Positions 1 to 34,920 of a DNA stretch of 34,920 nucleotides are shown one piece after another. Below the pieces are notes generated by a model, which searched no databases, was not told the origin of the DNA, and was given only the letters and a program-made list of their open reading frames with translations. Source of the DNA: Granulosicoccus sp. (GTDB taxonomy: Bacteria > Pseudomonadota > Gammaproteobacteria > Granulosicoccales > Granulosicoccaceae); the NCBI GenBank assembly GCA_023301795.1, contig JALZVU010000046.1, positions 1 through 34,920 on the forward strand. The letters run 5' to 3'. Every line of letters starts with the position of its first letter. Position 1 is the stretch's first letter. A program made the translations under genes and the position numbers.

Positions 1-488
1 ACCGAAAATGTGCCCGTAGCCACTCCATCAACCACTCGGCTAAAATTTAACAAGGTCTCGCCGGGGCCCTCTGCATCCAGAACGCAGGCAAATATGTCTG
101 TCTCACTGGCGTAGCTGCAGCTGAACTGGACTTCATCGCCCAGTACTGGCTCAGCATCAGGGCTTAGGCGCACACTAGTCTGGGCATCTCTGACAACAAG
201 AATTGGCGTTTCAACGCCCAGAGCGATGTCAGCCAGTGAGAACCGCAGATCGGCACTGAATACCGCCGCTGATGCAGCAAAGCCATACTCAATATTGATG
301 GGGCCCAAAAGCTCCACCAGCTCACCCAGCTGCGAACTATTGCCCTCGGTTACATCGACAATATCTGGAACAATCTCACCGCCACCAGTTGTACCTCCCA
401 GCCCCCCTAACACCCCATTAGAGCCTCCACCGCCACAAGCTGCCAGGGAGGTAGACAGGACGGCTAAAATAATTGCTGGTGTTTTCAT
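1..488 (-). CDS. Putative lipoprotein, partial (3' end beyond left edge)
   Basis: I translated the minus strand from an ATG whose first base is 488. The frame stays open for 162 codons to the window edge, so the C-terminus is missing. Residues 1-17 are a short hydrophobic signal peptide ending in a lipobox (L15-A16-A17-C18), followed by a glycine-rich linker (CGGGGS, then GGLGG). This predicts a lipid-anchored envelope protein. An AAGGGA Shine-Dalgarno lies about 7 bases before the start. The rest has alternating hydrophobic and acidic stretches, with two cysteines near residues 131 and 141, and resembles no family I recognise. It is divergent from the small regulator at 790. A plus-strand open frame over the same region (226-735) lacks these signals and is taken as a shadow. 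Confidence 0.75.
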   Translation of the reverse strand, partial: MKTPAIILAVLSTSLAACGGGGSNGVLGGLGGTTGGGEIVPDIVDVTEGNSSQLGELVELLGPINIEYGFAASAAVFSADLRFSLADIALGVETPILVVRDAQTSVRLSPDAEPVLGDEVQFSCSYASETDIFACVLDAEGPGETLLNFSRVVDGVATGTFS

Positions 489-789
489 TCAGAATTCCCT
501 TTTGATTCCGTTAATACTAAAGGAATCCGCATGCTGCAACCCACAGCGAGTTCCTACTTCAGCACATTGGAAGGCGCGTCACATAATTTATTCTGCGCGT
601 TGGAAGACCCAAAAGTTTAGCCAACAACGCAGCAACACAATTGTTAACACTTTTTTTGAAGGTTTCCGATGTCGAAGCCCATTTCGTACAGAAAATTTAC
701 GTTTGTGCATACATTCTGCCGCTAATCTTGCTTAGAGAGGCACCAGAAAATTCACTTCACTGACAGCGATAAGATCCAAGGGAAAGGTA
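489..789. other. Intergenic region between divergent genes
   Basis: About 300 bases separate the lipoprotein start (488, minus) from the XRE-type gene (790, plus). It must hold both promoters. A short AT-rich run (TTGTTAACACTTTTTTT, near 640-656) is the most promoter-like stretch, but I cannot assign clean -35/-10 pairs. I see no RNA gene or repeat. Confidence 0.5.
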
Positions 790-1083
790 ATGGACTTTAC
801 GGACGACGACTGGGATATGACAAGCAACCCAGAGGACTTGGCGCGCTATAAAAAGGACGGTCGGGACCTGAGTGCTCCCATCACCCAGGGACAAAGGCTT
901 GCAGATCTGAGAATCCTTGCTGAAATCTCGGCAGAAGACCTTGCCCAACAGTGTGGCGTAACCTCTCAGATGATACTCGCCCTGGAGGCTGGACTTAGCG
1001 AAATGGACCCTGCGTTGGCCCAACGGCTGGCGACACATCTAGGCGTTCAGTATTCTGATTTATGGATTGAGGAGTCCACTTAA
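790..1083 (+). CDS. Small XRE-family helix-turn-helix protein
   Basis: This is a 97-residue protein preceded by an AAGGGAAAGG ribosome-binding region. Residues 1-30 are acidic (DFTDDDWD) and unlike any domain I know. Residues 32-92 fit the HTH_3/XRE fold: GQRLADLRILAEISAEDLAQ (helices 1-2), then QCGVTSQMILALEAG (recognition region), then LAQRLATHLGVQYSDLW. Such proteins are usually DNA-binding repressors or antitoxin-like regulators. No toxin gene is adjacent: the next genes are YceI and cytochrome b561, and the upstream neighbour is a divergent lipoprotein. The target is unknown. The fold call is fairly safe; the function is inferred. Confidence 0.8.
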   Translation: MDFTDDDWDMTSNPEDLARYKKDGRDLSAPITQGQRLADLRILAEISAEDLAQQCGVTSQMILALEAGLSEMDPALAQRLATHLGVQYSDLWIEEST

Positions 1084-1265
1084 TCGGCGTCACACTGACG
1101 ATTGCTGATTTGCAATAATTGGCCAGCAGAAGGAACCTTTCGCGTGAAAGTACTCAAAGGCGCAGGCACATGGATAACGGCTTAACATCGTAGGTGGTTA
1201 AGTTCTAGCGTTGTCCACGTACAATGACGGTTCACTCAATTACGCAATTACGGTACTCCACCACT

Positions 1266-1880
1266 ATGATGCACTCTACAGCTCCTCGCACCCTCTTACT
1301 CGGCACCATATTGGCTGGTAGCTTACTGTCAGTTGCCCACGCAGCCGATTTTTCGGAAGTACCCGCTGGTGCGTACGTATCCGATGATGTGCACGCCTAC
1401 CTCAACTTCTCCTACAACCACCTCGGCCTGTCTAACCCTACGCTCAGCTTTGACGATTTCACGGTAGATCTGGATCTAGATGTTGCAGATCCCACCAAAT
1501 CAACGCTAACGGTTTCCATCGATCCTTCCAGCATCCTGACAGGATCTGAAATATGGAAAGAGCACCTGGTCGGTGAGAAATTCTTCGACGTTGCAAATCA
1601 CCCTGAGATCACCTTCCAATCCAACAGCATTGAAGCTGCTGGCGAAGGCGCATACAACGTCATGGGCGACCTGACAATCAAAGGCACAGCAGTACCTGTG
1701 ACGATGGGTGTCAACATCAATGCTGCAAAAAACCACCCTATGAGTGGCGATCCCATCATTGGTCTGGATGCATCAGGTGAAGTACTTCGCTCCGAGTTTG
1801 GCTTTGACACAGCGGTTCCTTTTGTCAGTGATGAAGTGGCTATTAACATCACTGTAGAGATGTTGAAAGTAGCAGAGTAA
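1266..1880 (+). CDS. Secreted YceI-family protein
   Basis: The YceI fold is a lipocalin-like beta-barrel that binds long isoprenoid or amphipathic lipids in the periplasm. Family marks are ADFSEVPAGAYVSDDVHAYL near the mature N-terminus, the SLT-type strand DPTKSTLTVSIDPSSI, FFDVANHPEITFQS, and MGDLTIKGTAVPVTM. The frame opens at an ATG at 1224, but the ATG at 1266 gives a normal signal peptide (short n-region with Arg, hydrophobic core LLLGTILAGSLLSV, cleavage after AHA) of a protein about 204 residues long. Neither start has a strong Shine-Dalgarno. The gene lies 41 bases before a cytochrome b561-YceI fusion, matching the common pairing of YceI with b561 membrane cytochromes. The actual ligand is not known. 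Confidence 0.9.
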   Translation: MMHSTAPRTLLLGTILAGSLLSVAHAADFSEVPAGAYVSDDVHAYLNFSYNHLGLSNPTLSFDDFTVDLDLDVADPTKSTLTVSIDPSSILTGSEIWKEHLVGEKFFDVANHPEITFQSNSIEAAGEGAYNVMGDLTIKGTAVPVTMGVNINAAKNHPMSGDPIIGLDASGEVLRSEFGFDTAVPFVSDEVAINITVEMLKVAE

Positions 1881-1921
1881 AACGCTGTCTGCGGTTCGCG
1901 TTATTGTTGTAACATCAGCAA

Positions 1922-3082
1922 ATGACGAAAACCCCAACAGAACGATATGGCGATGTGGCAGTGATTTTTCACTGGCTCATCGCCATTTTTATTATTGGTC
2001 TGCTTGCTATCGGCAAGTACATGACCAGCCTCGACGAAGCTGACGTTGTACGCTTCGAGCTAACGCAGTGGCACAAGAGTTTTGGCCTTACGGTGCTGTT
2101 CTTGTCAGTGCTCAGATTAGCCTGGCGCTTCACACATCGCCCACCGCCAGAGCCTGCGTCTATCCCCAACTGGCAACAACGCGTAGCCGGTATCGCACAC
2201 ACCCTGCTCTACGTTCTGATGTTTGCCATTCCTGTCACGGGGTGGATTATGTCATCAGCCTCGCCTTTGAACATCGATACCATACTGTTCAATGTCGTCA
2301 CTATTCCTCATCTGCCACCGTTCAGTGACCTGCCCAACAAGGCAGAGATAGCCGAAAACTTTCATGAGTATCACGAGCTGGCTGGAAATCTACTCATTCT
2401 TATCCTGCTCGCTCACATAGGCGCAGCACTCAAACACCACCTTATCGACAAAGACACCATCTTGGTACGCATGCTCCCTAATTGGGCATCAAAGCCGTTC
2501 AAAGTAAAAATTACAGCGCTAACTGCCGGTATTGCAGCACTGACGGGCGCCTTGGTCATGTACGCAAATGCAGACAATCAGAGCGCTCTGTTGGCGGCTG
2601 GCGATAGCGAAGTCAGCTTCATTGCTGATGTCACAGGTGACGCTACCCCCGGAGCATTTACCGAAACGAGCGTCACGGCCACCATCGACACCAGCACGCC
2701 TGCCAACAGTTCTATCGTGGCACTGGTCACCACAGCCTCGCTTACCAGCGACAATTCGCAAGTGGCAGGCTCGTTACCAGACTCCGACTGGTTCGATGTA
2801 GAGGGCTTCCCTGAAGCACGCTTTGAATCAACCTCTATCACGGGCATCGATGATGCGACCTTGCAAGTTGAGGGCGAGCTCACCATCAAATCGACCACAC
2901 AGGCGGTCAGCTTCCCCATGACGCTATCCACTGAAGACGACGGTAAGCAAGTTGCCCGTGGTGAATTCGATATTGACCGTCAGGCATATGACATTGGCAT
3001 GGATAGCCAAAGTACTGAGGAATACGTCGGATTCAACGTTACCGTGCGGTTTCGCTTCGATATTGGCCAGTCTGCTCAATGA
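1922..3082 (+). CDS. Cytochrome b561 fused to a C-terminal YceI domain
   Basis: Residues 1-185 form a CybB-type cytochrome b561 with four membrane helices. The four expected haem-ligand histidines are visible: H17 (FHWL), H51 (QWHKS), H151 (EYHELAGN) and H165 (LLAHIG), close to the spacing in E. coli CybB. One further hydrophobic helix (about 196-215, ITALTAGIAALTGALVMYA) leads into a YceI domain of about 165 residues, recognised by VTATIDTSTPANSSIVALV, WFDVEGFPEARFESTSIT and VEGELTIKSTTQAVSFPMTL. The domain probably faces the periplasm. b561 proteins pass electrons from quinol or superoxide across the inner membrane; the fused barrel may present a quinone-like lipid. It probably shares a transcript with the YceI gene upstream. 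The fusion is known in proteobacteria but not functionally settled. Confidence 0.9.
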   Translation: MTKTPTERYGDVAVIFHWLIAIFIIGLLAIGKYMTSLDEADVVRFELTQWHKSFGLTVLFLSVLRLAWRFTHRPPPEPASIPNWQQRVAGIAHTLLYVLMFAIPVTGWIMSSASPLNIDTILFNVVTIPHLPPFSDLPNKAEIAENFHEYHELAGNLLILILLAHIGAALKHHLIDKDTILVRMLPNWASKPFKVKITALTAGIAALTGALVMYANADNQSALLAAGDSEVSFIADVTGDATPGAFTETSVTATIDTSTPANSSIVALVTTASLTSDNSQVAGSLPDSDWFDVEGFPEARFESTSITGIDDATLQVEGELTIKSTTQAVSFPMTLSTEDDGKQVARGEFDIDRQAYDIGMDSQSTEEYVGFNVTVRFRFDIGQSAQ

Positions 3083-3181
3083 CAACACTTCAGTGATACA
3101 AAGCATAAAAAGGTGAGTCCTGACGTTAAGGCTTTTAGCGCGTAGAATCAGCGGCTTAGCCACTGTCAGGAGACATAAGCC

Positions 3182-6100
3182 TTGTCGATTAAGAAAATTC
3201 TTGTAGCTAATCGCTCCGAAATTGCCATCCGTATTTTTCGGGCAGCCAATGAACTGGACATCAAAACAGTTGCCATTTGGGCGCAAGAAGACAAACTGGC
3301 ACTACACAGATTCAAGGCTGACGAAGCCTATCAGGTAGGGGCCGGCCCTCATCTTGAAGAAGACATGGGGCCCATCGAGTCCTATCTCTCTATAGAAGAA
3401 GTCTTGCGGGTAGCGAAACTCTCAGGTGCCGATGCCATACACCCTGGCTACGGTCTGCTCTCTGAAAGCCCTGAGTTTGTTGACGCCTGTGATGCAGCCG
3501 GAATCATTTTCATCGGCCCTAAAGCCGACACAATGCGCCGACTCGGCAACAAGGTGGCAGCACGTAACCTGGCCATTGAGGCAGGTGTGCCAGTCGTACC
3601 AGCCACAGAGCCCCTTCCCGAAGATCTGCCCACTATCAAAAAGATGGCAGCAGAAATTGGCTATCCCATCATGCTCAAGGCCTCCTGGGGTGGCGGTGGT
3701 CGCGGTATGCGCACCATCCGCAGCGAAGAGGATCTAGACAATCAGGCTAACGAGGCACGCCGAGAGGCAGCGGCAGCGTTTGGCAAAGATGAAATCTATC
3801 TGGAAAAACTGGTTGAGCGTGCTCGCCACGTCGAAGCACAGATTCTGGGTGATGCCCACGGCAACGCGGTTCATCTGTTTGAGCGTGACTGTACGGTACA
3901 GCGACGTAACCAGAAAGTGGTGGAACGTGCACCAGCACCTTATCTAAGCGCAGCTCAACGTGAAGAGCTGAGTGGCTATGCTCTGAAAATTGCCAATACC
4001 ACGAGCTACCTGGGCGCCGGCACCGTTGAGTTCCTCATGGATATGGACACCGGGTCGTTCTACTTTATTGAGGTAAACCCGCGCGTGCAGGTCGAGCATA
4101 CGGTGACCGAAGAGGTCACTGGTATCGACATCATCAAGGCACAGATACACCTGGTGGAAGGCCATGCCATCGGAACACCTGAATCAGGCGTACCGTTGCA
4201 AAAAGATATCCATCTGAACGGGCATGCCATGCAATGCCGAATTACTACAGAAGATCCCGAGCACAACTTTGTACCAGACTATGGCCGCATCACCGCCTAT
4301 CGTGGTGCTTCAGGCTTTGGTATTCGTCTGGATGGGGGCACGGCCTACTCTGGCGCTGTTATCAACCCGTTTTACGATCCCTTGCTTGAAAAAGTAACGG
4401 CCTGGGCACCTTCTTCCGAGGAAGTCATCAAACGCATGGATCGCGCACTGCGCGAATTCCGAATCCGCGGCGTGGCTACTAACCTGACCTTCCTTGAAAA
4501 TATCATTGGTCACGAGAGTTTTAAAGACAATAGCTATACCACACAGTTTATCGACACCACACCTGCATTGTTCGAACAGGTACAGCGTCAAGACAGGGCT
4601 ACAAAACTGCTCACCTACATCGCTGACGTCACCGTTAATGGCCACCCTGAAACACGCGATCGTCCTATTCCTCGTATTGATTCACTCAAGCCTACTGCAC
4701 CTTGGTTCGAAGGTGAAATTCAACCCGGCACCAAAAACCGCCTGGATGAATTAGGGCCTGCAAAGTTTGGTCAATGGCTACGCGACACGCCGCATGTGCT
4801 GGTCACCGATACCACCATGCGCGACTCTCATCAGTCACTGCTGGCTACCCGCATGCGAACCAATGACATTGTCAATATCAGTGAGTCTTACGCTAAAGGT
4901 TTGCCTGAGCTGTTGTCACTGGAATGCTGGGGCGGCGCCACCTTCGATGTCAGCATGCGTTTTCTGACGGAAGATCCATGGGAGCGTCTGGAGATGATTC
5001 GCGAACGTGTGCCTAACATTTTGCTGCAGATGCTTATCCGTGGCGCTAATGGTGTTGGCTATACCAACTACCCGGACAATGTTGTTACCCACTTTATCAA
5101 GCAAGCTGCCAATTCTGGCGTTGATCTATTCCGCGTGTTTGATTGCTTTAACTGGGTGGACAACATGCGCGTGTCCATGGACGCCATATTGGCAGAGGAC
5201 AAACTGTGTGAAGCGTCTATTTGCTATACCGGTGACATGCTGGATCCGGCACGTAGCAAGTACAACCTCAAGTACTACATTGATCTGGCCAAACAGCTTG
5301 AGAAAGCAGGCGCACATATCCTGTGTATAAAAGATATGGGCGGCTTGATGAAACCCGCTGCAGCAAGTGTCCTATTTAAAGAACTGCGCAACGAGATCAG
5401 CCTGCCAACGCACTTTCATACTCACGACACGTCAGGAATTTCAGCGGCCACCACGTTGGCTGCTGTGGATGCGGGAGTAGATGCTGTTGATGGTGCTATG
5501 GACGCCTTGTCTGGCCTTACCTCACAGCCGTGCCTGGGTTCTCTGGTAGCTGCCATGCGCGGTACGCCACGAGACTCCGGTCTTAGTCGCGAGACGATTG
5601 AACAGATATCGTTCTATTGGGAAGCGGTGCGCAATCAGTACGCTGCGTTCGAAAGCGATCTGAAAGGTCCAGCGTCTGAGGTGTATTTGCATGAGATGCC
5701 CGGCGGTCAATTCACTAACCTGAAAGAACAGGCCCGTTCAATGGGGCTGGATTCTCGATGGCATGAAGTGGCCAAAGCCTATAGCGATGTCAACCAGATG
5801 TTCGGCGATATCGTGAAAGTTACGCCATCCTCAAAAGTAGTTGGCGACATGGCGCTCATGATGATCAGTCAGGACTTGAGCATCGCAGATGTTGAAAACC
5901 CGGACAAGGACATCTCGTTCCCTGAGTCGGTAGTAGCCATGATGCGCGGTGAGCTTAGCCAGACACCGGGTGGTTTCCCTGATGGTATTCGAAACAAAGT
6001 TCTTAAAGGCGAGGCTGGTTTGTCGACACGTGCCAGCGCTGAGATGCCACCGGCAGACTTGCCTGCAATCAAAACAGAGCTTGCCAAGACGGTGGGTCGT

Positions 6101-6661
6101 GAAGTCAGCGAGCAGGAAGTGGCTTCATTCAATATGTACCCCAAGGTCTTTACCGATTTTTCAGCCACACATGACCTGTACGGCCCCACCAGTGCTCTGC
6201 CAACGTCGGTGTATTTCTATGGCATGAAGACCAGCGATGAGGTCTTTGTCGAAATTGAAAAAGGCAAGACACTAGTGATTCGCTGTTTGGCTGTGGGCGA
6301 CATCAACACCAAAGGCATGAAGCGGGTTTTCTTTGAACTCAACGGCCAACCCCGCTCCATTGCGGTGCCAGATAGATTACACGGTGCCAGTGCAGCGGCT
6401 GTTCGTGCGAAAGCTGAGCCCGGCAACGCAGCTGAGGTCGGTGCACCGATGCCAGGTGTTGTCTCCACCGTCAACGTCAAAGCCGGTCAGAAGATCGAGA
6501 CAGGCGATGTACTGTTATCTCTTGAGGCGATGAAGATGGAGACTGCTATCTATGCCGAGGTGGGTGGTGTGGTAGGCGAGCTACTGGTGAAAACCGGTGA
6601 TCAGATTGATGCCAAGGATCTGCTGGTGCGCATCGAGGTGGAAGCCGAAGAAACTGCATAA
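3182..6661 (+). CDS. pyc: Pyruvate carboxylase (single-chain, biotin-dependent)
   Basis: It carboxylates pyruvate to oxaloacetate with ATP and bicarbonate, the anaplerotic step. The 1159 residues are full length for the one-chain form. The biotin carboxylase domain (1-460) begins KKILVANRSEIAIRIFRAAN and has the ATP-grasp loop KASWGGGGRGMR and the EVNPRVQVEHTVTEE strand. The carboxyltransferase domain (about 535-830) has TDTTMRDSHQ (residues 542-551), the carbamylated-lysine candidate K717 (CIKDMGG) and metal-binding H746/H748 (HFHTHDTSG). A PYC/OADA linker follows, then a biotinyl domain with EAMKMET; the biotinylated lysine is K1118. The start is TTG, supported by CAGGAG about 8 bases upstream and by homology beginning right there. 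No biotin ligase gene is nearby. It is probably transcribed alone. Confidence 0.97.
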   Translation: MSIKKILVANRSEIAIRIFRAANELDIKTVAIWAQEDKLALHRFKADEAYQVGAGPHLEEDMGPIESYLSIEEVLRVAKLSGADAIHPGYGLLSESPEFVDACDAAGIIFIGPKADTMRRLGNKVAARNLAIEAGVPVVPATEPLPEDLPTIKKMAAEIGYPIMLKASWGGGGRGMRTIRSEEDLDNQANEARREAAAAFGKDEIYLEKLVERARHVEAQILGDAHGNAVHLFERDCTVQRRNQKVVERAPAPYLSAAQREELSGYALKIANTTSYLGAGTVEFLMDMDTGSFYFIEVNPRVQVEHTVTEEVTGIDIIKAQIHLVEGHAIGTPESGVPLQKDIHLNGHAMQCRITTEDPEHNFVPDYGRITAYRGASGFGIRLDGGTAYSGAVINPFYDPLLEKVTAWAPSSEEVIKRMDRALREFRIRGVATNLTFLENIIGHESFKDNSYTTQFIDTTPALFEQVQRQDRATKLLTYIADVTVNGHPETRDRPIPRIDSLKPTAPWFEGEIQPGTKNRLDELGPAKFGQWLRDTPHVLVTDTTMRDSHQSLLATRMRTNDIVNISESYAKGLPELLSLECWGGATFDVSMRFLTEDPWERLEMIRERVPNILLQMLIRGANGVGYTNYPDNVVTHFIKQAANSGVDLFRVFDCFNWVDNMRVSMDAILAEDKLCEASICYTGDMLDPARSKYNLKYYIDLAKQLEKAGAHILCIKDMGGLMKPAAASVLFKELRNEISLPTHFHTHDTSGISAATTLAAVDAGVDAVDGAMDALSGLTSQPCLGSLVAAMRGTPRDSGLSRETIEQISFYWEAVRNQYAAFESDLKGPASEVYLHEMPGGQFTNLKEQARSMGLDSRWHEVAKAYSDVNQMFGDIVKVTPSSKVVGDMALMMISQDLSIADVENPDKDISFPESVVAMMRGELSQTPGGFPDGIRNKVLKGEAGLSTRASAEMPPADLPAIKTELAKTVGREVSEQEVASFNMYPKVFTDFSATHDLYGPTSALPTSVYFYGMKTSDEVFVEIEKGKTLVIRCLAVGDINTKGMKRVFFELNGQPRSIAVPDRLHGASAAAVRAKAEPGNAAEVGAPMPGVVSTVNVKAGQKIETGDVLLSLEAMKMETAIYAEVGGVVGELLVKTGDQIDAKDLLVRIEVEAEETA

Positions 6662-6674
6662 GTTCTAACTGAAC

Positions 6675-6707
6675 TGGAGCGCCTGTCTGACATGGATGGG
6701 CGCTCTA
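6675..6707 (+). terminator. Possible weak terminator after pyc
   Basis: GAGCGCC (6677-6683) and GGCGCTC (6699-6705) can pair as a 7-bp GC-rich stem around a 15-base loop, shortly after the pyc stop. No clear T-run follows, so efficiency as an intrinsic terminator is doubtful. Confidence 0.35.
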
Positions 6708-6827
6708 CAGATTATTGTGTCGCTGGTATACACCTGGTTATTTGTGCCTCTACAGAAATGAATATGTGCTCTTGAAACTTTTTGAGTCGCGGCTGTCTAC
6801 AGTGCCTCACTCAAAATAAATACCAGC

Positions 6828-7229
6828 ATGAAAGCCGCTTCTCTTCTGATCCTTCGGGTCTCACTCGGTCTCCTGATATTAATCTGGGGCGTTAATAAAA
6901 TCATCAATACCGGCCATGCTGCCGCTGTATCAAAAGGGTTCTACCTCGACCTTTTCTCGCAGCCCGTGGTACTACAGGCATTCGGTGTATTGCAAAGCAT
7001 AGTCGCAATAGCAATCATCGTTGGCTTTATGCGCCGCTTTACCTACCCCGTGCTCATCGCGCTGGCTGGTATCACGCTTATCGCGGTATGGCGCTCAATT
7101 ATAGATCCGCTCGGACTCATATTTGCCGAAGGCACCAACGTTCTGTTCTTCCCTTCCTTTACTGTTTTTGCTGGCTCTCTGGTATTGCTGGCGTTCAAGG
7201 AAGAAGACACGCTGTCACTTGATAAGTAG
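6828..7229 (+). CDS. Small DoxX-like membrane protein
   Basis: This is a 133-residue, very hydrophobic protein with about four membrane helices: 5-22, around 50-67, 73-90 and 107-122. The opening LLILRVSLGLLILIWGVNKI matches the N-terminal helix pattern of DoxX/DoxD-type proteins (RxxxGxxfl..G..Ki). DoxX proteins are inner-membrane partners in thiol and respiratory redox reactions, but many homologues have no assigned role. The gene lies alone between pyc and a sigma-factor operon that also ends with a DoxX-family gene. I am confident it is a membrane protein and moderately confident of the family. Confidence 0.75.
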   Translation: MKAASLLILRVSLGLLILIWGVNKIINTGHAAAVSKGFYLDLFSQPVVLQAFGVLQSIVAIAIIVGFMRRFTYPVLIALAGITLIAVWRSIIDPLGLIFAEGTNVLFFPSFTVFAGSLVLLAFKEEDTLSLDK

Positions 7230-7516
7230 TACAAGTTGTGATTTGGCTGCAAGGTAATCTTCAAACACCTTTGCGGCATTTTATCCGCGCAGGGAACTTA
7301 CACGCTTATGTGTGAACGTTCCCTGTAGCGTTTGATCGTCGGCACCCAGTACTGGCCTGAGAGCTGCGTCAACAGTTCCTCGTGTAGCGTGACAGGTAAC
7401 CGTACACGATAAAAGAACCCACGCCCTGTGCAATTGAGACTCTATACCAGCATGCGGGTAGTAGTCGCTTGGTTCAGATTCAATCGGTAGCACGTTAAGA
7501 TCTGCCGACCAGGGTC
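7230..7516. other. Intergenic region with a strong imperfect hairpin
   Basis: These 287 bases lie before the ECF sigma gene. CAGGGAAC (7290-7297) pairs perfectly with GTTCCCTG (7318-7325), and an inner ACAC/GTGT stem extends the structure. No T-run follows, so it could be a structured leader, a weak terminator of the upstream gene, or an operator. A minus-strand open frame here (7281-7493) shows no family signature and is not called. Confidence 0.4.
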
Positions 7517-8140
7517 GTGATTGTTACAAATCACGCATCAAACGCAATCATCAGGGCTTCCGGCTCGTTAGTGTCTATATGGGATGGACATGCCTTGTCC
7601 CTCCACTTAGCGTTAGTTCAAATTTTGCCCGTTCAACACTCCAAACAGACCATTGAGTCGTTGATTCAGGCGGGGTATCGGTACGCCTGCGCTTTGCAAA
7701 CCGACCAAGGGGAAGCTCAGGCACTGGTGCATGATGCCTGGATACGGGTCAGTAAATCGCACGGAACAATACCTGACAAAGCCCTGCTGTTCTGCAGCAT
7801 CCGAAACCTTCATATCGATCAGTTTCGTCGTTCACACACGGTACAGTTTGCAGCGGTTGATGATAACGGGCGCGCTGCCTGCGACATTGAAGGCGACCTG
7901 GATGTGGCCGAAGTACCCGACGCTATTCTGCACAGTGCATTGGCTCAGCTTCGCGATATCGAACGTGAAGCGTTGTTTCTTTCTGCGGTAGAAGGGTATA
8001 CAGCGGCAGAAATTGCAACGCTGACGGGCAGGCCCAGAGGCACTGTTCTGAGCCTTATTCTGCGCGCAAAAACGAAACTCAAAACACTAATGAATGAAGA
8101 TAATGTAAGTCCGCAGCAACAAGGGAGGCAATTCGCATGA
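7517..8140 (+). CDS. ECF-type RNA polymerase sigma factor
   Basis: It would direct RNA polymerase to a small regulon. Region 2 is visible as ALQTDQGEAQALVHDAWIRV followed by SIRNLHIDQFRR (about residues 59-114), the usual sigma-70 region 2 helix pattern with ..vR...iD..RR. Region 4 is LRDIEREALFLSAVEGYTAA-EIATLTGRPRGTVLSLILRAKTKL (about 142-190), a typical ECF helix-turn-helix. A variable linker separates them. The start is uncertain: the frame opens with GTG at 7517, and later GTG (7571) or TTG (7595) starts would remove a poorly conserved N-terminus; none has a good ribosome-binding site. Its stop overlaps the ATG of the next gene (ATGA), the arrangement expected for a sigma factor with its cognate anti-sigma protein. 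Confidence 0.85.
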   Translation: MIVTNHASNAIIRASGSLVSIWDGHALSLHLALVQILPVQHSKQTIESLIQAGYRYACALQTDQGEAQALVHDAWIRVSKSHGTIPDKALLFCSIRNLHIDQFRRSHTVQFAAVDDNGRAACDIEGDLDVAEVPDAILHSALAQLRDIEREALFLSAVEGYTAAEIATLTGRPRGTVLSLILRAKTKLKTLMNEDNVSPQQQGRQFA

Positions 8141-8709
8141 AGGAAATTGACGACAGACTGCAGGAACATTATCACAGCTTGCAACTGGACAAAAATGTAC
8201 TGAATACAATCACAGCAAGCGGGGCGAGAACGACAAACAGGCTACCTAAGCGGCCGCTGCTCAAGAGTCCCGTCATCCATTATGCCGCTGCTGCAATGGT
8301 TTTACTGGCCATCACATTAGGTACACACCGTGTGGGTGTCAGTTCTGAACGCGCGCTTCGAACAGTCAACGAAGCTGCCATGAATCATTCCGTCAAACTT
8401 CAGTTTGAATTCGAGGCTGACAATATCAACGACATCAACTCGCAGATGTCTGAGCTAAAGTTTCAAATGGCCCTGCCTTCTGATCTTGATGAAAAATTGA
8501 ATGTACTCGGCGCTCGTTATTGCACGATCAACGGTGAGCTAGCCGCCCATATAAAATTTCTCAACCTAGAAACAAATCGCACTGTCAGTCTGTTCATGAC
8601 TCAATCAGCAAAGAGCGTGCAGACCATCAATACCACCACTGACAATGTTAACGGAGTAGCCGTTAAATTGTGGAACGAATCCGGGCTGTTCTATGCCATG
8701 GCCCACTAG
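8137..8709 (+). CDS. Putative single-pass anti-sigma factor
   Basis: This 190-residue protein starts inside the sigma factor stop (ATGA), so the two are probably translationally coupled. Residues 1-45 are soluble and charged, residues 46-62 form one membrane helix (VIHYAAAAMVLLAITLG), and the remainder is probably periplasmic. The C-terminal part around GARYCTINGELAAHIKF resembles the conserved end of proteobacterial transmembrane anti-sigma factors. It lacks the HxxxCxxC zinc motif of ZAS-type anti-sigmas. Role by position and topology: hold the ECF factor at the membrane until an envelope signal arrives. The identity of that signal is unknown. Confidence 0.7.
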   Translation: MKEIDDRLQEHYHSLQLDKNVLNTITASGARTTNRLPKRPLLKSPVIHYAAAAMVLLAITLGTHRVGVSSERALRTVNEAAMNHSVKLQFEFEADNINDINSQMSELKFQMALPSDLDEKLNVLGARYCTINGELAAHIKFLNLETNRTVSLFMTQSAKSVQTINTTTDNVNGVAVKLWNESGLFYAMAH

Positions 8710-8804
8710 TTGAGGTTTGCAGATTTACATATATCGTAGAACACCTGCAATCATTCTGGATTGTCGTTCGTTAGTAGATATTCCACTTTCTCTATAAGAT
8801 CGGC

Positions 8805-9749
8805 ATGAAACTATCAATACCCGCAGTAAGAGACAAATTTCCTATTCCTGAATTTAACAATCCTGATTCGGCGCTCTTTTTGAGAGTGGGAATGGGATTG
8901 CTGTTCGTTATCGGCGGATATAGCAAGCTCAGTCAGCTGTTGAGCCCTGTCGCCGCCCAAGCCATGGTGGACAGCTATGTCGGAACCTCAGGTTATATCA
9001 ATGAAGTGTTCCTTTCATTTCTGTTTTCTGAAGGCTCGTTCCTGACGCCTTGGGGATTTCTGACTGTATTGTCTTCGTTCGAGCTTCTTTCTGGCATTGC
9101 TTTGATAGCAGGATTGATTGTCAGGCCTCTGGCGTTGATCTATGCTTTTCTTTTATGGACGTTCGTTTTCTCTCTTCCGGTTGTTACCACACCAGGTGTG
9201 GAGGTGGCAGTTAAAACCTATACATCGCCGGCCATGTTTGTGCAGGCTCGAGATATAGCGCTGTCAGGCATGATGTTTGTCTTGTATCAGCTTGGCTCGG
9301 GGCGTCGCAGCGTGGATTCGCTATTTGTCGTTAATGCAAACGATACACGTCACGCTAGCTGGGACAATCTAGGACTGTTACTGCGCCTCTCAGTGGCGTT
9401 ACCGCTGTTGATTGGAGCATTTTTTAGTTCCTACGGCAACATCATGACTTTCGCTACACCCACATTGATTCTATTGGTTGTAGGTGTGCTTCTAGTCCTG
9501 GGTGTAAAAGTGCGAGAAGCTGCAGTCGTCATTATGTTGATAATGCTCTGGTTCATAATGACAAAACTAAGTCTGGATAAGTCTGTCATCGCTAACCTGA
9601 ATGGCTTCAAGCGCGAGCTGGCCCTGTTTGCCGGTGCATTGGTGTTGTTTGGTCGCGGTGGAGGCAACAGTTACACACCTGCCGACGTCATCAAGCGAGT
9701 ACGTGTGGCTCTGGGCCGCCAACCTGCAGACGCTCTGAATGCATCATAA
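8805..9749 (+). CDS. DoxX-family membrane protein, extended
   Basis: This 314-residue integral membrane protein has about eight hydrophobic segments. The first half (22-170) fits DoxX/DoxD: SALFLRVGMGLLFVIGGYSKLSQL, then a FELLSGIALIAGLIVRPLALI helix pair. The second half (about 187-285) starts again with LLLRLSVALPLLIGAFFSSYG, suggesting an internal duplication of the four-helix unit. Family members act as membrane partners in thiosulfate:quinone or thiol oxidation; here the substrate is unknown. The gene follows the sigma/anti-sigma pair by 95 bases in the same direction and is closed by a strong terminator, so it is the likeliest local target of that sigma factor. Confidence 0.8.
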   Translation: MKLSIPAVRDKFPIPEFNNPDSALFLRVGMGLLFVIGGYSKLSQLLSPVAAQAMVDSYVGTSGYINEVFLSFLFSEGSFLTPWGFLTVLSSFELLSGIALIAGLIVRPLALIYAFLLWTFVFSLPVVTTPGVEVAVKTYTSPAMFVQARDIALSGMMFVLYQLGSGRRSVDSLFVVNANDTRHASWDNLGLLLRLSVALPLLIGAFFSSYGNIMTFATPTLILLVVGVLLVLGVKVREAAVVIMLIMLWFIMTKLSLDKSVIANLNGFKRELALFAGALVLFGRGGGNSYTPADVIKRVRVALGRQPADALNAS

Positions 9750-9866
9750 GCTCAGTTGACACATCATTAGATCGTTGGCTATCTATTCAGACTTAGCGCT
9801 GAGCGGTGTCTACTCTCACATATCGGTGCTTTTTAAGATGAGATTAGCCAAGCTTCTAAACCCTTT

Positions 9867-9910
9867 CATGTGCGATGCGACACTACGTGGTTCATCGCAC
9901 ATGCTTTTTT
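9867..9910 (+). terminator. Strong rho-independent terminator
   Basis: CATGTGCGATG (9867-9877) and CATCGCACATG (9893-9903) form a perfect 11-bp stem with a 15-base loop, followed by CTTTTTT. The T-run is on the plus strand, so it ends transcription from the sigma/DoxX operon just before the convergent soxG stop. Confidence 0.9.
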
Positions 9911-9918
9911 CAGCGCAA

Positions 9919-10596
9919 TTACTTTGGCTCGGACGTGGCGTGTAAGCCATACTCCGCCCCTGCACGCTGCAGCCATAACCATAGGTAATCAGTAAAGCTG
10001 CGACGCACCAACAGCTCATAGCGCCCCTGTGCCTCATCTACCTCTACTGCTCGCAGTGTCACTTGCGCTTTGGCAAACGTGGTGTTAACCACCTTACCCT
10101 GCCCCAGATGATCTGGATGCACGTCATAGCCTGTGCTTTTCATCAACACGCTTCGAGCGTGAGTCCCGGACAACTCCAGGATGGTGTACCCGCCTGAAAT
10201 ATTGACGATGGCAATATGCCCGGGGATAGCGTCACGCAGAGCCCCCTCAATAGCAAATACCTCTTCAAGTGGGCATGACAACACCCAGGCATCAGGCGAC
10301 ATCCATCGCACACAGTACGCACCGTTAGTGTCACTGTGTAATCGGGAGCTCAGGGCAATACCACAGTATGATTTCAACGCAGTGCTAAGCGCATCAGCAT
10401 TTGAGGTTGCGCGCAGCATGAGTAAGCCGGTGACAGCTTTTTCCGTGAGCAGAACACCGCTGTCTGTGGTCGACGTACCGGCCGCAGGGGGAAGCTGTGC
10501 ATGTGCAAGACCGGAACTCAGCATGCCAGCATCAGCGCCGCTTGCCGATAAATCCGCACATTGATCCATAACGGCAACCATTGAATCATTACTCAT
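9919..10596 (-). CDS. soxG: Sarcosine oxidase gamma subunit
   Basis: This 225-residue protein is the last gene of a soxBDAG set. The gamma subunit is a GcvT/TrmE-like structural subunit of the heterotetramer. The pattern TGLLMLRATSNADALSTALK, RWMSPDAWVLSCP, IVNISGGYTILELSGTHARSVLMK and LLVRRSFTDYLWLWLQRAGAEYG matches SoxG. The N-terminal 40 residues are variable. Its ATG overlaps the TGA of soxA (ATGA), so the two are translationally coupled. It has no cofactor-binding residues of its own that I can see. Confidence 0.92.
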   Translation of the reverse strand: MSNDSMVAVMDQCADLSASGADAGMLSSGLAHAQLPPAAGTSTTDSGVLLTEKAVTGLLMLRATSNADALSTALKSYCGIALSSRLHSDTNGAYCVRWMSPDAWVLSCPLEEVFAIEGALRDAIPGHIAIVNISGGYTILELSGTHARSVLMKSTGYDVHPDHLGQGKVVNTTFAKAQVTLRAVEVDEAQGRYELLVRRSFTDYLWLWLQRAGAEYGLHATSEPK

Positions 10597-13500
10597 ACTT
10601 TTTGCCTCTGGTTGTCAGGATCAAGGAATACGGTAGAACAGATTTCTGCTTCTATGACACTGCCGTCTCGCAATGGGAAGAACACAGTTTCTCCCATACG
10701 GTTTAGCCCATCCTTAATGAGTCCCATGGCAATGCGTCGCTTAAGAAAAGCGCTGTAGTAGCTGGAGGTAACGTGCCCCACCATCGTCATTGGGATGGGC
10801 TCTGCCGGATCCCTGACCGCCTGAGCGCCTTCAGGCAACTCCGCTTGAGAATCAACAGTACGTAGCCCCACCAAGTGTTTTCGATCGGTACGTAAAAAGT
10901 CGTTGCGCTTCATACCGCGCTTACCCAGATAGCTGAACGGCTTGCTATCCACCACAGCCCATCCGTGGTTTATATCAAGCGGTGTTACTGATCCATCCGT
11001 ATCCTGCCCTACAATGATAAAACCCTTCTCAGCCCGCAGTACATGCATGCTTTCAGTGCCGTATGGCGTGAGATTGAATTCTTCGCCCGCCTCAAACAAG
11101 GCCTTCCATACGGCCAAGCCATAGTGTGCAGCTACGTTTATTTCAAACGACAGGTCTCCTGTAAAAGAGATACGGAAGATTCTGGCGGGGATGCCCGCAA
11201 CGGTTGCCTCTGTACACTGCATGAATTTCAGACTGTCTGCTGAGACATCAGCATCGGTCAGCTTTTCAAGCAGCTTGCGCGCATCGGGGCCAGCAATGGC
11301 CATCGTCGCCCAGTGATCGGTGACGCTGTTGAAAAATACCTCAAGCTCTGGCCATTCAGTCTGGTGATAGATTTCCAGCCAAGACATCACGCGAGCAGCA
11401 CCACCTGTAGTGGTAGTCATGTGGAAATGATTCTCTGCCAGACATGCCGTTACTCCATCGTCCATCACCATGCCATCGTCACTGCACATCAAACCATAGC
11501 GGCAGAACCCGGGTTTCAACTTTGCCCAGGCGTTGGTATACACGCGCGCAAGAAACTCACGAGCATCCTTACCTTGAATATCAATTTTGCCCAGGGTGGA
11601 TGCATCCAATACGCCCACGCCCTGCCGCATAGCCAGCTGTTCACGAACAATGGCCTGATCCATGGTTTCATCACCTACGGGGTAGTACCACGGGCGCTTC
11701 CACTGACCGACGTTTTCAAACTCAGCGCCTCGATCCAAATGCCACTCGTGCATGGGTGTGAATCGCTGTGGGTCGAATAATGGGCCGGTATGCGCACCTG
11801 TAACAACGCCAAAACTGACGGGTGTGTAGTTTGGTCGGAATACCGTGGTGCCTGTCTGCGCAATGGTTTTGCCCAAGGCGTTGGCTACAATCGCCATACC
11901 ATTAATGTTGCCGGTTTTACCCTGATCGGTACCAAACCCCAGCGCTGTGTAGCGTTTGACATGCTCGATGGACTCAAAGCCTTCGCGCGTTGTCATCTCG
12001 ATACCTGCAGCCGTCACATCGTTTTGCATATCAACAAACTGCTTCGGCGAGCGACTGCACGGTTTAGTGTGCGGTAGCAGATACACAGGCATAGCATCGC
12101 AGTGAGTTTGATTACCCGATGATGCTATGGGTACTGGCAAATCATCAATATCAGCTTTGCCTGAAGCGTGAGTGGCATTGGCCGCATCCTGGCCGGCTTT
12201 CACACCATCGGCTAGGACATCGCTCAGGCTTTGCTGACCACTAACTGCACCAGCGCTCCAGCGTTGTTCAGTGGTCGTACCCGGAACAAAACCGAGGATC
12301 TCTGAAGACCATACGGGGCGACTGCCCGTGTGACACGACAAGTGCACCGCAGGACTCCAACCGCCACTACTGGCGATGGTGTCACACGTCAGGTGCTGAG
12401 TGTCACCGGTAACAAAGGTGGCGCTTGTGTTGATAGGCGCAACAATAGCCCCTTGAACGCGTTTTTTACCGCGAGCTTCTATTAGTGCCGAACCTTTCAT
12501 GACTTTGATACCGCGCTCAAGTGCAAGCTCAGTTGCGACGCCATCGGGTGCGGCGCGAGTGTCGATAATAGCTACAACTTCACGGCCGGCATCAGCCCAG
12601 TCAAGCGCACATTGATAACCACTGTCGTTGCTGGTAACTACCACAAGCTTGTTACCGGGTACAACAGCAAAGCGATTTATATAATGCGAAATGCTGGAAG
12701 CGACCATGCAACCCGGCAAATCATTATTGGCAAATACCAACGGGCGTTCGTGCGCGCCAGTTGCCAGCACAACACTTCCTGCACGCACCTTGTGCATACG
12801 CTGGCGAGCCTGACCACTGGGAGCACGGTCGTTTAAATGATCAGTACGACGTTCGCTGATAGTCAGGAAATTATGATCGTGATATCCGTTCACCGTGGCT
12901 CGTGTCAGCATGGTTACCTGCGGGTTTGCACCTAACTGCTCTACCACATCGGCAACCCACTGCATGGCAGGCTTTCCGTCAATAGTCTCTTTACTGAACA
13001 ATAAAGAACCACCAAACTCACTACCTTCGTCGGCAATCAACACGCGTGCGCCGCTCTTTGCAGCACGCAACGCTGCCATCAAACCTGCAGGCCCAGCCCC
13101 CACTACCATCACGTCTGCGTGACGATTCATATGATCATAGCGATCAACATCAGGCACTGCCGGACTGCTGCCTAGTCCAGCCGCTTTACGGATGAATTTC
13201 TCGTAGGTTTCCCATCGAGATTTTGGCCACATGAAAGTCTTATAGTAGAAACCGGGGGTCATCAAATCACCGCCCACACGCCCTAAAAGCCCCATGACAT
13301 CGAAATCCACATTGGGCCAACCGTTAACAGGCTTTGCCACTAGCCCGTTGTAGAGCATTTGTTCTGTAGCCTTGATGTTAGGTATCTGCGTTGCCTCGGT
13401 TGAACCGATTTGCAACACGGCGTTGGGTTCTTCAACGCCTGCCGTCATGATGCCGCGCGGCCTGCCGTACTTGAAGCTTCGCCCTACAACATCTACACCA

Positions 13501-13652
13501 TTAGCCAGCAATGCTGATGCAAGGGTGTCCCCTTCAAATCCCATCAAGGGCCTGCCATCGAACGAGAAGGTTATTGGCTTACCACGATTTATACGCCCAC
13601 CATTGTCAAGGCGGTTACGCTGCTGAATCTTTAGCTGGGATTGCGAGAGCAT
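10593..13652 (-). CDS. soxA: Sarcosine oxidase alpha subunit
   Basis: This 1019-residue subunit is near the family length of about 1000. Residues 20-105 form a 2Fe-2S-like N-terminal domain without iron ligands (GKPITFSFDGRPLMGFEGDT, FKYGRPRGIMTAG). A dinucleotide-binding domain follows with GAGPAG at 185-190 (the NAD site in this family) and the second-strand motif VLATGAHERPLVF. The C-terminal third is a GcvT-like folate-binding module (REQLAMRQGVGVLDASTLGKIDIQGKDA..., YGTESMHVLRAEKGF, DLSFEINVA). The enzyme oxidises sarcosine to glycine and, with tetrahydrofolate, captures the methyl group as 5,10-methylene-THF. It overlaps soxD by one base (TAATG) and soxG by four. Confidence 0.97.
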   Translation of the reverse strand: MLSQSQLKIQQRNRLDNGGRINRGKPITFSFDGRPLMGFEGDTLASALLANGVDVVGRSFKYGRPRGIMTAGVEEPNAVLQIGSTEATQIPNIKATEQMLYNGLVAKPVNGWPNVDFDVMGLLGRVGGDLMTPGFYYKTFMWPKSRWETYEKFIRKAAGLGSSPAVPDVDRYDHMNRHADVMVVGAGPAGLMAALRAAKSGARVLIADEGSEFGGSLLFSKETIDGKPAMQWVADVVEQLGANPQVTMLTRATVNGYHDHNFLTISERRTDHLNDRAPSGQARQRMHKVRAGSVVLATGAHERPLVFANNDLPGCMVASSISHYINRFAVVPGNKLVVVTSNDSGYQCALDWADAGREVVAIIDTRAAPDGVATELALERGIKVMKGSALIEARGKKRVQGAIVAPINTSATFVTGDTQHLTCDTIASSGGWSPAVHLSCHTGSRPVWSSEILGFVPGTTTEQRWSAGAVSGQQSLSDVLADGVKAGQDAANATHASGKADIDDLPVPIASSGNQTHCDAMPVYLLPHTKPCSRSPKQFVDMQNDVTAAGIEMTTREGFESIEHVKRYTALGFGTDQGKTGNINGMAIVANALGKTIAQTGTTVFRPNYTPVSFGVVTGAHTGPLFDPQRFTPMHEWHLDRGAEFENVGQWKRPWYYPVGDETMDQAIVREQLAMRQGVGVLDASTLGKIDIQGKDAREFLARVYTNAWAKLKPGFCRYGLMCSDDGMVMDDGVTACLAENHFHMTTTTGGAARVMSWLEIYHQTEWPELEVFFNSVTDHWATMAIAGPDARKLLEKLTDADVSADSLKFMQCTEATVAGIPARIFRISFTGDLSFEINVAAHYGLAVWKALFEAGEEFNLTPYGTESMHVLRAEKGFIIVGQDTDGSVTPLDINHGWAVVDSKPFSYLGKRGMKRNDFLRTDRKHLVGLRTVDSQAELPEGAQAVRDPAEPIPMTMVGHVTSSYYSAFLKRRIAMGLIKDGLNRMGETVFFPLRDGSVIEAEICSTVFLDPDNQRQKV

Positions 13653-13996
13653 TAGCTGCCCTCCTTATCGGCTGTTCGGTAATTGAGTACTGAACCGGTG
13701 GGCCCAACGCTCATCTGGCTTGTAGATTCAAGGACTTCACCGGTCTTATAGGTGGCGTAGATTTCATAGGTCTGGGTGTTTCTGGAAACATTGAAGTACT
13801 TACCACAGCCTGCAGCATGTACCCACAGCTCGCGATATTCACCGCGTGTGTTCTTGCGGTAGAACAGGTAGTCGCCCCATTGCTCATCAGTCATGGAATC
13901 CGGATCTAGCGGTCGAGGCAAGTGCGCCTGCCCTGCGGCATGGAACTCTTCTTCTTCGCGATGCTCTTCGCAGTAGGGGCAATGTATCAGGAACAT
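13652..13996 (-). CDS. soxD: Sarcosine oxidase delta subunit
   Basis: This 114-residue zinc subunit sits between soxB and soxA. The zinc ligands of the family are visible: C6 and C9 (HCPYCEE) and H60/C64 (LWVHAAGCGKYFNV), very close to C6, C9, H59 and C63 in the characterised subunit. The pattern EEFHAAGQAHLPRP, WGDYLFYRKNTRG and EYRELWVH is typical. It is structural and needed for tetramer assembly. The TAA stop shares a base with the soxA ATG, giving translational coupling. A 96-base gap separates it from soxB. Confidence 0.95.
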   Translation of the reverse strand: MFLIHCPYCEEHREEEEFHAAGQAHLPRPLDPDSMTDEQWGDYLFYRKNTRGEYRELWVHAAGCGKYFNVSRNTQTYEIYATYKTGEVLESTSQMSVGPTGSVLNYRTADKEGS

Positions 13997-14092
13997 GTTG
14001 GTAGACGTCGACGTTGTTCGTTCAAATAAGGGGAATCGCAGAATGCTTGATGATGTGCGGTCTAAGTGCGAGCTATTGGATAGACGCTGAAC

Positions 14093-15385
14093 TTAGTGTG
14101 CAACACCCGCAGCACCATGCTCGTCAATGAGAGAACCATCGCGGAAACGCCAATAATTAAAGGGTTTCGCGATAGCGTTTGGTTCGCCCTTGGCCAGCAG
14201 ATCGGCAAACACATGACCCGACCCTGGAGTCGCTTTAAACCCTCCAGTACCCCATCCACAATTAAAGAAGAGATTTTCCACCGGCGTCTTAGAGATGATG
14301 GGACAAGCATCCGGGGTGGTATCTACAATACCGCCCCACTGGCGATTCATGTGCACGCGCGACACTTGCGGAAACAGCTCAAGAATGGCGTGCATGGTGT
14401 GTTCAATGACCGGGAATGAACCACGCTGCCCGTAGCCTACATAGCCGTCGATACCAGCGCCGATCACCAGATCACCTTTGTCTGATTGAGACATATACCC
14501 GTGTACCGCATTGGACATTACAACGGTATCCAGAATCGGTTTGATAGGTTCAGACACATACGCTTGCAGCGGATGCGATTCGATAGGAAGCTCAAAACCT
14601 GCATAGCCTGCCAGCACGCCAGAATTACCGGCGGTAACACAGCCAATACGGTCAGCCTTTATGACGCCATGCTGAGCAGTTTGTACGCCCACCGCAGCAC
14701 CATCTTCAATAACGATATCGGTGACTTCAGTCTGCTGGATGATATCCACGCCATAGCTGTCAGCACCCCGCGCAAATCCCCATGCCACAGCATCATGCCG
14801 AGCAACACCCGCTCGCGGTTGCCATGAAGCACCCAGGACGGGATACCGTGTACTACCCGAGCAGTCCATGATGGGTACGATTTGAGCGCATTGCTGTGCG
14901 TCGAGAACTTCACCATCAATACCGTTCAACCGGTTTGCGTTTACCCGACGTTCGATGTCACGCATATCCTGAAGATTGTGGCCAAGATTCAGCACACCTC
15001 GCTGGGAGAACATGACGTTGTAGTTCAGCTCCTGAGATAAACCTTCCCATAGCTTCATGGCATGTTCATACAGATGAGCAGCTTCATCCCACAGGTAGTT
15101 GGAGCGCACAATAGTCGTATTACGACCTGTATTGCCGCCTCCAATCCAGCCCTTCTCGATGACAGCAATATTGACCTTGTCATGCATTTTGGCAAGGTAG
15201 AAAGCGGTGGCAAGACCGTGACCTCCACCGCCGACGATAACAATATCGTAGTGCTTTTTTGGCTTGGGATTGCGCCACATCCGCTGCCAATGCTCCTGGT
15301 GGCGGTAAGCTTGCTTGATAAGACCAAATCCGGAAAAACGACTCATACGGGGTATGCCGGGTGCTGAACGAGTAGGTGTAGCCAT
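14093..15385 (-). CDS. soxB: Sarcosine oxidase beta subunit
   Basis: This is the catalytic flavoprotein subunit. The FAD-binding motif is DIVIVGGGGHGLATAFYLAK near residues 47-66, followed by EKGWIGGGNTGRNTTIVRSNYL, a SoxB hallmark. The covalent FMN histidine of the family lies in VARHDAV (H197 in this numbering). The C-terminal flavin region is CGWGTGGFKATPGSG. The frame opens at 15448, but the ATG at 15385 has an AAGG about nine bases upstream; the ATG at 15346 (MSRFSGFG) aligns best with characterised SoxB proteins and is a serious alternative. It is the first gene of the operon and is divergent from a GlxA-type regulator, with a 114-base control region. Confidence 0.96.
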   Translation of the reverse strand: MATPTRSAPGIPRMSRFSGFGLIKQAYRHQEHWQRMWRNPKPKKHYDIVIVGGGGHGLATAFYLAKMHDKVNIAVIEKGWIGGGNTGRNTTIVRSNYLWDEAAHLYEHAMKLWEGLSQELNYNVMFSQRGVLNLGHNLQDMRDIERRVNANRLNGIDGEVLDAQQCAQIVPIMDCSGSTRYPVLGASWQPRAGVARHDAVAWGFARGADSYGVDIIQQTEVTDIVIEDGAAVGVQTAQHGVIKADRIGCVTAGNSGVLAGYAGFELPIESHPLQAYVSEPIKPILDTVVMSNAVHGYMSQSDKGDLVIGAGIDGYVGYGQRGSFPVIEHTMHAILELFPQVSRVHMNRQWGGIVDTTPDACPIISKTPVENLFFNCGWGTGGFKATPGSGHVFADLLAKGEPNAIAKPFNYWRFRDGSLIDEHGAAGVAH

Positions 15386-15430
15386 TGTGCAACCTTGAAG
15401 CGACGAGCTACTGACTACAAACGCACAGTT

Positions 15431-15449
15431 ATTGCCTGTAAGCGGCAAT
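15431..15449. promoter_or_regulatory. Inverted repeat in the sox/regulator control region
   Basis: ATTGCC (15431-15436) and GGCAAT (15444-15449) form a 6-bp inverted repeat with a 7-base spacer, in the 114-base gap between soxB and the divergent AraC-type gene. The size fits an operator, but AraC/GlxA proteins often bind direct repeats, so binding here is speculative. Confidence 0.35.
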
Positions 15450-15499
15450 TTTAGCTTTTCACGACAGATTTACCGCTCCGCTAAGGTTATTATTAGCAC

Positions 15500-16465
15500 A
15501 TGAGTAACCTGATACATGTAACGTTCGTCCTGCAGGATAATTTCTCCCTGCTGGCTTTCACCGCTGCTGCGGATGCCCTGACTACTGCCAATCTCGTGCA
15601 GAAATCCCGGCAATACAGTTTTCAAACAGCCAGCCTGGGTGATCAGTCGGTTGCCAGCGATTTGGGCATTCAAATTACGGCTGACTCTCCACTGCCCTCA
15701 GTGGACGTCGCGAGTACCGATTACATCATTGTCTGTGGAGGTTATCGCTGTGATTTAAGCCATCGGCCAGCATTGAGCGAGCTACTCAAAAAAGCGAGCG
15801 AGCGTGACGTCAGGCTCGGTGGATTGTGGAACGGCAGCATCGCGTTGGCACACGCTGGCCTCATGGATGGATTTAGCTGTACTCTGCACCCCGACAACCA
15901 TGCTTATGCGCAGCAACACTTCCCCACGTTGTTGGTGCGCAATGATGCAGTCGTTATTGATAGAGCCCGTTTCAGTGCTGCAGGTCCGAACAGTAGCTTC
16001 GATCTGATGTTGTTATTGATACAACGTGTGCAAGACAGCGCCACGGTAATCGCCATCAGAAACATCCTGCGCGCCGATGTCGGCCAACCCCCAGAGCCTG
16101 CGCAAGACCACAGTGGCCAACCTTTCAGAAGACCTTCCGAGAAGCTACAACGCGCTGTACAGCTAATGCGCAACAATCTGGACGAGACCCTGCACCGGGA
16201 TGATCTGGCGGCTCATCTAAATATGTCCACCCGTGCCATGGAGCGGATGTTCCAGAAGTATGTGAACACAAGTCCGGCCCGCCACTATATGGAATTGCGA
16301 TTACTCAAGGCACATGAGATGCTAAGACAAACCAATGACACCGTAACCAGTATTGCCGGGCGCTGTGGGTTTGTCAGTGGCGCACATTTTAGCCGCACAT
16401 TTAGCAATCGGTTTGGTTGTTCGCCAAAGACGTTGCGCCAGACTGCGTTGCGGTTGATTGATTGA
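15500..16465 (+). CDS. GlxA-family transcriptional activator (DJ-1/PfpI + AraC HTH)
   Basis: This 321-residue protein has two domains. Residues 1-190 are a DJ-1/PfpI-like sensor (TFVLQDNFSLLAFTAAADAL, DYIIVCGGYRCD, GGLWNGSIALAHAGLMDG); the catalytic cysteine of active class I amidotransferases appears replaced (WNGS), as usual in these regulators. Residues 213-316 are a double AraC helix-turn-helix (DDLAAHLNMSTRAMERMFQK and TSIAGRCGFVSGAHFSRTF). This architecture is that of GbdR, SouR, CdhR and ArgR, regulators of glycine betaine, sarcosine, carnitine and arginine use. Divergence from soxBDAG makes a sarcosine- or betaine-responsive activator likely. The 3' end contains a TTGA tetranucleotide run. 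Confidence 0.92.
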   Translation: MSNLIHVTFVLQDNFSLLAFTAAADALTTANLVQKSRQYSFQTASLGDQSVASDLGIQITADSPLPSVDVASTDYIIVCGGYRCDLSHRPALSELLKKASERDVRLGGLWNGSIALAHAGLMDGFSCTLHPDNHAYAQQHFPTLLVRNDAVVIDRARFSAAGPNSSFDLMLLLIQRVQDSATVIAIRNILRADVGQPPEPAQDHSGQPFRRPSEKLQRAVQLMRNNLDETLHRDDLAAHLNMSTRAMERMFQKYVNTSPARHYMELRLLKAHEMLRQTNDTVTSIAGRCGFVSGAHFSRTFSNRFGCSPKTLRQTALRLID

Positions 16466-16492
16466 TTGATTGGTCTGCGTTATCTACATACG

Positions 16493-17248
16493 CTAGATGT
16501 CGGTGCCATAGCTGGCGCACATCAAGACAGTGGCCGCGAACGTCGATGCACACTCTGCCATCATCAGATGCCCGACGGACGGTATGTTGACACGCGTTGT
16601 GCATAACTGGTTTGCCCACTCTGGCGTATCCCACCCATCAGATGACCTCGCGCCGGCAATGAGGTTCACGGGCATTTCTGACTTCATCAGTTTATGAATG
16701 TTGCCAAGATATTCCGGCTTTTGTGTTTCTTCGACAACAGCTCTGGCTTGCGCCTTAATAGTTGTGGGCGGTTGATTAGCCAACCACTCCCTGGCTAACC
16801 GACGCGTGTATGGATTCAACGTTACTCCAGCGCCTTCCATCCATGCATCTGGATCATTGCAATAGCCTTGTACAATATCTGCAACTTCCTCATCAGACTT
16901 GTCGGCAATTTGTGCAGACCAGAACGCATCGTTGAGAGTGAAGTTGCCTTCAACACTTGTGTATGAGGCAACGAGTTCTTTGTGATCATGTGCTACGAGT
17001 GCTGAGATGGCACCTCCCACCGAATGTCCTACCAAGTTCACCTTGGAGCCAAGGCCTGCGATAAATTCAGCAATGAGCTTGGACTGATCGTGGAGCGTAA
17101 TATTTTTTGTATCTTCTTCGCTCCGCTCTCCGTATCCAATCAAATCTGGTGCGTAAGCATCAGTTTCACCAAATGCGTGAAGAATCTCAGGGGCGCTTAG
17201 GTTTCCGAATAAGCCATGAACCAATACTACTGGATGGTGGTTTTTCAT
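16493..17248 (-). CDS. Alpha/beta hydrolase
   Basis: This 251-residue soluble protein has the alpha/beta-hydrolase fold. It shows the oxyanion-hole strand VVLVHGLFG (7-15), LIGYGERS (36-43), the nucleophile elbow GHSVGG with S76, and the catalytic histidine in SVGHLMMAE near the C-terminus. An acid residue is expected in the region LIAGARSSDGWD. No signal peptide is present, so it is cytoplasmic. It could be an esterase, a lactonase or a dehalogenase-like enzyme; nothing in the sequence decides the substrate. It converges on the AraC-type regulator, with only 27 bases between them, and is probably transcribed alone. Confidence 0.85.
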   Translation of the reverse strand: MKNHHPVVLVHGLFGNLSAPEILHAFGETDAYAPDLIGYGERSEEDTKNITLHDQSKLIAEFIAGLGSKVNLVGHSVGGAISALVAHDHKELVASYTSVEGNFTLNDAFWSAQIADKSDEEVADIVQGYCNDPDAWMEGAGVTLNPYTRRLAREWLANQPPTTIKAQARAVVEETQKPEYLGNIHKLMKSEMPVNLIAGARSSDGWDTPEWANQLCTTRVNIPSVGHLMMAECASTFAATVLMCASYGTDI

Positions 17249-17532
17249 TACAAACTATATCCTCTGTTCGTTGAGTTTATCGACATCAATGTCTGCCCCC
17301 ACGACAAGCTAGGGCTGATTTCACCAATCACTACGGAACGTACCCAATACCGAGCCGCGTGCCGAAGGGATGTTAACAGGCGACTCGAATTATCGAGCAG
17401 ACGTTCTGACTGACCGCGATAGAACATGGAGACGCGACGCAATCGAAGTTATACTGCTAGCTGATCAGACCCTCATTGTAGAAATAACTTCTTCTGGGGT
17501 AAATATTGTTCAACAATGGATAGCCCGGAACA

Positions 17533-18528
17533 ATGCCACAATCGCAATTAATTCGATCGATCAACGCTCTTGCCGTTAGCACAGCATTGCTAGTGAGCCC
17601 AACTGTGTCAGCTGCCATCGATGGTGTGCTCACTGTGAACGGATTTGAGGTGCCCACTCATTGGGCGACAAATTACGATCGAAAATATAATAGTAACAAA
17701 GAGATCTGCTTACCCGATATTCAATCCAATTATTTGCTTGAACAACTTGTCAGTCTTATGCTGCCTGTTCAAGAGACCGAGCGCCTAGGCTTGGCATTGT
17801 CAAACGAAGACGTAGAGGGCTTAAATGATAGGCTTGCGAAAGCCAGAGAGTTTCCAGACGATATCGATCCAAGTTTTAATGCTAAAGGAGAGGTAGAGTT
17901 TTTACGTAGTCGTCGGATAAAGCACTTGAACTTACTGACACCTGACGTAAGCGATGAGGAAATACGTGTCGAATACCAGAGACGTATCGATGCCAAAGAT
18001 CCAGAGCTTGTTAATCGTCAGTTGGTTAGAGTGAACCACATGCCATTTGATAAGCAAGCACAAGCAGTGGAAGTATATGAACTAGCTACACAAGGGAAAG
18101 ACTACTTCGACACTGCAAATCGCCACCTTGAATCTGGTGGTTCCAGTCTGGAAATACAACTCAAAACTGCAAAGACCTGGCGGCGAATCAGGCATCCTCG
18201 ACCTCCAGTTGAAGTCCAGCCTGAATTCTCCATAAACGATGCCTCAATGTTCACCGATGGTCATTATTGGCACGTTTATGTAGTAGTTGATGTTAAAACC
18301 ATACCGGTGGTAGGGCTGGATCAGAAACTTCCAGGCCAGTCGTCTATGATGAAAGAGATTCGTTGGAATATGCTCGATCGCGCGCGTGAAATGAAGTTAC
18401 GCATGCTGCGCGAACAGGCTGATGTAGAGCTCAATGGCAAAACAGTTCCACTACCGGATTTTGCTGAACTTTTTAGTGTCACAACGCGGCAGGATGGATT
18501 TAAAGAGACGTTCTGTAATAATTTCTAG
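17533..18528 (+). CDS. Periplasmic SurA/PpiC-like protein with degenerate parvulin domain
   Basis: This 331-residue protein has a signal peptide (about 1-27, ending in VSA). Residues 30-150 resemble the SurA/PpiC N-terminal chaperone domain (DGVLTVNGFEVP, then LLEQLVSLMLPVQETERLGLALSNEDV, then LTPDVSDEEIRVEYQRR). Residues 160-235 correspond to a parvulin domain (RQLVRVNHMPFDKQAQAVEVYELATQGKDYFDTA), but the usual GG-LG signature is missing, so isomerase activity is doubtful. The C-terminal part contains an LDRAREMKLRMLREQADVELNG helix, as in other PpiC-like proteins. A decayed FKBP gene follows. Function is probably folding or export assistance, known only by resemblance. Confidence 0.65.
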   Translation: MPQSQLIRSINALAVSTALLVSPTVSAAIDGVLTVNGFEVPTHWATNYDRKYNSNKEICLPDIQSNYLLEQLVSLMLPVQETERLGLALSNEDVEGLNDRLAKAREFPDDIDPSFNAKGEVEFLRSRRIKHLNLLTPDVSDEEIRVEYQRRIDAKDPELVNRQLVRVNHMPFDKQAQAVEVYELATQGKDYFDTANRHLESGGSSLEIQLKTAKTWRRIRHPRPPVEVQPEFSINDASMFTDGHYWHVYVVVDVKTIPVVGLDQKLPGQSSMMKEIRWNMLDRAREMKLRMLREQADVELNGKTVPLPDFAELFSVTTRQDGFKETFCNNF

Positions 18529-18679
18529 CTGCGCATATTTTATGTAAGACGTATTAACGTTTTAGTCTACTTCTGACCACCAATAATAATCCAGCCCCAG
18601 CTTTGTTCCCATTGGAGGGTGTGGCAAATCAAAATGTTAGGTTCGTAGTAACTCAGGCAGCACATTCGTCTACTGAGCT

Positions 18680-19039
18680 GCAGGAAGCTCGCCCTCCTCC
18701 GATGTCACGAATGCAACTGCTAGGAAACTTGGCGGCTCATTGGTGGCATGAGTATTGGACTAGAAGGGTTGTTGGCTTTGCAAACTATCGTTTATCTACG
18801 ATTTCAAGCGTCATACATATGACCTCACTATACATTGCATCAGCGTCAACGAAACTGAAATTATCCGTGGCTGGCGTACTGCTCTGAGGAATATGGATAC
18901 TGGCCAAATGTGGGAGCTAGTTGTCCCCGCAGCACTGGCCTACGGAGATGAGTCGATTAAGACCAATGACAAAGAAAGTCACAACGTGGAATCTGGCGAA
19001 GCATTGCGCTTTCTTATAAGGCTGAACCACAAGACCTAG
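18680..19039 (+). pseudogene. Decayed FKBP-type peptidyl-prolyl isomerase
   Basis: One reading frame, ending at TAG 19037-19039, encodes an FKBP C-terminus: EIIRGWRTALRNMDTGQMWE, then LVVPAALAYGDESI, then GEALRFLIRLNHKT. These match the FKBP pattern V-I-x-G-W-x-x-A-L-x-x-M-x-x-G-x-x-W-x-L-x-V-P-x-x-L-A-Y-G. Upstream in the same frame is KLGGSLVA, matching Y-x-G-x-L-V-D-G, but it is followed by in-frame TGA (18749-18751) and TAG (18761-18763), exactly where the family has D-G-T-x-F-D. The start of the gene is not recognisable. A 94-residue open frame overlapping it (18603-18887) is in another frame and is not called. It lies directly after the SurA/PpiC-like gene. Confidence 0.75.
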
Positions 19040-19146
19040 CTCGCTTTTCCCCTGCACACCTCTTAACATCATACACATGGCCCTAATTCAACAGATGAGG
19101 CATATCTTGCTAGCATTCTTGCAGTCGCTATGCCAGCACCCAAGTG

Positions 19147-19181
19147 AACAAGAGAACAAGAGAACAAGAGAACAAGAGAAC
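19147..19181. repeat. Tandem octamer repeat (AACAAGAG x 4.4)
   Basis: Four perfect copies of AACAAGAG (19147-19178), plus a partial fifth (AAC), lie in the gap between the FKBP pseudogene and the Bcr/CflA transporter. They are outside any coding sequence I accept, about 155 bases before the transporter start. Copy number could vary by slippage. Confidence 0.95.
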
Positions 19182-19334
19182 GAATAAATACCTTAGTCTG
19201 AATTCCTGTCTCGATACTTTGGCCATTGATCAAAACAGGATCAGCACTTGTGCGTCAGAACAGTTACTCGACAGAGTAGAGTGAAGAGGGTTGATTGCCC
19301 GCTGTCGAATTGCCGTTATAGCCCAAGCCTTATC

Positions 19335-20579
19335 ATGAATACCGATAACACCACCGAAGCGCCCCATCCTGGATTAAGCTTTGCTGCGTTTGTAACTCTA
19401 ATGGCAGGCTTCATGGCGCTCAACGGCCTGGCCGTGGACACCATGTTACCAGCGCTACCTGCCATTGGCGAAGAGTTGGGTGTGGCTGACCCCAATGACC
19501 GGCAATGGGTGATCACTGCCTATTTTCTGGGGTTCGGCATTTTTCAATTGTTCTATGGGCCTTTGTCAGATCGTTATGGGCGACGTCCGGTACTGTTGTT
19601 TGGCGTATCCGTCTATGCGCTCTTCAGCATCGTTACCGTCTTTGTCAGTAACTTCGACGGTGTTGTAGCCAGCCGGTTTCTGCAAGGAGCCGGATCCGCG
19701 GCCTCCCGTGTGCTTATCGTGGCTATTGTCAGGGACTGCTACTCCGGTAGGCAGATGGCGAGAGTCATGTCACTGGCATTCATGATCTTCCTTTCCGTGC
19801 CAGTACTGGCACCAGCGATTGGGCAAGGCATCATGCTGTTTGTCAGCTGGCACTGGATCTTTCTCGGACTGGCCCTGTTTGCACTGGGGCTAACAGCCTA
19901 TGCCTGGGCCAAATTGCCAGAGACCCTGCGCCCAGAGCATCGGCTGCCCCTGTCAATGGGCCGAGTGCTAACCGCGTTCAAGGTGGTTGTCACTACGCGC
20001 AACTCTATCGGCTACAGCGTAGCCATGACACTGATACTGGGCCCTTTGTTCGGCTACATCGTATCGGTACAGCAGATCTTTGCTGATGTGTTTCAGGTTG
20101 AGGCTCTGTTTACTGTGTACTTTGCGATAACGGCGATCAGCATGGCCATAGCATCCCTTCTCAATTCTCGCATTGTGGAGCGCTTGGGTACTCGCATGGT
20201 CTCGCATACTGCCTTATGTGCAATGTTAATTATTGCCCTACTCGGGCTACTGATCGAACAGCTGGGCTATCAGAACTTGTTCACATTTGTGGCAATGCAG
20301 TCCACTATCATGTTCTGCTTCGGCTTGTCAGCACCCAACTTCGGCGCCATGGCCATGGAACCCGTGGGGCACATTGCCGGAACAGCCTCCTCTGTTCAAG
20401 GCTGTATTACGACCGTGGGCGCGGCAGTACTGGGCTTCCTGATGGGACAGTCATTCAATTCCACCACAGTGCCACTGATCAGCTCTTTTGCAGTCCTTAG
20501 TGCCATGGCTATTGGCGTAGTTCTGTTGACAGAGGGGCGCATGTTCAAGGCACTGCATGAGGCACCTGTAGCGAAATGA
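19335..20579 (+). CDS. Bcr/CflA-family MFS drug efflux transporter
   Basis: This is a 414-residue, 12-helix major facilitator. The Bcr/CflA pattern is clear: LAVDTMLPALPAIGEELGV at the end of helix 1, RQWVITAYFLGFGIFQLFYG, the motif-A loop GPLSDRYGRRPVLL, and RFLQGAGSAASRVLIVAIVRD in helix 4. Members of this family export bicyclomycin, chloramphenicol or other small compounds by proton antiport; the substrate here cannot be read from the sequence. The frame opens with TTG at 19248, but the ATG at 19335 (MNTDNTTEAPHPG) gives the normal short N-terminus. It is probably transcribed alone. Confidence 0.92.
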   Translation: MNTDNTTEAPHPGLSFAAFVTLMAGFMALNGLAVDTMLPALPAIGEELGVADPNDRQWVITAYFLGFGIFQLFYGPLSDRYGRRPVLLFGVSVYALFSIVTVFVSNFDGVVASRFLQGAGSAASRVLIVAIVRDCYSGRQMARVMSLAFMIFLSVPVLAPAIGQGIMLFVSWHWIFLGLALFALGLTAYAWAKLPETLRPEHRLPLSMGRVLTAFKVVVTTRNSIGYSVAMTLILGPLFGYIVSVQQIFADVFQVEALFTVYFAITAISMAIASLLNSRIVERLGTRMVSHTALCAMLIIALLGLLIEQLGYQNLFTFVAMQSTIMFCFGLSAPNFGAMAMEPVGHIAGTASSVQGCITTVGAAVLGFLMGQSFNSTTVPLISSFAVLSAMAIGVVLLTEGRMFKALHEAPVAK

Positions 20580-20879
20580 GATAGCAGAGGTATTGCTCAG
20601 CCACAACTAAGCAACTGCCACTACTGATGAAAATACTCTCGAAAGGTGTGGAGTCAGTCAAATAGCGTTCTCTAACGGTACATCACTCGATAAGCGACAA
20701 AACCTAACAGCGTAAAAGAAAGATTTGATGAGTACGCACCCTATCGAATATAACTTGCCTTGCACGACCTGCAGACCAATCATAAATCTGCTAACCCGCA
20801 AGCATCAATGCGGTAACACTTATACCAGTATCATGTTCCTATAACCCCATGATCAAAACCGAAGAGGTTTTAGACAACC
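20580..20879. other. Intergenic region
   Basis: These 300 bases lie between the MFS gene and the DUF2867 gene. A short CCGCA/TGCGG inverted repeat around 20796-20813 is the only structure I see. It probably contains the promoter of the downstream gene, but I cannot place one with confidence. Confidence 0.4.
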
Positions 20880-21380
20880 ATGTTCAACGTCACCAAGTGC
20901 ACTCTACCGCCGCAAAGTGAGCTTCATAAACGAGTATCCGGCAATGACTTTCTAGACTGCTATTCGGTAAGTGCGCAGGCAACACCTCGCCGTGCCTCTA
21001 TGGTTGTTACCGACTTTCCTGAGTGGGCAGGTTTTCTGCTGCAGATTCGCCGGGTTGTCACCGCTCCTTTCGGACTTTCACCAGACGGACCGGATGCTCC
21101 GGACAAGGTGGGCCCCTTCCCTGTTGAGAGTGAGAGCGATCAGGAGCTAATTGCTGGGTTCGACGATAAGCACCTAAACTTCCGCGTTTCAGTGCTATCA
21201 ATTGATGGTCTCGTCTATCTGGCAACCTGGGTTCATCCGCACAATATTGGAGGACGACTATATCTGAAGATTATTCTTCCCTTTCATGTGCTTATCGCCC
21301 GCAACGGCTTGGCCCGCGTAAGGGCGGATAGCGAGTTACGCCACTCTGCTGGTATTGCGAGCGAGCACAGCGACGTTTGA
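20880..21380 (+). CDS. DUF2867-family protein
   Basis: This is a 166-residue protein without signal peptide. The conserved block FDDKHLNFRVSVLSIDGLVY-LATWVHPHNIGGRLYLKIILPFHVLIARNGLARV (about 94-149) is typical of DUF2867, whose members are often found near oxidoreductases or as a domain of NAD(P)H-binding proteins. The first half contains a variable DYFS-like segment (FLDCYSVSAQATPRRASMVV) and an FPVESESDQEL turn. Biochemical function is unknown. An AGAGG lies 13 bases upstream of the ATG. It appears to be a single-gene unit and converges on the methyltransferase remnant. Confidence 0.8.
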   Translation: MFNVTKCTLPPQSELHKRVSGNDFLDCYSVSAQATPRRASMVVTDFPEWAGFLLQIRRVVTAPFGLSPDGPDAPDKVGPFPVESESDQELIAGFDDKHLNFRVSVLSIDGLVYLATWVHPHNIGGRLYLKIILPFHVLIARNGLARVRADSELRHSAGIASEHSDV

Positions 21381-21439
21381 GAAAGTAACTGACCACAAGG
21401 CGAAACAACGTATTTACTAGACTGGGCAGCGATGGAATT

Positions 21440-21695
21440 TCACCAAACGCATAACAATAGCTTAAATCTAAAACCTGAATACTTCAGTACACGTGCAGCA
21501 GCCCAATGGTGACCAAAGTTTGATGTGCCCCCAACAGCCTGTTCCGTCATCGCGCTCTTCAAGCGCTTGATGGGCATCTTTTCGACCGTCGGGTAACGTC
21601 AACATCAAATTACCGTCTTTATTAACAGCAGCGAGTAAATCGTGTATCTGCTGCTTGGGATCAACCATGTGCTCTAGCATGCGAGGATAGCGTGC
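21440..21695 (-). pseudogene. Remnant of a class I SAM-dependent methyltransferase
   Basis: On the minus strand, an open stretch from about 21695 encodes MLEHMVDPKQQIHDLLAAVN, then KDGNLMLTLPDGRKD, then CWGHIKLWSP. This matches the post-motif-I region of class I methyltransferases (L-E-H-V-x-D-P ... G-G-x-L-x-x-x-x-P ... W-G-H-x-x-x-x-S/T-P). Just after WSP (about 21503-21512) the frame must shift to continue the similarity as HWAAARVLKYSGFRFKLLL, to a TGA at 21442-21440. The SAM-binding N-terminal half is absent, since a TAA lies at 21698-21696. It immediately follows the dimethylglycine-dehydrogenase-like gene, so it may once have been the last gene of that operon. Confidence 0.6.
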
Positions 21696-21709
21696 TTAAA
21701 ATATTGCAC

Positions 21710-24136
21710 TTACCCCCGCATACGCTCATGCTCAGAATCAAACACACACCCCGCCAACACAACCGCCGGCTGCGCCTCGCCTATCACCTCCACGCCCAAA
21801 GACATTCCTACATCGGCATAGGCTGGCTCGACAAAACCCATAGCCAGGTTTTTAGCAACGCGATGCCCCCAATCTGCCGAGGTCACGGAACCCACCACTC
21901 TACCTTCAGCGTTCACAATACTGTCACCACTGTGCGCAGGCGCATGGTCGCAATCTATGGCAAGCGTGACAAACTTGCGTCGCAAACCTTGTTCAGCATG
22001 ACGACCTGCTAGCGCCTCTTTGCCAATAAAGTGTGGCTTGTCCTCTTTGACAAAGCGATCTAGCGCTGACTCATAGGGATCAAATTCGGTAACCAGATCG
22101 GCCTTCCAGTGACGAAAGCCTTTCTCGATACGCATGGAATCCACTGCACGTGCGCCAAACAGGCGCAAGCCATGGGGCTGACCAGCCATGCGCAACGCTG
22201 ACCACGCACCCTGCAATTGTGAGGTGGGAACGTGTATCTCGTACGCCAACTCTCCCGAAAAGCTCACCGACCATATCACCGCGGGTGCCACACCCACATA
22301 AGCGCGCTTGACAGATAGCCAAGGGAAAGCGTCACGCGACCAATCTCCTCGGCACAGGCTGGATAGCACGTCGCGTGATTTTGGGCCAGCCAGCACTAGG
22401 GTGGTCCACGTCTGGGTTAAGGACCTCAGCGATACCGAACCATCTGCAGGCAGGTGTTTGTTTAACCAATCCTTATCATGCCGCTCAGATGCGGCGGCAG
22501 AACCGTACCACACGGTGTTCTCATCAAGATTGGCAAGTGTTGCCTCTCCCTTGATGTTGCCATGCTCATTCAGTAAATAGCCTAACCCTACTTTGCCAAC
22601 GCGCTTGGGCACAGCACCACAGATAATGGTGTCCAACCATTCACGCGCACCTGGGCCTGTAATCTCAAGGCGATTAAAACCATTGACTTCTGTCAGGCCT
22701 ACGCCGTTATGAACCGCCGCAACCTCTGCGGCAATCACATCAAAACAGTCGTTGAATCGAAAGCCGTGAGTCTCCTTGAACGTGGCATGCGGCTTTACAT
22801 AGTCCAGACGCTCCCACCCATCCACCAGCGCAAACTCGCCTCCTTCGGCTGCTAATAAGGGTGTTAGAGGCGTTGTCTTCATTGGACGCCCGGCCGGTCG
22901 ATGCTCGTGCGGATAATGGAAACGAAACTCGTTTTGATAGTCCTCGATAGCCTTCAAAGCGCACAGTTCAACATTGGCATGCGAGCCGAAGCGCCGCGGA
23001 TCAATACCCCATGTATCCAGTTCAGCCTCGCCATGAACAATTTGCTGCGCCAAAAGCCAACCATGACCCCCTCCCTCACCCAGCCCGGCTCTCAATCCTA
23101 TAATACAAAAAGCATTGCGCTTGCCGGGAATCGGCCCAACCAAAGGTGCTCCATCAATCGTGTAGGTAATCGGGCCATTCACAATTGAGCGAATACCGAC
23201 ATCCATCAGCGCAGGCATACGAGCAAATACACCCTCAAGCACATCAGTAACGCGATCAAGATCATCAGGACACAATGCATTGGTAAAATCCGGATCGATG
23301 CCATCCATGCCCCAGGTACGACAGTCCTGCTCATAGAATCCAATAAGCAGTCCGTCTTTTTCCTGACGCGAATAGAAATCCGATATTGGACAACGCAACA
23401 GTGGCACTCGTGCCCCATGTTGTTGCAAATGTTCGATGGGATCGGTCAGAAAGTACTGATGCTCCATGGAGGTAACGGGATGCTCGATCCCCATCATCGC
23501 ACCCACCTCATTAACTCTGTAGCCACAGGCATTAACAACGATGTCGCAATCAATATCGCCTTTGTCTGTGTGCACCGTCCACGTGTCGTCGGCGCGTTGT
23601 GTGAGGCCGGTGACCGGTGTGTGGCGATAGATCTCGGCACCGGCGTTGCGTGCGCGTCTGGCCAACGCCTGACATAACTGCGCAGGGTCTATATAGCCAT
23701 CAGCGGGATCCCAAAGACCACCCACAAGGTTATCGGTGGATATCAGCGGATGACGACGCGCGCACTCTGCAGCATCCAGCACTTCAAAATCAACACCCAT
23801 CCCTTTAGCCACACTGGCAAAATGACGGTAACCGTCCATCTGTCGCTCATCACCGGCTAGACGAATACCTCCATCGCCGTGGTGATAGCCCACGGGATAG
23901 TCTGGATCGTTGGCAAGCTCCTGATAAAGCGCAATGGAATGACTTTTGAGGCCGATCATGGTCTGGTTCTGACCAAAGTTGGTTACCTGCGCTGCAGAGT
24001 GCCAGGTGGTGCCGGATGTGAGTTCATCGCGCTCCACCAGAACGACATCGCTCCAGCCTTCCTGCGTCAGATGGTAGAGCGTTGAGCATCCAGCAATACC
24101 ACCGCCGATGACAACAACCCGAGTGCGACTTTTCAT
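21710..24136 (-). CDS. Dimethylglycine/sarcosine dehydrogenase-like flavoprotein
   Basis: This 808-residue protein has the full DMGDH/SARDH architecture: a DAO-type FAD domain (1-375) with VVVIGGGIAGCSTLYHL at 7-23, a middle FAO_M segment (about 376-435, FGSHANVELCALKAIEDYQN), a GcvT folate-binding domain (440-690) and a GcvT C-terminal barrel (about 700-800). H46 in GTTWHSAAQ corresponds to the histidine that carries covalent FAD in mammalian DMGDH (TWHAAG). Family enzymes remove N-methyl groups, passing electrons to ETF and the carbon to tetrahydrofolate. It begins 3 bases after the AGE-family stop, so it belongs to the sugar operon, which is unexpected. The substrate could be dimethylglycine, sarcosine or another N-methylated compound. 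Confidence 0.88.
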   Translation of the reverse strand: MKSRTRVVVIGGGIAGCSTLYHLTQEGWSDVVLVERDELTSGTTWHSAAQVTNFGQNQTMIGLKSHSIALYQELANDPDYPVGYHHGDGGIRLAGDERQMDGYRHFASVAKGMGVDFEVLDAAECARRHPLISTDNLVGGLWDPADGYIDPAQLCQALARRARNAGAEIYRHTPVTGLTQRADDTWTVHTDKGDIDCDIVVNACGYRVNEVGAMMGIEHPVTSMEHQYFLTDPIEHLQQHGARVPLLRCPISDFYSRQEKDGLLIGFYEQDCRTWGMDGIDPDFTNALCPDDLDRVTDVLEGVFARMPALMDVGIRSIVNGPITYTIDGAPLVGPIPGKRNAFCIIGLRAGLGEGGGHGWLLAQQIVHGEAELDTWGIDPRRFGSHANVELCALKAIEDYQNEFRFHYPHEHRPAGRPMKTTPLTPLLAAEGGEFALVDGWERLDYVKPHATFKETHGFRFNDCFDVIAAEVAAVHNGVGLTEVNGFNRLEITGPGAREWLDTIICGAVPKRVGKVGLGYLLNEHGNIKGEATLANLDENTVWYGSAAASERHDKDWLNKHLPADGSVSLRSLTQTWTTLVLAGPKSRDVLSSLCRGDWSRDAFPWLSVKRAYVGVAPAVIWSVSFSGELAYEIHVPTSQLQGAWSALRMAGQPHGLRLFGARAVDSMRIEKGFRHWKADLVTEFDPYESALDRFVKEDKPHFIGKEALAGRHAEQGLRRKFVTLAIDCDHAPAHSGDSIVNAEGRVVGSVTSADWGHRVAKNLAMGFVEPAYADVGMSLGVEVIGEAQPAVVLAGCVFDSEHERMRG

Positions 24137-24139
24137 TAT

Positions 24140-25336
24140 CTATATCTGCTCCAGTACATCCCAACAAGCACCCATGGTGTGATAGTCAGTTTTACCCGGC
24201 GGAGATTTAAGCTCATCAAAGGCACTACCGTCCCGGTTCCGAATTCTGAACCACGCGCCTTGCTGATGATCAATCAAGTATTGCCAGCTGTACGACCATA
24301 AACGATGATAGTCATCCAGATAACGTTGCTCACCGGTGTGACGGTGTAGACGCCAGGCAGCGGCGAATGCTTCAGAGTGTACCCAGAAGTACTTGTGTGT
24401 GTCTGCAAAATCACCGTTAGGGGAAAATCCGTACACCAGACCCTGATGTTCATGATCCCATCCAGAGTGCATTGCAACTTCATATAACTCGATGGCACGC
24501 GTCACCCATAACGGCTGAGGATTGTGCGTGTGCAGCATCATTAGAAGCTTGCTCCACTCCACCTGATGCCCTGGCTGAAATCCCCAAGGCTTGAACAGAT
24601 CGTCAGGCTTATCGATGTTGTACTTCATATCGCATTGCCAGCTAGTATCGTAATGCTCCCAGATAAGTCCATTGTTCTGGGCGGCAAGCTCAACAGCAAA
24701 CCGCATGGCAAGTTGACTGGCGCGATCCAGAAAGCGCTGTTGCCCGGTGGCCTCGAACGCTGCAATCAAAGCCTCACACATATGCATGTTGGCATTTTGT
24801 CCCCGGTAAGGATCAAGGGTGGCCAATGTGCCATCGCGCTCGTCCGCGTAGGCACCAGCGTTAGCTTCCCAGAAGTGTGTTTCAAGAAAATCCCAAACCT
24901 CATCAATAACACTGGCAGCTGTTTGTATTCCTGCGCGTACACAACTCGCCGCAGCCAGCATGACAAACGCATGCCCGTAAGCCATAGCTCGGTTGTCAGT
25001 AATCGTGCCTCCCTCCAAAACCCAGGCGTAATGACCTGTTTCCTGACGATGCACACGCGTTAGAAATTCCAACCCCTCAACGGCCCACTCACGGTAGTGT
25101 GCTGTGCCATATAGACGGTATGCCGTAGCGTAATTGAACACAAACCGGGTTGAACTCACCAGATGTCTGGTTGCGCTGTCATACACCGAGCCATCATCGC
25201 GAAAGCACTGATGGAAACCGCCATCGGGTGCGCGCACGTTGGGCTCATAAAAAGCCAATATGGAGCTGACATGCTGGTTCAGAAAATCGCCCGATTCAAA
25301 ATCAGGTTTGGCAGGTATTGTCAGTTCAACGCTCAT
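24140..25336 (-). CDS. AGE-family sugar epimerase/isomerase (mannose isomerase-like)
   Basis: This 398-residue protein has the (alpha/alpha)6-barrel pattern of the N-acylglucosamine 2-epimerase family. Residues matching the YihS/mannose-isomerase active site are R64 (STRFVFNYA), H185 (NANMHMCEA), H257 (QPGHQVEWSKLL) and H386 (DYHTMGACW). In that subgroup the two late histidines act as acid and base in converting mannose (or sulfoquinovose) to the ketose. No signal peptide, so it is cytoplasmic. It overlaps the GH63 stop by 11 bases, so the isomerase would act on the sugar released by that hydrolase. Mannose to fructose is the simplest reading; other hexoses are possible. Confidence 0.88.
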   Translation of the reverse strand: MSVELTIPAKPDFESGDFLNQHVSSILAFYEPNVRAPDGGFHQCFRDDGSVYDSATRHLVSSTRFVFNYATAYRLYGTAHYREWAVEGLEFLTRVHRQETGHYAWVLEGGTITDNRAMAYGHAFVMLAAASCVRAGIQTAASVIDEVWDFLETHFWEANAGAYADERDGTLATLDPYRGQNANMHMCEALIAAFEATGQQRFLDRASQLAMRFAVELAAQNNGLIWEHYDTSWQCDMKYNIDKPDDLFKPWGFQPGHQVEWSKLLMMLHTHNPQPLWVTRAIELYEVAMHSGWDHEHQGLVYGFSPNGDFADTHKYFWVHSEAFAAAWRLHRHTGEQRYLDDYHRLWSYSWQYLIDHQQGAWFRIRNRDGSAFDELKSPPGKTDYHTMGACWDVLEQI

Positions 25337-26609
25337 TTCGTAAAAATTCCATCACCATAGCGGCTGTCCATGTGAACGTGCTACCTCCACACGGCTCTGC
25401 CGAATCAGGGTCGTAATATTCTGCAAAGCCTGACTGCGCAATGAGCTCCAGACTGGACGCCTCAATACGTTGCACCAGATCGTCATGACCAGACACCCGA
25501 AAGCCATCGGCAATCAGATAGTTAACAATCAACCAGATGGGGCCACGCCAATAGCGTTTTGGATCGTAGCGCGAATCAGTCGCCTCATGACTTGGTATCA
25601 GGTAGCCCGTTGACTTACTCAGCGTATTAATTCTGCTTGCCAACGAGGCAGAACGATGAGCAGGGATAGGTGCAAGCGCTGGAATAAGCCCGCCCACTGA
25701 TGCACTATCAACAAACGCATTAACCGCTCGATCAAAGCAAACGTATTGATTGGCAGCCTCACTCCATAGACTTTCTAACGCGGACAATCCGGCAGCGGCA
25801 CGCGTGCGATTGCGCTCAGCAATCTCATCCTCACCCAGTAAATCAGCAAGTTTGGCTAGATCTGAACACGAACGAATGAGGATAGCGTTAAACCCGGGGT
25901 CAACTACCTTGAACGGCGAAGCATCATGCAACTGGCTGTTATCCCAGCCCAGACTGCGAAAAAGCTGTACAAGCGAGACGAATCGATCGTACTGAGCGCC
26001 CGTGGGTCGATGGGCAGCATCGGCATGCTGCAAGTCACGTCGCTGATAAGGTTGCAAACCGTCGATGGGCACACGATCCAGTGCTGCATCCCAGTCAATG
26101 GAATTATCACGTCCAGATTCCCACGGATGGATTATCGCAACAAGACCTGTGTTGTGCGGATCTCTATGCGCATAGAACCATTCATGCCATCGATCAATAC
26201 CAGCTATCAGCGTCGATGCTCTCTGCCGTGCCAATGACGAGTCTTTTGCCCGTTCAAACAGTTTTAACGCAGCAAAACCCGCCACGGGGGGCTGAGTAAT
26301 ACCCGTAGTAGGCACCGGCCTACCGGTAGCCCACACATCAGGGCCCGGGAAATATCCATCATCCAGTTCGTGAAACACGATATGCGGGACCATCCCATCA
26401 TCCCACTGATGCTGGAAGAGTGTTTGCATCTCCGTCCAGGCTCGCGCCTCGTTGACATGCTGTTGACCAATCGACACTAGGCATGAATCCCAATTCCATT
26501 GAAACGGGTACAGGCCACTGGTGGGCACAGTGTAATTTCCACGATCATTAAGATCGAGAATTTCTACGGCACGCTCGTACATAGTTTTCTGTGCGTTGTT
26601 AGTGTTCAT
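25326..26609 (-). CDS. GH63 glycosidase, mannosyl-/glucosylglycerate hydrolase-like
   Basis: This is a cytoplasmic, single-domain (alpha/alpha)6 glycosidase of 427 residues, using the ATG at 26609; the open frame begins with TTG at 26660, inside the ATPase gene. Features shared with bacterial GH63 MGH/GgH enzymes are LYPFQWNWDS, HPWESGRDNS and EYYDPDSAEPCGGSTFTWTA. By comparison with glucosylglycerate hydrolase, the general acid would be D168 (SGRDNS) and the base E397 (AEYYDP). These enzymes split alpha-glycosides of glycerate to a hexose and glycerate. The ATG is 14 bases past the ATPase stop and the 3' end overlaps the isomerase. The choice between mannosyl- and glucosylglycerate is inferred only from the AGE neighbour. 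Confidence 0.85.
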   Translation of the reverse strand: MNTNNAQKTMYERAVEILDLNDRGNYTVPTSGLYPFQWNWDSCLVSIGQQHVNEARAWTEMQTLFQHQWDDGMVPHIVFHELDDGYFPGPDVWATGRPVPTTGITQPPVAGFAALKLFERAKDSSLARQRASTLIAGIDRWHEWFYAHRDPHNTGLVAIIHPWESGRDNSIDWDAALDRVPIDGLQPYQRRDLQHADAAHRPTGAQYDRFVSLVQLFRSLGWDNSQLHDASPFKVVDPGFNAILIRSCSDLAKLADLLGEDEIAERNRTRAAAGLSALESLWSEAANQYVCFDRAVNAFVDSASVGGLIPALAPIPAHRSASLASRINTLSKSTGYLIPSHEATDSRYDPKRYWRGPIWLIVNYLIADGFRVSGHDDLVQRIEASSLELIAQSGFAEYYDPDSAEPCGGSTFTWTAAMVMEFLRNER

Positions 26610-26622
26610 TGAAAATCTGTGC

Positions 26623-27702
26623 TCAGACTGTGCTAAGAGCGAGTTCGGTTTCCGGATCAAACCACCGAACCCGATCAGCTTGAGGCGACCATTGTAATGT
26701 ATCCCCTGGCTGTACTTCAGCGTCGCTGTTCAGTACCACTCTGAACAACTGATCATCTACTTTGCAACTGGCGAGCAAGTGCGAACCTAATGGTTCAAGA
26801 ATTCTGACTCCGGCAGTGAATGCGCCTTCGCTGGCCGTGCTGCCATCACCGCTCTTCCCATGAACAACAATATCCTCAGGGCGAATAGCAAACTGGATGC
26901 TCTTCTGAGAAGTGTCTGGACCTTTAACGCGTACACCCGCCACCTGCCAAAACCCGTCACCACTGTTATCAGCGGTTAAAAAATTCATGGGCGGGTTGCC
27001 GATAAATGATCCGACAAAATGCGCAGCTGGATTGCGATAGACCTCAACAGCTGATGAGGCTTGAACAATCTTGCCACCATTCATGATGGCGATGCGGTCT
27101 GCCATGCTCATCGCTTCCACCTGATCATGGGTGACGTAAATCGTCGTCGTATTGCTCTCAGCCAACACAGTTTTAAGCTCTGCACGCATCTCCATTCTCA
27201 ACAGCGCATCCAGGTTAGACAAAGGCTCATCCATTAACAGCACTTGCGGCTCAGTCGCCAATGCGCGAGCCACGGCAACCCGTTGCCGTTGACCTCCGCT
27301 CAGCTGGCCGGAGTATCGTTTCAACAAACCTTCTATATGCATCAATGTGGCGGTACGCTCTACCCGCCTATCCACCTCTTTCTGTTCCATCTTTGCCATC
27401 CGCAGGCCGAAGGCGATATTTTCGTAAACGGTGAGATGAGGAAATACTGCGTAGTTCTGAAACACCATGGCAATACCGCGATCTTTGGGTGCAAGCTTAT
27501 CCACCCGCTTCTCACCAATCCACACTTCCCCAGTCGTCGCAGTCTCAAGCCCTGCCACAATACGCAGCAGAGTTGTTTTGCCACAACCTGACGCACCCAA
27601 CAGCACCATAAACTCTTGATCAGCGATGGTCATGTCAATGGAATGTAGAGCGTGAACCTTGCCGTACTGCTTGGCAACGCCCTTGATTTGTATAATCGCC
27701 AT
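26623..27702 (-). CDS. Sugar ABC transporter ATP-binding protein (UgpC/MalK type)
   Basis: This 359-residue ATPase has Walker A GASGCGKT (36-43), the Q-loop Q82, signature LSGGQ (134-138) and Walker B VLLMDEP (154-160). A C-terminal regulatory TOBE/OB extension (about 235-359, IQFAIRPEDIVVHG and GVRILEPLGSHLLASCKVDDQ) is typical of the MalK/UgpC/MsmK group. It would energise the two permeases encoded upstream. A 112-base gap separates it from the second permease, with a near-palindrome inside, so it may also have its own promoter. It is followed 13 bases later by the GH63 gene. Confidence 0.95.
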   Translation of the reverse strand: MAIIQIKGVAKQYGKVHALHSIDMTIADQEFMVLLGASGCGKTTLLRIVAGLETATTGEVWIGEKRVDKLAPKDRGIAMVFQNYAVFPHLTVYENIAFGLRMAKMEQKEVDRRVERTATLMHIEGLLKRYSGQLSGGQRQRVAVARALATEPQVLLMDEPLSNLDALLRMEMRAELKTVLAESNTTTIYVTHDQVEAMSMADRIAIMNGGKIVQASSAVEVYRNPAAHFVGSFIGNPPMNFLTADNSGDGFWQVAGVRVKGPDTSQKSIQFAIRPEDIVVHGKSGDGSTASEGAFTAGVRILEPLGSHLLASCKVDDQLFRVVLNSDAEVQPGDTLQWSPQADRVRWFDPETELALSTV

Positions 27703-27739
27703 TGTGGTATCCGAAAATTAATAGTGAATTGCAGTAGAT

Positions 27740-27753
27740 GCTAAAGCTTCAGC
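27740..27753. promoter_or_regulatory. Near-palindrome before the ATPase gene
   Basis: GCTAAAGCTTCAGC is symmetric at 12 of 14 positions and lies in the 112-base gap between the second permease and the ATPase. It could be a weak operator or part of an RNA hairpin; it does not match the AAACGTTT core found before the LacI gene. Confidence 0.25.
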
Positions 27754-27814
27754 TCGTTAGTGATCGTCCAGCCCAGCCCTTACCAGTAGCTGTGGACGGT
27801 GTCATTAAAAAACC

Positions 27815-28660
27815 TTAGCGGTTAGCAATGCCCCACATGGAAAACAGGTATTTACGCACCAGAAAGATAAACAGCAGCGCTGGTAGCACCAACACCGCAC
27901 CCCCGGCAAATTTTAAGTGCAACGGCGATTCGGCCAGGCCTTGTAACAAAAATGCCGGGAGGGTTCTGTGCTCAATGGTAAGCACCGCCGCTGCGAACAC
28001 CTCGTTCCAGGAAATAACAAAGGCAAAGATCGCTGACGCAGCAATGCCTGGCAATACCAAGGGCAGAATAACTTTAATAAATGCCTGAAAACGGTTACAC
28101 CCTAACGTCCAGGCAGCCTCTTCCAGTTCAATGGGAATGCCTGAAAACAACGAAAAAGTAATCAGCACAGCGAACGGTAACGCAAGCGTTGTGTGCACCA
28201 ATGCCAGGCCCAGAATCGAATCATCCAGACCAATGCGAATGTATAGCACTGCAAGGGGCAATGCCAATAGTGGTAGCGGAAAGGCACGCGTCATCAGCAC
28301 CAGCACACGAAACGTATCTTTACCCCTGAAGTCAAAGCGCGACAAGGCATAGCCTGCTGGCGCACCTGCGCCAATCGATAGAATCATGGTAACCGTGGCC
28401 ACTTTGATTGAATTCCAAAGCGCCTGCCCTACACCTGCATAGTTCATGAAAAACGCCAGACTCTGCGTGTCAAATTCAGGTAATGCACGCTTGGGATAGG
28501 TGGCCACAGCTTCTGGAGACGATAGGGTATTCACCAGCAGCAGATAGATTGGGACCAGCACCCAGAGACACAGCACTACTACCGCCCCGGTAAACAGGTA
28601 GCGGCTCCAGGGCCCGGCAGCCTGCACCGGTCCAGATCCAAAGCGATGTGCTTCGCTCAT
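27815..28660 (-). CDS. Sugar ABC transporter permease (MalG type)
   Basis: This 281-residue inner-membrane protein has six helices. The EAA loop, which contacts the ATPase, is ELEEAAWTLGCNRFQAFIKV, followed by ILPLVLPGI. The short cytoplasmic N-terminus and helix 1 (YLFTGAVVVLCLWVLVPIYLLLV) fit the MalG/UgpE group. The frame opens at 28693, but the ATG at 28660 has a strong AAGGAGG eleven bases upstream and forms an ATGA overlap with the preceding permease, so that start is chosen. It forms the heterodimeric channel with the neighbouring permease. Confidence 0.95.
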   Translation of the reverse strand: MSEAHRFGSGPVQAAGPWSRYLFTGAVVVLCLWVLVPIYLLLVNTLSSPEAVATYPKRALPEFDTQSLAFFMNYAGVGQALWNSIKVATVTMILSIGAGAPAGYALSRFDFRGKDTFRVLVLMTRAFPLPLLALPLAVLYIRIGLDDSILGLALVHTTLALPFAVLITFSLFSGIPIELEEAAWTLGCNRFQAFIKVILPLVLPGIAASAIFAFVISWNEVFAAAVLTIEHRTLPAFLLQGLAESPLHLKFAGGAVLVLPALLFIFLVRKYLFSMWGIANR

Positions 28661-29505
28661 ACCCGTGCCTCCTTCGGTGTTCTCAGTCCCCACATGATAA
28701 GCAGCGTGCAGCTTATCGATATCAGGAGTATGACCAATGCATAGGCCGCGGCAACGTTGGCATCCTGTAAATCAAACTGCCAGGTATATATTTCACCCAT
28801 CAACACCGGTAGATTGGTACCGCCCAATGCCACCACAACAGCGAACACCTCAAAGGCCATGATTACGCGCAGTATCATCGCTGTTTGCAAGCTGGGCTTT
28901 AGCATTGGCAAGGTGATCTTGGTAAAGCGCTTCCAGCGTCCCGCACCAAAAACCTCAGCAGCTTCATAATATTCTTTCGGGATCAATCCCATTCCAGCCA
29001 CCAGGATAACCAACACAATAGCCGTGGCGCGCCAGACTTCGGCAAGCAATATAGCCAGAAATATCATGCCCGTGTTCTGGTAGCTGAGCAGACTTACAGG
29101 CTGATCGATAAACCCCATGCCCTGCATCATGCTGTTCAGGAAACCGGTTTGTTCAAAGATAGCTAGCCAGATGATACCTGCAGCAAGATCTGATATCCCC
29201 AGTGGAATAGTCCAGATGTACAAAATCAAATCACGCCCTCGCTTCATCCCGTTGACAAGCGTGGCCATATACAACGCCAGACAAACTTGAAACGGAACAA
29301 CTGCCAGGGCCAACAAAATCGTATTGGTAAAGGCGGTGTTGAATTTCCAGTGAGATTTCATCTCGACGAAAAACTCAGACGTAAACTGCCCGGTGTCGGT
29401 CACAAAAGCCTGCCAGGCAACCAACCCGAACGGGTATAAAAAAAATACGCACAAAAACAGCGTGGATGGCAACAGTAACAAATAGGGAAGACTTCTTGGA
29501 TACAT
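28657..29505 (-). CDS. Sugar ABC transporter permease (MalF type)
   Basis: This 282-residue inner-membrane protein has six helices, starting with LPYLLLLPSTLFLCVFFLYPF. The EAA loop is EYYEAAEVFGAGRWKRFTKI-TLPMLKPSL. The open frame begins with TTG at 29538; the ATG at 29505 is preceded by AGGTG at normal spacing and is preferred. It overlaps the second permease by the ATGA junction. The pair is separated from the binding-protein gene by a region with a very stable hairpin, which would allow the binding protein to be made in excess. Confidence 0.94.
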   Translation of the reverse strand: MYPRSLPYLLLLPSTLFLCVFFLYPFGLVAWQAFVTDTGQFTSEFFVEMKSHWKFNTAFTNTILLALAVVPFQVCLALYMATLVNGMKRGRDLILYIWTIPLGISDLAAGIIWLAIFEQTGFLNSMMQGMGFIDQPVSLLSYQNTGMIFLAILLAEVWRATAIVLVILVAGMGLIPKEYYEAAEVFGAGRWKRFTKITLPMLKPSLQTAMILRVIMAFEVFAVVVALGGTNLPVLMGEIYTWQFDLQDANVAAAYALVILLISISCTLLIMWGLRTPKEARV

Positions 29506-29584
29506 AGAAAACACCTGTGTCTGACGCAATGTCGCCAAAAACCATCAATAAAGCACAGTCAGAAACTGTCGAAATAAACACTAC

Positions 29585-29620
29585 CGCGTTGGACCAACAA
29601 AAAAACGTTGGTCCAACGCG
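29585..29620 (-). terminator. Stable intercistronic stem-loop after the binding-protein gene
   Basis: CGCGTTGGACCAAC (29585-29598) and GTTGGTCCAACGCG (29607-29620) form a perfect 14-bp stem with an 8-base loop, AAAAAAAC on the plus strand. There is no T-run after the stem on the minus strand, so it is more likely an mRNA-stabilising or partial-termination element than a full terminator. The position, between solute-binding protein and permeases, is the same as in mal-type operons. Confidence 0.85.
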
Positions 29621-29691
29621 AACGCTTACCCTTGAGCCGCTAAGTTAAATGTCCTCATGAGGACGACTAATCACAAGCTCAACACACCGGC

Positions 29692-30960
29692 TTAATCGAC
29701 TGGGCAAGCACCTTCAGAGGCTACATCGGGTGCCCAGCAAGGAGCGCCTGCCTCTTCCATCAGCTTGCGAAGTGCATCGGCTTGATCGTCGAGCACTGTG
29801 CGTACATCTTGACCTGCCAGCACGATGCGCTCAAATGAATCAACGTAAACTGCATTGAACTTTCCACCAAGATCACCAAGACCAACGGGTAACAAACCAG
29901 GGTTGGCATCAGCTGATCCTGACATGGTGGCAATAGCAGCTCCAGACATCCTGACCGCAGCAGGCATATCATCAGGCAGTTCAACATCCACTACTGGAAA
30001 GAAGTTAGTGGCACGCAAGGTTTCAATTTGCGTAGCAGGCTCTAGCAAATAGGACACCAAGGCTTTTGATTCAGCCATATCCGGAGCTGTGTCAGGCACA
30101 GCAATACCCACAACTACCGGCATAAATCCACGACCCGTAGGTCCTGCAGGTGCAGGGAAAGCAACAAAGTCATCAGGACGCGTGTTGAAAGCATCGGCCA
30201 GACGCGCAGTATGATCGAACGCTACCCAGACCTCTTCGGTTAGTAGTTGCTCTTGCATGAAAGAGAAGTTTGGAGAACCCGGATTAGTGTAGCTCCATAG
30301 CTCCTTGAATTTGTTCCAGGCAAGCTCAGCTTCCGGTGAACGAAATTTGGTAACCATACTGTTGGTGTAAGACGGGTACATATAGCCTTGGAAAAAACGG
30401 TGCTTCAGCCCCTTGGGGCCTGCAGGAAAACCAAACTTGGGAGATCCGGTTTTCTCAGCCATCGTCTTTGCCCATTCAATGAGCTGATCGTAGCTAAGGG
30501 CATTGATGTCTGCGCCTTCAGGAAGATGCTCTAGCGCTTTCTTGTTAGCGGCCATGATGTAGGTGGCTTGCATCCAAGGAATGTACTTTTGCTGATCCGT
30601 ACCCAGCTTGCCTAGTTCCAGAAACGCAGAATTTACGCCATCCACACCGATATCAGACATATCGGCCAGGTTGTCCGAAAGGGAAATCAGATTACCGTGC
30701 AAAGAACCAAGCACTCCGATTTTCCCAGAACCGGCCTGCGTTTCAGCATCAACACGCGTCAGCCAAGGGCCGTTCTCGCTAGGCTGAAAGTCTACGTCTC
30801 CTGAAAATCCGGACAACACTTGATCACGCATGGCCTGTGCTTCTTCCACGGGGCGTGCCTGGGTGGACCAGAACAACACTTCTGCAGAAGCTGCACCAGC
30901 AGCCAGAAGCGTTATCCCGGTTGCCAGTGCAGCAGCCAATGTATTTTTCTTGATTATCAT
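29692..30960 (-). CDS. Sugar ABC transporter substrate-binding protein
   Basis: This 422-residue periplasmic protein has a signal peptide (MIIKKNTLAAALATG..., cleavage after ASA about residue 26). The mature chain starts EVLFWSTQARPVEEAQAM, a family 1 (MalE-like) SBP opening; DLLGSLHGNL-type and WVAFDHTARLADAF segments follow. Two cysteines near the C-terminus (APCWAP and GACPVD) may form a disulfide. A purine-rich GAGAGAGAAGAG precedes the ATG. It is the first structural gene after the LacI regulator. Ligand by context: a small hexoside such as mannosylglycerate; the sequence alone does not prove this. Confidence 0.93.
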   Translation of the reverse strand: MIIKKNTLAAALATGITLLAAGAASAEVLFWSTQARPVEEAQAMRDQVLSGFSGDVDFQPSENGPWLTRVDAETQAGSGKIGVLGSLHGNLISLSDNLADMSDIGVDGVNSAFLELGKLGTDQQKYIPWMQATYIMAANKKALEHLPEGADINALSYDQLIEWAKTMAEKTGSPKFGFPAGPKGLKHRFFQGYMYPSYTNSMVTKFRSPEAELAWNKFKELWSYTNPGSPNFSFMQEQLLTEEVWVAFDHTARLADAFNTRPDDFVAFPAPAGPTGRGFMPVVVGIAVPDTAPDMAESKALVSYLLEPATQIETLRATNFFPVVDVELPDDMPAAVRMSGAAIATMSGSADANPGLLPVGLGDLGGKFNAVYVDSFERIVLAGQDVRTVLDDQADALRKLMEEAGAPCWAPDVASEGACPVD

Positions 30961-31063
30961 CTCTTCTCTCTCTCCATTATTAATGGGCCCTGGTTGGCAA
31001 GGCCTTTCGATACAACTGGTACAGACAACTCTGTAATTAACTTGCGATCAACAAACTGTGCAA

Positions 31064-32107
31064 TCAACGTGTATTCAATGCAGGGCCATGACTTGCACGT
31101 TTTATCAACGTCGGCGATGACAACTGCTGTCGAACACCTTGCTGCGAGTCCAGGGTGTCAAGGAGCAGCCCAGCCATTTGTTGCGCTGATGATCTGATGG
31201 ATTGATCAAACGTAGTGAGTTCTGGCTTTGAAAATTGCGCTGCCGGTATGTTGTCGAAACCGGTGACGGTAAGTGAACCCGGGACATCTATGCCACGTGC
31301 TGCTGCACGCTCAATAACACTTAGCGCCAGCTCATCCGTTAATGCAACTATGGCAGTAGGCTGGTGTTCGGCGTCTAGCATGCTGTCTATTGCCTGACCC
31401 CACGTGTGGCTTTCGAAGCGAGGAACACGTTGCATTGATAAGGTGACATCACTGTCGCCTTTGTTATTGATGGCTGTCCGAAACCCGTTTTCTCTATACC
31501 GTCGAAACGTCATCGCCTCGGTAATAGACAACAGACCAAAGCGTCGGTGACCCAGCTCATACAGCCAGTCAAACAGATCATGAAATGCTTGCTGTCCATC
31601 AGTATCAATCCAGCTATAACCTGTGTGCTCTAGAGTCCTGCCATGTGCTACAAACGGAAAATCACGCTCCATCAGATAATTCACACGTTTATCATCTTCA
31701 GCGATACGGTTCAGAACCATAGCGTCCGCCCGACCCGACTCGACAATATGCTGAAGTGCGGTGAGTTCAGTTTGTGCGCTGGAAACCGTCGTCATGAACA
31801 GATTGTGGCCGCGTTCAGCGAGCCCGGCACTTAGCCCGGTAATGTACTCACCCAGAAAGGGATCAAAAATTGGCGAGTCACGTAGCGGCAGTAAAAATCC
31901 GACAAATCCGCTGCGCCCCGTGACCAGCATTTTGCCCGCAATATTGGGCACGTAATCAATGGCCTCTGCTGCTGCCACAACTCTTAGGCGCGTGGCCTCC
32001 GCCACATCCGAGTAGCCGCCCAAAGCTCTCGATACCGTGGTTATGGACAACCCCAGATCAGCGGCTAACGCCTTTAGTGAGCCCTTCTTTTTAGCCGCTA
32101 TATTCAT
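31064..32107 (-). CDS. LacI-family transcriptional regulator
   Basis: This 347-residue regulator starts with a LacI helix-turn-helix and hinge: SLKALAADLGLSITTVSRAL, then GGYSDVAEATRLRVVAAAEA, then IDYVPN. The remainder is a periplasmic-binding-protein-like sensor domain (GFLLPLRDSPIFDPFLGEYI, DAMVLNRIAEDD, FPFVAHGRTLEHTG, YDW-type dimer segments, VTGFDNIPAAQF). The frame opens with TTG at 32116; the ATG at 32107 is preferred. It lies directly upstream of the binding-protein gene in the same direction and probably represses the operon until a sugar or sugar phosphate binds. A palindrome about 75 bases upstream of its start is a likely operator. Confidence 0.95.
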   Translation of the reverse strand: MNIAAKKKGSLKALAADLGLSITTVSRALGGYSDVAEATRLRVVAAAEAIDYVPNIAGKMLVTGRSGFVGFLLPLRDSPIFDPFLGEYITGLSAGLAERGHNLFMTTVSSAQTELTALQHIVESGRADAMVLNRIAEDDKRVNYLMERDFPFVAHGRTLEHTGYSWIDTDGQQAFHDLFDWLYELGHRRFGLLSITEAMTFRRYRENGFRTAINNKGDSDVTLSMQRVPRFESHTWGQAIDSMLDAEHQPTAIVALTDELALSVIERAAARGIDVPGSLTVTGFDNIPAAQFSKPELTTFDQSIRSSAQQMAGLLLDTLDSQQGVRQQLSSPTLIKRASHGPALNTR

Positions 32108-32179
32108 GCAACTCAAAAATCATCCAAACCGGCCAAAAGCGACAAAATATTGGTGAACACGCATCATCACTGTTATCTT

Positions 32180-32193
32180 CCAAAACGTTTCGG
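32180..32193. promoter_or_regulatory. LacI-type operator candidate
   Basis: CCAAAACGTTTCGG is symmetric at 12 of 14 positions around a central CG (core AAACGTTT), the standard form of a LacI/GalR-family operator. It lies 73 bases upstream of the lacI-type start codon and so would serve autoregulation and control of the whole operon if transcription starts here. Confidence 0.65.
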
Positions 32194-32253
32194 ATAGACG
32201 ATACCACAGAATTACTAATTTACGAACAGGCAGCCAAGCAAACTGGACTTGTG

Positions 32254-32276
32254 GGCGTGCAGTGTCGAAGCACGCC
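32254..32276 (-). terminator. Possible terminator of the MFS gene
   Basis: GGCGTGC (32254-32260) and GCACGCC (32270-32276) form a 7-bp GC-rich stem with a 9-base loop, about 60 bases past the stop of the upstream minus-strand transporter. No T-run follows on the minus strand, so termination would be weak. Confidence 0.35.
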
Positions 32277-32333
32277 ACTTCGTGAACCTTCATGCAGATT
32301 AGATTGTCAACGTAGGGTTATCGCCTGCAGCCT

Positions 32334-33518
32334 CTACTCAGCAAAACGACATCGATAACTGCTGGCTATGAATAGCATCGCCACGACACACATCCCGCCC
32401 ATCATCCAATACAGCTGACTTCCCCAGTGATCAAACAACTGGCCACATATAAACGTGGCTATGGCCATGCACGCCGTGGTTAAAGTTGCCAGCAACCCCT
32501 GCCCTCGTGCTGCGGCAGCTTCTGGCACGCGGCGCGAAATGAAGCTGGCACACGAAAGAAACATGACACCGAAGGTAATGCCATGCAGGGCCTGCGCCGC
32601 AAACAACACAGGCAACGATGGTTCATTGGCCAACAGCCACCAACGAACCAATCCACACAGGGCTGCGACCAGCAAGCAGGCTCTGGCTGACACGTTTTTG
32701 GTTAATGATTTAAACCACCACATGATGGCCACCTCCACCACCACACCGATGCCCACTGCCTGACTGGCAACAGATTCAGACAAGCCCTGTTGAGTCCACA
32801 GAAGAATGCCGTAGGTATTGACCATGGCGTGCGAGGCATTGATAAACGCCCCACCCATCAACGTCAGTAGAATGCCCGCCTGATACAAGGAGTCAGCATC
32901 GGTAGCGGTGTCTGAGGCAGCAGCTTCGGAAGCTTGTGGCGTTGCTGAACGCGGCATTGCCGGTAGGTAGTAGGCTGCCAATAGTCTGAGTACGTTTGCA
33001 ATCAATAATCCAACGACAAAAATACCAATGCCCCAGTGTTCGTAGGCATAACCGGCAAACGCAAGCATGACTACAAAGCCAATGGACCCAAACATGCGAA
33101 CCCGGGCGTAGTCGCTACCACGCAAGCGAGTTACATTCAGGGCCGCGGCGTCGGTAATAGGCACCTTGGCGTACATGGCAACGCCAGCTACCAGCCATAC
33201 CCCCATCACCACCCATTCCCCAGTGGTGAAAAACAGCACGAGATGAGACAACAGAATCACCCAGTTGCCAACCACAATCGCCAGCCGACGATCCTTCATG
33301 CTGTCAGCCCAGCGCCCAAGAGCAATGGTTGTTAATAGCATGAGCACCGAAGGCGCGGCGACAATGGCGCCAATCATGGCAGGCGTGATGCCCACCTCGT
33401 TCATCCACAGCGCAGCAAAGGGCAGCATCGCGCCAATGCTGCCAAAAAGGACAGCGTAGTACAGTGCAAATCGCTGTTCAGTAGAGGCACGGGGCATTGG
33501 CGGGTGAATCGTTTTCAA
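32334..33518 (-). CDS. MFS transporter (HcaT / MFS_1-like)
   Basis: This 394-residue, 12-helix protein of the major facilitator superfamily belongs to the group of 3-phenylpropionate transporter-like (HcaT) and LacY/NupG-related carriers. Supporting segments are YYAVLFGSIGAMLPFAALWM, LTTIALGRWADSMKDRR (motif-A loop), RLRGSDYARVRMFGSIGFVV, and GITFGVMFLSCASFISRRVP. A hydrophilic loop (about 190-210) with Ala/Thr/Ser joins the halves. The substrate cannot be assigned. It sits 226 bases upstream of the LacI gene in the same direction; a weak hairpin in between suggests a separate unit, but a role with the sugar operon is possible. Confidence 0.88.
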   Translation of the reverse strand: MKTIHPPMPRASTEQRFALYYAVLFGSIGAMLPFAALWMNEVGITPAMIGAIVAAPSVLMLLTTIALGRWADSMKDRRLAIVVGNWVILLSHLVLFFTTGEWVVMGVWLVAGVAMYAKVPITDAAALNVTRLRGSDYARVRMFGSIGFVVMLAFAGYAYEHWGIGIFVVGLLIANVLRLLAAYYLPAMPRSATPQASEAAASDTATDADSLYQAGILLTLMGGAFINASHAMVNTYGILLWTQQGLSESVASQAVGIGVVVEVAIMWWFKSLTKNVSARACLLVAALCGLVRWWLLANEPSLPVLFAAQALHGITFGVMFLSCASFISRRVPEAAAARGQGLLATLTTACMAIATFICGQLFDHWGSQLYWMMGGMCVVAMLFIASSYRCRFAE

Positions 33519-33708
33519 TTGTGGCAGGAGGAATGTGTGCGATCAACCTAACGCTTTCATGAATAACGCAGCGTCGGCAAGATGTGGCTTGGTGAGCATA
33601 GTTTAACAAAGGGTAATCCGGCAGCTTACACATCCGCACTCGCAAGCACATCCCACGCGATACACTGTCCTACGGGCCAATTGGGCCTCCTTGACGGGTC
33701 TGCGTTCC

Positions 33709-34323
33709 ATGCCATTTAACACCCGCATGCTGCCTTTGTTGGCTAGCGTGTTAATTTCAACATCGCTCTATGCTCAATCTGCCGTGCAGATCGTTGAAGA
33801 AGACGGGTTGCTAACGGTTCTGGCAACTGACGTGTCAGCGGTTGAGCTGGCCCAAGAGCTTGCTCAGGAGCTAGGTATTTCAGTGGTGGTCACAGGGGAT
33901 GCCGAAGCACGGGTAAATGTAGATATCGTCGAAGAGCCTCTGGAACGAGCGCTCGGGAAACTCAGCCCAAATAATCTGTTGGTACGCTCAGAAGATGCAA
34001 CCGAGATTGTCGAGGTTGTTTTGATGATGGGCGAAGGTCAGAACAACGCCAGCGGTGGTGAGTCGAACCAGTTTCTGCCCAGTGGCTCTCCCACTGAGGG
34101 AATCGTCGAAGAGCAAATCAGCGACCCGAATGCCATAAACCCAAATGCCATAAACGATCCGAATGCGCAGAACGACCCCAACCAGTCGGCGGCTGTTCGA
34201 AGAGCTGTAGAAGACGCTAGCGCTGATCCCAACCTGCCGGCCGAACAACTACCCCCTATGTACGCCGAAGACGTTCAGAATGAGCTTGCGATCGATCCTG
34301 CTACTGGCCTTCCCACCAACTAG
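33709..34323 (+). CDS. Secreted protein with secretin-N-like domain and Asn/Asp/Pro repeats
   Basis: This 204-residue protein has a signal peptide (MLPLLASVLISTSLYA, cleavage before QSA). Residues 25-100 resemble an STN/secretin N-terminal module: VSAVELAQELAQELGISVVV followed by ARVNVDIVEEPLERALGKLS and NLLVRSED. A low-complexity region follows (about 145-165) made of DPNAINPNAINDPNAQNDPN. The tail is acidic. The frame opens with TTG at 33691; the ATG at 33709 is preferred because it starts the signal peptide directly. It may bind a partner in the periplasm, such as a secretion or pilus complex, but no such gene is seen here. Its last 75 bases overlap a convergent gene. Confidence 0.7.
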   Translation: MPFNTRMLPLLASVLISTSLYAQSAVQIVEEDGLLTVLATDVSAVELAQELAQELGISVVVTGDAEARVNVDIVEEPLERALGKLSPNNLLVRSEDATEIVEVVLMMGEGQNNASGGESNQFLPSGSPTEGIVEEQISDPNAINPNAINDPNAQNDPNQSAAVRRAVEDASADPNLPAEQLPPMYAEDVQNELAIDPATGLPTN

Positions 34324-34920
34324 TATTAACAACCACGCTAAGGTCTGCAGCGATATCGCTCCACCACTAGTGGTAACTACTTCAGGCTGTACGTCATCCT
34401 GCAAAGTCGGCTTGTCTTCAGGTCCAGAAAGCGGCACAACGAACGGTTCGCTATCGGGAGCTAACGCAACATCGTCTGATAGCACTCTGCTGACGTTGTT
34501 TGACAGATCATAATCAGGTGTTTTCGATGTCAACGATACTTCAATACCTTCCGTACTGATCGATTCGGGCAAACCTAATACCAGGTGCGTTGTTGCGCTT
34601 CCCGGCAGCAACCCCAAATTACAGTTCAAAAAACCCTCTGCAGAACCAAAGCACGCCCAGCCATTCCTTGAAATTACAGTGGCACGATGGGCAGCGACTT
34701 CCAACTGCACACTAACGTCATGCGCGCCGCGTCCGTTCTGATTGGTAACGTAGACATCAAGCTCATCACCTGAATTGGTTGCGTCCGATTGCACCACTAG
34801 AGACAGGTCGCTGCCGTACAAGGTGGCCACAGCTGTCAGATCCCCTGCGCTGGGTGCAACTCGTTGCCCCATCCTATGCGGTAAACCATCAACGGAACTA
34901 ATGGTGGCTTGTCCGTTGAC
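34249..34920 (-). CDS. C-terminal end of an envelope protein, partial (5' end beyond right edge)
   Basis: The minus-strand frame is open from the window edge (34920) through an internal ATG at 34872 to a TAG at 34249, so the N-terminus is missing. The visible 223 residues contain a beta-rich repeat of the CARDB/DUF11 type (SLVVQSDATNSGDELDVYVT, NQNGRGAHDVSVQLEV, then CNLGLLPGSATTHLVL and YDLSNNVSRVL), an acidic Pro-containing linker, and a C-terminal TSGGAISLQTLAWLLILVGG followed by Arg/Lys. That ending, a Gly-Gly then a short hydrophobic helix then basic residues, resembles GlyGly-CTERM sorting tails. It is probably an exported surface protein. The 3' end overlaps the plus-strand gene by 75 bases. 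Confidence 0.65.
   Translation of the reverse strand, partial: VNGQATISSVDGLPHRMGQRVAPSAGDLTAVATLYGSDLSLVVQSDATNSGDELDVYVTNQNGRGAHDVSVQLEVAAHRATVISRNGWACFGSAEGFLNCNLGLLPGSATTHLVLGLPESISTEGIEVSLTSKTPDYDLSNNVSRVLSDDVALAPDSEPFVVPLSGPEDKPTLQDDVQPEVVTTSGGAISLQTLAWLLILVGGKASSRIDRKLILNVFGVHRG

Follow-up and report, generated by a model that had tools for sequence, protein, structure and literature searches.

The question raised by this locus is which solute is served by an operon in which a LacI-family regulator and an ABC carbohydrate importer stand ahead of a GH63 glycosidase and an AGE-family isomerase. The sequence analysed (hereafter the window, the whole stretch of 34,920 nt) was taken from Granulosicoccus sp. 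JALZVU010000046.1 (GCA_023301795.1), a member of a group of marine, algae-associated bacteria, and the operon occupies positions 24140-32107 on the minus strand. In our best reading, which we consider probable, mannosylglycerate is imported and hydrolysed, and the resulting mannose is converted to fructose. A first-pass annotation had placed seven minus-strand genes here; their order and location were borne out by the gene coordinates, and their families by profile searches (LacI, SBP_bac_1, two BPD_transp_1, MalK-like ATPase with TOBE_2, MGH1-like GH63 and GlcNAc_2-epim). An eighth gene, overlooked in that annotation, encodes a dimethylglycine dehydrogenase-like (DMGDH-like) protein and lies 3 bp past the AGE stop on the same strand. 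The minus-strand order is thus LacI, SBP, PermA, PermB, ATPase, GH63, AGE and the DMGDH-like gene, with the following features:

32178..32195, minus strand: LacI-type operator, near-palindrome ATCCGAAACGTTTTGGAA with central CG
31064..32116, minus strand: LacI-family regulator, likely start ATG 32107 (PF13377, PF00532, PF00356)
29692..30960, minus strand: ABC substrate-binding protein, SBP (PF01547, PF13416)
29584..29621, minus strand: hairpin of 16 pairs between SBP and PermA, which may act as a partial terminator or stabilise the mRNA
28657..29538, minus strand: ABC permease A, PermA (PF00528), conserved neighbour
27815..28693, minus strand: ABC permease B, PermB (PF00528), likely start ATG 28660, conserved neighbour
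26623..27702, minus strand: MalK/UgpC-type ATPase with TOBE domain (PF00005, PF08402)
25326..26609, minus strand: predicted GH63 mannosylglycerate/glucosylglycerate hydrolase (PF22422); open frame reaches 26660
24140..25336, minus strand: AGE-family protein, probable D-mannose isomerase (PF07221; best PDB match 5x32)
21710..24136, minus strand: DAO-FAO_M-GCV_T protein, dimethylglycine dehydrogenase-like (PF01266, PF16350, PF01571, PF08669; best PDB match 4p9s)

Most junctions had been described as overlapping or shorter than 15 bases, which held for three of the six: PermA and PermB overlap by 4 bp if PermB starts at the inner ATG, ATPase and GH63 are 13 bp apart if GH63 starts at ATG 26609, and GH63 and AGE overlap by 11 bp. 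The remaining gaps are wider (LacI-SBP ~103 bp, SBP-PermA ~153 bp, PermB-ATPase ~112 bp). Hairpins in the same gap as that of the window had a median best dG of -29.7 in other operons (82 gaps), versus -20.2 in 328 mononucleotide shuffles; the number of gaps below -15 (79/82) is uninformative, because 280/328 shuffles also reached that value.

The operator lies 71-88 bp ahead of the likely LacI ATG, and a similar palindrome was found upstream of LacI in 11 of the 12 Granulosicoccus operons inspected, the window included; the contig of the twelfth (L041) has just 58 bp ahead of the LacI match. At up to 3 mismatches the operator pattern occurs at a single place in the window (shuffle mean 0.11 matches; two or more in 2/100 shuffles). 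At up to 1 mismatch it was present in 8/29 genomes, each time at one place beside the LacI gene of this operon, and a backward control pattern was matched in 1/29. LacI orthologues (53-72%) head the operon in 11/17 regions of close relatives.

Profile searches returned a complete MalK/UgpC-type carbohydrate importer, consisting of the SBP, two permeases and the ATPase with its TOBE domain; the ATPase scored 406 bits against UgpC (NF008653), below the cut-off of 432. The SBP is 65-86% identical to 17 SBPs of related operons and retrieved no PDB sequence at E 0.001. Assignment of its ligand by fold was dropped at a model mean pLDDT of 58.

GH63 matched the MGH1-like profile PF22422 along its full length (348.7 bits, cut-off 27, E 6.8e-104; profile positions 1-356 of 356), and the three motifs claimed for it (YPFQWNWDS, SGRDNS and EYYDP) are all present. 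Against the glucosylglycerate hydrolase equivalog NF047898 it scored 339.3 bits, short of the cut-off of 550. The closest known protein in both sequence and fold is T. thermophilus HB8 MgH (TTHA0978; 2z07, 4wva-4wvc): 2z07 was the best PDB sequence match (380 bits; mycobacterial entries 203-210 bits), and a Foldseek search with the GH63 AlphaFold model (mean pLDDT 87) gave 4wva as the best predicted fold match (TM 0.89, 44% identity), with M. hassiacum GgH (MhGgH, 5ohc) at a TMq of 0.89 and ~30% identity.

Substrate contacts of MhGgH, as given in the available portion of PMC6608630, are Tyr36, Trp40, Trp42, Asp43, Tyr88, Phe89, Gln115, Trp177, Gly180, Asp182, Arg216, Tyr222, Tyr375, Trp376, Trp381, Glu419 and Trp436, and also Gln434. 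Mapped through PDB sequence alignments, the window GH63 keeps all of these except Gln434, where it has Phe, a difference shared with Thermus MgH. Phe also occupies this position in one mycobacterial PDB chain, 6g3n, so the residue is not decisive for substrate. The catalytic pair Asp182/Glu419 corresponds to Asp185 and Glu414 of the window GH63, and the glycerate-binding residues Arg218, Tyr51, Tyr103, Tyr224, Tyr370 and Trp371 are kept (444-residue frame). Residue counts among relatives are partly circular, since the 80 loci considered below were retrieved by patterns on two of the GH63 motifs. The same portion of PMC6608630 reports similar efficiency of Thermus and Selaginella MgH on mannosyl- and glucosylglycerate, and a preference of MhGgH, which is tied to nitrogen-starvation recovery, for glucosylglycerate. 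GH63 by itself cannot separate the two solutes; the neighbouring gene does.

The product of that gene, AGE, matched PF07221 (363 bits, E 2.2e-108), and its best PDB match was 5x32 (432 bits), the D-mannose isomerase of Marinomonas mediterranea (PMC7762179, in the text available). The same excerpt characterises the YihS/mannose isomerase type by three histidines, and the residues previously named in AGE, H185, H257 and H386, are correctly numbered and coincide, in the alignment, with histidines in the AGE structures 5x32 and 3gt5. The NCBIfam D-mannose isomerase model NF051846 was matched below its cut-off (210.7 versus 600 bits). In a tree, the window AGE nests among copies that 11 relatives carry at a different conserved site, and at this usual site in the Granulosicoccus genome (C44) the flanking genes are 370 bp apart and AGE is absent. 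From these sequence comparisons, AGE seems to have moved into the operon from its usual site. A mannose isomerase (AGE at >=60% or Lyx_isomer) was found in 13/17 genus genomes with GH63 and 8/10 without it, with no enrichment across these 27 genomes. Membership of AGE in a wider LacI regulon was ruled out at up to 1 mismatch: the operator pattern is confined to the operon in the 29 genomes, so AGE genes elsewhere lie outside the regulon at that stringency.

Gene neighbourhoods were compared around the 80 best GH63 loci from named genomes. All four importer genes stand ahead of GH63 on the same strand in 68/80, and likewise in 16/17 regions of close relatives, the seventeenth being a short contig; LacI-importer-GH63 is a widespread unit, beyond chance. 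The longer LacI-ABC-GH63-AGE neighbourhood proposed earlier therefore recurs in its first three parts, but AGE was present just in the window and, among the 80 loci, at L132, where it lies within 60 bp after GH63. A D-lyxose/D-mannose isomerase (PF07385) lies within the same distance in 18/80 loci, and at L148 the isomerase sits one gene further. AGE and Lyx_isomer belong to separate Pfam families, so the feature shared by this slot is the reaction; the linked Lyx isomerases fell below their curated cut-off (228-239 versus 350 bits). A linked isomerase was not seen in 60/80, including one locus with 20 bp of downstream sequence (L092), and at L079 the isomerase follows GH63 with the importer genes all missing. 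On a GH63 tree of 111 tips, the 21 isomerase-linked tips can be explained by 13 changes, compared with a mean of 19.6 (range 16-21) for shuffled labels, so the linkage has arisen or been lost on several occasions. A glycerate 2-kinase follows GH63 in 5/80 loci (214 bits, below the curated cut-off of 550), and a Deinococcus plasmid operon carries a glycerate 2-kinase plus, as its last gene, a ROK kinase. At some loci PIG-L and GDSL genes follow GH63. Such GH63 proteins are often labelled as trehalases in public annotation, for example "trehalase family glycosidase".

One rival reading is an operon for glucosylglycerate, or for both hexosyl-glycerates, with AGE joined by chance or handling unrelated mannose. 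Since 60 of the 80 loci show no linked isomerase, glucosylglycerate may be the solute handled by the core in many species, and the acceptance of both solutes by enzymes of this group (PMC6608630, available portion), the weak likeness of the Deinococcus ROK kinase to glucokinases (73 bits, cut-off 260), a report of glucosylglycerate in gammaproteobacteria (PMC11009771, in part) and its prediction for marine Synechococcus (PMC2874817, in part) point the same way. For the window we nevertheless regard this as unlikely: the slot after GH63 is taken by mannose isomerases of two unrelated kinds (19/80 loci and the window), AGE appears to have been relocated into this very operon, and the Phe shared with Thermus MgH argues in the same direction, an argument weakened by 6g3n.

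Direct adjacency of the DMGDH-like gene to AGE would suit a methylated-amine solute, or two osmolytes joined in one operon, with the oxidase as an essential step, as would a sarcosine-oxidase-like cluster and an AraC/DJ-1 regulator close by. We judge this very improbable. A search of the 3.5 kb that follow GH63, on its own strand, gave no such gene in the 80 named loci or in 30 regions of relatives (some on short contigs), and the candidacy of the DMGDH-like gene as a conserved part of the operon was rejected. Conversely, 12 regions around DMGDH-like homologues (10 at 72-74%, 2 at 58-59%) contained no operon gene, another conserved gene being near the homologue in 9/12, and first-look searches gave 19-39 candidates for such proteins per genome across the genus. 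The DMGDH-like gene is probably a co-transcribed passenger. That GH63 acts on a different small alpha-glycoside, be it trehalose-like, a larger mannoside or glucosylglycerol, is scarcely credible: a weak Trehalase Pfam match (36 bits, E 6e-9) and the public trehalase labels favour it, against 349 bits for the MGH1-like model, the retained glycerate-binding residues, poorer predicted matches to trehalase folds (TMq 0.60-0.65) and the failure of MhGgH to hydrolyse glucosylglycerol (PMC6608630, available portion).

The earlier proposal of hexosyl-glycerate import, GH63 cleavage and conversion of mannose to fructose is favoured by the closest relatives, the active site, the fold and above all the neighbourhood; against it stand the limited conservation of AGE and the dual-substrate character of this GH63 type, as well as the 60 loci that show no linked isomerase, the lack of isomerase enrichment across the genus genomes and the scores below curated cut-offs. 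With mannosylglycerate as the solute, LacI bound at the single operator upstream of its gene would keep the operon repressed in the absence of the solute or a product, and the SBP-PermA-PermB-ATPase importer would take up the intact molecule. Cytoplasmic GH63 would then release mannose and D-glycerate with Asp185 as acid and Glu414 as base, presumably inverting by homology, and the putatively co-transcribed AGE would isomerise mannose to fructose. Fructose would have to be phosphorylated by an unlinked kinase (no fructokinase reached the cut-off among 8 tested of 14 kinase candidates), and glycerate by an unlinked glycerate 2-kinase, for which a candidate lies on contig C90.

Digeneaside is the algal name of mannosylglycerate. 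In E. coli, mngAB provides uptake and breakdown of mannosylglycerate by a phosphotransferase importer and a GH38 enzyme, whereas the window operon combines an ABC importer with GH63. For Zobellia, genes that degrade digeneaside were reportedly described in a paper by Barbeyron from 2016. Degradation of this solute by Zobellia galactanivorans and Maribacter is already proposed in the available part of PMC8072126; these are likewise algal bacteria, but Bacteroidota, and the likeness drawn here is that of the proposed solute. Titles and abstract openings (most subscription journals lying outside the search) yielded no ABC-GH63-mannose isomerase operon. Red-algal digeneaside, put forward as the source, is not specific, since Granulosicoccus occurs on green, brown and red algae (PMC10233909, available text). 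Red algae as a special source were set aside, the sample letters of MAG names not being matched to hosts in that text. A red-alga paper (PMC11136935) mentions no digeneaside, mannosylglycerate, floridoside or glycerate, and the accessible portion of PMC8706122 names mannosylglycerate as a solute of thermophiles only.

Taken jointly, and held only tentatively, these results may describe a widespread modular system, for the most part misnamed, that handles glycerate-glycoside osmolytes and in which a LacI-ABC-GH63 core (Alpha- and Gammaproteobacteria, Deinococcus) is followed by a last gene that reflects the solute: either of the unrelated mannose isomerase families would indicate mannosylglycerate, PIG-L or GDSL hydrolases would indicate undescribed N- or O-modified hexosyl-glycerates, and AGE would have moved in within the window lineage. 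If so, a charged osmolyte would have its own ABC route in soil rhizobia as well as in marine and algal bacteria such as Granulosicoccus and roseobacters, a carbon path hidden by annotation under trehalase names, and one solute would be tied to two non-homologous isomerases. Which organisms consume algal and microbial mannosylglycerate and glucosylglycerate would then become a testable question, with Marinovum algicola DG 898 and Ruegeria sp. B32 among the carriers.

Gene calling and profile searches placed seven minus-strand genes in the window, in the families named by the first-pass annotation, and 3 bp past the AGE stop codon an eighth gene was found to start, likewise on the minus strand. 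The tight spacing claimed for most junctions held at three of the six and was overstated, because the other three have gaps of approximately 103, 153 and 112 bp. The features are as follows.

32178..32195, minus strand: candidate operator before LacI
24140-32107, minus strand: LacI, substrate-binding protein (SBP), two permeases, MalK-like ATPase, GH63 glycosidase and AGE-family isomerase, in that order
21710..24136, minus strand: DAO-FAO_M-GCV_T protein, whose best solved relative by PDB sequence comparison is dimethylglycine dehydrogenase (DMGDH)
9919-16465: sarcosine-oxidase-like cluster of a 1019-aa protein (SO_alpha_A3 and GCV_T domains), one DAO protein and two small genes, adjoining an AraC-type regulator with a DJ-1/PfpI domain

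Together, the sarcosine-oxidase-like cluster and the DMGDH-like gene suggest betaine-type demethylation near the operon. A strong hairpin lies between the SBP and permease genes in the window; across 82 operons the best hairpin in this gap had a median dG of -29.7, versus -20.2 in shuffles (n=328) preserving base composition only, and a dG of -15 was reached by 79 of 82 gaps, as it was by 280 of 328 shuffles.

The window GH63 is, to judge from sequence and fold, a mannosylglycerate/glucosylglycerate hydrolase. Contact residues of the Mycolicibacterium hassiacum glucosylglycerate hydrolase (MhGgH), taken from an excerpt of PMC6608630, were mapped via PDB alignments and counted in 111 GH63 sequences; the catalytic pair was conserved in all 111 and the other contacts in nearly all, counts that are circular for residues in two motifs because the 80 loci of the wider sample were fetched with patterns on those motifs. 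The position of Gln434 (MhGgH numbering) was Phe in 110/110 sequences with a residue there, as it is in 6g3n, a deposited mycobacterial chain. GH63 alone cannot name the sugar, because the Thermus and Selaginella enzymes act on both solutes with similar efficiency, according to the same excerpt (PMC6608630).

A close GH63 was found in 17 of 27 genomes of the genus, which is probably Granulosicoccus. In a set of 17 regions from close relatives, all four importer genes lay upstream of GH63 in 16, the remaining one being a short contig. The operon was led by a LacI of 53-72% identity in 11 regions; of the other six, three had a distant LacI (two reversed) and three were on contigs ending before LacI. 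The wider sample comprised the best 80 of at least 581 confirmed GH63 stretches and is therefore a sample of near relatives, with 5 loci on the same contigs as regions already in the set. The conserved LacI-ABC-GH63-AGE neighborhood that was to be looked for was borne out in its importer-GH63 part, with all four importer genes (≥40% identity) preceding GH63 in 68 of the best 80 loci, and not in its last member, as AGE directly followed GH63 only in L132. The importer was partial in six loci, five of them at contig ends, and absent in six (L079, L088, L107, L128, L130 and L133), with little sequence upstream of GH63 in L128 and L133. Carriers among the best 80 included Mesorhizobium, Devosia, Chelativorans, roseobacters and a Thiotrichaceae MAG; in 23 loci, mostly from roseobacters, the nearby LacI gene was of a different kind and divergent. 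Plasmid matches came to 99 records. Six annotated regions were inspected, and on a Deinococcus plasmid a single row held LacI, SBP, two permeases, ATPase, GH63, a DUF4147 glycerate 2-kinase and a ROK kinase.

A second GH63 type, approximately 40% identical, occurred in other genomes, mostly with another transporter. In L054-L066 (Granulosicoccaceae and relatives) it was accompanied by a different SBP, longer permeases and an ATPase gene after GH63, except in L054, where it was paired with a window-like importer. Two GH63 genes lay close together on one strand in L073, L080, L094, L126 and L141, separated by a GDSL hydrolase gene in L094 and L126.

The sugar was addressed through the genes following GH63. 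By PDB comparison the window AGE was closest to 3gt5 and 5x32, the latter termed a Marinomonas D-mannose isomerase in the portion of PMC7762179 consulted. In 18 of the best 80 loci the gene immediately after GH63 encoded a PF07385 protein, named D-lyxose/D-mannose isomerase in NCBIfam; glycerate 2-kinase came after GH63 in 5, and a PIG-L/LmbE-like deacetylase gene stood immediately behind GH63 in 16:

PIG-L loci: L080, L097, L104, L116, L117, L119, L127, L128, L130, L131, L133, L141, L142, L143, L145, L148

In L148 the PF07385 isomerase lies one gene further downstream, behind PIG-L. Clustering of the genes in these 80 loci gave PF07385 and PIG-L as the only non-operon followers in more than 10 loci. 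On Marinovum algicola plasmid pMaD2 (L251 9263-9949), a D-lyxose/D-mannose isomerase of this type carries the annotation ATP synthase delta chain. Mapping the isomerase label (21/111 tips) onto the GH63 tree took 13 changes, whereas 200 label shuffles averaged 19.6 (16-21); the linkage is thus clustered, yet with several gains or losses.

The operon is real and the pathway plausible, and we consider it likely that it is best read as serving mannosylglycerate use, the reactions being predicted. Against this reading, a linked isomerase was not seen in 60 of the best 80 loci, L079 has an isomerase without the importer, and AGE, the PF07385 isomerase and glycerate kinase all fell below their family cut-offs; moreover, a mannose isomerase was no rarer in genus genomes without this GH63 (8/10) than in those with it (13/17). 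At the thresholds used, no genome of the genus held both isomerase types; G029, from another genus, carries both. For the products of predicted mannosylglycerate cleavage, the window's genome (G000) had one MOFRL glycerate-kinase-like match, on contig C90, and 10 PfkB and 4 ROK sugar kinase matches; none of the 7 PfkB and 1 ROK proteins scored reached a fructokinase cut-off, and those that came closest were the ROK protein, with 173 of 443 bits, and one PfkB, with 124 of 450 bits.

G000 is a 5.8 Mb draft, 97% complete, in 313 contigs, of which the window is C46. In 11 of 20 fetched regions the neighbor of the relatives' AGE was either Gfo/Idh or a gene cluster encoding BKACE, 3HCDH, acyl-CoA dehydrogenase and enoyl-CoA hydratase. 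At the corresponding site on C44 of G000, BKACE and Gfo/Idh lie 370 bp apart and AGE is absent; the window AGE nests, with support of 0.96 and 0.87, in the clade of those 11 usual-site copies; and C220 carries a decayed C-terminal GH63 remnant (L067 11978-12280), which shares 51-56% identity with the window copy and 68% with the GH63 of the relative G007, and which adjoins a gene that comes after GH63 in G007. The operon thus seems to have been lost at an old site in G000, with an intact copy elsewhere to which AGE and the DMGDH-like gene are attached, although the apparent rearrangement may be an error of the draft assembly. A second AGE-family gene (C182:20227-21402), 63% identical to the window AGE, has other surroundings.

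A near-palindrome like ATCCGAAACGTTTYGGAW was found upstream of LacI in 11 of 12 Granulosicoccus operons, the twelfth (L041) having just 58 bp available before LacI. Scanning 29 genomes for the operator pattern gave a match in 8, each at a single site next to this operon. A close GH63 is present in 11 of the 29, and the 18 without one gave no match. Run backward as a control, the pattern matched one genome of 29. On these sequence patterns, local control of one operon would be the simplest reading.

Literature text searches returned no paper whose title or opening abstract lines describe an ABC-GH63-mannose isomerase route. Excerpts of earlier work report characterized degradation genes for digeneaside, the algal name of mannosylglycerate, in Zobellia, with homologs in Maribacter (PMC8072126), and list digeneaside among possible substrates of flavobacterial loci (PMC6298971). 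Among red algae most Ceramiales form digeneaside, as stated in part of PMC8523428, while the hosts given for Granulosicoccus in an excerpt of PMC10233909 are green, brown and red algae; a red-algal diet is therefore one option among several.
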